Part shown: one piece after another, positions 1 to 64,000 of the stretch
How the letters are laid out: every line of letters begins with the position of its first letter
How positions within the stretch are numbered: position 1 is the stretch's first letter
The notes under the pieces: model-generated
Told to the model about the DNA's origin: nothing
Databases searched by the model: none
What the model saw: only the letters and a program-made list of their open reading frames with translations
Translations under genes and position numbers: made by a program
Source of the DNA: Leclercia sp. S52
GTDB lineage: Bacteria; Pseudomonadota; Gammaproteobacteria; Enterobacterales; Enterobacteriaceae
Reading direction: 5' to 3'
DNA length: 64,000 nucleotides
NCBI RefSeq assembly: GCF_039727615.1
Contig: NZ_CP152474.1
Span: 2,170,001-2,234,000 of the forward strand

Positions 1-87
1 CTGCGGATGGACGGGCTGTTCCTCTATTATCCCCATCGCAACGTGTCACCGGCCCTGAGAGCGGTGATCGATACCCTGAAAATCTGA
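1..87 (+). CDS. LysR-family regulator, C-terminal end (partial)
   Basis: The first 28 codons stay open from the window edge and end in TGA at 85-87. The peptide ends LFLYYPHRNVSPALRAVIDT followed by LKI. This is the usual end of LysR-type regulators, in which a YYP-R segment of the effector domain leads into a last helix that often contains LRA-ID. The DNA-binding part lies outside the window, so the target genes cannot be named. The assignment rests on this short motif only. Confidence 0.6.
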   Translation: MRMDGLFLYYPHRNVSPALRAVIDTLKI

Positions 88-196
88 GGATGTGTTGTAG
101 GCCGGGCAGGTGGAGCAGCAGAAAAAAATCGCCAGATGCGGGAGTAAAAGCTAGATTGAATGTAACTGGTATGACCACATAAAGAAGGCTCAACGA

Positions 197-1055
197 ATGA
201 ATTCAATAATAATACCCGTAAAGGAAGGCGGATTTCTGGCTGCCACGCTCTGGGAAAGAAGCGATGCCAAAGCGATGGTTATCCTTCACCCCGCAACGGC
301 GGTTGTGCAGGCCTTTTATAAAGGATTCGCAGAGTACCTTTTCAACAGGGGGGTTCAGTGTCCTCACTTATGATTATCGTGGCACGGGTCTTTCGAAATC
401 GGGGATGGTCCGTAGCTACAGCGTCTCAATGTCAGACTGGATAGAGCAGGACGTCGGATGCATAACAGCCTGGGCTAAAGCGCGTTTCCCGGAACTTAGC
501 CTGCTGGCGGTAGGGCACAGCGTAGGAGGGCACGCCGTTCTGCTTTCGACTGCCACCCGCGCCCTGCAGGCCGCGGTCATTGTGGCCTCACACGCCGGTG
601 TAACGAGCACAATAAAACAAACGACAGAAAAGGTGCGGGTGTGGTGCTTATTGCGTGTGCTGGCCCCGGTTCTTTGTCGTATTTTCGGATACATGCCGGC
701 CCGGCGTCTGGGGCTGGGCGAAGATTTACCGGCGCCAGTGATGCTTCAGTGGGGGCGCTGGAGCGCAATGCCGGGTTATTTCTACGACGATCCTGACTGG
801 GATGCACGCCAGCGGGCAAGTGAGGTAACGTTACCCGTGCTGGTGATGGGTTTTGATGACGACCCCTGGGCTAACCCTGAAGCCATAGCGCGGCTGATGG
901 CGCCCGTACAAAACGCAAAAATCGAACGCCGCGACATACGGCACGCCGATTTTGGTCTTAAGGCTATTGGCCATATGGGCTTTTTTCGGGCGCGATGTGA
1001 GGAGAAATTATGGCCCGTCGTCGGGCAATGGCTGGAGCGTCAGTGTCCGGAGTGA
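197..1055 (+). pseudogene. Alpha/beta hydrolase, frameshifted
   Basis: A hydrolase of about 285 residues is split by one extra base. The start ATG at 197 follows an AAGAAGG-type ribosome site and gives MNSIIIPVKEGGF. That frame runs to the G-run at 348-353 (six G) and then stops. The +1 frame continues as FSVLTYDYRGTGLS, a hydrolase core strand and oxyanion region. The nucleophile elbow GHSVGG and a late aspartate and histidine (GFDDDPWA, GHMGFF) are present. Its family is predicted cytosolic esterases of unknown substrate. Removing one G restores a single frame over the whole length (859 nt = 286 codons + 1), so this may be a sequencing error. Confidence 0.75.
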
Positions 1056-1083
1056 ACGAAGCGTGGAGACCAGGCCCTACAAC

Positions 1084-1115
1084 AAAAAAGCCGCGAGCGG
1101 TTTCCCGCTTGCGGC
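1084..1115 (-). terminator. Rho-independent terminator of yebG
   Basis: An 11-bp stem (1090-1100 with 1105-1115, one G-T pair) with a 4-nt loop is preceded on the + strand by six A. On the minus strand this is a GC-rich hairpin followed by a U-run, about 30 nt past the yebG stop codon. Confidence 0.75.
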
Positions 1116-1145
1116 GACAGGATCGGTGATGATGCGTTCTGGCGA

Positions 1146-1463
1146 TCAGGCAGCTTTAACGGCTCTGATTTTTTTACTGCCAGCCGCATCTGACTCTTTT
1201 TCATCTGTTGCAGTGACGGCATTAAGCTCAGGGAGCTTGCTGGTACGCAGGATATGCTGAACGGCCTCTTTCTGCTCGGCAAGATACAGCCCAAGATTCT
1301 CAGCCTGCGTTTCGTCCATCTGCATTCCGCTTTGCAACAGCCAGTCGGTGAATGCTTCCGCCAGGTCGAGCAGTTTGTCGTGAGCGTCAGCCTCTTTCTT
1401 ACTGGCAAATGTCATTTTCTCTTCACCTTTTCTTACGACAACAAATTTTGTTTCAACAGCCAT
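1146..1463 (-). CDS. yebG: DNA damage-inducible protein YebG
   Basis: The product is a 105-residue soluble protein starting MAVETKFVVVRKGEEKMTF, followed by SKKEADAHDK and GLYLAEQKE. This matches YebG, a small SOS-induced protein of unclear biochemical role, whose E. coli version is about 96 residues. The C-terminal tail is rich in Ala, Glu and Lys, as in the family. The start at 1463 sits 13 bases from a consensus LexA box, so induction by DNA damage is expected. A hairpin terminator follows. A deleted relic of the same gene lies at about 6661-6760. Confidence 0.95.
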   Translation of the reverse strand: MAVETKFVVVRKGEEKMTFASKKEADAHDKLLDLAEAFTDWLLQSGMQMDETQAENLGLYLAEQKEAVQHILRTSKLPELNAVTATDEKESDAAGSKKIRAVKAA

Positions 1464-1476
1464 TATGCACCCCCTA

Positions 1477-1496
1477 TACTGTAATTATATACAGTA
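1477..1496 (-). promoter_or_regulatory. LexA (SOS) box of yebG
   Basis: The sequence TACTGTAATTATATACAGTA has perfect CTGT-N8-ACAG half-sites (1479-1482 and 1491-1494). It lies just upstream of the yebG start and would overlap its promoter. Confidence 0.92.
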
Positions 1497-1615
1497 TAGC
1501 AGTTCCGCGTTTGTGTTGCAGCCAAAATGTGCTGACATGTCCTGCGATCGGGGAGCAGCTTCCCGCAGCTCCTGACCGGTATGCACTACATGAATAGTTT
1601 AAATGACAGAAATAC

Positions 1616-2098
1616 TTATATTTGCAGTGCCGCAAGGACAGAGGCTTCTATTTTCTCTGGGGTCGAGATCGGTGCAAAACGCTTGAGCGGTTTGCCGTCG
1701 CGTCCAATCAGGAATTTAGTGAAGTTCCACTTGATCCGCCCACCCAGAATGCCGGGCAATTCGTGTTTCAGGTAACGAAACACCGGGTGCGTAGCCGTGC
1801 CGTTAACCTCCACTTTCTCGAACATCGGGAAGCTCACGCCGTAGTTGATGTGACAGGTCCGGGCAATCGCGTCGGCGTCACCGGGTTCCTGCTTGCCGAA
1901 CTGGTTGCAGGGGAAACCCAGCACCACCAGCCCCTGTTCGGCGTACTTTTTGTAGAGCATTTCAAGGCCCGCGTACTGCGGCGTGAAGCCACAATGGCTG
2001 GCAGTATTCACCACCAGAACCACCTTACCGGCATAGTCGGCCATAGAGATGCGCTCGCCACGCAGGCTGGTGGCAGTCAATTGATGAAAGCTCGTCAT
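1616..2098 (-). CDS. Glutathione peroxidase family protein
   Basis: This is a 160-residue thiol peroxidase that reduces hydroperoxides in the cytosol. The peroxidatic cysteine is Cys36 in NTASHCGFTPQY. The LGFPCNQFGKQEPG block carries the catalytic glutamine and the second conserved cysteine region, and KWNFTKFLIGRDG carries the tetrad Trp and Asn. No signal peptide is seen. It is shorter than E. coli BtuE (about 183 residues) and lacks the BtuE insertion before the WNF motif, so it is a second, compact member of the family. It stands alone, between yebG and the dinI-like gene. Confidence 0.9.
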   Translation of the reverse strand: MTSFHQLTATSLRGERISMADYAGKVVLVVNTASHCGFTPQYAGLEMLYKKYAEQGLVVLGFPCNQFGKQEPGDADAIARTCHINYGVSFPMFEKVEVNGTATHPVFRYLKHELPGILGGRIKWNFTKFLIGRDGKPLKRFAPISTPEKIEASVLAALQI

Positions 2099-2163
2099 GT
2101 CGGAAACCTCAAAGCGGAACCCTTTTGCAGGCGTTCTGGATTATAGACTCTGATTTTTAACAC

Positions 2164-2187
2164 GTCTGCTTCTGGCACGAAGCGGTC
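2164..2187. repeat. Degenerate copy of a GTCCGCTT small hairpin repeat
   Basis: The sequence GTCTGCTTCTGGCACGAAGC is a diverged copy of the element that is perfect at 23226-23249 and shortened at 15677-15700. It sits between the glutathione peroxidase and dinI-like genes. Confidence 0.5.
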
Positions 2188-2203
2188 TCCGGGTCTATAA
2201 AAC

Positions 2204-2443
2204 TTACTCCGCAACCAGCCACATATCGGCCTCGTCAAACATCTCCTCCAGCATGCGGTTAAGCTTCTCACGATCGCTTTTGCTGGCATCGCTGTTCAGG
2301 CCGTTGGCCTGCATCGGCTTAACCTTCACCTCGGCATCCGGAAAGATACGGTGCACACGGGTGGTCAATTCAGCCAGAATGATCTCCCTTGCGCCGGGAA
2401 GTCCTGCCACATTTCTTTTGTCATAAACCAGTTCAACGAACAT
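2204..2443 (-). CDS. DinI-like SOS protein
   Basis: The protein has about 79 residues, beginning MFVELVYDKRNVAGLPG and ending EEMFDEADMWLVAE. This is the DinI fold pattern: an N-terminal strand, a helix with a LTTRVHRIFPDAEVKV segment, and an acidic C-terminal helix. DinI proteins bind RecA filaments and modulate LexA/UmuD cleavage. The ATG at 2443 is preferred over the GTG at 2446 because AAGGG lies six bases upstream of it. A LexA box follows upstream. It resembles the chromosomal or prophage DinI-like group rather than E. coli DinI itself. A stop-containing relic is at 62085-62265. Confidence 0.88.
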   Translation of the reverse strand: MFVELVYDKRNVAGLPGAREIILAELTTRVHRIFPDAEVKVKPMQANGLNSDASKSDREKLNRMLEEMFDEADMWLVAE

Positions 2444-2457
2444 CACACACCCTTAAA

Positions 2458-2477
2458 TACTGTTTTAATGTACAGCA
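2458..2477 (-). promoter_or_regulatory. LexA (SOS) box of dinI-like gene
   Basis: TACTGTTTTAATGTACAGCA contains CTGT-N8-ACAG (2460-2463 and 2472-2475), 15 bases upstream of the dinI-like start. Confidence 0.88.
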
Positions 2478-2505
2478 TTCTTACCGGGGCAATGACATCT
2501 GTCAA

Positions 2506-2530
2506 CTGCCGCCCGCTATGCAGGCGGCAG
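2506..2530 (-). terminator. Stem-loop after iutA
   Basis: A perfect 8-bp stem (CTGCCGCC with GGCGGCAG) lies 10 nt past the iutA stop codon. The following U content on the minus strand is weak, so terminator activity is only likely. Confidence 0.5.
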
Positions 2531-2539
2531 AAGCGACGA

Positions 2540-4729
2540 TCAGAACAGGACCGAGTAGTTCAGGCCGAAGGTACGACCGCGACCTTTGTAGGTATAGAGG
2601 TTCTCAGCGCCGTAGGTTGGGCTGTAAAGACCCGGTGCCCGCTGTCCCCATGCGGTGGTGTAGTCTTCATCCAGCAGGTTTTCGACGCTAAAGCTCAGCT
2701 TGCCCACCGGCAGAAGGTAACTGCCGATGAAGTCAGCGGTGTTATAGCCATCAATGTGCTTACCGGCTTCGTCAGACAAATCAAACGTCTGCGTACTTTG
2801 CAGACGCAAGGTCCAGTCGCCCGGGGCCCAGGTGACCCATGCGCTCATCTTGGACGGGCTGGCGCTGTCTACCGTCAGCTTCTCCCATTTTCCGTCGACG
2901 CGGGTTTCTGATTTGATGAGGTTGAAGTTGGTGCCGGTGCTCCACGCGCTGTCGGTGAAGAAATAATCCACCTGACCCTCAACACCGTAGATGCGACGCT
3001 CGTCATCTTCGACGTTGATGGTCATGTCGCTTTTATTGATGTTGATGGTTTTGTCGGAAAGCGAATAGTATCCGGCGATCTGCGTGCGCAGGTTATCCCC
3101 GGTGTAGCGCCAGCCCAGCTCGAACGCATCAACTTTAATCCCGTCGAGTTTTGAGTCATTAACGTTAACGCTGTTGACCAGACGATAATGGCCGTTCACC
3201 AGCTGATAGGTGCCGGAGCCGTAATATTTCGCCAGATCCGGGATCTCAAAGCCCTGGGAGAAGTTAAACCACAGCTGCTGGCGTTCGGTCAGATGGCCCA
3301 GAATACCGGCGTTAAACAGCAGGTTGTTGTAGTCGGTTTTTCCGCCCGGCACGGCGTCTGCCGAGGTGGCTCTGCCCGTGGCGATACCCTGCTGTTGGGC
3401 GTAACCAATAAAGTCGTCGACCTTGTTTTCCGTGTACTGATAGCGCACACCGCCGCTCAGGGTGATGGCGGAGAAGTCGTAGCTGGACTGCAGGAAGGGA
3501 GCGAGGTTGGTGATGCTGTAGCCCGGATAGCGCCCGACGTTATAGGCGTTATCCAGCTTCATGCCGCCGCTGGCCGCTGCTTTATTCAGGTCGAAAAATT
3601 GCTGATTGGCGTCGAAGGTTTCATGCTCGGCATCGACACCCCACGTCAGCGTCAAATCGTCCAGCGGTTTACTGTTAAGGGTCAGCTTGCCGCCGTAGAA
3701 ATCGGTTTTTTGCTGTGATGCACCAATGCTGGTGACCCGGCCGCCGGAAAGGGTAGGGAAGGGATAAAACGTCAGGCTCTCGTCACGGTAGTAAATCTGG
3801 GCGAGCAGATCCTGGCCCCAGAAATCGGTGTTGGCGTATTGCAGGTTGATCAGGTGGCGTTCGGTGCCCGGAATACGGTCGGAGTCGAGGTTGTTTTTGT
3901 TGTAGGCATTGCCGGAACCGGTCACCGCCGAGAAGTTTTCGCCAAGAAAGAGGCCGTGCTTACCGTCGGATTCACTTTTGTAATACTGCGTGGTGACCTG
4001 CAGCTGCTGATTATCGTCGATATTCAGCGTGCCGGTGCCCATCACGTCCAGGCGGTCGGAGTATTGCAATCCGGTCTGGGTATTATCAACGATCACCTCG
4101 TCGCCATTGCCGTCGTACCAGCCGCCAAAGCGCTGATACGCCACTGACAGGCGCCCTGATGCGTTGTCGTTACCGCCGCTGACCGCTGCCGCGACGTTCT
4201 CGTCATTGTCGTTATGGCTGTTGAAGCCCGTTTTCATGCCTGTCTGGAACTCGACTTCCGTTTCCGGCTGGCCCTTTTTAGTGACGATGTTGATTAAGCC
4301 GCCGGTACTGCCCCCGCCGTAAAGGGAGGTTGCGCCGGAGATGACTTCAATGCGGGAGATATTGAACGGATCGATAGAATCCAGCTGGCGGCTGTCGCTG
4401 CGCGAGGAGTTTAACCGCACGCCGTCGACCATCACCATCATCGAACGACCACGCATATTCATCCCGTAATTGGTACGCCCCTGGCTGCTGACATCCATCC
4501 CGGGAATCAGCTGTGCCAGCACCTCTTTCAGCTCTTTACCGCCCTGAACCTGCTGTTCGATTTCAGCTTGTTCAATGACCCAGGTGGTCTGTGCCATGTC
4601 GGTAATGGAGTGATTCGTTCGGCTGGCAGAGACCACCAGCGACTCTTCTTTTTGAGTTTCAGCCGAGGCATTGGCGGATAACATCATTAATAAACAATGA
4701 TTTAAAGCCCAGAGGTAACGCGGTTTCAT
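2540..4729 (-). CDS. iutA: Ferric aerobactin-type TonB-dependent receptor
   Basis: The mature protein is a 22-strand outer-membrane barrel with an N-terminal plug. The start chosen is Met at 4729 (MKPRYLWALNHCLLMML), which gives a signal peptide ending near SANASA and 729 residues, close to IutA. The TonB box region reads EESLVVSASR, and the plug blocks GMNMRGRSMMVMVDGVRLNS and YGGGSTGGLINIVTKKG are typical. The C-terminus KGRGRTFGLNYSVLF ends in the Phe expected for barrel insertion and is the same as recalled for IutA. No iucABCD genes are next to it, so it probably imports a siderophore made elsewhere in the genome or by other cells. A Fur-like site lies upstream. Confidence 0.9.
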   Translation of the reverse strand: MKPRYLWALNHCLLMMLSANASAETQKEESLVVSASRTNHSITDMAQTTWVIEQAEIEQQVQGGKELKEVLAQLIPGMDVSSQGRTNYGMNMRGRSMMVMVDGVRLNSSRSDSRQLDSIDPFNISRIEVISGATSLYGGGSTGGLINIVTKKGQPETEVEFQTGMKTGFNSHNDNDENVAAAVSGGNDNASGRLSVAYQRFGGWYDGNGDEVIVDNTQTGLQYSDRLDVMGTGTLNIDDNQQLQVTTQYYKSESDGKHGLFLGENFSAVTGSGNAYNKNNLDSDRIPGTERHLINLQYANTDFWGQDLLAQIYYRDESLTFYPFPTLSGGRVTSIGASQQKTDFYGGKLTLNSKPLDDLTLTWGVDAEHETFDANQQFFDLNKAAASGGMKLDNAYNVGRYPGYSITNLAPFLQSSYDFSAITLSGGVRYQYTENKVDDFIGYAQQQGIATGRATSADAVPGGKTDYNNLLFNAGILGHLTERQQLWFNFSQGFEIPDLAKYYGSGTYQLVNGHYRLVNSVNVNDSKLDGIKVDAFELGWRYTGDNLRTQIAGYYSLSDKTININKSDMTINVEDDERRIYGVEGQVDYFFTDSAWSTGTNFNLIKSETRVDGKWEKLTVDSASPSKMSAWVTWAPGDWTLRLQSTQTFDLSDEAGKHIDGYNTADFIGSYLLPVGKLSFSVENLLDEDYTTAWGQRAPGLYSPTYGAENLYTYKGRGRTFGLNYSVLF

Positions 4730-4804
4730 TATTGTGATCGTCCTGATTTTTAAAGGTCTCGGTGGCGTAGATGCCCCGTACCGCAAGAACATCACCTGCT
4801 AAGG

Positions 4805-4840
4805 TGATAGTGATTATCAGGATGATATGAATAATCATTA
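4805..4840 (-). promoter_or_regulatory. Probable Fur-binding region of iutA
   Basis: Two overlapping AT-rich stretches, TGATAGTGATTATCA (from about 4805) and TGATATGAATAATCATTA (4823-4840), resemble the Fur consensus GATAATGATAATCATTATC. They lie 75-110 nt upstream of the iutA start. The rest of 4841-5018 is AT-rich leader for the divergent catA gene. Confidence 0.6.
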
Positions 4841-5018
4841 CAATGTAAACAGTTAGTGTTAAAAAATGTTAATGTAATGGCATGAATTTGATGGGGTTTT
4901 TTAGGAGGGGACAGTAAGGTCTTAATCGAGGGAGCAGCGGAAACCCGACGGCATTTTCTTTCCTCCTGTATCAGGATGCGCTACTCTCACAAACGCGTTT
5001 GCTACCCTAAGGTTAAAA

Positions 5019-5696
5019 ATGAAAAAAATAACGCCAGAGTATACCCCTGTTGATTTATCGCGTTGGGCAAGGAGGGAGCACTTTGAGGTGTTTCAGTCAT
5101 TTGCTCAAAGTACATTTAACCAAACTGTGCAATTAGATATTACCGCGCTGCTAAAACATATTAAGCAGGCTGGCTGGAAATTTTATCCAACCATCATTTT
5201 CCTTATTTCTAAAATCGTAAACAGTCATACGGAATTTCGTATGGCGATGAAAAACGATGAACTGGTTATTTGGGATGAAGTGTATCCAAGCTATACCGTT
5301 TTCCATAATGAAACGGAGACGTTTTCCTGTATCTGGAGTGAGTACGATGGCGATATTCACCACTTCCAGAACGTTTATTCAGAAGACGTTTCACGCCATG
5401 GTGATGACCTTGCTTATTGGCCGAAGGGTGAGTCTCCGGAAAATATCTTTTTCGTCTCGGGTATTCCCTGGGTAAGTTTTACCAGTTTTGATATTAACGT
5501 CGCTAACATGCAGAACTTTTTCTCCCCGATGTTCACGCTGGGGAAATACTATGACCAGCAGGGGAAAGTACTGTTGCCTCTCGCCGTTCAGGTGCATCAT
5601 TCCGTGTGCGATGGGTTCCACGTGGCAAGGCTGATCAACGAGTTACAGGCGCTGTGTGATGATATTCAGCGGCTTTCAGAAGAACACAAGGCGTGA
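5019..5696 (+). CDS. catA: Type A chloramphenicol O-acetyltransferase
   Basis: The enzyme moves an acetyl group from acetyl-CoA to chloramphenicol in the cytosol, as a trimer. It has 225 residues (family about 213-220). It starts [20 protein letters not shown] and contains the active-site motif HHSVCDGFH, with catalytic His194 and the structural Asp198. PLAVQVHH is the usual preceding strand. It is diverged from plasmid CatI, and no transposon, integron or resistance gene is beside it, so it looks like an intrinsic chromosomal gene. The leader is AT-rich with no clear attenuator. Confidence 0.93.
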
Positions 5697-5751
5697 TGTG
5701 CTTTAATAAGAGATAAAATCTCTCTTAGATCTGATACCTCTGGAGATAAAC

Positions 5752-6354
5752 TTGCGCGTTCAAACAAATCGATTGTATCTTCGGCCTGTCACTTCAGAAG
5801 ATGTAGACGACCTTTTCAAAATTTATGGCGATCCCGCCACGAACACTTTTAATCCTGCCGGGCCTTATCCGAACATTGATTATGCAAAAACGGTTCTGAA
5901 TCGCTGGCTTGTCCATTGGGACACGCAAGGGTTTGGAAACTGGGCTATATCACTTATCGAACAGTCTGAAAAAGTCATCGGATTCGGTGGGCTGACTGTT
6001 CGTTGTTATAAAGATATTGTTATTAATAATCTTGGATATCGCTTTTCCACAGATGCCTGGGGGAAGGGCCTGGCCACAGAGTTTGCCAGAGGCGCGATAA
6101 AATATGGATTTAATGATATTAAGCTGACCGAGATTTCAGCCGTTGTCAGAGCAAACCATCTGACGTCGCAGAACGTTCTTGAGAAAGCAGGACTGAGATA
6201 CGTCAAAGAGATTTATGACGTTGAAGATGCACCTCCAAGCCTGATGTATTCGCTGAGAATGGATGAGTGGTTGAGAAACCTGGTTTCACAGGACAGGCAA
6301 GCGAAGCGCCCCCGGCAGTCCTTTCTGGAAGGCCTCTCGCAAACCTCAAAGTAA
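5752..6354 (+). CDS. GNAT-family N-acetyltransferase (RimJ/RimL type)
   Basis: This is a 200-residue acetyltransferase of the Acetyltransf_3 type. The N-terminus RLYLRPVTSEDVDDLFKIYGDP and the acetyl-CoA block YRFSTDAWGKGLATEFARGAI are clear, followed by ANHLTSQNVLEKAGLRY. The start is a TTG at 5752, placed by TGGAGA six bases upstream. The substrate is unknown; relatives modify ribosomal protein N-termini, amino acids or drugs. The last 25 or so residues after MDEWLRN are charged and not typical of the family, so the C-terminus may be an extension. It lies 55 bases after catA, possibly on the same transcript. Confidence 0.8.
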   Translation: MRVQTNRLYLRPVTSEDVDDLFKIYGDPATNTFNPAGPYPNIDYAKTVLNRWLVHWDTQGFGNWAISLIEQSEKVIGFGGLTVRCYKDIVINNLGYRFSTDAWGKGLATEFARGAIKYGFNDIKLTEISAVVRANHLTSQNVLEKAGLRYVKEIYDVEDAPPSLMYSLRMDEWLRNLVSQDRQAKRPRQSFLEGLSQTSK

Positions 6355-6439
6355 CCCTATGTAATTCATGGTTAACGCTTTTCTTCATATCCTCAGGGTC
6401 GTAAAGTCACTGCGTTGCGGCACATCCGCAATCGGGCGT

Positions 6440-6640
6440 AGGAACCCGTTGGCATAAAGCGATATTTTTTGTCGCCACAGCGCTTATCCCGTTAAAATCA
6501 CGGTGGCGCTGGCGGAGCAGCCGTAAGGCTGGCCGTTTTCTTTATGCACGGTATTCCTACCTCCGTCAGCGCTACCTCCCTGAGCGTAGGAACTCATCGG
6601 TGGTTATATTTTCTGCATAAAGAGGATGCCTTATTATAGC
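6440..6640 (+). other. Degenerate phage Ash/Icd-like leader sequence
   Basis: This non-coding stretch translates in one frame (from 6497) as VALAEQP, stop, GWPFSLCTVF. This recalls the phage Ash-family motif (VALAGQPxGWP) found in P4-type immunity leaders, here interrupted by a stop codon. A short GCGTAGGAAC element occurs twice (near 6436 and 6586). I read it as a relic of a P4-like satellite or phage leader; no working product is expected. Confidence 0.35.
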
Positions 6641-6660
6641 TACTACCCTAACCCTGACTT

Positions 6661-6760
6661 ATCTGCATTCCGCTTTGCAACAGCCATCGTGCACCTCGCT
6701 GCACCTTGTTTATACACAGTGTTGCGGCTACAGATCGACGTTGCAGCAAAATATGCATTA
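6661..6760 (-). pseudogene. yebG relic with internal deletion
   Basis: Bases 6661-6686 are identical to yebG 1318-1343. The next bases match the yebG start region and upstream leader instead (TGCACC, a decayed TTGTTTATACACAG in place of the LexA box, then GTTGCAGC-AAAAT). In yebG the nine bases CAACAGCCA occur at 1335-1343 and 1454-1462, so the relic is what a deletion between these repeats would leave. No reading frame survives. Confidence 0.65.
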
Positions 6761-7111
6761 CTGGCATAGCTGCTGTGTTTCCGGGCCACCCATACTCCGC
6801 CGCCATGCCCCAGGCGCCTGACCATACTGACGCTTAAAGCTGCGGTTGAAGGACTGCTGGGAGTCAAAGCCCAGCGCGATCGCCACGTTTAAAATCGGCT
6901 CGTCGCTGTGGGTTAAGCGCTCAACCGATTTTTGCAGCTTTTGCGCGCGAATGTACCCAGCGAGGGGATAGCCAGTATGTTCCTTAAACAGACGCTGGAG
7001 GTGCCATTTTGAGTAGCCGGAACGCCTGGCAACGGACTCAATATCCAGACGGCTATCCAGGTTGTTGTCGATCCAGTCGAGTAAATCATGCATAAATGCG
7101 CCAGTGTTCAT
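6758..7111 (-). CDS. rarA: AraC/XylS-family activator next to oqxAB (RarA-like)
   Basis: This 117-residue protein consists only of the two helix-turn-helix domains, as in MarA, SoxS, RamA and RarA. The first recognition region is RSGYSKWHLQRLFKEHTGY and the second is GFDSQQSFNRSFKRQYGQAPG. The ATG at 7111 is chosen because AGGATAACCAG precedes it. Such proteins bind marboxes as monomers and switch on efflux genes. Its position divergent from oqxA matches Klebsiella rarA, so it probably activates oqxAB. It is diverged enough that the name rests on context. Confidence 0.75.
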   Translation of the reverse strand: MNTGAFMHDLLDWIDNNLDSRLDIESVARRSGYSKWHLQRLFKEHTGYPLAGYIRAQKLQKSVERLTHSDEPILNVAIALGFDSQQSFNRSFKRQYGQAPGAWRRSMGGPETQQLCQ

Positions 7112-7254
7112 CTGGTTATCCTCACGCTGCCTGTATAAAAGTATCTTTATCTGTTGCATTTAAAGGTGGCGCGTTTTTCGGTTAATTGCAAATTTTATTA
7201 TTGCATTTAAATCCCTGAGCGAAACGGGTGTTTTAACATCGACTCAAATAGCAC

Positions 7255-7285
7255 ATTAAGTGCAACAATTATTCTTGCACTTAAT
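7255..7285. promoter_or_regulatory. Inverted repeat in the rarA-oqxA promoter region (candidate OqxR operator)
   Basis: ATTAAGTGCAA (7255-7265) and TTGCACTTAAT (7275-7285) form a perfect 11-bp inverted repeat with a 9-base spacer, about 160 bases upstream of oqxA and 145 upstream of rarA. Rrf2 regulators bind dyads of this size. Binding by OqxR is inferred. Confidence 0.5.
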
Positions 7286-7447
7286 TAAGCGCCTTCCTAC
7301 AATCGCCGGGAATAGTGTATTCGCAACTGTTACAGTTTTGTGGCGATGAACGACACAAATGGCCTTAAGCCAGCCACCGGACAAAGGAAGTAGCGCAGCG
7401 CCTCCCCTGCGTCTTGCCCGGCGGCTACAATTACCGGAATAAAAATA

Positions 7448-8623
7448 ATGAGCCTGCAAAAAACCTGGGGTAACTTTCATCTGAGCGCACTGGGGGCGAT
7501 GTTCGCCTCCGTGTTGCTCGTCGGGTGCGATGACAGCGTCGCGCAAAACGCTGCGCCACAAGCACCCGCTGTCAGTGCAGCAAACGTGGTCGTGAAATCC
7601 ATCAGCCAGTGGGATAGCTTTAACGGCCGGATCGAAGCGGTGGAGAGCGTTCAGCTACGCCCGCGCGTTTCCGGCTACATTGATAAAGTGAATTACACCG
7701 ACGGCCAGGAAGTGAAAAAGGGCGAGGTGCTGTTCACTATCGATGACAGAACCTATCGCGCCGCTCTGGAACAGGCGCAGGCCACGCTGGCGAGAGCCAA
7801 AACGCAGGCCAACCTGGCGCGTAGTGAAGCGAACCGTACCGATAAATTAGTCAATACCAACGTGGTATCCCGCGAAGAGTGGGAGCAGCGTCGTTCGGCT
7901 GCCACCCAGGCGCAGGCCGACATTCGCGCGTCACAGGCGGCGGTTGATGCCGCGCAACTTAACCTCGATTTCACCAAAGTCACCGCGCCTATCGATGGCC
8001 GCGCCAGCCGCGCGTTGATTACCAGCGGTAATCTTGTCACCGCGGGTGACAGCGCCAGCGTCCTCACCACGCTGGTCTCGCAGAAGACGGTTTACGTCTA
8101 CTTTGACGTGGATGAGTCGACCTACCTTCACTATCAAAATCTGGCCCGCAACGGGCAGGGGGCGTCCAGCAATCACACGGCGCTACCGGTCGAGATTGGC
8201 CTGACGGGCGAGGAGGGGTATCCCCATCAGGGCAAAGTGGATTTTCTGGATAATCAGCTAACGCCGAGTACCGGCACTATCCGCATGCGCGCGCTGCTGG
8301 ATAACGCGCAGCGTCAGTTCACGCCGGGCCTTTTTGCCCGCGTACGCCTGCCGGGCAGCGCGGAATTCAAAGCCACGCTGATCGACGACAAGGCGGTGCT
8401 GACCGATCAGGATCGCAAGTATGTTTACGTGGTTGATAAAGAGGGCAAAGCACAGCGTCGCGATATCACGCCGGGACGTCTGGCAGACGGGCTACGCATC
8501 GTGCAGCAGGGGCTGAACCCTGGCGATAAAGTCATCGTCGAGGGTTTACAAAAAGTGTTTATGCCGGGTATGCCGGTTAACGCCAAAACCGTTGCCATGA
8601 CCGCCAGCGCCGCCCTCAACTGA
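7448..8623 (+). CDS. oqxA: RND efflux periplasmic adaptor OqxA
   Basis: OqxA is a 391-residue lipoprotein-type membrane fusion protein, the same length as the known protein. MSLQKTWGNFHLSALGAM leads to the lipobox LLVGC, so Cys27 or so should be lipidated at the inner membrane. It then shows the biotinyl/lipoyl halves (LRPRVSGYIDKVNYTDGQEV and APIDGRASRALITSGNLV), the alpha hairpin rich in Ala, Gln and Arg, and the beta-barrel (ARVRLPGSAEFKATLIDD). It links OqxB to TolC to expel quinolones, olaquindox, chloramphenicol and nitrofurantoin. oqxB follows after 24 bases in one operon. RarA is the expected activator and OqxR the expected repressor. Confidence 0.96.
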   Translation: MSLQKTWGNFHLSALGAMFASVLLVGCDDSVAQNAAPQAPAVSAANVVVKSISQWDSFNGRIEAVESVQLRPRVSGYIDKVNYTDGQEVKKGEVLFTIDDRTYRAALEQAQATLARAKTQANLARSEANRTDKLVNTNVVSREEWEQRRSAATQAQADIRASQAAVDAAQLNLDFTKVTAPIDGRASRALITSGNLVTAGDSASVLTTLVSQKTVYVYFDVDESTYLHYQNLARNGQGASSNHTALPVEIGLTGEEGYPHQGKVDFLDNQLTPSTGTIRMRALLDNAQRQFTPGLFARVRLPGSAEFKATLIDDKAVLTDQDRKYVYVVDKEGKAQRRDITPGRLADGLRIVQQGLNPGDKVIVEGLQKVFMPGMPVNAKTVAMTASAALN

Positions 8624-8647
8624 TCCCTTGACCTGAGAATCCAACCC

Positions 8648-11600
8648 ATGGACTTTTCCCGCTTTTTCATCGACAGGCCGATTTTTGCCGCCGTCCTGTC
8701 GATTCTGATTTTTATCACAGGGTTAATCGCCATCCCGCTGCTGCCGGTGAGCGAATATCCTGACGTCGTGCCGCCAAGCGTGCAGGTGCGCGCGGAGTAC
8801 CCGGGGGCCAACCCGAAAGTGATTGCTGAGGCCGTGGCGACGCCGCTGGAAGAGGCGATCAACGGCGTTGAGAATATGATGTACATGAAGTCCGTTGCGG
8901 GCTCCGACGGCGTGCTGGTCACCACCGTCACCTTCCGTCCGGGAACCGACCCGGATCAGGCGCAGGTTCAGGTGCAAAACCGCGTCGCGCAGGCCGAAGC
9001 GCGTCTGCCGGAAGACGTGCGGCGTTTGGGCATTACCACCCAGAAACAGTCCCCGACGCTGACGCTGGTGGTGCATCTGTTTTCGCCCAACGGTAAGTAC
9101 GACTCCCTGTATATGCGTAACTACGCCACGCTGAAGGTGAAGGACGAGCTGGCACGCCTGCCCGGCGTCGGCCAGATCCAGATTTTCGGCTCGGGTGAAT
9201 ACGCGATGCGCGTATGGCTGGATCCCAACGAGGTGGCGGCCCGCGGGCTGACCGCTTCGGATGTGGTCACGGCGATGCAGGAGCAGAACGTGCAGGTATC
9301 CGCCGGGCAGCTTGGCGCCGAGCCGCTGCCGAAAGAGAGCGATTTCCTGATCTCCATTAACGCCCAGGGCCGTCTGCATACCGAAGAAGAGTTTGGCAAT
9401 ATTGTCCTGAAAACGACGCAGGACGGTACGGTCGTGCGCCTGCGCGACGTGGCGCGTATCGAAATGGGGTCCGGCAGCTATGCGCTGCGTTCCCAGTTGA
9501 ACAACAAAGACGCGGTCGGGATTGGTATCTTCCAGTCTCCGGGGGCGAACGCCATCGATCTGTCTAACGCGGTGCGCGCGAAAATGGACGAACTGTCGAC
9601 CCGTTTCCCGGAAGATATGAAGTGGGCGGCACCTTACGATCCGACCGTTTTCGTGCGCGACTCCATTCGTGCAGTCGTGCAAACGCTGCTGGAAGCGGTG
9701 GTGCTGGTAGTGCTGGTGGTGATCCTGTTTCTGCAAACCTGGCGCGCGTCGATCATTCCGCTGATCGCGGTGCCGGTGTCGGTAGTGGGGACCTTCAGCA
9801 TTCTCTACCTGCTGGGCTTCTCGCTGAATACCCTGAGCTTGTTCGGGCTGGTGCTGGCCATCGGTATCGTGGTGGACGACGCCATTGTGGTGGTGGAAAA
9901 CGTCGAGCGAAATATCGAAGAGGGACTTGCTCCGCTTGCGGCGGCGCATCAGGCGATGCGAGAAGTGTCCGGGCCGATTATCGCGATTGCGCTGGTGCTG
10001 TGCGCCGTGTTTGTGCCGATGGCGTTTCTCTCGGGCGTTACCGGGCAGTTCTACAAGCAGTTTGCGGTGACGATCGCGATTTCCACGGTCATCTCTGCCA
10101 TCAACTCGCTGACGCTCTCTCCGGCGCTGGCAGCACTGCTGTTAAAACCGCACGGCGCGCCGAAAGATTTCCCGACCCGGCTTATCGATCGTCTGTTCGG
10201 CTGGATTTTCCGTCCGTTTAACCGCTTTTTCCATCGTAGCTCGAACGGCTATCAGGGGCTGGTGGGCAAAACGCTCGGCCGACGCGGGGCGGTGTTTGTG
10301 GTGTATCTGCTGCTGCTCTGTGCCGCGGGCGTCATGTTTAAAGCGGTACCCGGCGGGTTTATTCCGACGCAGGACAAGCTGTACCTGATTGGCGGCGTGA
10401 AGATGCCGGAAGGCTCGTCGCTGGCGCGCACCGATGCGGTGATCCGCAAAATGAGCGAAATCGGGATGAATACCGAAGGCGTGGACTACGCGGTCGCGTT
10501 CCCGGGGCTGAACGCGCTGCAGTTCACCAATACGCCGAATACGGGGACGGTCTTCTTCGGCCTGAAGCCGTTCGACCAGCGTAAACATACTGCGGCGGAA
10601 ATTAACGCGGAGATCAATGCGAAAATTGCGCAAATCCAGCAGGGCTTTGGCTTCTCCATCCTGCCGCCGCCGATTTTAGGGCTGGGTCAGGGGTCGGGGT
10701 ATTCCCTGTACATTCAGGATCGCGGCGGTCTGGGCTATGGCGCGCTGCAAAATGCGGTAAACACCATGTCCGGTGCGATTATGCAGACGCCGGGAATGCA
10801 CTTCCCGATCTCAACCTACCAGGCTAACGTTCCGCAGCTGGACGTGCAGGTTGACCGTGACAAGGCGAAAGCGCAGGGCGTGTCGCTGACCGATCTTTTC
10901 GGTACGCTGCAAACCTATCTGGGCTCGTCGTACGTGAATGATTTTAACCAGTTCGGGCGCACCTGGCGCGTGATGGCGCAGGCCGACGGGCAGTTCCGCG
11001 ACAGCGTGGAAGACATTGCGAATCTGCGCACCCGCAATAGCCAGGGTGAAATGGTGCCGATTGGCAGTATGGTGAATATCACGACCACCTATGGCCCGGA
11101 CCCGGTGATTCGCTACAACGGTTACCCGGCGGCGGATCTGATTGGCGATGCCGACCCGCGCGTACTTTCGTCCTCGCAGGCGATGGCGCAGCTGGACGGT
11201 ATGTCCAGGCAGATCCTGCCGAACGGGATGAACATTGAATGGACGGACCTGAGCTTCCAGCAGGCCACGCAGGGCAATACGGCGCTGATCGTCTTCCCGG
11301 TCGCGGTGCTGCTGGCTTTCCTGGTGCTGGCGGCGCTGTATGAAAGCTGGACGCTGCCGCTGGCGGTGATCCTTATCGTGCCGATGACCCTGCTTTCCGC
11401 GCTGTTTGGCGTCTGGCTGACCGGTGGCGATAACAACGTGTTCGTGCAGGTGGGGCTGGTGGTGCTGATGGGACTGGCGTGTAAAAACGCGATTCTTATC
11501 GTGGAGTTTGCCCGCGAGCTGGAAATTCAGGGCAAAGGCATTATGGACGCCGCGCTGGAGGCGTGCCGCCTGCGTTTACGCCCGATTGTGATGACCTCCA

Positions 11601-11803
11601 TCGCCTTTATTGCCGGGACCATTCCGCTGATCCTCGGCCATGGCGCGGGCGCAGAAGTGCGCGGCGTTACCGGGATCACGGTCTTCTCCGGGATGCTGGG
11701 AGTGACGCTGTTTGGTCTGTTCCTGACGCCGGTGTTCTACGTGACGCTGCGTAAGTTTGTGACGCGCGGCAAAAAAGCGGAAAGGGATGTTCTGCCCGCG
11801 TAG
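8648..11803 (+). CDS. oqxB: RND multidrug efflux transporter OqxB
   Basis: This is the inner-membrane proton/drug antiporter of the OqxAB-TolC pump, 1051 residues (known OqxB 1050). The start MDFSRFFIDRPIFAAVLSIL is the usual first membrane helix. The proton-relay segment reads VLAIGIVVDDAIVVVENVERN, with the paired Asp residues of TM4, and the second half has GLACKNAILIVEFARE with the relay Lys. Twelve membrane helices and two large periplasmic loops are present. It is uninterrupted and very close to Klebsiella OqxB. A bidirectional terminator follows the stop codon. Expression level depends on OqxR and RarA. Confidence 0.97.
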   Translation: MDFSRFFIDRPIFAAVLSILIFITGLIAIPLLPVSEYPDVVPPSVQVRAEYPGANPKVIAEAVATPLEEAINGVENMMYMKSVAGSDGVLVTTVTFRPGTDPDQAQVQVQNRVAQAEARLPEDVRRLGITTQKQSPTLTLVVHLFSPNGKYDSLYMRNYATLKVKDELARLPGVGQIQIFGSGEYAMRVWLDPNEVAARGLTASDVVTAMQEQNVQVSAGQLGAEPLPKESDFLISINAQGRLHTEEEFGNIVLKTTQDGTVVRLRDVARIEMGSGSYALRSQLNNKDAVGIGIFQSPGANAIDLSNAVRAKMDELSTRFPEDMKWAAPYDPTVFVRDSIRAVVQTLLEAVVLVVLVVILFLQTWRASIIPLIAVPVSVVGTFSILYLLGFSLNTLSLFGLVLAIGIVVDDAIVVVENVERNIEEGLAPLAAAHQAMREVSGPIIAIALVLCAVFVPMAFLSGVTGQFYKQFAVTIAISTVISAINSLTLSPALAALLLKPHGAPKDFPTRLIDRLFGWIFRPFNRFFHRSSNGYQGLVGKTLGRRGAVFVVYLLLLCAAGVMFKAVPGGFIPTQDKLYLIGGVKMPEGSSLARTDAVIRKMSEIGMNTEGVDYAVAFPGLNALQFTNTPNTGTVFFGLKPFDQRKHTAAEINAEINAKIAQIQQGFGFSILPPPILGLGQGSGYSLYIQDRGGLGYGALQNAVNTMSGAIMQTPGMHFPISTYQANVPQLDVQVDRDKAKAQGVSLTDLFGTLQTYLGSSYVNDFNQFGRTWRVMAQADGQFRDSVEDIANLRTRNSQGEMVPIGSMVNITTTYGPDPVIRYNGYPAADLIGDADPRVLSSSQAMAQLDGMSRQILPNGMNIEWTDLSFQQATQGNTALIVFPVAVLLAFLVLAALYESWTLPLAVILIVPMTLLSALFGVWLTGGDNNVFVQVGLVVLMGLACKNAILIVEFARELEIQGKGIMDAALEACRLRLRPIVMTSIAFIAGTIPLILGHGAGAEVRGVTGITVFSGMLGVTLFGLFLTPVFYVTLRKFVTRGKKAERDVLPA

Positions 11804-11820
11804 GGATGTTGCAGATAATA

Positions 11821-11850
11821 AAAAACCGCCTTCATAGCAAGGCGGTTTTT
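11821..11850. terminator. Bidirectional terminator between oqxB and oqxR
   Basis: AAAAACCGCCTT, a 6-nt loop, then AAGGCGGTTTTT: a perfect 12-bp stem with A-run and T-run. It can end oqxB rightward and oqxR leftward transcription. Confidence 0.92.
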
Positions 11851-11867
11851 TTTGCATTCAAAGAAAG

Positions 11868-12347
11868 TTAAAGGGCTTCTTTATACTTGGCGATAAGTTC
11901 AGGCACCGGATCGCAGCCGCTGGTATCGGCTTTTTTCACTTCTTCCAGCGCACTTGCCACGGTGTGGCGCGCCAGTACCTGTAACGAAGCCTGCTCCGCT
12001 TCTTCGGAGATAGACTTGAAGTACCAGCAGGCGTTAGCGCTGACTACGCAGCGGGCCGGTACGTCAGGGCGTGATGCCCACAGCTTTTTATCTTCGATGA
12101 CGGAAAGGTAGATGTCGCGCAGGGTGATCTCTTCCGCCGGGCGTCCAAGATGAATAGAGCCGTTACGGCCAAGCGTGGAGACGATAATACCGTCACGCGT
12201 GAGAGGAACCATCAGTTTGCGGATGAAGCTCGGGTTTGCTTCCAGACCGTAGGCCAGAATCGCACTCGTCGAACGTTCACCCAATTGCTCCGCCATTGCT
12301 ACGCTGAGAACCATCTGCAAAGCTGTCGGGAAGCGGTAATCTAACAT
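11868..12347 (-). CDS. oqxR: Rrf2-family repressor OqxR
   Basis: This 159-residue winged-helix regulator represses oqxAB in Klebsiella, where its loss raises efflux. The sequence MLDYRFPTALQMVLSVAMAE and SAILAYGLEANPSFIRKLM matches OqxR. Cysteines are at 100, 107 and 145, in place of the tight three-Cys cluster of IscR, so the sensing chemistry may differ. The start at 12347 is set by AGGA six bases upstream; a longer frame back to 12449 lacks a good site. It faces oqxB head to tail across a shared terminator. The reading frame is intact, so repression should be working. Confidence 0.93.
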   Translation of the reverse strand: MLDYRFPTALQMVLSVAMAEQLGERSTSAILAYGLEANPSFIRKLMVPLTRDGIIVSTLGRNGSIHLGRPAEEITLRDIYLSVIEDKKLWASRPDVPARCVVSANACWYFKSISEEAEQASLQVLARHTVASALEEVKKADTSGCDPVPELIAKYKEAL

Positions 12348-12484
12348 TTTTGTATCCTGGGTTGCGGTGAATCTTGTTCTTTTTGGCACCGCAGAGGTGA
12401 ATAAGCAATAAACAACAATATAACAAATACGGTAATTTTTTTGAAGCAATCTGCGGCATTTGCGATCGAACCCCCTGTTCCTGT

Positions 12485-13873
12485 TTAGCTATACGTGCGG
12501 TTTGGGAAGTCAACCGTCACCATCAGGCCAGCTTCTGCGGAAGTACTCAGATTTACGCTGCTGTTGTGCTGCTGCGCCACCGCTTTAACGATGGCAAGCC
12601 CCAGTCCGCTCCCGCTTTGCAATTGATTGGGATCGCGGAAAAATCGGTCGAACACGCGCTCGCGTAATTCAACCGGAATGCCGGGCCCTGCATCGGAAAC
12701 GTGTAGCTGAGTGGATTTCTCTAATGAACGAACATCCACCTGAATCCGCCCACCCTCAGGGCTGTACTTCACGGCATTTTCAATCAAATTGTCGATCAGC
12801 GACATCAGACATTCCCGGATACCTGAGACCCAAACTTCATCTTCAGCGAAGAACTCCAGCTCAACCCTGCGCTCAGAGGCTAACGGTTCCAGCGCAGCCA
12901 TTCGATCCTGGATGAGGGACATCAGCGGTACGGGCTCCATAACCGTGTCAATGCGTGCTTCACTGTGCATCATCAGCAGCAACTGATTGACGAGACGCGC
13001 AGCACGGCTATTGCTGCGAACAATCCCTGCAAGCAATTCCTGTTGGCTCTGGCTGAGTACATACGACTGCAACGCTTCCACGTTGATTCGCATCGCCGCC
13101 AGCGGTGTTCGCAGTTCGTGAGCCGCATCGGCAATGAAAACCCGCTCCCTTTCCGCGCTTTCTCGCACCCTGGCGAGAAAGTCGTTAATTGCATCCACCA
13201 TCTGGCGAAGCTCCCTGTGTTTTGGTACAGCTTTTAAGGGAGAGAGATCGTCTGGCGTGCGCAATGCAATTTCATTGACCACCTTGTTCCAGGGGCGCAT
13301 GGCAATGCGAATTGACAGCCACGCGGGGAACAGAAGAAAAGGGAAACAGACCAGCAGCGGCAGGATGTAATAGCCGCGCGAGTTCAGGTAGATAAAGAAG
13401 TTCCAGCCGCTGGCAGGGGTGAACAGGGTGACTTCCACGTCGGAGTGAGCGGATTTAAGGGTGCGGCTGGTCCAGGCTCGACCTTCACTTTGAACATGCT
13501 CCATTTCTCCGGGACGGGTGTTGGTTACCCCCACAGGTGCGCCCGCAGATGAAAAAATAACGGCACCGTTCTTGCGAACGATGAGGTTAATCGATAGTGC
13601 GGGATCTTCACCGCCGCCATAGCTTTCGCGTAACGCCTTGCTGAAGGCTTCCAGGACTTCGGTTCGCGCCTGCGGGCGCTCGTCCATTCGCTCAACCAGG
13701 GTAAAAAGCGTTTCGTAAGTCTTACTACCCGTGAGTATGGGAGGGCTGCGCAGGTCCTCCCAGAGAATGAAGGTTAAAAAAAGACTCCACAGCAGGGTAA
13801 GCAGCAGTATCTGGGCGATGATAATTCGGCGTACCAGCGTTGGGCGCCTCAGGTGATACCACACGTTTCGCAT
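12485..13873 (-). CDS. Sensor histidine kinase (QseC-like)
   Basis: This is a 462-residue inner-membrane kinase. There is one membrane helix near residues 15-38, a periplasmic domain of about 125 residues, a second helix near 168-190 and a HAMP-type linker (MRPWNKVVNEIA). The phosphoacceptor is His252 in ADAAHELRTPLAA. The ATPase boxes are NLIENAVKYSP (N), DAGPGIP (G1) and GSGLGLAIV (G2). Its start overlaps the stop of the response regulator (TAATG), so the two are translationally coupled. The signal is unknown. The adjacent divergent outer-membrane protein gene at 14753 is the most likely target. Confidence 0.9.
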   Translation of the reverse strand: MRNVWYHLRRPTLVRRIIIAQILLLTLLWSLFLTFILWEDLRSPPILTGSKTYETLFTLVERMDERPQARTEVLEAFSKALRESYGGGEDPALSINLIVRKNGAVIFSSAGAPVGVTNTRPGEMEHVQSEGRAWTSRTLKSAHSDVEVTLFTPASGWNFFIYLNSRGYYILPLLVCFPFLLFPAWLSIRIAMRPWNKVVNEIALRTPDDLSPLKAVPKHRELRQMVDAINDFLARVRESAERERVFIADAAHELRTPLAAMRINVEALQSYVLSQSQQELLAGIVRSNSRAARLVNQLLLMMHSEARIDTVMEPVPLMSLIQDRMAALEPLASERRVELEFFAEDEVWVSGIRECLMSLIDNLIENAVKYSPEGGRIQVDVRSLEKSTQLHVSDAGPGIPVELRERVFDRFFRDPNQLQSGSGLGLAIVKAVAQQHNSSVNLSTSAEAGLMVTVDFPNRTYS

Positions 13874-14550
13874 TAAGTCGTTACCTTCTGAACAGCAACG
13901 GTATCAATAACATACCCGACGCCACGCACCGTTCGCACGTAACCGTCGCCGATCTTTCGCCGCAAATTCCCCATATGCACGTCGAGCGCATTACTGAGGT
14001 TCTCTTTGTTGCCGAATATCCGTTCTTCCAGAAACCGTCGCGTTATCACGCGGTCAGCACGCAGCATCAACGTTTCAAGCAGCGCGTATTCACTGGCCGT
14101 CAGGTCTATGTGGCGTGCGCTCACCGTCACGCGACGCGTCGGCATATGAAGGAATAAGCCTCGAATTTCTATCGTCTCATTCTCGAAACCGTAACTGCGC
14201 CGCGCAAGGGCTCTTACCCGCGCCAGCAGTTCGGCGAGAACAAAAGGTTTAACGAGATAGTCGTCTGCACCTGCATCCAGCCCGCACAGGCGATCCTGCA
14301 GCGTGCCTCGCGCCGTCAGGATGATGACGGGGATGCCCTTAAGCTGCTGGCGTAAGCGCGTCATGAGGCTCATGCCGTCGCCGTCGGGCAGCCCCAGGTC
14401 GAGCAAAATAAGTTCTGGCACGCAGACGTCAAGCTGATGCAGTGCATCTTCTTTACGGCGAACCCATATAACGTCAAATCCTTGATCGGCAAGGGCGATA
14501 CGTACGCCATTGCCCAGATCCAGGTCGTCTTCGATTAGTAGAATTTTCAC
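13873..14550 (-). CDS. OmpR/QseB-type response regulator
   Basis: This is a 225-residue two-domain regulator. The receiver domain shows the acidic pair in LLIEDDLDLG, the phosphorylated Asp51 in LILLDLGLPDGDG, Thr in ILTARG and Lys in DDYLVKPF. The C-terminal winged helix reads DLTASEYALLETLML, then SNALDVHMGNLRRKIG and YVRTVRGVGYVI. It is the first gene of a two-gene operon with the kinase. The 200-base gap to the divergent MipA gene is the likely binding region. It is close to the QseB/TctD group but I cannot name an orthologue. Confidence 0.9.
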   Translation of the reverse strand: MKILLIEDDLDLGNGVRIALADQGFDVIWVRRKEDALHQLDVCVPELILLDLGLPDGDGMSLMTRLRQQLKGIPVIILTARGTLQDRLCGLDAGADDYLVKPFVLAELLARVRALARRSYGFENETIEIRGLFLHMPTRRVTVSARHIDLTASEYALLETLMLRADRVITRRFLEERIFGNKENLSNALDVHMGNLRRKIGDGYVRTVRGVGYVIDTVAVQKVTT

Positions 14551-14752
14551 ACTGGTAACTGTATCAACCGTGAATGAAGAACATCTTAAGAAAAAACGGT
14601 ATCAGGAAATCTATCCGGTTTACAGCACCCGCGCGCGCTTCAGTCTTTCTTCATTTTCGGCTCATAAGAACCTTAGGGTCAGTATTTAAAATGGGCGTTC
14701 TGGCGTTTAACCGCTTGCATCGTCACCATTTGAATCCAGAAGGACTTCTTTA

Positions 14753-15589
14753 ATGAGAAACATCGAACTGCGTCATACGTCCCCACACTTGCTCTCGGGC
14801 CGCAGTCTGAAAAACATCGTGCCGGGCGTCGTTCTGGCGTTACTGGCCACACCTGTACTGGCGGCAGAACAGAGCCAGGGTAACGTCTTAACACTGGGCG
14901 GAGGCGTTGATGTCGCGCCACGCTACTCGGGTTCGGATAAAAGCCGCGTCAGTGCGGCGCAGGTGGTGGATTACATCATGGCAAACGGCTTCTTTATCAG
15001 CACCACGCGAGGGATTGGTTACGGCAACAACATCGGCAACCTGGATTACAGCGCCGCAGTGAGCTATCGAACAGGCCGTAAAGATAAAGACGTGAGCAGT
15101 GATTCGATCAGCTCCGGCAGCGATTACCTTCGGGGTATGGGCGACATCAAAGGCTCGGCCATCGTTGTGCCTGGGCTGGGGTATAAGGTGACCGACTGGC
15201 TTCATCTGCAGCTGCAGGCTGAGGTTCCGGTTTCTGAGAGAGACAACGGTGAGGCGGTGCATTTCGGTATCATCAGCCCGCTCTATACCTCACCAAAAAA
15301 TGAGGTGACGCTGGCGCTGACAGGTAGTTGGGGATCCGACAAGTATATGCAGACGTACTATGGTGTCAGTTCCGCCCAGTCGAGCGCATCGGGATTTGCC
15401 CGACATGACGCCGGAGCCGGTATTTATGCCTGGTCGATGAATCTGGACTGGACCCACAGGCTCACCTCGCGCTGGAGCGTGCTGGCCTCAGCGGGTGCAA
15501 CGCAGTTGACGGGGGATGCGGGTGATAGTCCCATTGTTCAACGCAAAACGTCGCCCACGGGGAGTTTGAAGGTGACGTACAGTTTTTGA
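14753..15589 (+). CDS. MipA/OmpV family outer-membrane protein
   Basis: The protein has 278 residues with a long signal peptide (the cleavage site is likely after ATPVLAAE) and a barrel of alternating strands ending in GSLKVTYSF, whose last Phe suits BAM insertion. The family pattern GGGVDVAPRYSGSDKSR and FISTTRGIGYGNNIG is clear. MipA-type proteins scaffold murein enzymes or form channels, and some are induced by two-component systems on drug stress. Here it diverges from such a system, which suggests direct control. The ATG at 14753 follows AAGGACTTCTTTA. Confidence 0.85.
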   Translation: MRNIELRHTSPHLLSGRSLKNIVPGVVLALLATPVLAAEQSQGNVLTLGGGVDVAPRYSGSDKSRVSAAQVVDYIMANGFFISTTRGIGYGNNIGNLDYSAAVSYRTGRKDKDVSSDSISSGSDYLRGMGDIKGSAIVVPGLGYKVTDWLHLQLQAEVPVSERDNGEAVHFGIISPLYTSPKNEVTLALTGSWGSDKYMQTYYGVSSAQSSASGFARHDAGAGIYAWSMNLDWTHRLTSRWSVLASAGATQLTGDAGDSPIVQRKTSPTGSLKVTYSF

Positions 15590-15676
15590 GGGTTGGTTTC
15601 TTATGGATATGAGCGCGCAATAGCGATAAATTCGAGCCGCCCCGGGAAGTGGCGGACGGGCGAGGAGTGGGCGTAG

Positions 15677-15700
15677 GTCCGCTCTGAGCGAAAAGCGGAC
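15677..15700. repeat. Short copy of GTCCGCT hairpin repeat
   Basis: GTCCGCT and AGCGGAC form a 7-bp stem with a 10-nt loop in the gap between the convergent MipA and cyclophilin-like genes. It is related to the elements at 2164 and 23226. It may act as a weak terminator. Confidence 0.5.
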
Positions 15701-15777
15701 GCTGACCAGGACACCTAAGTTATGCTCAATGAAGACAAATAATGTTACTGCATCAAATTATCGAAATTGAATTGCAA

Positions 15778-16206
15778 TCAATGTGCCATCTCAAATGTCA
15801 CATCAATATTACCCGTATGCCTGAAAATCCCAACTCCAGAATGGATACGACCCACTTTCTGAAGGTTACCTATCCGTTCATTGTTCTGTTCGTACATGAT
15901 GACGAAGCTGTGGCGGGGAGCCCAGTAAACAATATCGCCCACTTCATAACCGCTGGTCTGCGTTTCGTTTGCCGGCAGGGCATCCGGGAACCGGTAGCAC
16001 ATTTCCCGTCCGTAAAGATCTTCCATGGGCAGCGTCAGCGGAAAGCGAGAGACCAGCGCCCGGGTAGTGGCATTGTCATAAAATGTTGCCGTCATAACCT
16101 GGTCACCTGCGGTGATCTTGACCCGGATACCTTCGGCCTCGGCACCTAAAGATGAGAATGAAACAGCCGTCAGGGAGGCCAGAGCAAGCATGAATGGTTT
16201 GAACAT
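15778..16206 (-). CDS. Exported cyclophilin-like fold protein
   Basis: This 142-residue protein has a signal peptide (MFKPFMLALASLTAVSFSSL, cleavage near GAEA). The mature part, IRVKITAGDQVMTATFYDNA through LPMEDLYGREMCY and GDIVYWAPRHSFVIMYEQ, fits the bacterial cyclophilin-like (DUF3830/Cyclophil_like2) fold. The residues of true prolyl isomerases are not visible. The function is unknown. The ATG at 16206 is preferred because GGAG lies six bases upstream. It is the last gene of the leftward cluster under the LysR regulator at 22273. Confidence 0.75.
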   Translation of the reverse strand: MFKPFMLALASLTAVSFSSLGAEAEGIRVKITAGDQVMTATFYDNATTRALVSRFPLTLPMEDLYGREMCYRFPDALPANETQTSGYEVGDIVYWAPRHSFVIMYEQNNERIGNLQKVGRIHSGVGIFRHTGNIDVTFEMAH

Positions 16207-16270
16207 AAAACTCTCCATTGTTTTTATATTTTCATGAATAACGGCACTAAAGCAGTGCCGTTCAGAAACA

Positions 16271-17314
16271 TTATTTATCTGATTTCAGATTGGTGTTAAA
16301 GAATGAGACCAGCTTGTCCCACGGGATGAGTTCAGTGCGGTCATACAGGTCGATACGGTTAGCGCCCTTAATCTCCACAAGTTCCTTCGGCTCTGCGGCC
16401 ATTTTGTAAGCTGTATCGGTATAGGTGCGGGATGGTGCAGCATCACCCACGACAAAGAGTATTGGTCGCGGTGAAATGGACTCGATATCGATAAACGGAT
16501 GGAAGTTCATGAATTTCGCATAGGTCGCCGGTGTTGAGCGGCGATTGTTAGATGCCACCTTACCGCGCTCCGTCTGATAAAAGTCATTGGACTCTTTACC
16601 TTCGATGAACACCGGATCGTTCTGCCCGGGACCATAAACGGGTTGCCCGGTTTCAGCGGTTTTGTAGCGTTGTTCTGCTGCAATCGCCAGGTCCTTGTTT
16701 CTCATTTCCACGGTCCGCTCATGGTTCAGACCGGTACGGAAATATTCGCCCATGTCGTACATGCTAACGGTGGCGAGCGCCTTGATGCGGGGATCCATTT
16801 TTGTCGCGGCGATGGCAAAGCCGCCGCTACCGCAGATACCTATCACGCCAATTTTTTCACGATCCACAAATGCGCGCGTTCCGAGGAAATCAACTGCAGC
16901 GCTGAAGTTTTCTGCATACACATCAGGCAGCACGGCCCCGCGCGGCGTACCCGCACTCTCACCCCAGAAAGACTGGTCGAAGGACAGTGCAACAAAACCG
17001 GCCTCCGCCATTTTTGTTGCGTAGAGGTTAGCAGCCTGCTGTCTTACTGCAGCAAAAGGATGGCCGACAATAAGGGCGTCATATTTTTTACCGGCTTCCA
17101 TATTGCGGGGAGTAAATAACGTGCCGGTAACTTCCATGCCGTAAATATTTTTGAATTTTACGGTTTCAGTCTTCACTTTATCGCTTTTATAGAAATTATC
17201 CGCACCGTGGGACATATCGGCTGCGACGGCTGTATTTGCCCCCATACCCAGAGCGACGCTCAGAATTGCCAGCGCGGCCAGGGTTTTTAATTTCCCTTTT
17301 GAATGCAATTTCAT
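16271..17314 (-). CDS. Exported alpha/beta hydrolase (dienelactone hydrolase-like)
   Basis: The product has 347 residues with a signal peptide (MKLHSKGKLKTLAALAILSV, cleavage after AVAA). The hydrolase core shows the strand YDALIVGHPF, the nucleophile elbow GICGSGG with Ser between two Gly, and an acid in ILFVVGDAAPS. The residue expected to act as the late histidine is not obvious (KGANRIDLYDR stands where GAxHxD is common), so catalysis may be altered. AGGAGG sits just before the ATG at 17314. The substrate is unknown; relatives are YcjY-like proteins. It is part of the exported enzyme cluster. Confidence 0.8.
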   Translation of the reverse strand: MKLHSKGKLKTLAALAILSVALGMGANTAVAADMSHGADNFYKSDKVKTETVKFKNIYGMEVTGTLFTPRNMEAGKKYDALIVGHPFAAVRQQAANLYATKMAEAGFVALSFDQSFWGESAGTPRGAVLPDVYAENFSAAVDFLGTRAFVDREKIGVIGICGSGGFAIAATKMDPRIKALATVSMYDMGEYFRTGLNHERTVEMRNKDLAIAAEQRYKTAETGQPVYGPGQNDPVFIEGKESNDFYQTERGKVASNNRRSTPATYAKFMNFHPFIDIESISPRPILFVVGDAAPSRTYTDTAYKMAAEPKELVEIKGANRIDLYDRTELIPWDKLVSFFNTNLKSDK

Positions 17315-17399
17315 ATTACCTCCTGAATTGGACAACGATATCAAGACTAACGGAGTGAAACATCCGGAGAACAATAAACCTCCGGACAGCAGGACCTTT

Positions 17400-18608
17400 T
17401 CAGGCCGGATTTTGTTTGGTCTGGCCCGGGCGTTTTAACAGCAGGAATGCCACTATGGCCGTGGAGAGCACTACCAGCGCGCCGGCCAGGAAGATTGCGT
17501 TCAGCCCCAGATGTCCGCCTACCCAGCCAAGGGCGGGGCTACCGATTGCCATCGCCACGTCAAGAAATGCCGTGTAGATCCCCATCACCATGCCGCGGTT
17601 CTGGGGCGTTGAACCACTGATGGCTTCGATACCGAGACCCGGGTAAACCAGCGAATATCCAAAGCCAGCTAATGCGGCACCGACCGTCGCAATCAGGGAC
17701 GTGCCGGCAAGCCAAATAAGAAACAGACCAGCGGCCTGGACGAGCACAAATATCAGCGCAATGCGGGCACCGCCAAAGCGATCCGGCAGATGGCCCGCAA
17801 CGGTACGGGCGACAATCAGCGCGACGCCAAAGGCGGTGAATGCCATCCAGACGGGCTGCCAGTGCATGGCGCTGTAATAGAGCGAGCTGAAGGCCAGAAT
17901 GGTGCAGTAGCCCGTGCTGGCCAGTGCCGCGCCCAGGCCGGGTAACCAGACCGCGTGCATGACGGAGTTAAAGGAGGCTTGTGCTGCATGGGGATGAGGC
18001 GGCACGGCGGGCATACGGGCGAGATACGCCAGTACCAGCAGCGGAAGCAGGAACGTCAGTAATGCGATCGCCTCAAAGCCGAAAGCATCAAATAACAGCG
18101 TCCCCACCGGTCCGCCGAGAGCCATAGCGGCAAACATCGCGGTGCCCACCCAGGCGATAACCTTACCTGCATGCTCCTTATCCACGAGGGCCAGACCCCA
18201 TGCCACGGCACCGGTAATGATGAAGCTTTCCGCCCCTCCAAGGATCGCGCGCCCGGCAAGCAATACACTCACAGACAGTACCGGCATGCCGACGAACCAG
18301 AGCGACACCTGATACAGTAGCCCTGAAACGGCAGCAGCGATGAGCCCGGCCACCACGCCCTTTTTGGCGCCGCGCCTGTCTGAATAACTCCCGGACCACA
18401 CCCGGGAAATCAGCGATGCCGCAAACTGTGCCCCGGCGACCAGGCCCACGATAAACGTCCCGAAGCCCAGGTCATTTTTGACATGCAGCGGCAGGACGGG
18501 AAGTGCCACACCAATAATAATAAAGCCGACCAGTACCGCAGCCATTACCGGCATCAGCGCTGCGAAAACCCGGGTGCCGGAGTTATTGTGAGAAAGTTTT
18601 ACAGGCAT
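17400..18608 (-). CDS. MFS transporter (YhhS/YfcJ-like)
   Basis: This is a 402-residue inner-membrane protein with twelve hydrophobic helices. The loop 2-3 signature is SGSYSDRRGAKKG, and a second copy in the other half is GHLPDRFGGARI. The family includes exporters of sugars, arabinose-like compounds and drugs, so the substrate cannot be named. It lies between the SDR gene and the hydrolase gene on the minus strand. The 200-base gap upstream holds a 12-bp hairpin, so it could have its own promoter or depend on read-through. Confidence 0.85.
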   Translation of the reverse strand: MPVKLSHNNSGTRVFAALMPVMAAVLVGFIIIGVALPVLPLHVKNDLGFGTFIVGLVAGAQFAASLISRVWSGSYSDRRGAKKGVVAGLIAAAVSGLLYQVSLWFVGMPVLSVSVLLAGRAILGGAESFIITGAVAWGLALVDKEHAGKVIAWVGTAMFAAMALGGPVGTLLFDAFGFEAIALLTFLLPLLVLAYLARMPAVPPHPHAAQASFNSVMHAVWLPGLGAALASTGYCTILAFSSLYYSAMHWQPVWMAFTAFGVALIVARTVAGHLPDRFGGARIALIFVLVQAAGLFLIWLAGTSLIATVGAALAGFGYSLVYPGLGIEAISGSTPQNRGMVMGIYTAFLDVAMAIGSPALGWVGGHLGLNAIFLAGALVVLSTAIVAFLLLKRPGQTKQNPA

Positions 18609-18742
18609 TTAATACAGCCCCTTACCTTTTAATGAACAGAATGTCGTTTACGTATTTCGTTTTTAGGGCACGATGTGGCCCGCAGAAAATTGCGGTTTGA
18701 ATTTCCTGTTTACAAAGAAGCGTTAATTGATACAGCTCTTTT

Positions 18743-18774
18743 TATTTCCGGATGATAAAAACCATCCGGAAATA
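18743..18774 (-). terminator. Strong hairpin between SDR and MFS genes
   Basis: TATTTCCGGATG and CATCCGGAAATA form a perfect 12-bp stem with an 8-nt loop, 33 nt after the SDR stop codon. No long U-run follows on the minus strand. It could be a partial terminator or an mRNA end-protecting structure that lowers expression of the distal genes. Confidence 0.6.
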
Positions 18775-18806
18775 ATGCAGGCGTCAGCTACCCGCCTGTT
18801 GATGGT

Positions 18807-19544
18807 TTAATAAACCTGCACGGTCGGCCGGAAAAGTATTTCGTTAACATCCACGTCGTCAGGCTGGCTGATAGCAAATGCAACGACCCGCGCAAAAGCC
18901 TCTGCCGGGATCGCATTCTCGTAGGTTTTCGACATACCTTTCGCAATATCTTCGTCGGTGATGGTTTTAGTCAGTTCGGTATCTACCGCGCCGGGAGAAA
19001 CAATAGTTGTGCGGATATTCCAGGGCTTCACTTCCTGACGCAGGCCTTCTGAAACAGCCCGGACGGCCCATTTCGTCCCCGCATATACGGCACCGCCGGG
19101 TCCAATTTTGTGTCCGGCTACTGATGACACGTTGATAAACTGTCCGGACTTCTGCGCTTTCATATACGGCAGCGCGGCGGCAATACCGTAAAGTACGCCC
19201 TTAATGTTCACGTCGATCATCCGGTCCCATTCATCCACCTTCAGCTTGTCAAGCATGGAACTCGGCATTAAGCCGGCGTTATTAATGATAACGTCAATAC
19301 GGCCGTGCAACTCTACCGCCCGGTCAACAAGGGACTGGACCTGTGCACGGTCCGTCACGTCGGTGCGGAGTATGGCTCTGGCATCCAGTCCCAGTTCGCC
19401 GGCAAGTTGCTCAAGCTTCTCCATACGGCGCGCCCCAAGAACCACCTTTGCGCCCAGTTTCGACAGGTGTCGGGCTGTTTCTGCTCCCAGGCCGCTGCTG
19501 GCACCGGTGATGACGATGATTTTGTTTTCGATACCCTGAGACAT
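18807..19544 (-). CDS. Short-chain dehydrogenase/reductase
   Basis: This is a 245-residue cytosolic NAD(P)-dependent oxidoreductase. The cofactor loop is TGASSGLG (TGxxxGxG), NNAG follows the fourth strand, and the catalytic Ser-Tyr-Lys is seen as VSSVAG and [13 protein letters not shown] after the second strand, with two Arg, favours NADP(H). No signal peptide is present once the start at 19544 is used, which has AGGAGG close upstream. It resembles YdfG/classical SDR dehydrogenases of unknown substrate. It is the fourth gene from the LysR promoter. Confidence 0.88.
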
Positions 19545-19566
19545 ACTGTCCTCCTGTAAAGAATGG

Positions 19567-20343
19567 TTATTTCGACTCACGCTGCTCAAACACCGTTTTG
19601 AAAACCGGCGCTGCTGAGAAAGCATTGGGCCACCCGGCATAATACGCAAGGTGACTCAGTGCGCCTGAAGCCTGCTGCCGGGTCAGGCCGTTATCCATTG
19701 CCCGGTTAAGGTGCGGCGGAATTTGCTGTACCTGCCCGTTTGCAATCAGGGCAGACACGGTCACCAGACTTCTGTCCCGCGGTGCGAGCCCGGGACGCAG
19801 CCACAATTCCCGGAAAAGCACGTCGGTGGTGTCGCTGACAAGCCCCGGCGCCGCGCTACCGATACTCTGTTCCACGCGTGCAGCGCGAGCTGTTTCAGCT
19901 TTTTCATCGATCGGCAGCAGCGCCTCCTCCGCGCGAGGAAGCTGTTCAGCGTTAATTCCTTTTTGCAGGAATATCTCTTTCGTTACCGCTGCGGCCGCAA
20001 TGGCATTGCTCCAGCCGGCATAGAACGCCAGCTGCGTGAGGGTCTCGGAAAGCTCAGCCGGCTTAACACCGTTTTTCAGCGCCAGCTCCAGCTGCTCCGG
20101 TAAAAGCACGGTCTGATTCCGGGCAATAACCGCTGCAACGGTAACGAGGCTGCGATCACGTGGCGACAAATCCTTTCTTTTCCAGAGGTCTCCTGCCAGC
20201 CTGGTGCTCGCATAGCGTTCGAGTGCGGGAGATACTGCCTCTATGTCGGTGTCTGACAGCGGGCCCCGCTGTGCCCCCGTTTCTGCAATGGCGCCAGCCG
20301 ATCCGAGAGAAAGCGCCAGCGCAACTGCCGTTGAAGTTTTCAT
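19567..20343 (-). CDS. Exported carboxymuconolactone decarboxylase-family protein (two domains)
   Basis: This is a 258-residue protein with a signal peptide ([20 protein letters not shown]). It carries two similar CMD/AhpD-like helical domains, around 45-125 ([29 protein letters not shown]) and around 175-250 ([28 protein letters not shown]). The cysteines of AhpD peroxidases (CxxC) are absent, so peroxidase activity is unlikely and the role is unknown. It is placed 12 bases after the cupin gene in the same operon. CMD proteins often pair with cupins and dehydrogenases in redox-responsive operons. Confidence 0.87.
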
Positions 20344-20355
20344 CTGACCTCCGGA

Positions 20356-20814
20356 TTACTGATACTGTTCGTCGGAGACGGGCTCCTGCCAGTCCACGTT
20401 TTTACCGTCCACCATATACGTCATGGCCAGATGGCTCATGGGGGACGTCGCCGTGGCGCCATGCCAGTGGCGAACGGTCGCAGGGATCCAGACGACATCC
20501 CCAGGGGCTATATTCTGACGAGCCTTACCTTCTTCCTGAATCCAGCCTTTGCCTGCCGTGACGATCAGCAACTGCCCGGCGGGATGGGTATGCCAGGCCG
20601 TGCGCGCACCTGGGGCGAAATCCACCTGGCCCAGATTGGCACGCGTGGACTCGTTTGGCGGCAACAACGGGCTGACAACCGCATGACCCGAGAAGTTATC
20701 GGCCTTGCCGACGACAGAAGGGGTCTGCCCGTTACGACGGATTTCAATACTTTCGGCAGAAACCTGGGTGGCACCCAGTACGGACATGGCTGCTGCAGCA
20801 ATAATCGCTTTCAT
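20356..20814 (-). CDS. Exported cupin-domain protein
   Basis: This is a 152-residue protein with a signal peptide (MKAIIAAAAMSVLGATQVSA). The cupin core holds motif 1, DFAPGARTAWHTHPAGQLLIV, with two metal-binding His and a Gln, and motif 2, PGDVVWIPATVRHWHGA, with the last His. It matches the YhhW/CMD-associated cupins. Metal binding is likely; the substrate is unknown. It lies between the dehydrogenase and the CMD gene on the minus strand with short gaps, so co-transcription is expected. Confidence 0.87.
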   Translation of the reverse strand: MKAIIAAAAMSVLGATQVSAESIEIRRNGQTPSVVGKADNFSGHAVVSPLLPPNESTRANLGQVDFAPGARTAWHTHPAGQLLIVTAGKGWIQEEGKARQNIAPGDVVWIPATVRHWHGATATSPMSHLAMTYMVDGKNVDWQEPVSDEQYQ

Positions 20815-20856
20815 CTTTCACCTCGCTGGTTACTTTCGGCTAAATGGCGTGTCTGC

Positions 20857-22069
20857 TTACGTTAAGTCCACAACAAAACGGTAACGAACGTCTTTTGCTT
20901 TGATTCGCTCAAAGGCGCGATCTATCTGGTCGGGCTTTATCAGCTCGATATCGGCCACAATGTTGCGGCGGGCACAGAAATCGATGAACTCCTGAGTTTC
21001 TGCCATGCCACCCATCAGTGATGCTGAGACCTGCCGACGCTGAAGCCACAGCCCGGAACCGCGGACGTCTTCTATCGGTTCACGGGCTCCGACGATGACG
21101 TAGGTACCATCCAGGCGAAGCATACTGGTAATCGGATGAGTGGGGACGCTCGTCGGCACCGTTGATATAAGAAAATCAAACTGGTTCGCATAAGGCTTCA
21201 GGGCGTCAGGATCGTTCCAGACAACAGCCTCCCGGGCCCCCATTTTTTTCGCGTCCGTGACTTTTCCTGGAGTGGTGGTGAATACCGTAACATCAGCCCT
21301 GCGCGCGACGGCCAGCTTGACGGCCAGATGCCCCAGTCCGCCCATACCGATCACCCCGACTCTCTGCCCGGCCTCTACCGACCAGTGCTGAAGGGGTGAA
21401 AAGGTGGTGATGCCTGCGCACATTAACGGGGCCGCAGCGGCAAGGTTCATTCCCGGTGGGATGCGAACGGTGAAACGTTCGGGGATCACCACACGCTGGG
21501 AAAAACCGCCATAGTTATAGCCGCCCGAAATTTTATCCGGCGAGTTGAAATTCAGCGTCCAGCCTTTCAGGCAGTACTGTTCCAGATCGTTAACGCAGTT
21601 CTCGCATTCCCCGCAGGAATCAATCATGGCACCGGCACCCGCAATATCACCCGGCCGGAATTTCGTCACGGCGCTTCCGATGGCGGCGACACGCCCGATG
21701 ATCTCATGCCCCGGTACACAGGGATAATTGGTGGCCGGATAGGGTGGTCCCCATTCCTGCCTGGCGATATGGATATCTGAATGACAGATAGCACAGTACA
21801 TAATGTCGATGAGGACATCGTTCGGACGAAGTGCCCGGCGGGAAATTTCCAGGGGGAACAAATGGCCCCTCCGGATTCCGGTTGCCCCAGGCACGAACAC
21901 GCCAGGGTCCATTACCTGCCTGAGCGGCAGATTCCTGTGCCTGTACCTTTCCCGGCATGACCGCCAGCGTTGATGCTGCAGCAAGGCCGGCCCCGGCCAT
22001 CAGAACCTTTCTCCGGGTCGGGGACGCTGGCGCGTCCGGATGACTATTGTCTTCACATTTTCCGCACAT
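20857..22069 (-). pseudogene. Tat-exported zinc alcohol dehydrogenase (YahK-like), frameshifted
   Basis: A medium-chain NAD(P) alcohol dehydrogenase of about 403 residues is broken at 21852-21856, where five C on the coding strand stand in place of four. Before the shift come a twin-arginine signal (SPTRRKVLMAGAGLAAAS) and NRNPEGPFVP; after it PLEISRRALRPNDVLIDIMY continues. The zinc ligands are in YCAICHSDIH, GHE and the four-Cys loop CGECENC--YC, and the cofactor motif is GMGGLGHLAVK. An exported member of this usually cytosolic family is unusual. The start at 22069 has GGAGG six bases upstream. Deleting one base restores the frame, so it may be intact in the cell. Confidence 0.82.
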
Positions 22070-22272
22070 CATTAACCTCCGTTTATCTGCCGTCTTGTTT
22101 CATAGATTATTGGCGCATCCGCAATCCGGATTGTGGCATCGGGAATGCTGACGTTTTTATTGCATTACAGTCGTCAGGCCTGATTAATTAGTGAACGGAA
22201 GAAAGTATATCGGAGGACTTATTAAGTGATTAGAGGGTAATATGAGATTGAAATTATAAGGAGGGCTTCTTA

Positions 22273-23178
22273 ATGTCCGATCAGAATCTTAATGACCTTG
22301 CTGCCTTTATGGTGGTTGCAAAGGAGCAAAACTTCACACGCGCGGCAAAACGGCTGGGTGTTTCACAGTCCGCGCTGAGCCAGACGGTCCGCGGGCTGGA
22401 GGCGCAGCTGGGCCTCCGGTTGCTCAACCGAACCACCCGGCGTGTTGTGCCCACAGAAGCCGGAGAGCGGCTAATGACCTCCGTCGGGCCGCAGATTGAG
22501 GATATCCAGCGCCAGTTGATGGTGCTGAGTGAGCTACGGGATAAGCCTGCGGGTACGATACGGCTTACGGCAACAGAGTATGCAGCAGAGTCAGTTCTGT
22601 GGCCAGCGGTATCCCGCCTGGTAAAAGCATACCCGGATATTAAGGTTGAAATCCTGACGGATTACGGTTTGACTGATATTGTAAGAGATCGCTTTGATGC
22701 CGGAGTGCGACCCGGTGAAACCATTGCAAAGGATATGATTGCCGTTCGTATCGCGCCTGATATGCGGATGGCAGTTGCCGGTTCTCCAGCCTATTTCATT
22801 GACAGGCCTGCTCCGGTGATACCTCAGGAGCTTACCGAGCATTGCTGTATCAATCTTCGTCTCTCGGGGCATGGGGGACTTTATGCGTGGGAATTTGAGA
22901 AAGACGGGCGAGAACTGAATGTGCGGGTTGACGGCCAACTGGTCTTCAATACCGGAAGTATGATACTCAGGGCAGCGCTAGAAGGGCGGGGTCTTGCTTA
23001 TCTGCCTGAAGGGCAGCTGGAACCTTATCTGTCATCAGGACAACTGGTTCGCGTTCTGGAAGAGTGGTGTGAACCTTACTCCGGGTACCATCTATACTAT
23101 CCAAGCCACCGCCAGCCAACGCCAGCTTTTAGCTTGCTGGTTGATGAGCTACGCTATTCAACTCGCAAACAGTTATAA
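22273..23178 (+). CDS. LysR-family transcriptional regulator
   Basis: This is a 301-residue regulator with an N-terminal winged helix (LAAFMVVAKEQNFTRAAKRL, then QSALSQTVRGLEAQLGLRLL and NRTTRRVVPTEAG) and a periplasmic-binding-like effector domain from about residue 90. It ends with HLYYPSHRQPTPAFSLLVDE, typical of the group that controls exported or redox enzymes. It diverges from the seven-gene cluster at 22069-15778, with a 200-base AT-rich gap that should hold both promoters and its own binding site. The ligand is unknown. GGAGGGCTTCTTA is a good ribosome site. Confidence 0.9.
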   Translation: MSDQNLNDLAAFMVVAKEQNFTRAAKRLGVSQSALSQTVRGLEAQLGLRLLNRTTRRVVPTEAGERLMTSVGPQIEDIQRQLMVLSELRDKPAGTIRLTATEYAAESVLWPAVSRLVKAYPDIKVEILTDYGLTDIVRDRFDAGVRPGETIAKDMIAVRIAPDMRMAVAGSPAYFIDRPAPVIPQELTEHCCINLRLSGHGGLYAWEFEKDGRELNVRVDGQLVFNTGSMILRAALEGRGLAYLPEGQLEPYLSSGQLVRVLEEWCEPYSGYHLYYPSHRQPTPAFSLLVDELRYSTRKQL

Positions 23179-23225
23179 GATAATAAAGAGCAGCTTCTAA
23201 ATTAGAGTTTAGATGGTAAATGAAT

Positions 23226-23249
23226 GTCCGCTTCTGGCACAAAGCGGAC
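23226..23249. repeat. GTCCGCTT hairpin repeat, perfect copy
   Basis: GTCCGCTT (23226-23233) pairs perfectly with AAGCGGAC (23242-23249) around CTGGCACA. The same core, GCTTCTGGCAC, occurs at 2169. It lies 50 bases after the LysR gene; the rest of 23250-23470 shows no gene. Confidence 0.6.
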
Positions 23250-23479
23250 CCTCTGTTTCGGGCATTAAGTTCATCAACTTTGCCCAAATACGTGATTAAC
23301 CAACTCCCATCTAACCAGCCTTTCCTGAGCACCACCACAGTGCACCCGCCCCGCACCGCCTCCCCAAAACAGTGAAACCAAATCCCCACCATTCTCCAGG
23401 CCCCTAATAAACCTCAAAAAATATTCCTGGCACACCCTTTGCAATCACTACAAGCGAAGGGCAGCACCACACAACATGA

Positions 23480-23576
23480 AAATAGCTGGCTAGGGTTCCG
23501 GTTCACTGAGGTGAATGGCTGGTCCAAGAGCTGGCGACCTCTGAGAGGTTACACGGCGGGACAAAAGCCCGGGAGA
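23480..23576 (+). ncRNA. Guanidine-I riboswitch (ykkC class)
   Basis: The aptamer holds the conserved pieces of the ykkC class in order: GCTAGGGTTCCGG (23487-23501), GGCTGGTCCAAGAGCTGGCG, and ACACGGCGGGACAAAAGCCC followed by GGGAGA. These bind the guanidinium ion. The arm between them, ACCTCTGAGAGGT, folds on itself. The ten bases GACCTCTGAG (23536-23545) are also a perfect complement of CTCAGAGGTC (23622-23631), which is the ribosome site of the first gene, suggesting translational control. All downstream genes fit guanidine use. Confidence 0.93.
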
Positions 23577-23635
23577 CAGCAGCACCAGACGGTGTCGCGC
23601 TGCCCCCCTTATTTTGTGCCACTCAGAGGTCAAGC

Positions 23636-24694
23636 ATGAAGAAAACGCCATTACTCCGCTCTCTTATCCTGTCGCTGGCGATGCTGGTCAGTCTCCCCAC
23701 CTTTGCGTCCGTCAAAAAAGAGTTCAACGTCTGCTGGACCATCTACGCAGGGTGGATGCCCTGGGGCACCATCAGCACCAGCAAGATCATCGATAAGTGG
23801 GCCGATAAGTACGGCATCAAAATCAACGTCGTGCAGCTCAACGACTACATCGAATCCATCAACCAGTACACCGCCGGCCAGTTTGACGGCTGCACCATGA
23901 CCAACATGGATGCACTGACCATTCCGGCAGCGGGCGGGGTGGATACCACGGCGCTGATCCTCGGCAGCTACTCGGAAGGCAACGACGGCGTGGTGCTGAA
24001 AGGCGAGGGCAAAACCCTCACCGACCTCAAAGGCATGAAGATCTATCTGCCGGAGCTGTCCGTTTCCCACTATCTGCTGGTGCGCGGGCTGGAGAAAGCC
24101 GGGCTGGCGGAGAAAGACGTCACCGTGGTCAACACTTCGGATGCGGATATCGTCTCGGCCTTCAACACCGCCAACGTGCAGGCCGCCGTGGCCTGGAACC
24201 CGCAGCTCTCGGTCATCAAAGGCACGCCGAAAACCACCGAGGTGTTCAGCTCCTCGCAGGTGCCGGGCGAGCTGATCGACATGATGGTGGTCAACAGCGA
24301 AACCCTGAAAGACAACCCGGCGCTGGGTAAAGCGTTGACCGGCGCGTGGTACGAGATGATGGGGCTGATGAAGGCCCAGGATGCGAACGCCCTGAATGCG
24401 ATGGCTGCAGCGTCCGGCACCGATCTCGCCGGCTATCAGGCGCAGCTGAAAACCACCCACCTGTTCTACACCCCGCAGGACAACATCGCCTTTGTCACCT
24501 CGGCAGATCTGGCGAAAACCATGCAGCGTGTAGCGGCGTTCTCCTTCGATAAAGGGCTGCTGGGCGATGGCGCGCAGAGCGCCGATTTTATCGGCATGAG
24601 CTTCCCGGGCAACGTGACCCAGGGCGATGCCAACAACGTCAAACTGCGCTTTGACGACAGCTTCGTGAAGATGGCTGCCGCGGGCCAGCTGTGA
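23636..24694 (+). CDS. ABC transporter substrate-binding protein, guanidine-linked (NitT/TauT type)
   Basis: This is a 352-residue periplasmic binding protein with a signal peptide (MKKTPLLRSLILSLAMLVSL, cleavage after TFA). The fold follows the nitrate/taurine group: NVCWTIYAGWMPWG near the start, then TAGQFDGCTMTNMDAL and NTANVQAAVAWNPQ. This protein was formerly called a urea transporter component because it sits beside urea carboxylase-like genes. The upstream guanidine-I riboswitch makes guanidine the more likely ligand. The ribosome site AGAGGT at 23625 is the one the riboswitch arm can mask. It is the first gene of the operon. Confidence 0.88.
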   Translation: MKKTPLLRSLILSLAMLVSLPTFASVKKEFNVCWTIYAGWMPWGTISTSKIIDKWADKYGIKINVVQLNDYIESINQYTAGQFDGCTMTNMDALTIPAAGGVDTTALILGSYSEGNDGVVLKGEGKTLTDLKGMKIYLPELSVSHYLLVRGLEKAGLAEKDVTVVNTSDADIVSAFNTANVQAAVAWNPQLSVIKGTPKTTEVFSSSQVPGELIDMMVVNSETLKDNPALGKALTGAWYEMMGLMKAQDANALNAMAAASGTDLAGYQAQLKTTHLFYTPQDNIAFVTSADLAKTMQRVAAFSFDKGLLGDGAQSADFIGMSFPGNVTQGDANNVKLRFDDSFVKMAAAGQL

Positions 24695-24711
24695 TGAGTG
24701 ACGGAGTCTCC

Positions 24712-25527
24712 ATGCGACAAATAAATCGTCATCCCACCCCGGGCATGCGGCTGATGCTGGTGATGCTGCCCTTTGTCCTGCTGCTGGCCGCGTACTTTTT
24801 CGGCTCGGCGGTGCGCCTCGAGGCCAACCCCCAGGACAAGCTGCTGCCCGGCCTCCAGCAGATGCTGGATGCGATCTCGCGGATGGCCTTTACTCCGGAT
24901 AAACGCAGCGGCGAGTACCTGTTCTGGGTCGATACCCTGGTGAGCCTGGCTCGTCTGCTGGTGGGGCTGTCGATCGCCTCGCTGATCGGCCTGTGCATCG
25001 GCGTCACCGCTGGCGTGTTCCCTCTATGGCGCGCGTCGCTCTCGCCGCTGATGACGGTGCTGTCGATGGTGCCACCCCTGGCGATTTTACCGGTGCTGTT
25101 TATCGTCTTCGGGCTGGATGAGCTGTCAAAAGTGATGCTGATTGTTATCGGCATCACCCCGATGCTGGCCCGGGATCTGGAGCATCGCGCCTGTGAAATC
25201 CCGCCGGAGATCCTGATCAAAGCCCAGACCCTGGGGGCCAACAGCTGGACGCTGGTGCTGCGGGTGGTGCTGCCGCAGCTGCTGTCGCGCCTGCTCACCT
25301 CGCTGCGCCTGCTGCTCGGTTCGGCCTGGTTGTTCCTCATCTCGGCGGAGGCGATTTCCTCCACCGCCGGGCTGGGTTATCGCATTTTCCTCGTCCGCCG
25401 CTATATGGCGATGGACGTGATTATCCCCTACGTCCTGTGGATCACCCTGCTGGCGTGGCTGATGGATCTGGCTCTGCGCCAGCTGCATAAAACCTGCTTC
25501 CCGTGGGCAGAAGGAGGGAAAGCATGA
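24712..25527 (+). CDS. ABC transporter permease, guanidine-linked
   Basis: This is an inner-membrane permease of about 271 residues with six predicted helices. The contact loop for the ATPase reads EILIKAQTLGANSWTLVLRV, the usual EAA motif. The ATG at 24712 has GGAG five bases upstream; an ATG at 24694 overlapping the previous stop (TGATG) is possible but lacks a ribosome site. The family is NitT/TauT-type permeases. It overlaps the ATPase start by four bases, so the three transporter genes are coupled. Confidence 0.87.
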   Translation: MRQINRHPTPGMRLMLVMLPFVLLLAAYFFGSAVRLEANPQDKLLPGLQQMLDAISRMAFTPDKRSGEYLFWVDTLVSLARLLVGLSIASLIGLCIGVTAGVFPLWRASLSPLMTVLSMVPPLAILPVLFIVFGLDELSKVMLIVIGITPMLARDLEHRACEIPPEILIKAQTLGANSWTLVLRVVLPQLLSRLLTSLRLLLGSAWLFLISAEAISSTAGLGYRIFLVRRYMAMDVIIPYVLWITLLAWLMDLALRQLHKTCFPWAEGGKA

Positions 25528-26301
25528 GTTTTATCACCATCAACAATATCTGGCAGGAGTACGGCGACCATGTGGTGCTGGAGCGCCTGAATCTGCAGAT
25601 CAACGAGGGCGAGTTCTGCTCGATGGTCGGGGCGTCCGGCTGCGGTAAATCGACCTTTCTGCGCCTGCTGCTCGGGCAGGAGACGCCGAGCCGGGGCTCA
25701 ATCACTTTGGACGGTAAACCTCTGACCGCCGAACCGGACAGCCGCCGGGGCGTGGTGTTTCAGCGCTACTCGGTCTTTCCGCACCTCAGCGTGCTGGATA
25801 ACGTGGCGATCGGCCTCGAACTGCCGCAATCCCCGCTGTTCGGACGGCTGTTTGGTGCGAAAAAACGCACCGCCCGTGAGCAGGCCGCGCAGATGCTGGA
25901 AAAGGTTGGCCTCGGCCATGCCCTGGATAAATATCCCGCCCAGCTCTCCGGGGGGGATGCAGCAGCGCCTCGCCATCGCCCAGGCCTTTATCATGCAGCC
26001 CCGCGTGTTGCTGCTGGACGAGCCCTTTGGCGCGCTGGATCCCGGCATCCGCAAAGACATGCACGCGCTGCTGCTGCAGCTGTGGGGCGAAACCCGCATG
26101 ACGGTGTTTATGGTCACCCACGATCTCTCCGAAGGCTTCAACCTCGGCACCCGCCTGCTGGTGTTTGACAAGGTGCGCCTCGATCCGCAGGCCCCGAACG
26201 CCTACGGGGCGCGCATTACCTACGACATTCCGCTCAACGAGACGCGGCTCTCCAGCCTGAGCGGTTCGGCTCCCGACAACGTTTATGCCTTAAGGGGTTA
26301 A
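25524..26301 (+). pseudogene. ABC transporter ATPase, guanidine-linked, frameshifted
   Basis: The energising subunit, about 258 residues. Walker A is GASGCGKST and the Q-loop is VVFQRYSVFPHLSV. The ABC signature is split: the frame reads QLSGGDAAAP, while with one base removed from the seven G at 25950-25956 it reads LSGGMQQRLAIAQAF, then Walker B VLLLDEPFGALDP and MVTHDLSEG. The break at the signature would abolish function if real. Total length is 259 codons plus one base. Like the other breaks in this window it sits in a homopolymer, so a reading error is likely. AAGGAGG precedes the ATG. Confidence 0.85.
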
Positions 26302-26305
26302 CACT

Positions 26306-27016
26306 ATGACGACGACTTTACGTGAAGAGATCCTGCCGGGCGGCGGCCACCTCTCGTTTGTACTGAAGCGCGGGCAGATCCTGCGCATGACCGACCTCGA
26401 CGGCGGGGCGAACGTCAGCCTGATGATGCTCAACCCGCACGAGAAGAGCGAACGCCTGAACCTGCCGGACACCCTGAAGGGCCAGCACACCGCGCGCCTG
26501 ACCGCCGGGCACTGCTTTTATTCCGATATGGGCCGGGTGCTGGCGGGCATTACCGCCGACACCAGCGGCTGGCACGATCCCTTTGGCGGCGTACTCAATG
26601 CCGCCGAAGTGACGGAAAAATACGGTCAGGGGCGCTATCAGGAGCTGCGCAACGGCTTCTTCCGTAACGGCACCGACAACCTGCTGGTGGAGATGGGCAA
26701 GTGGGATCTGAACCTCGAAGATCTGCTGATGGTGGTCAACTTCTTCAGCAAAGTGACCGTGGATGACCACGGGCAGTTCAGCTTCCACCGCGACCACTCA
26801 CAGCCGGGGAGCTACGTCGAGCTGTTCGCGCCGATGGACACATTGATGGTGATGACCGCTCTGCAGCATCCGATGGATCCCTCCACCGAGTATGCCCCGC
26901 GTCCGGTGCAGCTGAGCTGGCGGCAGGCAGAGGACGAGGAGGGGGCCCTTAACGCGCTCCTCACGCGCCCGGAAAACGGCCGCGCCATCACCAACACTCA
27001 ACTTTTCGCCCTGTAA
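26306..27016 (+). CDS. Urea carboxylase-associated protein 1 / carboxyguanidine deiminase subunit
   Basis: This is a 236-residue cytosolic protein of the DUF1989 family. It shows [20 protein letters not shown] near the start and [25 protein letters not shown] near the end. Together with the next gene it forms the two-part enzyme (CgdA/CgdB in the literature) that removes ammonia from carboxyguanidine to give allophanate. I cannot tell from sequence alone which of the two is A or B. The start is four bases after the ATPase stop, with an AAGGGG ribosome site. Intact. Confidence 0.88.
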
Positions 27017-27027
27017 GGAGCCGTAAG

Positions 27028-27660
27028 ATGACTAATGTCCGCGAAAAACAACCTCAGGAGGCGAGCTTCCGCCACGTGATCCCGGCGGGCGAGCCGTACC
27101 TGTTTGAAGTGAAAAAGGGCCAGACCCTGCGCCTGCTGGATCTGGAGGGTAATCAGGCGGTGGATACCCTGTTCTATAGCGCCGATAACCCACGCGAGCG
27201 CTACGACGCCCAGCGCACCCTGCGTCGGCAGAACAACGCCTATCTGACCAGCGGCAGCGTGCTCTACTCCAACCTCGGCAATCCGCTGCTGACCATCATG
27301 GCCGATACCTGCGGGCGGCACGATACGCTCGGCGGGGCCTGCGCCCAGGAGAGCAACACAGTGCGCTATGCCCTCGACAAACGCCATATGCACAGCTGCC
27401 GGGACAACTTCCTCTGCGCTTGTCTGCACGATGGCCGCCTGCAAAAGCGCGATATCGCGGCCAACATCAACTTCTTTATGAACGTGCCGGTCACCCCGGA
27501 GGGCGGGCTGACCTTTGCCGACGGCATCTCCGCGCCGGGCAAATACGTCGAACTGCGTGCCGAGTGCAACGTCATCGTGCTGATCTCCAACTGCCCGCAG
27601 CTGAACAACCCCTGCAACGGCTGGAACCCGACCCCTGCGGAGGTGCTGGTATGGAACTGA
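27028..27660 (+). CDS. Urea carboxylase-associated protein 2 / carboxyguanidine deiminase subunit
   Basis: This is a 210-residue DUF1989 protein, partner of the product at 26306. It contains [37 protein letters not shown] and [11 protein letters not shown]. Several conserved Cys and His residues (CGRHD, HSCRDNF) suggest a metal site. It lies 11 bases after its partner with an AAGGAG ribosome site, so equal expression is likely. Its stop codon overlaps the start of a small frame of 28 codons at 27651. Function follows from the operon: conversion of carboxyguanidine to allophanate and ammonia. Confidence 0.88.
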
Positions 27661-27737
27661 CGACCACCCGCTGGCAGCGCCTGCGCCAGATGCTTTACCG
27701 CCTGTTTGAAGTGCGCGCCGGACGGATCCTGCCGTAA
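27651..27737 (+). CDS. Small basic protein, 28 residues, in the guanidine operon
   Basis: The ATG at 27651 overlaps the end of the previous gene and has GGAGG seven bases upstream. The peptide is [20 protein letters not shown] followed by VRAGRILP. It is rich in Arg and could form one amphipathic helix. A 75-base gap separates it from the carboxylase. I do not recognise it. It could be a real small protein that helps the enzyme complex, or a coupling frame that carries ribosomes forward. Confidence 0.45.
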
Positions 27738-27812
27738 ACGCTTTTTCCCCGTGGACGACCATGCGGTGAGCCAATTTTCGGCGGGACGACCCGCCACGAT
27801 TGAGTCTGAACT

Positions 27813-30800
27813 ATGTTGACGAAACTCCTGATTGCCAACCGCGGGGCGATTGCCTGCCGCATCCTGCGCACGCTGCGCGCCATGAACATCGGCGGCGTGG
27901 CGGTCTATTCCGAGGCGGATATCAGCAGTCTGCATCTTCGCGAGGCCGACGAGGCCCTGAGCCTGGGCGATGGCCCGGCGGCGAACACCTATCTGGTCAG
28001 CGACAAAATTATCGCCGCGGCGAAAGCCAGCGGCGCTCAGGCGATCCATCCCGGCTACGGTTTTCTCTCAGAGAACGCCGCCTTTGCCGAGGCCTGCGAG
28101 ACCGCGGGCATTGCCTTCGTCGGCCCCACGCCGGAGCAGCTGCGCCTGTTTGGCCTGAAACACACCGCCCGGGCGCTGGCCAAAGCCCAGGGCGTGCCGA
28201 TGCTGGAGGGCACGGAACTGCTGGCCGACGTGAATGAGGCGCTCAAGGCGGCGGAACAGGTCGGCTACCCGGTGATGCTGAAAAGCACCGCGGGTGGGGG
28301 CGGGATCGGCATGCGCGTCTGCTATACCGAAGCGGAACTCTTTGATGCCTTTGACGCCGTCGTGCGGCTGGGGAAAAACAACTTCAGCGATGCGGGCGTT
28401 TTTATTGAGAAGTACATCGAGCGGGCGCGACATCTGGAAGTGCAGCTGTTTGGCGACGGTCAGGGGGAGGTGATTGCTCTCGGCGTGCGGGACTGCTCGG
28501 TGCAGCGACGCAACCAGAAGGTGCTGGAAGAGACGCCCGCGCCGAACCTGCCTGAAGGGATGGCGGACGCGCTTTGCGCGGCGGCAATTAAACTTGGCAA
28601 AGCGGTCAACTACCGCAGTGCGGGCACCGTGGAATTTGTCTACGACAGCGACGCCGCCCGGTTCTATTTCCTTGAGGTGAATACCCGTCTACAGGTGGAG
28701 CACGGCGTCACCGAGCAGGTGTGGGGCGTGGACCTGGTGCGCTGGATGATTGAGCTGGCGGCCGGAACCTTGCCTCCGCTGGTCGCCCTGGCGGAAAATC
28801 TGACCCCTGCGGGCCATGCCATTCAGGCCCGGCTCTATGCCGAAGATCCGGGCCGTCAGTTCCAGCCTTCGCCCGGGCTGCTCACCGAGGTGGTGTTCCC
28901 GGCGGATGACCGCCGCAGTCTGCGCATCGACAGCTGGGTAGAGTCCGGCTGTGAGATACCGCCATTTTTCGATCCAATGCTGGCGAAGATCATCGCCTGG
29001 CAGCCCACGCGCGACGCGGCCATTGATGCCCTGCACGCCGCCCTGGGCGAAACCCGCCTGTACGGCGTGGAGACTAACCGCAGCTACCTGCAGCAGATTT
29101 TAACCTTTGCCCCGTTCGCCAGCGGCGAGCCCTGGACCCGCTGTCTGGAAGGACTGACTTATCAGGCCTCCACCCTCGAGGTGCTCAGTCCAGGAACGCA
29201 AACCACGGTACAGGATTATCCCGGGCGCATCGGCTACTGGGCGGTCGGCGTTCCCCCCTCAGGGCCGATGGACAGCCGGGCGCTGCGTCTCGGCAACCGC
29301 CTGCTGGGCAACGATGACCGCGCCGCGGCGATGGAGATCACCCTCAGCGGCCCGACGCTGAAATTCAACTGCGATGCCCAGCTGGTGGTGACCGGGGCGG
29401 AGATCGCCCTCACGCTGGACGGCGAGCCGCTGGAGAACAACCGGGTCTTTAGCGTGCACAGCGGCATGACGCTGCGGATGGGCGATATCTCTGGCGACGG
29501 CGTGCGCAGCTATCTGTGCCTGCGCGGCGGGTTTAACGTCCCGGATTATCTCGGCAGCAAAAGCACCTTTACCCTCGGGCAGTTTGGCGGCCACGCCGGA
29601 CGCGCCCTGCGTACCGGCGACGTGCTGCACGTTTCGCCGTTAACCGCGCCCTGCCCGGAGCAGGTGCTGCCCCAGACCTTGCGCACCACCCTGAATGCGG
29701 TGCGCGAGCTGCGGGTGATCTACGGCCCGCACGGCGCGCCGGAGTACTTCACCCCGGAATATATGCAGACCTTTTTTTGCCACCGCCTGGGAAGTGCATT
29801 TCAACTCCAGCCGCACCGGCGTGCGCCTGATCGGCCCTAAACCCGAGTGGGTGCGCGACAGCGGCGGCGAGGCGGGGCTGCATCCGTCGAACATCCATGA
29901 CAACCCCTATGCCATTGGCGCGGTGGATTTTACCGGCGATATGCCGGTGATCCTCGGCCCGGATGGCCCGAGCCTGGGCGGGTTTGTCTGCCCGGTCACC
30001 ATCATCGAGGCCGATCTGCACGCGGTCGGGCAGCTGAAAGCGGGCGATAAAGTACGTTTTGTTCCCGTCGACATCACCACCGCCCGACGCCTGGCGCAGG
30101 CGCAGGAGGCGCAGATCCTTAGCCTGCACCCGCAAAACGTTGACTGGCAAACTACGGAAATCGCCTCGCCGGTGGTGCTGGAGCAGGGGCAGTCCGATAA
30201 ACGGCTGGTGGCGCGACTTTCCGGCGACACCCATCTGCTGCTGGAGATTGGCGATCCGGAGCTGGATTTGGTCCTGCGTTTTCGCGCCCACGCCCTGATG
30301 CAGGCTCTGGAGTCGCGGACCCTGCACGGCGTTACCGATCTGACCCCGGGGATCCGCTCCCTGCAAATTCACTATCAGCCGGAGGCGCTCAGCCTGACCG
30401 CGCTGCTGGAGGTGGTCGTGGGGTTGTGGCAGGGCGTCTGCGAGCAGGATTCGCTGGAGGTGCCGTCGCGCGTCGTCTGGCTGCCGCTCTCCTGGGACGA
30501 TCCGGCCTGCCAGAAAGCCATCGACAAATACATGACCACCGTGCGCCGGGACGCACCCTGGTGTCCGAGCAACCTCGAGTTTATCCGCCGCATCAATGAC
30601 CTGGCGAATGTCGACGAGGTCTACAAAACGGTGTTCGACGCCAGCTATCTGGTGATGGGGCTGGGGGATGTCTATCTCGGCGCGCCGGTGGCGACGCCGC
30701 TGGATCCGCGCCACCGTCTGGTCACCACCAAGTACAACCCGGCGCGCACCTGGACGGCGGAGAACTCGGTGGGCATCGGCGGGGCCTATCTGTGCGTCTA

Positions 30801-31416
30801 CGGCATGGAGGGGCCGGGCGGTTATCAGTTTGTCGGGCGGACGCTGCAGATGTGGAGCCGCTACCACGCGGTAGAGGATTTCGGCGGCAAACCCTGGCTG
30901 CTGCGCTTCTTCGACCAGATCCGCTTCTACCCGGTCTCCGCCGACGAGCTGCTCACCATTCGCCGCGACTTCCCGCTGGGGCGCTACCCGCTGCGCATCG
31001 AGCACACCACTCTGAAGCTGGCGGAGTACCAGCAATTTCTGGCTGACGAAGCCCAGGGTATTGAGGCGTTTCGTACCCATCAGCAGGGGGCGTTTAACGC
31101 CGAGCGTGAGCGCTGGATCGCCAACGGCCAGGCGCATTTCGACAGCAGCGACGTGCTGGCGGAGGAGGGCGAGGATGCCCCGCTCAAGCCGGGACAGGCA
31201 GGCATTGACAGCCCGGTCTCCGGCAATCTGTGGCAGGTGAGCGTTGAACCTGGCCAGCAGGTCCGCGAGGGCGATGTGCTGGTGGTGCTGGAGTCGATGA
31301 AGATGGAGATCCCGCTGGTTGCCTCGCAGGACGGGGTGGTCAGCCAGGTGCGCGTTCAGCCGGGCTCCCCGGTGCGCGCGGGTCAGTGTGTGGTAGTTCT
31401 GGAGAAAACAGCATGA
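27813..31416 (+). pseudogene. Guanidine (urea-type) carboxylase, biotin-dependent, frameshifted
   Basis: This is a fused biotin enzyme of 1200 residues that carboxylates guanidine with ATP and bicarbonate in the cytosol. In order: a biotin carboxylase domain (LLIANRGAIACRILR, ATP-grasp STAGGGGIGMR), AHS2/KipA-like and AHS1/KipI-like carboxyltransferase parts, and a C-terminal biotinyl domain with ESMKMEIP, where Lys is biotinylated. The frame breaks at seven T (29772-29778): with six it reads [14 protein letters not shown]. Such enzymes were long called urea carboxylases; the riboswitch and partner genes argue for guanidine. The start ATG at 27813 has a weak ribosome site. Confidence 0.88.
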
Positions 31417-33213
31417 TGCATCCCTATGATTTACGTCTCGATGTCCTGGTGCAGGCCTACCGCGAGGGCCGCTTCACGCCGCGGGAGGTCATTGCCACCC
31501 TGCGCGAGCGGGCGCAGGCGCTGAACCCGGAGTTCAATGCCTTTATTTATCTCCTCACGTCCAAAGAGCTGGAGCCCTATCTGGCCGCGCTGGAGGGCGA
31601 ATCGCCGCAGACCAAGCCGCTCTACGGCGTGCCCTTTGCCATCAAGGACAATATCGATCTGGCGGGCATCGTCACCACTGCCGCCTGCCCGGCGTTTGCC
31701 TACCGGGCAGAGCAGGATGCGACCATCGTCGGCCAGCTGATTGCGCTGGGAGCTATTCCGCTGGGCAAAACCAATCTTGACCAGTTCGCCACCGGCTTAA
31801 ACGGCACGCGCTCGCCCTATGGCATTTGCCGCAACAGCGTCAACGCGGAGTATCCGGCGGGGGGATCCAGCTCGGGCTCGTCGCTGGCCGTGGCGCTGGG
31901 GCTGGCCAGCTTTGCTCTTGGCACCGACACCGCCGGGAGCGGGCGCGTGCCGGCATCGCTCAATAACCTGGTCGGGCTGAAAGCCACCAAAGGGTTAATC
32001 TCCACCGCCGGGGTGGTGCCAGCCTGTCGCACCCTCGACTGCGTGACCTTCTTTACCGCCACCGCCGCCGAGGCCAGCCAGCTGCTGGCCCTGACGGCGG
32101 TAAAAGATCCGCGGGACGACTACAGCCGGGCTAACCCGGCCTGGAACGGGGCGCAGGCGTTCGGCGCACCCGAAAAAGGTTTCCGCTTTGGCGTGCCGGA
32201 CCGGCTGGAGTTTCTTGGCTGCAAGGAGAGCGAGGCACTTTATCATTCTGCAAAAAACCGCTTAATCGCGCTGGGCGGCATCCCGGTGACCATCGACTTC
32301 GCCCCGTTTTTAGCGGCGGCAACGCTGCTGTACGACGGCCCGTGGGTGGCGGAGCGTTATCACCTTGCCGGGACGTTAATTGAGCAGCAGCCGGAGGCGG
32401 TGCTGCCGGTGATCCGCGATGTGCTGCGTAAAGCGCCCGGTACCGGTGCGGTGGCGGCGTTTGATGCCCAGTACAAACTCCAGCATTTCAAAACCCTCTG
32501 CGACGGGATCATGGCGGATCTGGACTGTGTGCTTACCCCGACCTATCCGCGCCCGGTCACCCTGGCCGAGCTGGCGGAGGAGCCGGTAAAACGCAACTCC
32601 GAGCTTGGCGTCTATACCAACTTTATGAACCTGCTGGACTATGCCGCCGTGGCGGTACCCGCAGGGTTTATGGCGAATGGTCTGCCGTCAGGCGTGACGC
32701 TGTTTGGTCGGGCATTCACCGATCAGTATCTGCTCAGCCTGGCCGGGGCGTTACAACGTCACCAGCAGCTGGCCCTGCCGGGCGATCGTCAGATTCAGAC
32801 AGCTGAGCCTGCGACGACAGCCACTCACGATCGACTGTCGGTGGTGGTCTGCGGGGCGCATCTGGACGGGCTGGCGCTGAACCACCAGCTGCGTCAGCGG
32901 GGGGGCGACCCTGCGCGAAGCAACCCGCAGCGCGCCGTACTACCGGCTGTATGCTCTGGCCGACGGGAAACGCCCCGGCATGGTGCGCGACCGCGAACAG
33001 GGGGCGTCCATTGCCGTTGAGGTGTGGGAGTTGCCTCACGCCGAAGTGGGATCGTTTCTGGCCGGGATCCCTTCGCCGCTGGGGTTGGGCAAAGTTGAGC
33101 TGGAGGACGGGCGCTGGTTAACGGGATTTATCTGCGAGGAGTATGGTTTGCAAGGTGCGCGGGATATCACGTCGTTTGCCGGCTGGCGGGCATGGCTTGC
33201 CCACCAACGGTGA
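31413..33213 (+). pseudogene. atzF: Allophanate hydrolase (AtzF type), frameshifted
   Basis: This enzyme has 599 residues and splits allophanate to ammonia and CO2, the last step of the operon. The amidase domain has the Ser-cisSer-Lys set: Lys78 in PFAIKDNID, the GGSSSGSS loop near 151-157 and Ser176 in GTDTAGSGRVPA. A C-terminal domain follows (YYRLYALADGKRPGMV, FICEEYGL). The frame is lost at seven G (32899-32905); six would give QLRQRGATLREATRS. The start overlaps the carboxylase stop (ATGA). It is convergent with dmsD after 17 bases, and no clear terminator lies between. Confidence 0.87.
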
Positions 33214-33230
33214 GCGAGCCATGCATAGCG

Positions 33231-33830
33231 TTAACGATAGAGCGGCTTCTCCGCCACCGGGATCAACAGCGTCGACTGCCAGTCGGCCAGCGTCAGCTGC
33301 GCCAGCTGTCCCAGCGCCTGGTAGAACGGGTGGTCCGCGTTTTCGACAAACACGGCGAGAAAACGGGTGCTCCACGGCAGCAAATGCCAGGCCAGGAGCT
33401 GATCCCGTTCCGCGTTCCGACCGGTCTCCGCCAGCCACGCGGCCAGCAGCAGCAGGGTGCCAAAGCGATCTTCCGGTTCGTTCTGCGCCATTTCAAAGGC
33501 GATGCCGTTGTCGCGCATCCACTGGCGCAGTGCCAGGGTGGAGTCGCCGAACAGCACCGATTCGCGATCCAGCCAGACCGATCCCCACGGCGGGGCGGGC
33601 AGCGCCCAGGGGCCGATAAACAGCCGCTGCCAGGCATCGGGAAGCGATTCGTCAGCCTGCTGGCGCAGGGCGTCGGCGATCGGGACTAACTGCCCGGGCG
33701 GCAGGGGCCAGTCCTGCTGCCAGTCGCCCTGGGTCAGGGCCGTCACCAGCGGGGCAGCCTGCTCGCTGTCCGGAGCGAAATAAAACAGCGCGCCCAGTAC
33801 CCGGGCGGTAAATGCAAAACCTTCATTCAT
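33231..33830 (-). CDS. dmsD: Tat proofreading chaperone DmsD
   Basis: This is a 199-residue cytosolic helical protein of the TorD/DmsD group that binds the twin-arginine signal of DMSO reductase-type catalytic subunits until the cofactor is in place. The blocks AWQRLFIGPWALPAPPWGSVW and LDRESVLFGDSTLALRQWMR agree with E. coli DmsD. The start at 33830 (AAGGAATGCAGTA upstream) is preferred to a longer frame that would overlap ynfH. It is the last gene of the ynfE/F-ynfG-ynfH-dmsD operon. Confidence 0.94.
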   Translation of the reverse strand: MNEGFAFTARVLGALFYFAPDSEQAAPLVTALTQGDWQQDWPLPPGQLVPIADALRQQADESLPDAWQRLFIGPWALPAPPWGSVWLDRESVLFGDSTLALRQWMRDNGIAFEMAQNEPEDRFGTLLLLAAWLAETGRNAERDQLLAWHLLPWSTRFLAVFVENADHPFYQALGQLAQLTLADWQSTLLIPVAEKPLYR

Positions 33831-33873
33831 TACTGCATTCCTTGAACGGCGCGGGTTGCCCCGCGCTGACAAA

Positions 33874-34728
33874 TTATCCGGCAATCGCCATGCCTACGGT
33901 CATATGCAGACCGTAGAAGACGCCACGGCCAATAAGCTCTCCGGCCACCACCAGCAGCAGGCCCAGCGTGAGCCCCAGTAAAGTGGGGACTTTTCGACGC
34001 ACCAGTGCGCACAGCCAGCAGCCCAGCCCGGCCGCCAGCAGTATGATACGCCACACCTGCAGGGAACCATAATCCGGCACCAGGGCGTTGGCCTGCTGAA
34101 CGGAACTGTGGATCGCCCCGAGATCGTGACTTTGCAGAACCACCACTGCCGCGCTGGCCAGCAGCGCCACCACCGGGATCCCCGCCGCCAGATGGGCATT
34201 AAAATGCGCCTTCGCCAGCCGCATCAGCAGGGCGGCAAACAGCGGGCCGCCGAGCAGCATCGTCAGGAAGAAATTCAGGGTGGTATAGCCGTTATGCCAG
34301 GTAGGAACCGTGTCAATCTGATACACGCGAGTCATCGCCCAGACAAACACCAGCCCCAGCACCATGCTCAGCACCAGCCAGATCTTCCCCAGCATCGTGG
34401 GCATTTTGCCAAGCACGGCCACTAACCACCAGAAGCCGCCGACGGCAAAGAACAGCGCTCCGCTGGCAATTTCGTTGCTCAGGCCGGAGGCACCGACGCG
34501 ATTAAGGGAGTTAAAGGCGCGCAGCGGCGAGCCGAGATGCAGTACCGAGGCGACAAAACCTACCCCCATTACCAGCCCAAAAAAGAACATGCTCCGCACC
34601 AGACGATAGCGCACCACCGGGTCGTGTTGGCGGATCCAGGCTCCGCCTGCCACTATCAACGCCCCGACGACGCACTGACCGAACACGGTAAAAATGATCA
34701 GCGGCCATTCATGCCATCCATTTCCCAT
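33874..34728 (-). CDS. ynfH: DMSO reductase-like membrane anchor YnfH
   Basis: This is a 284-residue inner-membrane subunit of the DmsC type with eight predicted helices (MGNGWHEWPLIIFTVFGQCV first). It takes electrons from menaquinol and passes them to YnfG. The length equals E. coli YnfH. AGGAGGTGTGAG precedes the ATG at 34728, one base after the ynfG stop codon, so translation is coupled. Confidence 0.93.
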   Translation of the reverse strand: MGNGWHEWPLIIFTVFGQCVVGALIVAGGAWIRQHDPVVRYRLVRSMFFFGLVMGVGFVASVLHLGSPLRAFNSLNRVGASGLSNEIASGALFFAVGGFWWLVAVLGKMPTMLGKIWLVLSMVLGLVFVWAMTRVYQIDTVPTWHNGYTTLNFFLTMLLGGPLFAALLMRLAKAHFNAHLAAGIPVVALLASAAVVVLQSHDLGAIHSSVQQANALVPDYGSLQVWRIILLAAGLGCWLCALVRRKVPTLLGLTLGLLLVVAGELIGRGVFYGLHMTVGMAIAG

Positions 34729-34729
34729 C

Positions 34730-35347
34730 TCACACCTCCTTCGGATTGGCCAGATAGCCGGTGGTATCACCCGTGGGTCGGCTGTTGGCATTGGGTTTTA
34801 TGACGATACTCGGCTTCGTGAAGTGCGCCGACGGCAGCGGTGCAACCGCCGCCAGTTTGCCGTGTTTCTTGCGCAGCTCCTCAATCGGGCCGAAGTCCAG
34901 GGCCCGCAGCGGGCAGGACTCGACGCAGATCGGCTTGTGGCCCTCCGCCACGCGCTCGTGGCAGCCGTCGCACTTGGTCATATGGCCTTTGGCGGCGTTG
35001 TACTGCGGCGCGCCGTACGGGCAGGCCATATGGCAATAGCGACACCCGATGCAGACATCCTCATCCACCACCACAAAGCCGTCGTCGCGCTTGTGCATCG
35101 CCCCGCTGGGGCAGACTTTGGTGCAGGCCGGATCCTCGCAGTGGTTGCAGGCGATGGAGAGGTAGTAGGCAAACACGTTCTGCTGCCAGACCCCGTTGTC
35201 CTCCTGCCAGTCGCCGCCCGCGTACTCGTAGATGCGGCGGAAGCTGACGTCAGGGGTCAGGTCCTTGTAATCCTTGCACGCCAGCTCGCAGGTTTTGCAC
35301 CCGGTGCAGCGGCTGGAATCAATAAAAAATCCATACTGAGTGGTCAT
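34730..35347 (-). CDS. ynfG: DMSO reductase-like iron-sulfur subunit YnfG
   Basis: This is a 205-residue electron-transfer subunit with four ferredoxin-type Cys clusters: CTGCKTCELAC, CNHCEDPACTKVCPSG, CIGCRYCHMACPYGAP and KCDGCHERV--CVESCP. These would hold four [4Fe-4S] centres. It sits on the outer face of the inner membrane with the catalytic subunit. Length and order are those of E. coli ynfG. The ATG at 35347 follows AAGGAG. Confidence 0.95.
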   Translation of the reverse strand: MTTQYGFFIDSSRCTGCKTCELACKDYKDLTPDVSFRRIYEYAGGDWQEDNGVWQQNVFAYYLSIACNHCEDPACTKVCPSGAMHKRDDGFVVVDEDVCIGCRYCHMACPYGAPQYNAAKGHMTKCDGCHERVAEGHKPICVESCPLRALDFGPIEELRKKHGKLAAVAPLPSAHFTKPSIVIKPNANSRPTGDTTGYLANPKEV

Positions 35348-35357
35348 CGGCTACTCC

Positions 35358-37796
35358 TTACGCCTTCTCGATTTGCACCAGATTGGTGTGCTGTGGGTTG
35401 CCCTTCGCCAGCGGCGACGGACGGTGGGTGGTCAGGGTGTTCATGCAGGCACCGTGATCAACGCGGTCGCCCTGCATATCCGCCTGATGCCACGCCCCCT
35501 GGCCCATGGCGCTAACGCCCGGCATGATCCGCGGGGTCACTTTGGCGGCAATGCGCACTTCGCCGCGGGTGTTGAAGACCCGCACCATGTCGCCGTTTTT
35601 AATCCCGCGCGCCTGAGCATCCATCGGATTGAGCCACACTTCCTGGCGGCAGGCGGCCTGCAGCACGTCCACGTTGCCGTAGCTGGAGTGGGTGCGGGCT
35701 TTGTAGTGAAAACCGAACAGCTGGAGCGGGAACTGGCCGCGATCGTCCGAGTCCCAGCCTTCGAAGGTGGAGGCATACACCGGCAGCGGGCTGATGGTTT
35801 CATCTTCCTTGAGCTCCCAGGTGCGGGCGATCTCTGCCAGCCGGCTGGAGTAGATCTCGATTTTGCCCGACGGGGTTTTCAGCGGATTGGCCTCGGGATC
35901 GTCGCGGAATTTCTTATAGGCCACGAAGTGGCCGTTGGGATCTTTCCGCTTATAGATACCCATCGCTTTGAGCGCCTCGTAAGAGGGGAGTTGCGGATCT
36001 TTGGCCACCATTTTGGCGTACAGATACTGCAACCACTCCGCCTGGGTGCGGCCTTCGGTAAAGCGTTGATGGATATCCGGCCCGAGGCGCTTCGCCACTT
36101 CGCTCATGATCCAGTAGATGGGTTTACGTTCGAATTTCGGCGCGGTCACCGGCTGGAGGAAGATCAGGTAGCCCATATTCCCGGCGTAGTCGTTGGGAAT
36201 GATGTCCTCCTGTTCGACGGTCATCAGATCGGGCAGCAGCAGGTCGGCGTATTTCGCCGACGACGTCATGAAATTGTCGATCACCACAATCATTTCGCAC
36301 TTACTCTCGTCCTGCAAAATGTCGTGGGTTTTGTTGATATCCGAATGCTGGTTGATGATGGTATTGCCGGCGTAGTTCCAGATGAACTTGATCGGCACGT
36401 CGAGCTTCTCTTTGCCGCGTACCCCGTCGCGGGTGGCGGTCATCTCCGGCCCGCGGGCGATGGCATCGGTCCAGCTGAAGCAGGAGATCTGCGTTTTGAC
36501 CGGGTTATCCGGCAGCGGCATCCGCTCGATGGTGATGGTGTAAGTCGATTCACGCGCGCCGCTGTTGCCGCCGTTAATCCCGACGTTGCCGGTGAGGATC
36601 GGCAGCATGGCGATAGCGCGGGAGGTCAGTTCGCCGTTGGCCTGGCGCTGCGGGCCCCAGCCCTGGCAGATGTATGCCGGTTTCGCCGTACCGATCTCCC
36701 GGGCCAGCTTGATGATGCGGTCGGCGGGGATCCCGGTGATGGCCGCGGCCCATTCCGGGGTTTTCGCCGTAGCGTCCTCGCCGTGACCCAGAATGTACGC
36801 CTTGTAATGCCCATTTGCAGGGGCGCCTTCCGGCAGCGTTTTCTCGTCGTAGCCGACGCAGTATTTGTCGAGGAACGGCTGGTCGACGAGGTTTTCGTTA
36901 ATCAGGACCCAGGCGATACCGGCCACCAGCGCCGCATCGGTGCCCGGACGAATGGGGATCCACTCATCTTCGCGCCCGGCGGCGGTATCGGTATAACGAG
37001 GATCGATGACGATCATGCGCGCATTCGAGCGTTCGCGCGCCTGCTCCAGGTAATACGTGATCCCGCCGCCGCTCATGCGTGTTTCCGCCGGGTTATTGCC
37101 GAACATCACCACCAGCTTGCTGTTTTCGATATCGGAGGTGCTGTTGCCGTCGTTACTGCCGTAGGTATAGGGCATGGCGCAGGCGATTTGCGCGGTACTG
37201 TAAGTGCCGTAATGGCTGAGGAACCCACCGTAGCAGTTCATCAGACGCGCCACCAGAGAGGCGTAAGGCGAGGAGCGGGTGATGTTGCCGCCGACAATTC
37301 CGGAACTGTAATTAATGTAGACCGCTTCGTTGCCGTATTTAGCCACCACGTCGCGCAGGCTGTTGCTGAGCAGGTCCAGCGCCTCATCCCAGCTGATACG
37401 TTCGAACTTGCCTTCGCCGCGTTTGCCGACGCGCTTCATGGGATAATTCAGCCGGTCGGGATGGTTAATTCGCCGACGGATCGAGCGCCCGCGCAGGCAG
37501 GCGCGCACCTGATGATTGCCGTAAATATCGTCGCCGGTGTTGTCCGTTTCGACCCAGTAGACCTCATCGTCCCGCACGTGCAGCCGCAGCGCGCAGCGGC
37601 TGCCGCAGTTCACCGAGCAGGCGCCCCACACCACTTTATCCGGGGCGGGTTGAAGCGAATCTTTGAGTGCGGCGGCGGCGGGACGTAAACCGAAGGGTAG
37701 TGACAGGCCACCGGCGGCCAGCGCAAGCGATCCGATGGCGGTAGATTTGACGAGGGTGCGGCGGCTGATCCCGCCGCTTTGCGCATTATCTGACAT
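35358..37796 (-). CDS. ynfE: DMSO/selenate reductase-type molybdoenzyme (YnfE/YnfF)
   Basis: This is an 812-residue catalytic subunit. A twin-arginine signal (ISRRTLVKSTAIGSLALAAG) directs export; DmsD is the matching chaperone. Next come the [4Fe-4S] Cys motif CSVNCGSRC plus VRACLRG, and the molybdopterin domains with GNNPAETRMSGGG, CQGWGPQR and the C-terminal KARTHSSYGN and SPLAKGNPQHTN. E. coli has two close paralogues (ynfE, ynfF) in tandem; here there is one, so the exact name is open. The substrate is probably DMSO, selenate or other S/N-oxides in anaerobic respiration. A near-consensus FNR site lies about 100 bases upstream. Confidence 0.92.
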   Translation of the reverse strand: MSDNAQSGGISRRTLVKSTAIGSLALAAGGLSLPFGLRPAAAALKDSLQPAPDKVVWGACSVNCGSRCALRLHVRDDEVYWVETDNTGDDIYGNHQVRACLRGRSIRRRINHPDRLNYPMKRVGKRGEGKFERISWDEALDLLSNSLRDVVAKYGNEAVYINYSSGIVGGNITRSSPYASLVARLMNCYGGFLSHYGTYSTAQIACAMPYTYGSNDGNSTSDIENSKLVVMFGNNPAETRMSGGGITYYLEQARERSNARMIVIDPRYTDTAAGREDEWIPIRPGTDAALVAGIAWVLINENLVDQPFLDKYCVGYDEKTLPEGAPANGHYKAYILGHGEDATAKTPEWAAAITGIPADRIIKLAREIGTAKPAYICQGWGPQRQANGELTSRAIAMLPILTGNVGINGGNSGARESTYTITIERMPLPDNPVKTQISCFSWTDAIARGPEMTATRDGVRGKEKLDVPIKFIWNYAGNTIINQHSDINKTHDILQDESKCEMIVVIDNFMTSSAKYADLLLPDLMTVEQEDIIPNDYAGNMGYLIFLQPVTAPKFERKPIYWIMSEVAKRLGPDIHQRFTEGRTQAEWLQYLYAKMVAKDPQLPSYEALKAMGIYKRKDPNGHFVAYKKFRDDPEANPLKTPSGKIEIYSSRLAEIARTWELKEDETISPLPVYASTFEGWDSDDRGQFPLQLFGFHYKARTHSSYGNVDVLQAACRQEVWLNPMDAQARGIKNGDMVRVFNTRGEVRIAAKVTPRIMPGVSAMGQGAWHQADMQGDRVDHGACMNTLTTHRPSPLAKGNPQHTNLVQIEKA

Positions 37797-37893
37797 GGCT
37801 CACTCCATTATGTTCTTTGTCGAGGAACGTTTTAGCCGTAATTAAGATCAGGCTAATGGAGTGGGAGTGTTACCTATTAAGGGGGAGATAATA

Positions 37894-37907
37894 TTAATGT
37901 ATATCAA
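37894..37907 (-). promoter_or_regulatory. FNR-type site upstream of ynfE
   Basis: On the minus strand TTGATATACATTAA differs by one base from TTGAT-N4-ATCAA. Its place about 98 bases upstream of the start fits anaerobic activation of the operon. Confidence 0.65.
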
Positions 37908-37945
37908 AACAAAGGGGATTCCCCCGCCTGAACGGGGGAGAGCGT

Positions 37946-38251
37946 TTACTGCGGCTCACGCGGTGCCGGGGCCTGATTGCCGCCGCCGCTGACCGGGTAG
38001 TTTCCGCTGCTGGTGCGGGTGTAGAGGATTTTCAGGGTGTCATTAGCGCAATGGCCAACCACTTCAGCGTCGGGTTTATCGGCCTGATCGTTCGGCACAA
38101 TGTTCAGCATAAAGCCGCTTTCCGGAACGCCGTTGTTGATAATTCGCTGCTGAATATCGCTTTTGATCCGCTCGCAGTTATCGGGTGCCGCCAGCGCGGC
38201 CGGGGCAATGCCCGCCAGCAAAAGTGCAGTAATCCAGGGTAACCGTTTCAT
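37946..38251 (-). CDS. ynfD: DUF1161 periplasmic protein YnfD
   Basis: This is a 101-residue exported protein with a signal peptide (MKRLPWITALLLAGIAPAAL, cleavage after AA). The mature part, CERIKSDIQQRIINNGVP and VVGHCANDTLKILYTRT, matches YnfD and carries two Cys that may form a disulfide. The C-terminus is a proline-rich tail. The function is unknown. It is separated from the FNR site of ynfE by about 40 bases, and is transcribed in the same direction. Confidence 0.92.
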   Translation of the reverse strand: MKRLPWITALLLAGIAPAALAAPDNCERIKSDIQQRIINNGVPESGFMLNIVPNDQADKPDAEVVGHCANDTLKILYTRTSSGNYPVSGGGNQAPAPREPQ

Positions 38252-38350
38252 ATCTGCCTCCTTACGACTGTGTGACTATAATAATAGCTAATGTAAACGG
38301 TTGTATTTGCTAATATGCCTGAGAATTTTCTCCATCTATCGGTAGGTCAT

Positions 38351-39061
38351 GTGAATAAACACGCGCTTGTGCTTGTCCTGGCGGGTCTGTTGGTGGGGTG
38401 TGACAACACCACCGCTCCGCTGTCGTTTACGCCAGAGATGGCCAGCTTCTCTAATGAGTTTGATTTTGATCCGCTCCGCGGGCCGGTGAAGGACTTTAGC
38501 CAGACGCTTTTCAATGATAAAGGGGAAGTGGCGAAGCGAGTAAGCGGCACGCTGTCGGCAGAAGGCTGCTTTGATAGTCTGGAAATGCAGGATCTGGAGT
38601 CGAACTCCGGCATCGCCCTGGTGCTGGATGCCAACTACTATCTTGATGCCCAGACCCAGCAGAAAAAACTGCGCCTGCAGGGCAAATGCCAGCTGGCGGA
38701 GATGCCTGCGTCGGGCATTTCATGGGAAACCGATGACAACGGCTTTATCGTCAGCGCTCACGGAAAAGATATGGAAGTGAAGTATCGCTACGACACCGAC
38801 GGCTACCCGCTGGGGAAAACCACCGTTGCCGGAGAGCAGCACCTGTCGATTACCGCGACTCCGTCGGCCGACAAGCGTAAGAGAATGGATTATACCGCCG
38901 TCAGCCTGCTGAATGATAAACCGCTGGGAAATGTGAAGCAGACCTGTCAGTACGACCGTCATAACAACCCGGAGGAGTGCGAGCTGGAGATTGTGGACGC
39001 GAGCGTGAAACCTGCGGTGGCGCGTAAGTACACCATTAAAAACAGTATCGAGTATTACTAA
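38351..39061 (+). CDS. ynfC: UPF0257 lipoprotein YnfC
   Basis: This lipoprotein has 236 residues, the same length as in E. coli when the GTG at 38351 is used (GGTAGGT just upstream). The signal ends in LAGLLVGC, so the Cys is lipidated. The block SFTPEMASFSNEFDFDPLRG and the end YTIKNSIEYY are typical. Its function is unknown. It is followed at once by a terminator and the convergent ynfB. Confidence 0.92.
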   Translation: MNKHALVLVLAGLLVGCDNTTAPLSFTPEMASFSNEFDFDPLRGPVKDFSQTLFNDKGEVAKRVSGTLSAEGCFDSLEMQDLESNSGIALVLDANYYLDAQTQQKKLRLQGKCQLAEMPASGISWETDDNGFIVSAHGKDMEVKYRYDTDGYPLGKTTVAGEQHLSITATPSADKRKRMDYTAVSLLNDKPLGNVKQTCQYDRHNNPEECELEIVDASVKPAVARKYTIKNSIEYY

Positions 39062-39083
39062 GCCCCGCGTTCGGCGGGGCTTT
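39061..39083. terminator. Terminator between ynfC and ynfB
   Basis: AGCCCCGC and GCGGGGCT form an 8-bp stem with a 5-nt loop, ending in TTTC. It serves ynfC and possibly ynfB. The spermidine acetyltransferase gene speG, found here in E. coli, is absent: only 32 bases separate the two genes. Confidence 0.8.
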
Positions 39084-39093
39084 CGGGCAGAAA

Positions 39094-39423
39094 TCAGGGG
39101 GCCACTGTGCGGCCGGTGCGGCGATCCAGACAGCGCAGGGTGTTCGGCTCCCAGTAGGCGTTGACGTTGGCGCTCTGCTGGCACTTATCCCGCGCATCAA
39201 AGGCCACATCCTCTTTATCCCACTCTTTCTCCGCGCGGGTATTCACCTTATGGCGTAGGTTGCGGGTGTCGTTCCATTGCTCTTTATCCATGGCGGCATT
39301 TTGACGGCTCTGGGCGCTGTCGCCGGATTCAATAATCAGTTTGCTGGTGTTGGCGGAGACTGGCGCAACGAAGACCGAGGCCAGCAGGGCAACCAGACAG
39401 AGGCGTGTGCTCATTTTACGCAT
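39094..39423 (-). CDS. ynfB: UPF0482 protein YnfB
   Basis: This is a 109-residue exported protein. A signal peptide ([20 protein letters not shown], cleavage near VSA) leads to [34 protein letters not shown] and [18 protein letters not shown], all as in YnfB. Two Cys may form a disulfide. The start at 39423 has AAGGAAATCGCT upstream. Its function is unknown. Confidence 0.92.
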
Positions 39424-39570
39424 AGCGATTTCCTTATGGATGGTGGAAATTCGAATTCCACCGCAGATTCTAAAACAGTCCATTTTGAGGGCAAACCCAC
39501 ATCAGGCATGTGGAAAGGATCCTTTCACATTCGGGTATGATAACGCATCACTCATCAGACAACGTTAAAT

Positions 39571-39898
39571 ATGTTTAAAACAACTCTGCTCTTTTTTTGC
39601 CACCGCGCTGTGCGAAATCATCGGCTGCTTTCTGCCGTGGCTATGGCTGAAGAAAGGCGCATCGGTTTTGCTGTTAATTCCGGCGGGCATCGCCCTGGCG
39701 CTCTTCGTCTGGCTGTTAACGCTGCATCCCGCGGCCAGCGGGCGGGTCTATGCCGCCTACGGCGGGGTCTACGTTTGCACCGCACTGCTGTGGTTACGGG
39801 TGGTGGATGGCGTTAAGTTAAGCCCGTATGACTGGGCCGGCGCACTGGTGGCGCTGTGCGGGATGCTGATTATCGTGGCAGGCTGGGGGCGCGCTTAA
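39571..39898 (+). pseudogene. ynfA: UPF0060 membrane protein YnfA, frameshifted
   Basis: This small drug-resistance-like membrane protein should have 108 residues and four helices. MFKTTLLFF is followed by seven T (39592-39598); with six the frame reads [19 protein letters not shown] and runs on to AGWGRA. As given, the first frame turns to CHRAVRN and is lost. YnfA relatives form SMR-like dimers linked to efflux of cationic dyes. The length is 109 codons plus one base. It belongs to the conserved ynf block. Confidence 0.9.
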
Positions 39899-40007
39899 GC
39901 GCCCAATCTGTGATCAAACGGGGATTTTTCGATCTTCATACTTGTATGGTAGTAGGGTTGTTGCGTAAATTTCCTGCATCACAACAAGAGATGTAAGGAA
40001 CCGGAAC

Positions 40008-41223
40008 ATGAAGATTGTAGGGGCTGAAGTATTTGTCACCTGTCCAGGGCGCAACTTTGTTACGCTGAAAATCACCACCGACGAAGGGATCGTCGGCCTG
40101 GGTGATGCCACCTTAAACGGCCGCGAGCTTTCCGTGGCCTCGTACCTGAAAGATCATCTCTGCCCGCAGTTAATTGGCCGTGATGCCCACCGTATCGAAG
40201 ATATCTGGCAGTTCTTCTATAAAGGCGCCTACTGGCGTCGTGGCCCGGTCACCATGTCGGCGATTTCGGCCATCGACATGGCGCTGTGGGACATCAAAGC
40301 CAAAGCCGCCAATATGCCGCTGTACCAGCTGCTGGGCGGTGCCTCCCGCGAAGGGGTGATGGTTTACTGCCACACCACCGGCCACACCATTGACGATGTG
40401 CTGGAAGATTACGCCCGTCATAAAGAGATGGGATTCAAGGCCATCCGCGTGCAGTGCGGCGTGCCGGGAATGAAAACCACCTACGGCATGTCTAAAGGAA
40501 AAGGGCTGGCGTATGAACCCGCCACCAAAGGCAACTGGCCGGATGAACAGCTGTGGTCAACCGAAAAATACCTCGATTTTACGCCGAAACTGTTTGACGC
40601 CGTGCGCAGCAAATATGGCTTTAATGAACATCTGCTGCACGACATGCACCACCGCCTGACGCCAATTGAAGCCGCGCGCTTCGGTAAGAGCATCGAGCAG
40701 TACCGCATGTTCTGGATGGAAGACCCAACGCCGGCCGAGAACCAGGAGTGCTTCCGCCTGATCCGCCAGCACACCGTTACGCCGATTGCGGTGGGCGAAG
40801 TGTTCAACAGCATCTGGGATTGTAAACAGCTGATCGAAGAGCAGCTGATCGACTATATCCGCACCACCATCACCCACGCGGGGGGGCATCACCGGGATGC
40901 GTCGGATTGCCGATTTTGCCTCGCTGTACCAGGTGCGTACCGGCTCGCACGGTCCGTCGGATCTCTCCCCGATTTGTCACGCTGCGGCGTTGCACTTTGA
41001 CCTGTGGGTACCGAACTTTGGCGTGCAGGAGTACATGGGCTATTCCGAGCAGATGCTGGAGGTCTTCAACACTAACTGGACCTTCGAAGACGGCTACATG
41101 CATCCGGGCGAGAAGCCGGGCCTGGGCATCGAGTTTGATGAAAAACTGGCCGCCAAATATCCCTACGATCCCGCCTATCTGCCCGTTGCCCGTCTGGAAG
41201 ACGGCACGCTGTGGAACTGGTAA
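40008..41223 (+). pseudogene. rspA: Enolase-superfamily dehydratase RspA, frameshifted
   Basis: This mannonate dehydratase-like protein should have 404 residues, as in E. coli RspA. The N-terminal capping domain ([20 protein letters not shown]) and the barrel with metal ligands are present ([32 protein letters not shown]). The frame is lost at seven G (40880-40886); six would give [20 protein letters not shown]. RspA members have weak or no activity on mannonate and other acid sugars. rspB follows after 11 bases. The upstream leader 39950-40007 contains an AAGGAACCGG ribosome site. Confidence 0.93.
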
Positions 41224-41234
41224 AGGAGCAGAAG

Positions 41235-42248
41235 ATGAAAAGTATCGTCATTCAACAACCGAATACGCTGGTTATCGAAGATCGCCCGTTACCGACCCCC
41301 GCAGCGGGCGAGGTGCGCGTTAAGGTGAAGCTGGCCGGGATCTGCGGTTCCGACAGCCATATCTATCGCGGCCATAACCCGTTTGCCAAATATCCGCGCG
41401 TCATCGGCCATGAGTTCTTTGGCGTGATTGATGCCGTCGGTGACGGCGTCGATAGCGCCCGCCTGGGGCAGCGCGTCTCGGTAGATCCGGTGATCAGCTG
41501 CGGTCACTGCTACCCGTGCTCGGTCGGCAAACCGAACGTCTGCACCTCGCTGGTGGTGCTGGGCGTACATCGCGACGGCGGCTTCAGTGAGTACGCCGTG
41601 GTGCCGGCCAAAAATGCCTGGGTCATCCCGGATGCTATCAGCGATAAGCATGCGGTGATGGTCGAGCCGTTCACCATCGCGGCCAACGTTACCGGCCACG
41701 CCAGCCCGACGGAACAGGACGTGGCGCTGATCTATGGTGCCGGTCCGATGGGGCTGGTCACTGTCCAGGCGCTGAAAGGCGTCTACAAGGTGAAGCAGGT
41801 GATTGTGGTCGATCGCATCGACGAGCGCCTGGCAATGGCCCAGCGCAGCGGGGCGGACTGGGTCATCAACAATGGCAACCAGTCTCTGCCAGCGCTGCTG
41901 GAAGAGAAGGGCATCAGGCCGACGCTGATTATTGATGCAGCCTGCCATCCGTCCATTCTGCAGGAAGCCATCACCCTGGCCTCACCGGCGGCGCGCATTG
42001 TGCTGATGGGCTTCTCCAGCGATCCGAGCCAGATCGTGCAGCAGGGGATCACCGGCAAAGAGCTGTCGATTTTCTCCTCCCGTCTGAACGCCAACAAGTT
42101 CCCGGTGGTGATCGACTGGCTGGAAAAAGGGCTGATCGATCCCGACAAGCTGATTACTCACGCCTTTGAGTATCAATACGTTAAAGACGCCATTGAACTG
42201 TTTGAGAAAGACCAGCGGCAGTGCTGCAAGGTGTTGCTGACGTTCTAA
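41235..42248 (+). CDS. rspB: Zinc-type alcohol dehydrogenase RspB
   Basis: This is a 337-residue medium-chain dehydrogenase. The catalytic zinc ligands are in GICGSDSH and GHEFFG, the structural zinc cysteines in CGHCYPCSVGKPNVC, and the NAD site in YGAGPMGLVTVQ. It matches RspB, an L-gulonate/L-idonate-type oxidoreductase. The start at 41235 follows AAAGGAGCAGAAG. It is the second gene of rspA-rspB-ydfJ, now cut by the prophage. Confidence 0.94.
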   Translation: MKSIVIQQPNTLVIEDRPLPTPAAGEVRVKVKLAGICGSDSHIYRGHNPFAKYPRVIGHEFFGVIDAVGDGVDSARLGQRVSVDPVISCGHCYPCSVGKPNVCTSLVVLGVHRDGGFSEYAVVPAKNAWVIPDAISDKHAVMVEPFTIAANVTGHASPTEQDVALIYGAGPMGLVTVQALKGVYKVKQVIVVDRIDERLAMAQRSGADWVINNGNQSLPALLEEKGIRPTLIIDAACHPSILQEAITLASPAARIVLMGFSSDPSQIVQQGITGKELSIFSSRLNANKFPVVIDWLEKGLIDPDKLITHAFEYQYVKDAIELFEKDQRQCCKVLLTF

Positions 42249-42301
42249 TAACAATGAATGCGGTTTAGCGGTACGCATCTTACCCTGTTGAGATAGCCAT
42301 T

Positions 42302-42403
42302 ATGACTCAAGTACAACATGAAAGATCCACATCTGACCTGATCAAAGCCGCCGTCTCCGGCTGGCTGGGCACCGCGTTAGAATTCATGGATTTTCAGCGC
42401 TAA
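42302..42403 (+). pseudogene. ydfJ: MFS transporter YdfJ, truncated by the prophage
   Basis: The first 32 or so residues, MTQVQHERSTSDLIKAAVSG then WLGTALEFMDFQ, are the start of the YdfJ sugar-acid transporter. The next codons are prophage sequence and a stop. The remainder of the gene should be found on the far side of the prophage, outside the window. In E. coli K-12 the Qin prophage interrupts the same gene. Confidence 0.88.
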
Positions 42404-42432
42404 GAGAGGTATGTCGAGGATATTTAAAGATA

Positions 42433-43716
42433 TTATGCAGCAGTCCTGTCGCTGTGGGGCATGGTTGGGGCAAAGTCGCTTAACTTTGAGCTCAGCATGG
42501 CGATCTGGTCCAGGTTGTTTTCCTCCATCCACTTCCCGTAAACCTGAAATACCATCTGGGCATCGGCATGCCCCATCTGGTTAGCAATGAAGTTCGGGTT
42601 TGCTCCTGCAGAAAGCGACCAGCACGCATAAGTGTGTCTCGACTGATACGATTTCCGATGGCGAAGGCCGGCTCTTTTCATCGCCGCATCCCACGAGTTC
42701 CCTATGGAGTTGATGGAGAAGTGCTTGCCGTAATTCCCGGCCCTCGCTGTCAGTGACGGCAGGAAGACAAACGTGCACTTATTGAACTCTTTCTTTCCGT
42801 ACTCCCTCAGCTTAACAGGTACGTTATGCTCCTGAGAGAGACGGGTCATTTCATACTGGCTTTTGAATGCCTCGAGGGCAGGCTCGATCAGGTGCACAAC
42901 CCGGTTGGTGCCGGCATTGGTTTTCGGAAGTGTGAAGATCCCTTTCTGCGTCAGGCTTCTTCTGACGGTGATTGTTCCCGCCTTCAAGTCCACATCCTCC
43001 CAGGCAAGTCCGCACAGTTCACCCGGCCGCAATCCGGTGTAAACGGCGATAGCCCACAGGTTCTTGCTTTGCTGATGGTGGCAGGCATCAATCAGGCGAG
43101 GGAACTCCTCCCGGGTGATTGGGTCAGGATCCGGGCGGGACTCTCGCAGAGGGGCCACACCGTTCATTGGTGACTTTGAAATGTAGCCATTTTCAACCGC
43201 AAACTGGAAGATACCGAACAACACGGTCATGTAGTTGTTCACAGTAACTGCGGATCGACCCCGTTTTGGAGTTTTATGTCCTTTCTTCATGACTTGGAAA
43301 CCGGTGAGCAATTCCTTCCGGACTTCCAGCATGCTCTCTTTGGTGATTGAAGAAAGAAGGGTGCCAGGCCCAATAATAGCCGTGACATTAGCAATGACTC
43401 GCCCATAAGTGTTGAGCGATGATTCAGCCACCTCCATCTCCTTCAGTGCAAGCCATCTCGCGGACAGCTCCCCGATTGTTACCTCTTGCCTTGCCTCCCC
43501 GAACCGCGCCAGGTTCTGGGAGGAGGGGAACTGCTGGGCATAGTTGAAGGTTCCTGTTTTGATGGCATAGCAGATCGACGTCCGTAACTCGCCGGCCACT
43601 TTTCTGTTTTTGGGGGTGTCAGCCACCCCCAGGCTTTCACGCACTCTGACCCCTTTGTAGATGAACCACAGCCTTAGCGTGCCGCCGTGGTTTTCCACTC
43701 CTGTTGGGTATTTCAT
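42433..43716 (-). CDS. int: Tyrosine recombinase (phage integrase)
   Basis: This 427-residue integrase has an N-terminal arm-binding domain (MKYPTGVENHGGTLRLWFIY), a SAM-like core-binding domain and a catalytic domain. The catalytic Arg is in AVYTGLRPGELCGLAW. The second box is SRHTYACWSLSAGANPNFIA (His-x-x-Tyr form), and the nucleophile Tyr is in MVFQVYGKWMEEN. It integrates and excises the prophage at ydfJ. It lies next to the attachment site and reads away from the prophage, as usual. The gene appears whole. Confidence 0.95.
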   Translation of the reverse strand: MKYPTGVENHGGTLRLWFIYKGVRVRESLGVADTPKNRKVAGELRTSICYAIKTGTFNYAQQFPSSQNLARFGEARQEVTIGELSARWLALKEMEVAESSLNTYGRVIANVTAIIGPGTLLSSITKESMLEVRKELLTGFQVMKKGHKTPKRGRSAVTVNNYMTVLFGIFQFAVENGYISKSPMNGVAPLRESRPDPDPITREEFPRLIDACHHQQSKNLWAIAVYTGLRPGELCGLAWEDVDLKAGTITVRRSLTQKGIFTLPKTNAGTNRVVHLIEPALEAFKSQYEMTRLSQEHNVPVKLREYGKKEFNKCTFVFLPSLTARAGNYGKHFSINSIGNSWDAAMKRAGLRHRKSYQSRHTYACWSLSAGANPNFIANQMGHADAQMVFQVYGKWMEENNLDQIAMLSSKLSDFAPTMPHSDRTAA

Positions 43717-43748
43717 AACGATTCCTCGTTGGTTGATGGTCAGAGTAT

Positions 43749-44001
43749 TTAAGCAGATTGTCGCCGCGGTTTCGCTGAGGCCTGACGCTCAATCCAGCGG
43801 TCGATCTCATCAAGGTTGTAAAAACACGGGCTGTTGTCCCACGGACTACAGTCGAACGAGACGTGTTTGTATTCCTTCCCCTCCAGAAAAGTCTTCTCCC
43901 GCGCCTTCTTCAGCGTCCCCTTTTTTAATCCCCTTTAGAGCTATCAACTGCTCCTCAGACACCCATTTCCCGGGCGATACCATCATGATTACTTCGCTCA
44001 T
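43749..44001 (-). pseudogene. xis: Excisionase (DUF1233 type), frameshifted
   Basis: This small winged-helix recombination directionality factor should have about 83 residues: MSEVIMMVSPGKWVSEEQLI, then ALKGIKKGTLKKAREKTFLE and YKHVSFDCSPWDNSPCFYNL. The frame slips at CCCCTTTTTT (43917-43926); one base fewer joins the two halves. The length is 253 bases (84 codons plus one). It lies 32 bases upstream of int in the same direction. Confidence 0.78.
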
Positions 44002-44100
44002 ACCTTTCTCCACTCAAACTTAATGCCGGGGCGAACTGGCTATTTCTCCGCACCCGGCACAGCTATCAGCTGTTTTAGGTTTCTCGGTGATATTTCAATA

Positions 44101-44340
44101 TCAGGCAGCCTGCCCGGGTAAGGATCGCAGGCGGCGCATGCCGGTCATCGCCGTGGCCACGTAGCTCGCCTTGCGGTTCACCACCTCAACCCAGACCTTC
44201 ACGCCTTCCACCCGCACTGTGTACGTCTCTTTCATCCGGCTGCGCCCGTAGTTGCCGTAGCGCTCCTGATGAGCTGCCAGAGCGATATCGCATGCCTGCC
44301 GCGCGAGCGGTGACTGTGTGCTGCGGTTAATCAGTTTCAT
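44101..44340 (-). CDS. DUF4060 phage protein
   Basis: This is a 79-residue protein starting MKLINRSTQSPLARQACDIA and containing KETYTVRVEGVKVWVEV and SYVATAMTGMRRLRSLPG. The family occurs in the early left arm of enterobacterial lambdoid phages; the role is unknown. It is the last leftward gene before the early-region deletion: only 30 bases separate its start from the ninG fragment, which reads the other way. Confidence 0.82.
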   Translation of the reverse strand: MKLINRSTQSPLARQACDIALAAHQERYGNYGRSRMKETYTVRVEGVKVWVEVVNRKASYVATAMTGMRRLRSLPGQAA

Positions 44341-44371
44341 GCTGCACGCTCCGCCTGCTGCGATGCTGGGT

Positions 44372-44698
44372 TACCGAGATAGGCATCAGCCATGCATCAG
44401 TTGCGACCGCTATCATGAGGGGCAATACCACGCAGGACACTTCCGCACTACCGGCGCTAACCCGGAGCTGCGCTTCGACGAGGACAATTGCCATAAGCAG
44501 TGTTCGGCCTGCAACAACCACCTCTCCGGCAACCTGACGGCATACCGCCCGGCGCTGATCGCCAAAATCGGCCAGGCCCGCTTTGATGCCCTTATGGGCC
44601 CGCACGAATTACCGAAATGGAAGCGCGACGACTACATCCGGATCCGTGATGATTACCGCACAAAACTCAAAGACCTAAAACAGCAGGTGGCCGCATGA
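44372..44698 (+). pseudogene. ninG: ninG (Rap) fragment, N-terminus deleted
   Basis: The sequence from YRDRHQPCISCDRYHEG through GHFRTTGANPELRFDEDN and HKQCSACNNHLSGN to the end KLKDLKQQVAA is the C-terminal HNH-like part of NinG, the recombination protein of lambdoid nin regions. The Cys-rich N-terminal half (about 90 residues) is missing and DUF4060 lies directly upstream. It is a deletion scar: cI, cro, O, P and most nin genes are gone. A frame opens at 44318 but no phage start is retained. Confidence 0.85.
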
Positions 44699-44835
44699 AA
44701 CAAGAACTGATCGAATCGCTTCGCATGCGCTGGCTGCGCCTCCGCATTTATCGCCGCCCGGGAACGGTGCTGGTGGACTATCGCATCCTTCGTAACTTTA
44801 TTCGCATTTATCAGATGGCAGGAGCCACAGCATGA
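44695..44835 (+). CDS. ylcG: YlcG-family small phage protein
   Basis: This is a 46-residue basic protein, MKQELIESLRMRWLRLRIYR then RPGTVLVDYRILRNF. It matches the YlcG family, whose E. coli DLP12 member stands in the same place, before the late antiterminator. Its start overlaps the ninG stop (ATGA) and its stop overlaps the Q start (ATGA), so the three are coupled. The function is unknown. Confidence 0.82.
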   Translation: MKQELIESLRMRWLRLRIYRRPGTVLVDYRILRNFIRIYQMAGATA

Positions 44836-45663
44836 ACCTCGAAAACACCGTGAAATATCACTTCGCAAAGTCCACGATGATCAGCGACTCCCCGCGCACC
44901 ACTGCATCAGATTCTCTGACCGGTACGGACATCATGGCAGCCATGGGCATGACGCAGGAACGCGCGGCTATGGGGTACAGCGCTTTCCTCGGTAAGATGG
45001 GGATCGGCCATAACGACCGGGAGAGGGCGATCGCGCTGCTGACCGAATACGCGCTGACAAAATGCGATAAAGTTGCTGCGCTACGAAAGCTGAGCGACAG
45101 GGTTAAGCCGCTGGTGATGCGCCAGCTGGCCGCGTTCGCCTTTGAAGACTATTCGCGCAGCGCAGCCAGCGTTAAGCAGTGCGATTGCTGCGCGGGGCAG
45201 GGGTTTATCGAGGCTGACGTTTTCACTATGAAAACCAGCATGTCTGGGTGTGCAAAGGACATCATACAAAAATCCAAGAAATGGGGACTGAAAGTTATTC
45301 CCTCGCAGCATCAGAACCAGCGGCAGGTGAAAGAAGTTGCGCACGTTCTATGTGTGACCTGCCAAGGGAAGAAAGTTGTCAGCTGCGCCTGTAGTGATTG
45401 CCATGGGAGGGGGGGTGGCAGTGAATCAGGAACTCACGGAGGCGCAGGGCGTACCGGTGCTGGCGGCCTGTAAGCGCTGCAGTGGTCGCGGTTATGAGCG
45501 AATCCCTTCGACAGAGGCCCATGCAGCTGTTTGCCAGATTACTGATGCAATCAGCCTGGATACCTGGAAGAAGTCGGTTAAGCCGTTTTACGACCAGCTG
45601 ATCACGAAATTTGATATCGAAGAAGCCTGGGCAGAAGCGCAGCTCAAGCAGATAACACGATAA
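44832..45663 (+). pseudogene. Late antiterminator Q (phage 82 type), frameshifted
   Basis: The protein should have 276 residues. An N-terminal part (MGMTQERAAMGYSAFLGKMG) is followed by DnaJ-like zinc modules: CDCCAGQGF, CVTCQGKKVVSCACSDCHGRG and CKRCSGRG. The frame is lost at seven G (45409-45415); with six it reads HGRGVAVNQELTEAQG and ends AEAQLKQITR. Q loads RNA polymerase at the late promoter so that it reads through the terminator at 45762 into lysis and head genes. If truly broken, the late genes would be silent. Confidence 0.85.
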
Positions 45664-45761
45664 TGCTCACGAAAACGGCTTACGTTTCAATCATGGGCTA
45701 TTTACTTTTCCCGAATCTGTGTTAATTTCGTTCCAACGATGGGCATTGCGTGTTCACCGTT

Positions 45762-45789
45762 AAGAAACCCGCCACCGAGCGGGTTTCTT
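45762..45789 (+). terminator. Late-leader terminator downstream of Q
   Basis: AAGAAACCCGC and GCGGGTTTCTT form a perfect 11-bp stem with a 6-nt loop, followed by a T-rich ATTATTT. The position just past Q fits the tR'-type terminator on which Q acts. Confidence 0.82.
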
Positions 45790-45920
45790 ATTATTTGCGC
45801 CTTCGTGAGTTGCCCGTGAAATCACTGTTCCTAACCAGAATCAAGACTCTTGGGGAACCTCACACCTCTGGAGGCTCCCTCCGTTCTTCATGCAGATTGC
45901 ACTTCACGAACTTGTGATAT

Positions 45921-46355
45921 CTACCTAACGACCAGGACAGGGCATTTCGCGTGCCGTACAACAGCCGCAGCATTCGAACCTAGCAGATATGTTGATATAT
46001 CAGGTTTATGGGATGCAATAATGATTAAGTCAGCATTTATCATGTCTGCGAGCTTAAGGATCTGGTCTTTTGGTGAACCAGTTACGGCGTGAGTTAGTAT
46101 TTTTTCGTCAGGTATTCGGAATTTTTTAACAATTTCATCCAGCTTTGTTAAAGCAGCTTGCTGGAATTCTTTCAGGTCAGGCATTTCTGCTGAATACGCC
46201 AGGCCCAAGGCTGAATAATACGGAAGCGAAGGAATAACAGTAAGAAAATGGACTTTGGCTGTGTTGAGAGTTGCATGCGCCTGAACAAATGGAATCACTG
46301 TGTTTGTCAGGCTATCCTCGGAAATGTCAATGGGAACTAAAATAGAGTTATACAT
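45921..46355 (-). CDS. UspF-like universal stress protein (prophage cargo)
   Basis: This 144-residue cytosolic protein begins [20 protein letters not shown] and has [31 protein letters not shown] and [20 protein letters not shown], the nucleotide-binding ending of UspF/UspG. The ATG at 46355 has AGGAGGG just upstream. It is read against the late operon, between Q and the lysis genes, which is the usual place for cargo genes with their own promoter. It is slightly AT-richer than its neighbours. It may aid host survival under stress. Confidence 0.88.
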
Positions 46356-46514
46356 TTGACCCTCCTGTATGATTTTTGTACATGCCAAGGTTAGCCCCTC
46401 GGTTGCCCGAAAACAGAGAGCCAGATGCCAGAACGATGAAAAACCTGCGCTCAGAAAAGTGAAAATAAATTAATAACTATCTTTTATGGATTGTGCCGAG
46501 TATGGTGACCGTGT

Positions 46515-46613
46515 GGTGAATCCCCCCTATGCAGTGGGGCGTCTGGACAGGCAGGTGAGTAGCGCGGTTCTGTGGTCTGGCGCAGAGTCACCGGGAGGCA
46601 CCCGGCATCACAC
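46515..46613 (+). ncRNA. C4/IsrK-like phage regulatory RNA, copy 1
   Basis: GGTGAATCCCCCC opens the element; a first hairpin uses the C-run and TGGGG, and the last one is CCGGG-AGGCA-CCCGG (46591-46605) preceded by GAGTCA. The same frame of conserved blocks recurs at 61389-61490 with a different middle. This layout fits the C4 antisense RNA family of P1-like and lambdoid phages (IsrK in Gifsy). It lies upstream of the lysis genes. No gene is seen in the rest of 46356-47007 except the terminator at 46880. Confidence 0.62.
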
Positions 46614-46879
46614 ATTTTTCGGCTCAATTCCTGCGCCGAATACCTGAGATAATCAGCCCACCAAAGCAATCCGAAACAGAACACCTCTTCACCCTGGCCA
46701 ATGCCGGAGCTTTTTTTATCGACATGCCAAAAAAAAGCGGGAAATGCGACATCGTCATTTCCCTGCAATCATTACCAACTTGTTTTAATTATATCCTCAT
46801 TGTTTATAATGTTAACTAGTGGTTAAATTCAAATCGGTTGTAACTGTTCAATATTTCGGAAAAACAAACAAATTTAAGA

Positions 46880-46902
46880 GGCTGCCTTTGGGCGGCCTTT
46901 TT
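46880..46902 (+). terminator. Terminator upstream of the lysis genes
   Basis: GGCTGCC and GGCGGCC form a 7-bp stem (one G-T pair) with a 4-nt loop, followed by five T. It lies about 105 bases before the holin gene; Q-modified polymerase would have to pass it. Confidence 0.65.
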
Positions 46903-47007
46903 CTCTTTCAGGCTCCCGGAAACCCCCATCAAGGTTTGTCGTTAATTCATCCGGAGAGCCTGATCCCCCTTAGAGCACAGCACCCGCGAACCAGCGAGGT
47001 GAGAGAC

Positions 47008-47343
47008 ATGAAAATGCACAACGACCCCCACTCCTGGACGGAGTTAATCAATCTGCTCCACGGCTGGTGGCGTGGTGAAACACCCATTGGCGCTGTGCTG
47101 CTGTCAGTAGTGATGGCAGTGCTGAGAATTGCCTACGGCGGCGGTGGCTGGAAAAAGATGCTGCTGGAAGGCCTGATGTGCGGCGCCATGACGTTAACAG
47201 CTGTATCCGCTCTGGATTACGTCAACCTTCCTCAATCCCTATCCATTGCAATCGGCGGGGCGCTGGGCTTTGTAGGCGTCGAGCAGGTCCGTTCCGTGGC
47301 AAACCGAGTTATCAATGTCCGCTTTGGTGGTGACACCAAGTAA
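47008..47343 (+). CDS. Phage holin
   Basis: This is a 111-residue membrane protein of the lysis-protein-S group (PF05106 type), with hydrophobic stretches at about residues 25-45, 55-72 and 78-95 and a charged N-terminus, MKMHNDPHSWTELINLL. It forms the membrane lesions that release the endolysin. The ATG at 47008 follows GAGGTGAGAGAC. The endolysin gene starts eight bases after its stop codon. Confidence 0.85.
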   Translation: MKMHNDPHSWTELINLLHGWWRGETPIGAVLLSVVMAVLRIAYGGGGWKKMLLEGLMCGAMTLTAVSALDYVNLPQSLSIAIGGALGFVGVEQVRSVANRVINVRFGGDTK

Positions 47344-47351
47344 GGAACCCT

Positions 47352-47966
47352 ATGAATCAGGCACAATTTCAGAAGGCGGCTGGGCTAAGCGCCGAATTAG
47401 CTGCGCGCTGGTATCCACATATCGACGCGGCAATGAAAGAATTCGGCATCACCGCAGTTAACGATCGGGCCATGTTCATCGCTCAGCTGGGCCACGAATC
47501 GGCAGGCTTTACCTCGCTGGAGGAGAACTTCAACTACTCGGTCGACGGCCTGAAGAAAACTTTCGGCAAGCGCCTGATATCGTATCAGTGCGAGATGCTG
47601 GGACGGGTTGATGGTAAGCAGACCGCCCGCCAGCCTCAAATCGCCAACTTGGTATACGGCGGACGCATGGGCAACATCGCTGAGGGCGACGGCTGGAAAT
47701 ATCGTGGCCGTGGCCTGCTGCAGATCACCGGACGTGAGAACTACACCAAATGCGCCACTGCCCTGAAGCTGGATCTGGTGAGCACGCCGGAGCTGCTGGA
47801 GCAGGAACGACACGCTGCTCGTTCAGCAGCTTGGTTCTTCGCGTTACGCGGTTGCCTGTTGTATTCCGGCGATATCGTTCGTGTCACGCAGATTATCAAC
47901 GGCGGTCAGAATGGACTGGCTGATCGTAAGGTGCGCTACAGTCGGGCGCAGGCGGCGCTGGCATGA
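47352..47966 (+). CDS. Endolysin, GH19 chitinase-like
   Basis: This 204-residue murein hydrolase is of the glycoside hydrolase 19 group. The catalytic Glu pair is in AQLGHESAGFTSLEENFNYS (Glu49 and Glu58), and GWKYRGRGLLQITGRENY forms the substrate cleft. No signal peptide or SAR helix is seen, so it depends on the holin. Its last codons overlap the Rz start (ATGA). Confidence 0.93.
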   Translation: MNQAQFQKAAGLSAELAARWYPHIDAAMKEFGITAVNDRAMFIAQLGHESAGFTSLEENFNYSVDGLKKTFGKRLISYQCEMLGRVDGKQTARQPQIANLVYGGRMGNIAEGDGWKYRGRGLLQITGRENYTKCATALKLDLVSTPELLEQERHAARSAAWFFALRGCLLYSGDIVRVTQIINGGQNGLADRKVRYSRAQAALA

Positions 47967-48427
47967 CGTTTAACTTGAAAACAATGGGCATTGGCCTGTT
48001 ACTGGTTACGCTGCTTGTGATGAGCAGGCTGGTTAGTTATTACCACGCCGAGTTTCAGAAAGAAGAACGACGCGCTGATGCTGCTGAGCAGAACCTGCGG
48101 CTGGCGAACGCCACCATCACCGACATGGAAACCCGTCAACGTAATGCCGCTGCGCTGGATGCCAAATACACCGGAGAACTTGCTGATGCAAAAGAAACCA
48201 TTGAGCGTTTGCATAGCGATGTCATTGCTGGCCGTAAGCGGCTGCAGCTCAACGCAAACTGTTCAGCTAACGGAACGACCAGCTCCAGCGGCATGGGCGA
48301 TGCTTCCAGCCCCCGACTTACTGACTCCGCTGAACGGGATTATTTCACCCTCAGAGAGCGAATCGTCACCATCAACGGGCAAGTGAACTATCTACAGGAT
48401 TATATCCGTATGCAGTGCCAGCAGTAG
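47963..48427 (+). CDS. Rz inner-membrane spanin
   Basis: This is a 154-residue type II membrane protein: an N-terminal helix (LKTMGIGLLLVTLLVMSRLV) and a periplasmic coiled coil (EFQKEERRADAAEQNLRLAN). It joins Rz1 to fuse the two membranes in the last step of lysis. The start overlaps the endolysin stop codon. Rz1 is nested in the +1 frame. Confidence 0.9.
   Translation: MTFNLKTMGIGLLLVTLLVMSRLVSYYHAEFQKEERRADAAEQNLRLANATITDMETRQRNAAALDAKYTGELADAKETIERLHSDVIAGRKRLQLNANCSANGTTSSSGMGDASSPRLTDSAERDYFTLRERIVTINGQVNYLQDYIRMQCQQ
48186..48386 (+). CDS. Rz1 outer-membrane spanin lipoprotein, nested in Rz
   Basis: This 66-residue lipoprotein is wholly inside Rz in another frame. MQKKPLSVCIAMSLLAVSGC is the signal with its lipobox Cys; the mature part is proline-rich (ERPAPAAWAMLPAPDLL), as in other Rz1 proteins. 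The nested layout is standard for lambdoid phages. Confidence 0.85.
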   Translation: MQKKPLSVCIAMSLLAVSGCSSTQTVQLTERPAPAAWAMLPAPDLLTPLNGIISPSESESSPSTGK

Positions 48428-48532
48428 TAATTAAAGTATCTAGTACTGTCGCAGCACGCCTGGGCACCTCCTCTAACGGGCTAGCATAACAGCTGGTTGG
48501 ATTGATGATTCCTGGGCGTCTTCTGGGAAGAT

Positions 48533-48554
48533 AACCTATTATTTATAATAGGTT
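48533..48554. promoter_or_regulatory. Perfect AT-rich palindrome before a small gene
   Basis: AACCTATTAT-TT-ATAATAGGTT is a perfect 10-bp inverted repeat with a 2-base centre. It includes a TATAAT that could be the -10 box for the gene at 48579. It may be an operator. Confidence 0.5.
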
Positions 48555-48578
48555 TGGGTCAACTGAAGGTGTGTGTAA

Positions 48579-48752
48579 ATGAAAAGCGAAGAACTGGAAC
48601 GTAAAGCTGAAGAAGAAATATCTATCCTCATTACGGAAAAAATTGCTGAACTTAGAGAGAGAACTGGCAAGGAGGTTTCGGAAATCGAGTTTACTCCCCG
48701 CGAGACTATGACAGGGCTCGAAGGGTACGAAGTAAAAATAAAATTGATGTAA
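48579..48752 (+). CDS. Small acidic/charged phage protein, 57 residues
   Basis: The peptide starts MKSEELERKAEEEISILITE and continues KIAELRERTGKEVSEIEFTP, ending EVKIKLM. It has a Glu/Lys-rich helical first half and a strand-like end. GAAGGT lies eight bases before the ATG. I do not recognise it; the shape recalls small phage regulators or inhibitors. It stands alone after Rz with a palindrome in its promoter region. Confidence 0.6.
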   Translation: MKSEELERKAEEEISILITEKIAELRERTGKEVSEIEFTPRETMTGLEGYEVKIKLM

Positions 48753-48828
48753 GAGATCCTAAGGTCTCTAAGGTGGCTTTTTTTTGCGTCTATTCCAAAG
48801 CTTATCTTTAGGTGTGCTTGATAATGGT

Positions 48829-48855
48829 AAAAAAAGAGCCCTCACGTGGAGGGCT
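48829..48855 (-). terminator. Leftward terminator
   Basis: AGCCCTC and GAGGGCT form a 7-bp stem with a 5-nt loop; seven A precede it on the + strand, giving a U-run on the minus strand. It implies a leftward transcript from the right, yet no good leftward gene is visible in 48856-49479. Confidence 0.65.
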
Positions 48856-49479
48856 ACAGGAGTCTCAGTTTTAATGCTCTTTTTTATCGATGTTTCCCCG
48901 GAGTTGGCATTCTCCGCATCAGAGTCCTAGATAGCCTGGCACTCGGCCAACCAACAACAAGCGTAAGCGTGGGATATTAAGAAAATCCTCATCTAACCCT
49001 CACCATGAAAAACACATCGAGTTGGTTGAATGCCTATTAGCGGATAAGGGTATCGATATACCCATTTAAGGATAAGTCAATGAAGCATTAAAACAGACCA
49101 ACTTTAGGCAAAAGCAATACAGCAGCCACGATGTTGCCCTGAGTCTCCAGTTGGTGATCCTCTGTTGTGATGGTTAAGGATTGAAATTAAAACAAACTTT
49201 GGCAAAGCTGCGCGAACGCCAGATGCACACCGCTCATTAGCTTCCAGAGGAGATGCAAACTCAAGGGCATGGGCGTGGCCACTCCGGGTAGTGGTAGCCA
49301 TTCAAAAGCTCAGCTACGGAGGCTGGTGGGTTTGTGTCAAACAAGTTCACTATTGCAACATCCGAGGTTAGTTAGCAGATTATTAACTCGGTGATTAAGT
49401 GCTAAAGTGATGGGTGCTAGTGGTTAAAAAATGGCCAGTCGTGGTATGATAGACCTCACTCTTAGAGGGGTTAAGAATT
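48856..49479. other. Stretch without a convincing gene
   Basis: Stop codons are frequent in all frames and the longest frames have no ribosome site. A minus-strand frame of 21 codons (MRIFLISHAYACCWLAECQA) near 48920-48990 has a short hydrophobic, Cys-rich product, of unknown value. The segment may hold a leftward small RNA ending at 48829 and the promoter of the gene at 49480. Confidence 0.4.
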
Positions 49480-49644
49480 ATGTCATTCTTCGATTACGCA
49501 CTTAAACGCGTTGAAGCGGCGACCAAAACAACAGTGACTTGCCCGATATGCGGTCATGACTCTAATCACCCAGCAACAAAAGTACGCCAGGAGCAGGCCT
49601 TGCTCTGCCCTAGATGCAAATCACTATTTGTCATTCACAGATAA
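49480..49644 (+). CDS. Small zinc-ribbon phage protein, 54 residues
   Basis: MSFFDYALKRVEAATKTTVT is followed by CPICGHDSNHP and, 18 residues later, LLCPRCKSLF. Two Cys-x-x-Cys pairs should bind one zinc ion. GAGGGG lies about nine bases before the ATG. The function is unknown; small zinc ribbons of this size occur before terminase genes in several lambdoid phages. A strong terminator follows. Confidence 0.65.
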   Translation: MSFFDYALKRVEAATKTTVTCPICGHDSNHPATKVRQEQALLCPRCKSLFVIHR

Positions 49645-49664
49645 TATGCTGACCTGCTGAATAT

Positions 49665-49687
49665 AACCGCCTTCGGGCGGTTTTTTT
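49665..49687 (+). terminator. Strong terminator before the terminase genes
   Basis: AACCGCC-TTCG-GGCGGTT with seven T: a perfect 7-bp stem with a UUCG tetraloop. Confidence 0.9.
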
Positions 49688-49773
49688 ATTGCCATCACCA
49701 TGGGCAGACCCATCGTAATGGCCGTAGCGGTAAAATCACAATTACACCCTGTCGGGAAAAAATGGAGTGACCA

Positions 49774-50772
49774 ATGGCAAAACCGGACTGGGGAGCGTTG
49801 CAAGACCAGTTCCTCGCCGAGCATGCCAAAACGGGTATATCGCCGAAAGAGTGGTGTGAAGCGCAGGGACTGAACTACGCGACCGCACGTCGACATATCA
49901 AAAAGCCTTCTGCGCAAAGTGCGCAAAAACCTGCGCAGAAGAAAGTGCGCACTGCGCAGAAAGGTAAGTGCGCAGAAGAGCTGGTGGATGATGACGACTT
50001 GACGGCCCAGCAAAGACTTTTCGTCGCCGAATACCTCAAGGATGGTAATGCCACGCAGGCTGCTATCCGGGCGGGGTACAGCAAAAAGACAGCTGAGCAA
50101 ATCGGTCATCAGCTACTTAAGAAAACTTCAGTTGCGCAGGCTATTGCACAGCAGCAGAAAGCTTCCATAGAACGCACTCTCGGCAGCGCCGATGAAGTCC
50201 TCGCGCAGATGTGGCAACTGGCTACCTTCGATGCAAACCAGCTTTCGCAGTATCGCCGCGGCGCCTGCCGCTATTGCTGGGGCTTCGGTCATCACTACCA
50301 ATGGCGCGACGCTGTAGAGTTCGACGAGGCTCTCGCGAAGGTTGAAGGCAACGAACGAGCAAAACTCCCGGAAGACCCTGGCGGTTATGGCTATGACCAC
50401 AATCGCGAACCTAACCCTAACTGCCCACGCTGCAATGGCGACGGAATAGGGCAGCCATACTTCGCTGACACCCGAAAACTTCCCCCTGATGCAGCCCTGG
50501 CTTACTCCGGCGTGAAGCTAGGTAAGAATGGCGTAGAGATAACGGCCATAAGCCGTGAACGCATGTATGAAGCAGTGATGAAGCGCCTGGGACTGGCTGA
50601 CAGCGAGTTTGCACAGCGTCTGCAACAGATTGAAATTGAGCGTCGGCAGTTGGAGGTGGAGAAACTCCGCAAAGAGCTGGCGGCCGATCCTGATGATGAT
50701 GTTCCGGCACCAGTTGCAATCAACATTAACGTGGTAGACGCGAGGGTTCGTGATGATAGCACCGACGCTTAA
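49774..50772 (+). CDS. Terminase small subunit
   Basis: This 332-residue protein recognises phage DNA for packaging. Near residues 1-45 there is a helix-turn-helix-like segment (ISPKEWCEAQGLNYATARRH). Then comes the Terminase_2 pattern LTAQQRLFVAEYLKDGNATQ and AAIRAGYSKKTAEQIGHQLL, with a central Cys-rich stretch (CRYCWG, CPRCNGDG) that may bind zinc. The C-terminus overlaps the large subunit gene. Within its own coding sequence it holds six TGCGCA palindromes (49911-49974), a possible packaging site. Confidence 0.88.
   Translation: MAKPDWGALQDQFLAEHAKTGISPKEWCEAQGLNYATARRHIKKPSAQSAQKPAQKKVRTAQKGKCAEELVDDDDLTAQQRLFVAEYLKDGNATQAAIRAGYSKKTAEQIGHQLLKKTSVAQAIAQQQKASIERTLGSADEVLAQMWQLATFDANQLSQYRRGACRYCWGFGHHYQWRDAVEFDEALAKVEGNERAKLPEDPGGYGYDHNREPNPNCPRCNGDGIGQPYFADTRKLPPDAALAYSGVKLGKNGVEITAISRERMYEAVMKRLGLADSEFAQRLQQIEIERRQLEVEKLRKELAADPDDDVPAPVAININVVDARVRDDSTDA
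49911..49974. repeat. Cluster of six TGCGCA palindromes in terS (candidate pac site)
   Basis: TGCGCA occurs at 49911, 49920, 49932, 49946, 49953 and 49969. Packaging start sites of headful phages such as P22 lie inside the small terminase gene, so the cluster may be the recognition site. The coding result is an Ala-Gln-Lys-rich linker. Confidence 0.5.
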
Positions 50773-52054
50773 TGTCCCCCAGGCGCGTTTTCTCGCTATG
50801 CCGCATAAGTTTAAGGCCTATGTTGCCGGGTTCGGTTCTGGTAAGACGTGGGTTGGCTGCGGCGGCATCTGCAAGGGAATGTGGGAGTTCCCTAAAATCA
50901 ACCAAGGCTACTTCGCGCCGACCTATCCGCAGATCCGTGACATCTTCTACCCGACAGTGGAAGAGGTGGCTTTCGACTGGGGCATGAACGTCAAAATTAA
51001 CGAGGGGAACAAAGAGGTTCACTTCTACGCTGGGCGTCAGTTCCGCGGAACGACTATCTGCCGTTCGATGGAGAAGCCCGGCTCTATTGTCGGCTTCAAA
51101 ATCGGCAACGCGATGGTGGATGAACTGGACGTTATGGCTGCCGCAAAAGCGCAGCAGGCATGGCGAAAAATCATTGCTCGTATGCGCTACAAGGTTGACG
51201 GCCTTCGTAACGGCATCGATGTGACCACCACGCCAGAGGGCTTCAAGTTCGTCTACCAGCAGTTTGTTAAAGCTGTGCGCGATAAACCTGAACTGGCGAC
51301 GCTGTATGGCCTGATACAGGCCTCAACGTTCGATAATGAAGCGAACCTTCCCCACGACTACATTCCATCGCTGATGGACTCCTATCCACCAGAGCTGATT
51401 AAGGCTTATTTGCGTGGGAAGTTTACCAACCTGACCAGCGGCACCATCTATCATCAGTTCGATCGCCAGCTTAATGGCTGTACCGATGAGGAGCAGGCAG
51501 GCGAACCACTGTATATCGGCATGGACTTTAACGTTGGCAAGATGGCAGCCATCGTCCATGTGCTGCGCGACGGAGAACCGAGGGCTGTCAGGGAGCTGGT
51601 GAAGGTTTATGACACGCCAGCGATGATTAAGCGCATCCAGGAAGAGTTCTGGCGCTATGAGGGTGGACGTTACGTCGCCTCTCGTCAGATTTACATCTAT
51701 CCCGATGCTTCCGGCGATTCGCGCAAATCGAACAACGCCAGCGCCACGGATATCGCGCAGCTCAAACAGGCCGGATTTAGTGTGGTGGTGAATGCTGCCA
51801 ACCCGCCGGTGAAGGATCGCATTAACTCCATGAATGCCATGTTCTGCAACGGTAACGGCGAGCGCCGCTACAAAGTTAACGTGACCCGCTGCCCGGTATA
51901 TACCGACAGCCTTGAACAGCAGGTATGGGCGGCCAACGGCGAGCCGGATAAATCAGCCGACAACGATCACCCCAATGATGCTGGTGGGTATTACATCGTG
52001 AAGCAATTCCCGATCATCAAACCAACCGGCAAAGTCACCAAACTACGGATGTAA
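50753..52054 (+). CDS. Terminase large subunit
   Basis: This is the 433-residue packaging motor. Walker A is VAGFGSGKTW with Lys31, Walker B is NAMVDELDVM, and the C-terminal nuclease carries acidic residues in YIGMDFNVGK, IYPDASGDSRKS and DNDHPNDAGGYY. The ATG at 50753 has GAGGG upstream and overlaps the small subunit gene. It appears intact. Confidence 0.93.
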   Translation: MIAPTLNVPQARFLAMPHKFKAYVAGFGSGKTWVGCGGICKGMWEFPKINQGYFAPTYPQIRDIFYPTVEEVAFDWGMNVKINEGNKEVHFYAGRQFRGTTICRSMEKPGSIVGFKIGNAMVDELDVMAAAKAQQAWRKIIARMRYKVDGLRNGIDVTTTPEGFKFVYQQFVKAVRDKPELATLYGLIQASTFDNEANLPHDYIPSLMDSYPPELIKAYLRGKFTNLTSGTIYHQFDRQLNGCTDEEQAGEPLYIGMDFNVGKMAAIVHVLRDGEPRAVRELVKVYDTPAMIKRIQEEFWRYEGGRYVASRQIYIYPDASGDSRKSNNASATDIAQLKQAGFSVVVNAANPPVKDRINSMNAMFCNGNGERRYKVNVTRCPVYTDSLEQQVWAANGEPDKSADNDHPNDAGGYYIVKQFPIIKPTGKVTKLRM

Positions 52055-52057
52055 ACC

Positions 52058-53461
52058 ATGCCCGATATCTCAACCCCCAATCTGGACTATGGGAACATGG
52101 TGCAGGCGTGGGACATCAACGACGCCCTGATGGGCGGTACACTGTATATGCGCCAGCTTGGTGAGGCTTATCTGCCACGCTGGCCGAAAGAAGACAAAGA
52201 GGACTACAAAAAGCGCCTGGCTGTGGCCACGCTTCTTCCCGCCTACGAAGAGACCATCAACCAGAACGTTGGCCGCGTGTTCGCTGAGCCGATCCAACTG
52301 GGCGAGAACGTCCCGGATGCGCTGCGCGAATTTGCGAGGAACGTGGATCTTGAAGGCAGTCGCCTCGATGTCTGGGCGCAGGCGTTCTTCAGCCTGGCGA
52401 TGCAGTACGGTCTGTCCCATGCGCTGGTGGACTATCCCCGGATCGACGCCGAGCAAGTGAAGACCAAAGCCGACGAAAAGGCTACAGGCGCGCGCCCGTA
52501 CGTGACGATGCTGAATCCCCGCCAGGTGATCGGCTGGAAGTCAAAAATGATGGGCGGCAAGGTTGCGCTCACCGAGTTGCGCATCAAAGAGGTTGTGGTC
52601 GAAGACGGTGACGACTTCGGTCAGACGAAAGTCGAACAAATTCGCTACCTGACACCCGGGAAAGTGCAGATTTACCGCAAGGCTACTGGCACCGATGGTC
52701 AAGTGAACTGGGCGCTGCATGAAGAGTGGCAGACCTCCCGCCGAGATATCACTCTGGTCACGCTCTACACCAAGCGCACCGGCTTTATGTGCGGCTCACC
52801 GCCGCTGCTCAACATGGCGCTGCTGAACGTTAAGCACTGGCAGAGCCAGAGCGAGCAGGACAACATTCTGCACGTCGCCAGGGTGCCGCTGCTGACAGTG
52901 TTTGGCCTGGAGGATGGCGAGGAACTTGTCATTGGATCTTCTTCTGCCACGAAGTTTAACGATCGGCAGATGCAGGGGCTCGAATACGTCGAGCACACCG
53001 GCTCCTCTATCGGCGCTGGCAAAGAGTCACTGACTGACCTGGTGGAGCAGATGCGCCAGGCGGGCGCGAAGCTGCTGCGCACCGACAATACCTCGACCAA
53101 GTCTGTTGACCAGACCTCAGAAGAGAAGATGCAGGAGCAGTCCCCGCTCTACACCATGGCAACCAGCCTGGAAGATGCGATCGACAACATCCTGCAAATC
53201 ATGGCCGAATATATCGGGGAGTCAGAGGGCGGCAATGTTGACGTGCGAACCGAGCTGGATGTTGAGTCGAAAGAGTTCAACCCGCCGGCGGCGCTGGTAA
53301 TTCAGTCACTCCGTCAGGGTGGCGATCTTCGCCGTATTGACGCGATTAAGGCGCTGCAAAAGCTCAACCTGATTGACGCTGACGCAGATCCCGATGTGGT
53401 GCTGAGCGAACTGCTGGCTGAATCAGCTTCGCTGAATGAACCGCCGCCTGGCGAGGTGTGA
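52058..53461 (+). CDS. Portal protein (DUF4055)
   Basis: This is a 467-residue protein of the DUF4055 portal family: NDALMGGTLYMRQLGEAYLP, KRLAVATLLPAYEETINQNV and GARPYVTMLNPRQVIGWKSK. A ring of twelve such subunits forms the DNA gate of the capsid. It starts three bases after the terminase gene and is followed by the head/tail chimera. It is intact, but useless without a capsid gene. Confidence 0.88.
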   Translation: MPDISTPNLDYGNMVQAWDINDALMGGTLYMRQLGEAYLPRWPKEDKEDYKKRLAVATLLPAYEETINQNVGRVFAEPIQLGENVPDALREFARNVDLEGSRLDVWAQAFFSLAMQYGLSHALVDYPRIDAEQVKTKADEKATGARPYVTMLNPRQVIGWKSKMMGGKVALTELRIKEVVVEDGDDFGQTKVEQIRYLTPGKVQIYRKATGTDGQVNWALHEEWQTSRRDITLVTLYTKRTGFMCGSPPLLNMALLNVKHWQSQSEQDNILHVARVPLLTVFGLEDGEELVIGSSSATKFNDRQMQGLEYVEHTGSSIGAGKESLTDLVEQMRQAGAKLLRTDNTSTKSVDQTSEEKMQEQSPLYTMATSLEDAIDNILQIMAEYIGESEGGNVDVRTELDVESKEFNPPAALVIQSLRQGGDLRRIDAIKALQKLNLIDADADPDVVLSELLAESASLNEPPPGEV

Positions 53462-53462
53462 T

Positions 53463-56400
53463 ATGACCCGGTCCGTTAACGATCGCCTGCAGGATGAGAC
53501 TATAGCGCATGGCCTGTATGTGACCCGCTACGGTAACGGCGTCGCCCGGCGCATGGTAACGCTGCTGAGTAAAATGGATGCTGACCTGGCGGCCAGGCTG
53601 CTGGTGCTGCTGGACGGCAAGCGCGCGGATACCTACAGTGCCCGCCGCCTGGCTTCTCTGCTGGCTGGCGTACGCGACCTGAACCAACAGGCCTACGAAC
53701 CGGTCATTGATGCGCTGGCGCGGGAACTTACGCGCTACGTTGAATATGAGGCCGGGAAGCCAACGTATTCCAGCGGCAGCGAAAAGACACGATTCTCGAG
53801 CGCGCTGATTAACTTCAGCGACCCGGATAACCATTATCAGGACCGCACCACCGCGGTAATGTTTCCTGAGCTGGTGAAGCAGTTCAAATTCAAGCAGACG
53901 CAGCTGACGGCAATCGGGTGCACGCGCGAGAGCGAGGCGCAGCGCCGCGGCGGGTGGGCGGTTTATTCTAATTCACTGGACCGTATCATTACGCTGCAGA
54001 CCGGGCTGGATGGCTTCGCCTATGTCCCTGGCACCGTATTTGCCTTCGCTGATGAGCGCGTTTCCGGGCGTGTTTATGGTGGCCGCCTCACGGACTATAA
54101 CGCCGGGCTTAAAGCGGTAACAACCGATCGCGGTACCAGCGCTGTCGCGGGTGACACACTGATGATCCGCACCCAGGGCGGCATTGTGGAAAGCCGGGTT
54201 ATACAGGCGGTCAACGGCACGCAGCTGATCGTGGCCACTCCGTTCACAGCAGCGCCAGCGCCAAACGCCGTATTCGTTATCGATGCCGGGCAGCTGCGCC
54301 TGCAGTATTTTCGTGTCACGAATCTGACCTTCAACGATGAAGAGAACACCTATTCCATTACCGGCGCGGAATACAATGCATCGAAGTATGATGCCGTCGA
54401 CCACAATGCGCGCCTCGATATCCCGCCGATCAGCCTCATCCCCACGGGAGTTGTATCACAGCCCGGCAATATCGTGGTATCGAGTTACGAGTCGGTGCGC
54501 CAGGGCCAGCGCATAGCGACGCTGACTGCATCCTGGGATGTTCCGCTCGATAAAGCCGGTAAGCCGCAGGCCGATGTGATCGCCTATCAGGCTCAATGGC
54601 GCCGGAACGATAGCGAGTGGGTAAACGTCCCTCAGACTGGCCTTCGCAACATTGAGGTACCGGGCATTTTTGAAGGTGATTACCTGGTGCGAGTCCGGGC
54701 GATAAACTCAGGCGGGGCGTCCAGCCTGTGGGCAACGTCAACGCTGACACACCTCAAAGGCCGGGTGGGCGATGTTCCAAAGCCAGTTAATTTCCGTACC
54801 ACGCCGTTGCTCTGGGGGGGTGCAGCTGGATTGGGATTTCCCTGCCGGCACTGGTGATACGCTGCAGACAGAAATTCAGTATTCCACGGTATCAACCGGC
54901 GCGAACCCGATGCTGCTGGCTGGCGTCCCGTATCCCCAGCAAATCTACCAGCAGCTTGGGCTAAAGGCAGGGGTAGGTTTCTGGTATCGGGCGCGGCTGG
55001 TGGATCGCACCGGCAACAAGTCGGCCTGGACTGACTTCATTCAGGGCAGCAGCAGCTCAACCGCCGCAGATTACCTGGTTGATATCGATAATCAGATTAA
55101 GCAGACCGACGCCTATAAGGACCTTGTTTCGGAAATTACGGATCTGGGTGACGATATCCAGTCAGCGCGCGACGACATCACCGCAGTTACGACAGAGTCG
55201 GCGGCGACTAAAACGGGCCTGGCGCAGGAAGTCACGGACCGTAAGAAAGCCATCACCGACGAGGCTACGGCGCGGGGGCAGGCGCTGCTGAACGAGAAGA
55301 ACGAGCGCGTCGCGGATATCAGCAATGTCAACCAGACGATTCAGAGCAGCACCGAATCGCTGGCGCAGCAGATCGCGCAGGTGTCCGCAGGTACCGGCTC
55401 GCAGTTCGACCCGGCCAAAATCTGGTATTTCGATTCGACAGCAGAAGGCTGGACCGGTAACGGCACGCCGACCATTGTTGATGGCTGGCTCCGCCCGGCT
55501 AACCATGCCTCAGATCCGTACGTTACGTCTCCCGGCTCGCTGGCCATTACAGCAGCTGCGTATCGCTTCCTGAAGCTGCGCATCAAGAAAGTTGGTTCGC
55601 CTGCATGGACAGGGGAAATCCGCTGGCGCAACACGGCTGGTTTCAACGACACCAACCGGTTCGCAGTGGCCGAGCCTGCTTATAACTCTGACGGCGTCGC
55701 CACTCTTGAATGCGACGATATCCCATGGCTGGCTGATACCACGATTAACCAAATCCGCCTGGACCTGTCCAGCAAACAGGACGCGACAAACTATTACCTG
55801 ATTGACTGGGTGGCGGTCGGACGGCCAACACCGGGTGCCGGGATGGCGGCGCTGCAGCAGGAGACGACAGCCCGTGTCACTGGCGACCAGGCGGAAGCCA
55901 CGGCGCGCGAGACGCTGGCGACTCAGATCCGGGGCGGCTATGCCGGTGACGACCCGTCAAAACTGGCATCGGGTCTGCTGTACACCGAACGCCAGGCGCG
56001 CATCACGGCGCAGGAAGCGGAGGTGACAGAGCGGAAGAAACTGGAATCGACCGTTAACACTAACCAGGCATCTGTAACGCAGGAGCTGGCTACGCTGACA
56101 ACTGAGCAGGAGGCTCAGGCCACCACGCTTTCCGGGCTGCAGACCACCGTTGGCAAAAACACCGGTGATATTACACGCATCGATAAAACGGTCGCTGATA
56201 ACAACAAGGCGCAGACCACCGCCCTGGCTGCGGTTAAGGCCACCACTGACCAGAACACGGCGGACATCAGTACGGAAACCACGGCCCGTACGGATGGTGA
56301 CAGCGCGCTGGGCCGCCGTATCGACAGCCTGAAGGTTGACGTGGACGGTAACACGGCCAGCCGGGACGCCGGTATTGTTGGCAACGTCACCAATGCGCTC

Positions 56401-57132
56401 GCCAACTTCACAGCGTTCTCGGATCAGCGCGTGACGTTTGCCGTTGGCGAAACGAAAACGATGGCCGAGATCACAGACGTCCGGAAAACCGCGGCGGATG
56501 CAACCAGTGCAGTGGCGGAGCAGGTCACCACGCTTAAGTCCACGGTAGAGCAAAACGGCCAGACCAACGCTGCAGCCATTACGCGCATTGATCGAACGGT
56601 TGCAGATCTGGAGAGCGCAACGGTGACAAGCATTCAGCAGGTGACGGCGTCTATTGGGCAAACCAACGCCAATGTCCAGACGACCAGCCAGGCTGTTGCA
56701 GATATCAATGGTAAGCTGAGCGCGCAGTGGGGCGTTAAAGTCCAGGTAGAGGCGAACGGCGTTAAACGCATCGCGGGTATCCAGCTGGGCATTGATGCCG
56801 CAGGCTCCTCTAACTTCCTCGTCAGCGCCGACACGTTTGCGGTTTATAACCCGACGACCACCGGGCAGGAACTGGTGTTTGCCGCCACCGGCGGGCAGCT
56901 GTTTTTGCGCTCGGTGTTCATCCAGGACGGGTCTATCGATAACGCCAAGATCGGTAACTTCATTCAGTCGGTCAATTATGTAGCAGGTTCTGCCGGGTGG
57001 CGGCTGGATAAGGGGGGCACGCTTGAAATGAACGGGAGCACTGGTGGCGGTCAGCTTAAAATCAATGCGGACAGGATTGTATTTTATGACGCCGCTAACA
57101 GGCCCCTGGTGGTAATGGGCAAACCGTTATGA
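53463..57132 (+). pseudogene. Head-protein/tail-tip J chimera created by deletion, also frameshifted
   Basis: Residues 1 to about 98 (MTRSVNDRLQDETIAHGLYV to RYVEYEAG) are the N-terminus of an SPP1 gp7-type minor head protein. From about residue 100 (TYSSGSEKTRF, GCTRESEAQRRGGWAVYSNS, RIITLQTGLDGFAYVPGTVF) the sequence is the C-terminal half of the host-specificity protein J, with fibronectin-like domains and a long coiled region ending LVVMGKPL. The in-frame joint is near 53757. A second fault, seven G at 54814-54820 (six would give LLWGVQLDWDF), splits the J part. About 1222 residues after repair. The head, neck, tail tube and tape measure genes should have stood at the joint. Confidence 0.85.
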
Positions 57133-58091
57133 TGCAGATGTTTGTTGAGGGTACCGGCTTTGATGCGACCAACTCTATGGGGTTCACCTATGTTATTGAT
57201 CACCTCGTCGTAAATGGTAGTGGCTCAAAAGCATATTCAGCTCCCGGTTTTGATCTTGCCGTTACGGCCATGAATAACACCCTGGCTAACAATGAGCAAA
57301 ATAACACGATCACCGCATCAGTCTCAGGCAGCACACTGACATGGAACACCACTGTGCCGCTGCGGCTGATGGTGACAGCAACAGCAAAAACAGGCGCTGA
57401 TACGACATACGCCGGGTTTGCTCTGTATCAGTACTCGTCTGGTGTGAAAACTGTAAAGCTCGCGCCTGACTTCACCCCTTTTGTGCTGGCGAACGTGATT
57501 GATATCGAGGCCGGTGCCAGAACTGTTGATACCGGTGTCCCTGTGGGAGCCGGTATTATGGTTTTCATGCGGAACCGCAATTACGAAGGAGGAGCACTTA
57601 GCCGATCCTTCTTTAACCAAATAGAAAGTGGGGGCACATATCAGCTGCAGTTCGCTAATGCGGGACAGAACCAGTATCCGACTAGGGCGTATATATTTGC
57701 AAAGGTATTGCCACCCATGCCTGCGGCAGGGTTCTACATGTACCGCGACGGGGTAATGGTGTGGCACAACAACTGCCTTCCCCTGGACGCAAAATTCATA
57801 ACCCAGTCTTATATGGAGTCAGATCGACCGCTGGCAGTAACCACGGGAATTACCAGTTTTATGTATATCCCCCAGGATCCGGCACACCCGAGCTATGGAT
57901 TTTCGAATTACACCTGCGCCGGTGCTGGTATCGCCAGTAATGGCCGATGGAGAACGAACAGCACGGAGGTTTATCAGTCAACGCTGGGAAGTGTAAGCCT
58001 GACAATAAAACCCTGGGTCGCGGGGTTGAGAGTTATGTATATCGACTGTGCCCCCTATGATAATTACTTCAGACAATCCCTTAAAAAGTAA
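57129..58091 (+). CDS. Phage tail-associated protein of unknown function
   Basis: This is a 320-residue protein starting at an ATG that overlaps the J stop. It begins MMQMFVEGTGFDATNSMGFT and has a beta-rich composition (Gly, Thr, Val), with aromatic-rich segments such as PAAGFYMYRDGVMVWHNN. No membrane segment or signal is seen. Place and composition suggest a tail-tip or receptor-binding accessory (perhaps the DUF6453 group). A strong terminator follows, so the tail fibre gene is a separate unit or needs antitermination. Confidence 0.7.
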   Translation: MMQMFVEGTGFDATNSMGFTYVIDHLVVNGSGSKAYSAPGFDLAVTAMNNTLANNEQNNTITASVSGSTLTWNTTVPLRLMVTATAKTGADTTYAGFALYQYSSGVKTVKLAPDFTPFVLANVIDIEAGARTVDTGVPVGAGIMVFMRNRNYEGGALSRSFFNQIESGGTYQLQFANAGQNQYPTRAYIFAKVLPPMPAAGFYMYRDGVMVWHNNCLPLDAKFITQSYMESDRPLAVTTGITSFMYIPQDPAHPSYGFSNYTCAGAGIASNGRWRTNSTEVYQSTLGSVSLTIKPWVAGLRVMYIDCAPYDNYFRQSLKK

Positions 58092-58120
58092 TCCCCTCTC
58101 TCAATTTCTCAGAACAACAT

Positions 58121-58143
58121 AACCCAGCTCCGGCTGGGTTTTT
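58121..58143 (+). terminator. Terminator between tail genes
   Basis: AACCCAGC-TCCG-GCTGGGTT with five T: a perfect 8-bp stem, 20 bases before the tail fibre start. Confidence 0.88.
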
Positions 58144-58162
58144 CATTTTAAGGACATCATGA

Positions 58163-59860
58163 ATGGCCACGATTGATGACGATTTAGCGAAATCCGTCAC
58201 AGAGGGTTTTCGCCAGGCGCAAATTGATATCGTTAACCAGGACCTGATTTTATCTGGGACCGGTGACGTCACCGTAACTCTGGCCGACGGTTCGAAAAAA
58301 ACCGGGCCCAGCTGGACGAAGCTGATCGCCGCTGCGAACGCGGCAGGAACCAGCGCTGCGGCAGCTGCAACGTCTGCGACAAATGCCAAAACGTCAGAGA
58401 CGAACGCGAATTCGTCCAAAACTGCTGCTGCAACGTCTGCGACAAATGCCAAAACGTCAGAGACGAACGCCAAGACCTCAGAAACCAACGCGAAAACCTC
58501 GGAGACGAACGCTAAGACCTCAGAAACCAACGCCAAAACCAGCGAAACGAACGCCGCCGCATCACTGGCCGCTGCGCAGAAGCTGACGTCTGTACCCTAT
58601 GAGGAGGCCCCGTTCCCTGATGTCTGGTTACCGCTCAATGATGACCTCCGCCTGCTGGCCGGATTTGCGCCTTACGACCGGTTGACTATTTCCGGGCAGA
58701 TACTTGAGCTTCCAACAAAGTCCGCGACCCTTACCCGATCAACCGTCGGGACTTATTACGATAAATCGGGAACGATGAAGTTAGCCGATATTAACGAACC
58801 TCGTTTTGAACGTGACGGTTTATTGATGGAGGGGCAGAGTACAAACTTATATACCTACTCCGAGCAGTGGGGGGCGGGTTCGCGAGTTACTACAACAAAC
58901 AACAGCGGTGACTCCCCTCGGGGCGATAAGACAATGGCGCTGATGGTGGAAGATACGGCAGGTAGTGAACATTATACCCAGGACCGCAATATTGTTTTAA
59001 TAGCTGGTACAACATATTGTTATTCGGTATTTGTTAAAGCTCATACAAACCCACGACTGTTATATCTACGTATTGCCTCTGGAAGTACGTCCGGTGTCTT
59101 CTTTGACCCGGTGGCAGGGGCGTTTGTTGGGAGTGGTGGAGTGGGGTCTCAATATGTTGATCGTGGGTTTGACGTCCTCAGTAATGGTGTATATCGCGTA
59201 TGGATGACATTTACCGCTGCGGCGAGTCAGAGTACCGTTTTCCGTCTGCAATTAGCGAAGGACGGTGTGACAGCAAGTTATACCGGGGATGGCGTGTCTG
59301 GTTTATATATTTGGGGGGCGCAACTGGAGGCTTTACCAAACGCCACTTCATATATTTCAACTGCCGCTGCTACTGTAACGCGCGGAAATGACCAGCTTGA
59401 TTTACAACCACAAGGTAATATCGGATACGGAATCGTTGGGGACACTTTCGCCCGTACCTTAGCGTTGGAATTTACAGTGGATAAATTCGCAGTACCCACA
59501 ACTGGCGTAGGTTATGTGGATTTTTTAGCAAATGTGGGAGCGCGTAACGATATTATTATTCGAGGTATTGCGGGCCAGTTAATTTCTTATCGGGGGTCGG
59601 GTGGGATAGCCATTGCAAATCTAACTTACCCATTTAACAAGAAAACATATGTACAGACTATTGATGTAGCCAACGATAATACAGTTACCGGTTACTTTGA
59701 TGGTAAAAGCACCACGCGCTCTGGGCAAGCGCCTACCGGTCCAACATACTCCGGCACATCCATAAGATTTAATGGAAATTCTTTCGCTGTATACCACATT
59801 CGAAACTTCCGTATATGGCATCGCCTGTTGACTCTTAACCAAATTAATGGACTCCGCTAA
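58163..59860 (+). CDS. Side tail fibre protein
   Basis: This is a 565-residue fibre. A conserved N-terminal tail-attachment part (DLILSGTGDVTVTLADGSKK) is followed by an Ala/Thr/Asn shaft with tandem copies of the seven-residue unit NAKTSET (about residues 70-135). A C-terminal lectin-like beta domain of about 400 residues follows (YDKSGTMKLADINEPRFERD, GLYIWGAQLEALPNATSYI). The C-terminal half is AT-richer than the shaft, a sign of exchange of the receptor-binding part. The ATG at 58163 is used because the nearby ATG at 58159 stops after five codons. Confidence 0.86.
   Translation: MATIDDDLAKSVTEGFRQAQIDIVNQDLILSGTGDVTVTLADGSKKTGPSWTKLIAAANAAGTSAAAAATSATNAKTSETNANSSKTAAATSATNAKTSETNAKTSETNAKTSETNAKTSETNAKTSETNAAASLAAAQKLTSVPYEEAPFPDVWLPLNDDLRLLAGFAPYDRLTISGQILELPTKSATLTRSTVGTYYDKSGTMKLADINEPRFERDGLLMEGQSTNLYTYSEQWGAGSRVTTTNNSGDSPRGDKTMALMVEDTAGSEHYTQDRNIVLIAGTTYCYSVFVKAHTNPRLLYLRIASGSTSGVFFDPVAGAFVGSGGVGSQYVDRGFDVLSNGVYRVWMTFTAAASQSTVFRLQLAKDGVTASYTGDGVSGLYIWGAQLEALPNATSYISTAAATVTRGNDQLDLQPQGNIGYGIVGDTFARTLALEFTVDKFAVPTTGVGYVDFLANVGARNDIIIRGIAGQLISYRGSGGIAIANLTYPFNKKTYVQTIDVANDNTVTGYFDGKSTTRSGQAPTGPTYSGTSIRFNGNSFAVYHIRNFRIWHRLLTLNQINGLR
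58368..58560 (+). repeat. 21-bp tandem repeats in the tail fibre shaft
   Basis: Units like ACGTCAGAGACGAACGCCAA recur every 21 bases and encode NAKTSET. The block CAACGTCTGCGACAAATGCC starts two 63-base copies (58370 and 58433). Slippage here would change shaft length without breaking the frame. Confidence 0.88.
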
Positions 59861-60162
59861 TGAGAGACTTATACCTGCGCTTTAATGACGCCGACGAAAT
59901 GCGCACGCAATTAATCTCGGCGGGGTTTATGGATGATGAGGAGCAGGGCGGTTTATATCACCCGGATATCAGCCTGGATGTAATCGGCGTTATTGCCGTC
60001 CCCACTGAAATTAAAAATGCAGGGGAGGAAAAGGAAGTTATTACGTTCGTCAATGAGCCAGGCTACCACGCCAACCTTCGTGTGATGAATGACGAACTGG
60101 ATTTATCATCCGTGCATGATTTCGTCGTTAACCCTAAAACACCGGCGCGCGTCTGGGCTTAA
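59860..60162 (+). CDS. Small phage tail-region protein, 100 residues
   Basis: This acidic soluble protein, MRDLYLRFNDADEMRTQLIS then AGFMDDEEQGG, has no known motif to me. Its start overlaps the stop of the fibre gene (TAATG). Similar small genes lie between fibre pieces in Klebsiella and Enterobacter prophages, so a chaperone or fibre-related role is a guess. Confidence 0.65.
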   Translation: MRDLYLRFNDADEMRTQLISAGFMDDEEQGGLYHPDISLDVIGVIAVPTEIKNAGEEKEVITFVNEPGYHANLRVMNDELDLSSVHDFVVNPKTPARVWA

Positions 60163-60171
60163 GGAAATAAT

Positions 60172-61176
60172 ATGACACTCAGAAATGATAATATCACCCT
60201 TACTGCGGCAGACGTAAAGGCGCTCAGCGCAGACGGTGGTACCGTAAATGGTAACGTGCGACTGTCCAACAAATTAGATAGTGCGACCGGAGCGACGGGT
60301 ATCTTATATCAAGAGGCCAAGAATTCTGGAGGCACAGTCCTGGCTTCATCCAGGGCATATGCTGAGCGGCGAGCGGACGGCTACAACTGGTATACCCTGG
60401 CAGTGGCAAACCCCGCCAATACAGCTGAGGCATATTATGGTTTTCGCAGTGATGGGTACTTCACTATAGACGGCAGGATAAGCTCAGGCCCACCGAAAGC
60501 TACGGGTTGGTGGGATAGCATGCAACCGAGCGTAGCCGGCTGCTACATGAACATGACCACTGATGGTGGCGGTGTCGGTGCTATCACCGCCATGACATGG
60601 GGATATAGACATAACGGAGGCTATGAATTGCGGTCCTCCTGGTCAAATGTTGGCAACGGAACAACAAGATGGGCCCACACTGTTTTAACACAATTCGGTG
60701 ATAACAGTTCTGCTGGCACTCGTTACTGGATGTTCGATCCGACTGGTGGGGACTTAAGCGTCAATGGCGGTGGCAGTTTTTCGGGTAATTATGTATTCCA
60801 GAAAGCGGCAACCTCCGATGCTACGTTAAAACACGACATTGCATATGACGACGGGAAAGCGTCCTACGATAACATCCGGAAGCTGAAACCCTGCACGTTC
60901 ATATATAACGGTGACTACTTCGAACGTGTGCGCCGAGGGATCATTGCTCAGGACGCTTTACGGGATATTGACCGTGAATATGTGAAGCTGGTTCCTGCAG
61001 CGCCTGAGTTCGACGAAGAGGGAAATCGTTGTGATAAAGATGACACCCTGGCTCTTGATAATAACGTCATCCAGATGGATACGGCACTGGCGCTGCATCA
61101 CGCGATTGCCAAAATCGAGACACTGACCATGCAGGTTGCGCAGCTGCAGTCTGAGGTTCAGGCGCTGAAAGCGTAA
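60172..61176 (+). CDS. Tail fibre/spike with S74 intramolecular chaperone
   Basis: This is a 334-residue fibre. The N-terminal part (TLTAADVKALSADGGTVNGN) attaches to other fibres and the middle is Gly-rich and beta-like. The C-terminal peptidase S74 chaperone domain starts about ATSDATLKHDIAYDDGKASY; it helps trimer folding and cuts itself off. The end is a coiled coil (TLTMQVAQLQSEVQALKA). AAGGAAATAAT precedes the ATG. Confidence 0.85.
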   Translation: MTLRNDNITLTAADVKALSADGGTVNGNVRLSNKLDSATGATGILYQEAKNSGGTVLASSRAYAERRADGYNWYTLAVANPANTAEAYYGFRSDGYFTIDGRISSGPPKATGWWDSMQPSVAGCYMNMTTDGGGVGAITAMTWGYRHNGGYELRSSWSNVGNGTTRWAHTVLTQFGDNSSAGTRYWMFDPTGGDLSVNGGGSFSGNYVFQKAATSDATLKHDIAYDDGKASYDNIRKLKPCTFIYNGDYFERVRRGIIAQDALRDIDREYVKLVPAAPEFDEEGNRCDKDDTLALDNNVIQMDTALALHHAIAKIETLTMQVAQLQSEVQALKA

Positions 61177-61184
61177 CGGCATCA

Positions 61185-61206
61185 GGATGTTCAGCAGTAA
61201 TTATCA
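61185..61206 (+). repeat. 22-bp direct repeat, copy A
   Basis: GGATGTTCAGCAGTAATTAT followed by CA recurs at 62262-62283 with one change (GGATATTC). The copies flank the C4-like RNA, two small genes and the dinI relic, about 1.08 kb apart. Confidence 0.6.
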
Positions 61207-61243
61207 TCAACTGCAATTACGATCTCTCTGAAGAGAGAAAAAA

Positions 61244-61261
61244 GCCCGTACGGGAACGGGC
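61244..61261 (-). terminator. Leftward terminator after the S74 fibre gene
   Basis: GCCCGT and ACGGGC form a 6-bp stem with a 6-nt loop; a run of A precedes it on the + strand, giving a U-run for leftward transcripts. Confidence 0.6.
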
Positions 61262-61388
61262 ACAAATCCCTTAGTTTTGTTATCAATCCCGCGTTCAGGA
61301 CGCAGGTAGTTAACATATCGGCGGCATTAGCCATTACTTTAGGTAGGAAGCATTAGCGCTTCGTTTAAAATCATCTAAATTTAATGAA

Positions 61389-61490
61389 GGTGAATCCCCC
61401 CTGTGCGGCGGGGCAATCCAGTTGATGTTCGTGTAAATATGCTTGCGGCCCGTATGACTGGTAACGAGCCACCGGGAGGCACCCGGCACC
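61389..61490 (+). ncRNA. C4/IsrK-like phage regulatory RNA, copy 2
   Basis: It has the same opening (GGTGAATCCCCCC) and the same closing hairpin (CCGGG-AGGCA-CCCGG, 61472-61486, preceded by ACGAGCCA) as copy 1 at 46515. The middle differs. A terminator and a 35-residue frame follow, like the IsrK leader and small gene of Gifsy prophages. Confidence 0.62.
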
Positions 61491-61529
61491 TAGATCACAG
61501 TAAGCTGTATGTTTGTGCTGATAACCTTT

Positions 61530-61556
61530 GCCTGCTCAAGCGGCAGGCCTTTTTTT
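61530..61556 (+). terminator. Terminator after C4-like RNA copy 2
   Basis: GCCTGC and GCAGGC form a 6-bp stem with a 7-nt loop, followed by C and seven T. Confidence 0.82.
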
Positions 61557-61579
61557 AAGACCTTGATAAGGAGTTTCTC

Positions 61580-61687
61580 ATGGCAAATGTTGCGCTTTTA
61601 GCTGGTTTGTTTGTGCTTATCGTGTCGGGTCTTGTCGGTCTTTCAAGGGCTTTATTAAATATCTGGTGCGGTCCGGAACAACCTTAA
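61580..61687 (+). CDS. Small hydrophobic phage protein, 35 residues
   Basis: MANVALLAGLFVLIVSGLVG then LSRALLNIWCGPEQP. Residues 3-20 form one membrane helix. AAGGAG lies six bases before the ATG, an excellent site. It is not recognised. Small membrane peptides after C4/IsrK-type RNAs can affect host physiology, but no function can be assigned. Confidence 0.6.
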   Translation: MANVALLAGLFVLIVSGLVGLSRALLNIWCGPEQP

Positions 61688-61783
61688 AACCATTCAGGAC
61701 GACGTCTGCCAAGATCCGACTATCTGTATTGTCCTGGCCATTGGTAAGGAGCCAGAGGCATAATAATAAAAAATATTTAAGTG

Positions 61784-61858
61784 ATGTTCTTTTGGATACA
61801 ACGGAAAGTTTATGAGGCTGGTCCAGCCAACAGTGCGGAGGCGAAAGAGCTGTTATGA
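61784..61858 (+). CDS. Very short frame coupled to the zinc protein gene
   Basis: 24 codons (MFFWIQRKVYEAGPANSAEA then KELL) end in a TGA that overlaps the ATG of the next gene (ATGA). The ribosome site is poor. It may be a leader peptide or the end of a decayed gene. Confidence 0.3.
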   Translation: MFFWIQRKVYEAGPANSAEAKELL

Positions 61859-62025
61859 AATTCATCTGTCCTGTATGCAGAAGCAACCGGTTCTTTTTCA
61901 CTTCTTTTAATCCCGTGCAAAACCTGCCACATGACGCGGTACGTTCCGTATGCGGAACCCGGCTTACTAAACGCTCCATCGTTCCAACGCCGCGCAGAAG
62001 GCGCTGGCCTAAACAAGTGGTTTAG
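61855..62025 (+). CDS. Small Cys-containing basic phage protein, 56 residues
   Basis: MKFICPVCRSNRFFFTSFNP, then RSVCGTRLTKRS and a basic tail PTPRRRRWPKQVV. CPVC and a single VCG give three Cys of a zinc knuckle; the fourth ligand may be a His (LPHDAV). The Arg-rich end could bind nucleic acid. It is probably a small regulator or the remnant of a larger zinc-ribbon protein. The start overlaps the previous short frame. Confidence 0.5.
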   Translation: MKFICPVCRSNRFFFTSFNPVQNLPHDAVRSVCGTRLTKRSIVPTPRRRRWPKQVV

Positions 62026-62084
62026 CCCTTTTGTGACATGAAGCAGTGTCCGGCCACCACTACATCTCTGGGCCTTACAAAGCT

Positions 62085-62265
62085 CAATCCGCTACCAGCA
62101 CATGTCGGCCTCTTCAAACATCTCTTCCAGCATGTGATTCAGCTTTTCCCAATCACTCTTGCTGGCATCGCTGTTTAAGCCGTTCGCCTACAGCTGCTTC
62201 ACCTTTACTTCTGTCTCCAAAAGGATCAATGCACTCGCTTGGTCAATTCTGCAGAACAGCCGGAT
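62085..62265 (-). pseudogene. dinI-like relic
   Basis: On the minus strand this matches the dinI-like gene at 2204-2443 in order (CCAGCACATGTCGGCCTC, ATCTCTTCCAGCATGTGATT, GCTGGCATCGCTGTTTAAGC, GGTCAATTCTGCAGAACAGC). A stop codon (CTACAG on the + strand near 62190, TAG on the coding strand) breaks the frame, and the start region is lost at the 22-bp repeat copy B. It is a decayed prophage dinI. Confidence 0.75.
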
Positions 62266-62283
62266 ATTCAGCAGTAATTATCA
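62262..62283 (+). repeat. 22-bp direct repeat, copy B
   Basis: GGATATTCAGCAGTAATTAT followed by CA, one base different from copy A at 61185-61206. It adjoins the end of the dinI relic. Confidence 0.6.
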
Positions 62284-62321
62284 ATAGGCAGGGCTTTCTT
62301 GATCTGCACTCTCTTTAAAAC

Positions 62322-62341
62322 TACTGTATGAATGCACAGTA
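62322..62341 (+). promoter_or_regulatory. LexA (SOS) box of the 62362-62915 gene pair
   Basis: TACTGTATGAATGCACAGTA carries CTGT-N8-ACAG (62324-62327 and 62336-62339), 20 bases before the first start codon. Confidence 0.88.
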
Positions 62342-62361
62342 ATAATAAATGAGAGGTCACC

Positions 62362-62601
62362 ATGCCCCGCCAATCAGACATTAACTCGGCTTTCCACGCT
62401 GCTATTCAGCTTAACCCCAAAGGTTACCAATGCCTGCGGTCTTCTGACTTCGTTCGGGAGCTGGCGAAGGTTCACCATCATTTCACCCTGGTCGATGCCA
62501 ACGAGTGGATAGAGTTCTATCAAACTGGGTTCGTAGACAAGACTCCGGACGATAGCGAGAACCGATACTGGATCTTGCGCACTATGGGGCAGGTGTTCTG
62601 A
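62362..62601 (+). CDS. SOS-controlled prophage protein, 79 residues
   Basis: MPRQSDINSAFHAAIQLNPK, then CLRSSDFVRELAKVHHHFTL and ANEWIEFYQTGFVDKTPDDS. It is a soluble, His- and aromatic-rich protein that I recall only as a conserved small prophage protein paired with the next gene. The LexA box upstream and the TGATG overlap with the next gene make this an SOS-induced two-gene unit. The function is unknown. Confidence 0.72.
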   Translation: MPRQSDINSAFHAAIQLNPKGYQCLRSSDFVRELAKVHHHFTLVDANEWIEFYQTGFVDKTPDDSENRYWILRTMGQVF

Positions 62602-62915
62602 TGGGCTTCGTATCTCCAGCCACCGATTATGTCGAGCAGCGTTTATCCCCGGTGAGTATCTGCACCACAAACGAAAGCCGAATCCTGGAAACTTCATCAG
62701 GGTTTGCAGTTATCGAACCGGTCACAAGGTTGGTTCAGGGGCAAGTTCTACTGATCCTCAGTTGTGGCAAGACGCAGTTCGCAATTTTCAGAGGTAAGGC
62801 GTTAATAACTGACGACGGCGAGGCAATCGAGGGGGCAGCAGCGGAAGAGGTCGAGGTTATGGGGCGGGTTACATTCTTCATCAATAGTACAGACGAGGGT
62901 GACAGGCCGGTGTAA
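62601..62915 (+). CDS. UmuD/LexA C-terminal-like (S24-fold) prophage protein
   Basis: This is a 104-residue protein. MGFVSPATDYVEQRLSPVSI looks like the UmuD start (GFPSPAxDYVEQRL). Next, SRILETSSGFAVIEPVTRLV stands where the protease has its Ser-Met nucleophile motif, and ALITDDGEAIEGAAAEEVEV matches the fold's later strands. The Ser-Met pair and the catalytic Lys are not evident, so it is probably not an active self-cleaving protease. It may mimic UmuD or bind a repressor. It is coupled to the gene before it. Confidence 0.7.
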   Translation: MGFVSPATDYVEQRLSPVSICTTNESRILETSSGFAVIEPVTRLVQGQVLLILSCGKTQFAIFRGKALITDDGEAIEGAAAEEVEVMGRVTFFINSTDEGDRPV

Positions 62916-63191
62916 GGTGCCGCTCATATATGCCCGGTCAAGAGCCAAACGATGGATCCTCATACGAAGCAGCGACTATTTTTCTTATTTTACATGACTT
63001 TCACAGAATAGTTCGAGACCTATGTCTTTAAAGCTTAAACTGAATGATGTTATTGTGATTAAGATATTTTCGACAATGGTATCTGCGGATCGGTAGGACT
63101 TAACCTAAATTAAAATGTGTCAATGTACACGTTCGCATTTACCTTTAACGATAATTAATAGCACTGCACTTCTCTGAGGGTTGTTACAGAA

Positions 63192-64000
63192 ATGGACGAA
63201 CTTAAATCAAATTCAGTTTCAGGCCGCGATTATAATCCCGTCTACGCATCTGCCTCTTCGGGCGATGTTGACGCCCAAATTAAACTCGGAAAAATGTACC
63301 GTGACGGCGACGGAGTTGAAAAGGACGGTAAAAAGGCCGTTGAGTGGCTGACAAGAGCTGCAGAACAGGGTAGGTCAGATGCCCATTACTTTTTGGCTGT
63401 CATATATGCAACGGGAAACGGAGTCCCTCTGAGCTATTCAAAAGCCCTGGAGTGGTTCAAATTTCCGTTAGATCAGGGCGACTCGGATACTCAGGTTTAC
63501 GTGGGGTGGCTACACGAAAATGGATTTGGGGTTCCTAAAGATAATTCAAAAGCTGCGGAATATTACGCACTTGCGGCAGAACAGTGTAATAGCTCTGCCC
63601 AATATTATCTAGGCACCTTTTACGAGCATGGATTAGGTGTGCCCAAAGATGAAAATAAGGCATTCGAATACTATACATTGTCTGCGCAACAAGGGGATAG
63701 CGATGCCCAGGCGAATTTAGGGGCAATGTACATTGCCCGTCATGACTATGAAAAAGGCAAAGACTATCTTCGCATGGCTGGTGAGAATGGCAACCAAAGG
63801 GCTCTTGAAACGCTAAAGAAAATTGAAGCAGTTCAAGAAAAACATAGAATCGAAGACAGTGTCAGGAAAATCACCTGTCCTTTCTGCGGCAAGAAAAGCG
63901 TTTGGAAGGCAAAATTTTGCCACGGCTGCACAGCCCGGATTACGTACGAACCTATAAGAGAATATGAATGGATAGGTATAGGTCTCGGTATTATTTTCGC
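63192..64000 (+). CDS. Sel1-repeat protein with zinc ribbon and membrane segment (partial, cut by window end)
   Basis: The frame is open for 269 codons to the window edge. Residues about 20-205 contain Sel1-type repeats (AQIKLGKMYRDGDGVEKDGK, AVEWLTRAAEQGRSDAHYFL, YYLGTFYEHGLGVPKDENKA). Then come a zinc ribbon, ITCPFCGKKSVWKAKFCHGC, and the start of a hydrophobic helix, EWIGIGLGIIF. So it is likely membrane-anchored, with the repeats and zinc finger in the cytosol. AT-rich DNA and the place at the prophage edge suggest a cargo gene, perhaps in defence or host interaction. The 277 bases before it hold no gene. Confidence 0.75.
   Translation, partial: MDELKSNSVSGRDYNPVYASASSGDVDAQIKLGKMYRDGDGVEKDGKKAVEWLTRAAEQGRSDAHYFLAVIYATGNGVPLSYSKALEWFKFPLDQGDSDTQVYVGWLHENGFGVPKDNSKAAEYYALAAEQCNSSAQYYLGTFYEHGLGVPKDENKAFEYYTLSAQQGDSDAQANLGAMYIARHDYEKGKDYLRMAGENGNQRALETLKKIEAVQEKHRIEDSVRKITCPFCGKKSVWKAKFCHGCTARITYEPIREYEWIGIGLGIIF

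What the first reader, a model, noticed from the sequence alone, without database searches (positions are those of the whole stretch)
53463..54500. In-frame fusion of a minor head protein to the tail-tip protein J
The first 98 or so residues belong to an SPP1 gp7-like head protein directly after the portal, and the rest belongs to the C-terminal half of J. All genes that normally stand between (capsid, head completion, tail tube, tape measure, tail tip) are gone. The joint keeps the reading frame across two unrelated proteins. It may be a decay scar, or selection may keep downstream fibre genes translated, as in a tail-fibre reservoir.
Basis: partly seen in the sequence, partly recalled or inferred. 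Interest (0 to 1): 0.75.

Follow-up and report, generated by a model that had tools for sequence, protein, structure and literature searches.

The report
Deletion scar in a decayed prophage
A dormant virus in a Leclercia-type chromosome lost about 15,000 bases of head and tail genes, and the two stumps happen to join in reading frame; it is most likely an ordinary decay scar, not a new protein design.

Summary
The joint is real. Residues 1-98 of the ORF at 53,463-54,857 are the start of a minor head protein (PHROG 241) and the rest is tail-tip protein J (PHROG 31). In 7 of 60 genus genomes the two pieces stand apart, 14.3-18.4 kb from each other in the same order. In G011, of the same species, the stretch between them holds capsid, connector, tail tube, tape measure and tail-tip genes, and the window's genome has no match to it. 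The joint is therefore a simple deletion with 0-3 bp shared at the breakpoint; one joint in three keeps the frame by chance. The fused frame does not run through J: a frameshift in a G run at 54,814-54,820 ends it at residue 464. The element is a prophage remnant of about 22.5 kb between att half-sites. A second scar, which truncates NinG, leaves about 16.7 kb less early region than in G011. The joint was seen in none of the other sequences searched. Verdict: ordinary prophage decay, probably recent.

The parts
42381..42398 (.). attL half-site (about 18 bp, imperfect); its partner attR lies at window-equivalent 64,819-64,836, just outside the window
   Evidence: comparison with the unoccupied site in G020
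42433..43716 (-). tyrosine integrase, 427 aa like its G011 counterpart
   Evidence: PF00589/PF12167, PHROG 1, length in G011
44341..44372 (.). second scar: early region about 16.7 kb shorter than in G011
   Evidence: matches to G011 and G052 end at 44,341; match to G054 begins at 44,372; size by subtraction
44372..44698 (+). truncated NinG/Rap remnant (3' part only)
   Evidence: ORF 44,318-44,698, residues 20-124 match PHROG 171 at profile positions 121-225 of 452
44832..45473 (+). Q-like antiterminator
   Evidence: PHROG 127
46819..48427 (+). holin, endolysin and Rz-like spanin
   Evidence: PHROGs 126, 181, 13
49774..52054 (+). ORF annotated as terminase small subunit in matching phages (49,774-50,772) and terminase large subunit (50,750-52,054)
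   Evidence: phage matches, PHROGs 10250 and 2, PF03237/PF17289
52058..53461 (+). portal protein, open along the whole profile match
   Evidence: PHROG 145 E 1.2e-147
53463..53756 (+). first 98 codons of the minor head protein (367 aa in G011); its PF04233 domain (residues 153-273 in G011) is lost
53754..53757 (.). deletion joint: 0 bp of shared sequence if the lost J Gly codon was like that of any of the six relatives compared, at most 3 bp otherwise
   Evidence: base-by-base comparison with seven head and six J relatives
53757..54857 (+). J fragment in frame with the head fragment, closed after a frameshift in the G run at 54,814-54,820
54772..57132 (+). remainder of J in another frame, with Phage_Tail_Tip domain
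   Evidence: PF09327, PHROG 2589
57129..61176 (+). post-J genes: membrane-associated-protein-like ORF, tail fibre ORFs, fibre with S74 chaperone
   Evidence: PHROGs, PF13884

Best explanation
This is a deletion scar. A lambdoid-type prophage, integrated at the same attachment site as its relatives in G011 and G052, lost one continuous stretch, probably of roughly 14-16 kb, from codon 98 of the minor head gene to about codon 388 of J, by illegitimate recombination (0-3 bp shared at the joint). The two stumps fell into the same frame by chance and make a 464-aa hybrid ORF. A separate loss took immunity, recombination and replication genes. Shown: both parent genes, their uncut order in relatives, no match to the cassette in this genome, both scars, the att sites and the closed frame. 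Inferred: the recombination route, the exact size lost, that the prophage cannot make particles, that the hybrid has no function, and that the deletion is recent compared with the divergence of the J copies.
For: Both halves occur apart, in the same order and on one strand, in 7 of the 60 genus genomes searched (own included): G036 14.3 kb, G011 14.9, G056 15.4, G037 15.5, G054 16.2, G008 16.6, G005 18.4. In G011 nine of the 16 ORFs of 90 aa or more between the halves were searched; they include major head protein, a scaffold-like match, head-tail adaptor, tail completion, major tail protein, tape measure, two minor tail proteins and tail assembly. That stretch has no match in the window's genome. 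The same query matches the source genome G011 and all three other control genomes, G036, G054 and, mostly in part, G052. The joint has 0-3 bp in common. Left flank and integrase region shared with G011, G052 and G056; right flank checked for G011 and G052; unoccupied site in G020. Second scar with truncated NinG; nine G011 proteins from that region include regulators, helicase loaders, exonuclease, RecT-like and NinB-like proteins. With the 241 bases around the joint, only the own genome matches across among 61 genus genomes. In public phages 2 records, plasmids 2 records and E. coli 12 of 5426 genomes match, each record with two separate places and none covering 80%. Joint pattern in 1 of 392 family genomes, the own one; only the own protein covers the whole query among the 120 homologues listed.
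Against: The hybrid frame is open, and the J part between joint and frameshift carries 17 private synonymous and 0 private nonsynonymous changes, which alone could be read as constraint on the hybrid. Portal, terminase, lysis and integrase ORFs remain open, so decay is not uniform. The own hybrid's 90% cluster counts 2 member sequences on 1 contig, so a second strain with it is not excluded. No collection of further strains of this species was available, and no sequencing reads.
Confidence: 0.94

Rival explanations
1. The joint is kept by selection because it lets ribosomes run from the head gene into J and on to the fibre genes, as a fibre reservoir.
For: The frame is kept at the joint; 0 private nonsynonymous changes in the first J piece; fibre ORFs downstream are open. 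The abstract of PMC7744054 reports tail fibre and integrase genes enriched in incomplete prophages.
Against: The frame closes at 54,857, before most of J. The next ORF has its own ATG. Seen in one genome only in the searches made. A one-in-three event needs no selection. Absence of nonsynonymous changes is also expected if J worked in a live phage for nearly all of that branch.
Confidence: 0.03
2. The joint is an assembly artefact.
For: No reads were available.
Against: One contig of 4.93 Mb, 99.96% complete. No repeat at the joint that would mislead an assembler: besides itself, the 3.7-kb region matches the genome only at query 2583-3507, far from the joint. The cassette has no match anywhere in the assembly.
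Confidence: 0.02
3. The element is a reduced satellite or helper-dependent element that uses another phage's head and tail, not a dead remnant.
For: Integrase, att half-sites, terminase, portal and lysis ORFs are kept open, and a second J-like stretch exists elsewhere in the genome.
Against: No replication or repressor gene found among the remnant's ORFs searched; J and NinG are broken; the joint has no second occurrence in the searches made, as a stable element would have.
Confidence: 0.02

Closest known systems
Cryptic (defective) lambdoid prophages with large internal deletions
   Same: att half-sites and integrase kept, large blocks of morphogenesis and early genes lost, fibre genes kept. 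The abstract of PMC7744054 reports replication, packaging and release genes preferentially lost and tail fibre, transposase and integrase genes enriched in incomplete prophages
   Different: here packaging (terminase, portal) and lysis ORFs remain, and the scar happens to be in frame
Prophage of G011 (contig length equals DERO01000006.1, Leclercia adecarboxylata UBA3338) at the same site
   Same: same flanks, integrase, terminase, portal, minor head, J; first J piece 92.8% identical in DNA
   Different: about 52 kb by coordinates, with head-tail cassette and early region in place and J as one 1636-aa ORF
Escherichia phage HK639
   Same: a portal/minor-head stretch 82% and a J stretch 78% identical in DNA
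   Different: the two stretches are separate genes about 16 kb apart in the record
Other J proteins joined in frame: P0028 (E. coli) and P0045 (Pseudomonas fluorescens)
   Same: J pieces joined in frame to a distant part of J or to a fibre-type end
   Different: other breakpoints and partners; origin by deletion is inferred, not tested

Membership tests
Cryptic/defective prophage | phage genes bounded by att sites at a chromosomal site that is empty in a relative | tested here: met
   attL/attR against the unoccupied site of G020
Cryptic/defective prophage | loss of genes needed for particle formation | tested here: met
   no match to the G011 capsid-to-tail-tip cassette; J split
Cryptic/defective prophage | not inducible to plaque-forming phage | not testable with these tools
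   needs the strain
   domain lies at residues 153-273 of the G011 protein and is missing from the hybrid
   residues 1-98
Tail tip protein J (PHROG 31) | N-terminal FNIII-A domain PF24801 and C-terminal PF09327 in one chain, as in G011 | tested here: not met
   the hybrid matches only part of PF13550; PF09327 is in another frame; PF24801 not found
Phage satellite | own replication/regulation genes and recurrence as a stable element | tested here: not met
   no replication gene among the ORFs searched; joint not found elsewhere
Tailocin | complete tail with tube and tape measure | tested here: not met
   no match to the tail tube and tape measure stretch of G011

The most novel reading that the evidence does not exclude
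The 464-aa hybrid is expressed and stable, and its J piece still binds a cell-surface or phage component, so that a chance deletion made a new host-useful protein, for example a tail-tip decoy.
Probability: 0.02. Interest if true: 0.5.

Novelty: new member of a known kind. Interest (0 to 1): 0.1.

Why it matters
It matters little by itself. It is a clean example, with the breakpoint known to within 3 bp and an uncut same-site relative, of how an ORF made of two unrelated phage proteins can arise by one deletion. Such ORFs can mislead annotation of 'novel fusions'.

Tried and rejected
Looking for the same joint elsewhere. A degenerate DNA pattern of the joint gave one match in viral contigs, in an unrelated reading frame, and in 392 family genomes only the own genome (exact pattern, so joints with other residues would be missed). 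The 241 bases around the joint matched across only in the own genome among 61 genus genomes. In phages (2 records), plasmids (2 records) and E. coli (12 of 5426 genomes) every matching record has two separate places and none covers 80%. The protein search lists 120 of 132 hits; only the own protein covers the whole query (only the 7997 candidates sharing most words were scored, and full-length J is too long to be a candidate; the own cluster counts 2 member sequences, and the second was not identified). A homologous-recombination origin was rejected because at most 3 bp are shared at the joint.

A programmed or phase-variable frameshift in J was considered. G052, with a more divergent J, has the same G run and also a split J. 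Of the 8 genomes whose letters were read at the site, 2 have the run (a ninth, G039, aligned but was not read at that place). An inherited lesion, a slippery tract and homopolymer sequencing errors cannot be told apart here.

The consensus scan of 52,000-58,200 found 2 promoter-like sites (shuffles 3.6) and 12 terminator-like sites (shuffles 6.1, sd 2.7); none spans the joint. In the substitution counts G056 and G037 were loaded but left out of the J comparison, G056 because its assembly is only 78% complete and its J frames look broken, and G037 as more divergent. The counts therefore rest on four relatives for the first J piece and three for the others. Literature: five searches (listed 6 of 6, 15 of 16, 14 of 14, 7 of 7 and 12 of 93 papers) showed no title or abstract start about this joint or a head-J fusion; beyond listings only the outlines with abstracts of PMC3945230 and PMC7744054 were seen. 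No structure prediction was run.

Full report
What is there. The window lies in a 4.93-Mb genome of one contig. A genome labelled same species, G011, has a contig of the same length (313,159) as DERO01000006.1, titled Leclercia adecarboxylata UBA3338. The host is therefore taken to be that species in the database's sense; the name is not certain, because G056, whose contig length equals LR590464.1 'Leclercia adecarboxylata NCTC13032', is labelled only same genus. The ORF at 53,463-54,857 encodes 464 aa. Residues 1-98 match PHROG 241 (head morphogenesis) and residues 98-452 match PHROG 31, central tail fibre J. The PF04233 domain of the minor head protein (residues 153-273 in G011) and J's PF24801 domain are not in the hybrid; of PF13550 only part is matched.

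Where the joint comes from. Searching 60 genomes of the genus (own included) with the ORF gave 22 with any match, many of them short matches to one J stretch. Seven hold both halves as separate places, head first and J later on the same strand, 14.3-18.4 kb apart: G036, G011, G056, G037, G054, G008 and G005. G052 and G030 gave only a long J match and G015 only a long head match. Phage HK639 has the same order with about 16 kb between. With the 241 bases around the joint, only the own genome of 61 matches across it. In phages 2 records, in plasmids 2 records and in E. coli 12 of 5426 genomes match, each record with two separate places, none covering 80% of the query. In G011 the stretch between the halves was sampled: nine of its 16 ORFs of 90 aa or more were searched and include a protein with a scaffold match, major head protein, head-tail adaptor, tail completion, major tail protein, tape measure, two minor tail proteins and tail assembly protein. 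This 14.7-kb stretch has no match in the own genome. As controls the same query finds G011 itself and, independently, G036, G054 and, mostly in part, G052.

The breakpoint. Compared base by base with seven head relatives and six J relatives, the window follows the head gene through codon 98 and J from the next codon. Both genes have a Gly codon there. None of the six J relatives has the window's third base, so 0 bp are shared if the lost J codon was like any of theirs, and 3 bp at most. That points to illegitimate rather than homologous recombination. With both genes on one strand, one joint in three keeps the frame.

The frame does not run on. About 1.06 kb after the joint, in a run of G at 54,814-54,820, the J frame is shifted. 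The hybrid stops at 54,857, and the remaining J sequence lies in an overlapping ORF of another frame, 54,772-57,132. Uninterrupted J copies exist in relatives, for instance G011. The run and a split J also occur in G052, 2 of the 8 genomes read at the site (several listed loci are one genome fetched more than once). An inherited lesion, a slippery tract and sequencing errors cannot be separated here. If the assembled sequence is right, the joint does not keep the fibre genes in one translated frame.

The setting. The element is a prophage remnant of about 22.5 kb between att half-sites at 42,381-42,398 and, just outside the window, 64,819-64,836. G020 has the unoccupied site. G011, G052 and G056 share left flank and integrase region, and for G011 and G052 the right flank was matched too. 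The G011 prophage is about 52 kb by the same coordinates. Besides the loss at the joint, the early region is about 16.7 kb shorter than in G011: the match to relatives ends at 44,341, resumes at 44,372 in G054 and at 44,682 in G011, and the ORF there is a NinG/Rap lacking its N-terminal part. Nine G011 proteins from the missing part were searched; they include two transcription regulators, two helicase-loader/replication proteins, an exonuclease, a RecT-like protein, a NinB-like protein and a DNA methyltransferase. Integrase, Q-like protein, lysis genes, terminases, portal and fibre ORFs remain.

Age. Private changes, given as synonymous/nonsynonymous, counted on chosen relatives. First J piece (own, G011, G036, G054, G052): own 17/0, others 3/2, 28/4, 13/1, 47/9. 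Later J piece (own, G011, G036, G052): own 35/16, others 38/42, 50/18, 49/26. Minor head piece (own, G011, G036, G054): own 7/4, others 17/4, 8/0, 6/2. Portal (same four): own 46/15, others 37/13, 22/6, 23/9. The own J thus looks like a gene that worked for nearly all of its branch, and the deletion looks recent. The count cannot tell this apart from selection acting on the hybrid; the closed frame, the lack of a second occurrence and the second scar make selection unlikely.

Uniqueness. Among the 120 homologues listed only the own protein covers the whole query; its cluster counts 2 member sequences on 1 contig and the second was not identified. The joint pattern occurs in 1 of 392 family genomes, the own one, and once in viral contigs in an unrelated frame. 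Other in-frame rearrangements of J exist in the protein database: P0028 joins J profile position about 850 to the C-terminal tail-tip domain, and P0045 joins J to a tail-fibre-type end. That they arose by deletion is inferred.

Compared with what is known. PMC7744054 (abstract seen) reports tail fibre, transposase and integrase genes enriched in incomplete prophages while replication, packaging and release genes are lost; this remnant fits in part, since packaging and lysis ORFs remain. PMC3945230 (abstract seen) reports mosaics between lambdoid phages and E. coli prophage remnants by relaxed homologous recombination, so fibre genes here could in principle be picked up by an infecting phage; that needs no selection on the joint. 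Conclusion: an ordinary deletion scar in a decayed prophage.

Noticed in passing
window 54,814-54,820; G052 locus L089 (also L007, L033): A G run in J that shifts the frame is present both here and in the more divergent J of G052; inherited lesion, slippery tract or homopolymer sequencing error cannot be told apart.
   Followed up: partly
window 44,341-44,698: A second large scar near the integrase leaves only the 3' part of a NinG/Rap gene.
   Followed up: partly
window 45,921-46,388 (-): A universal stress protein gene (PHROG 6929) on the opposite strand stands between the Q-like gene and the lysis genes of the remnant.
   Followed up: no
proteins P0089, P0097: Relatives of the minor head protein of 672-724 aa are listed with an intein-splicing domain (PF14890); in P0089 it follows the start of the PF04233 domain and scores below Pfam's cut-off.
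   Followed up: no
proteins P0028 and P0045: Other J proteins joined in frame to a distant part of J (E. coli) or to a DUF4376 fibre-type end (Pseudomonas fluorescens).
   Followed up: partly
own genome C1:1,900,807-1,901,731 (L002): A second place in the genome is 85% identical to a late part of this J (query 2583-3507 of 3667); its surroundings were not studied.
   Followed up: no
plasmid records NZ_CP129515.1 (Enterobacter asburiae) and NZ_CP091500.1 (Enterobacter cloacae complex): Two plasmid records carry relatives of both the minor head and the J stretch as separate places, so a phage of this kind may also exist as or on a plasmid.
   Followed up: no
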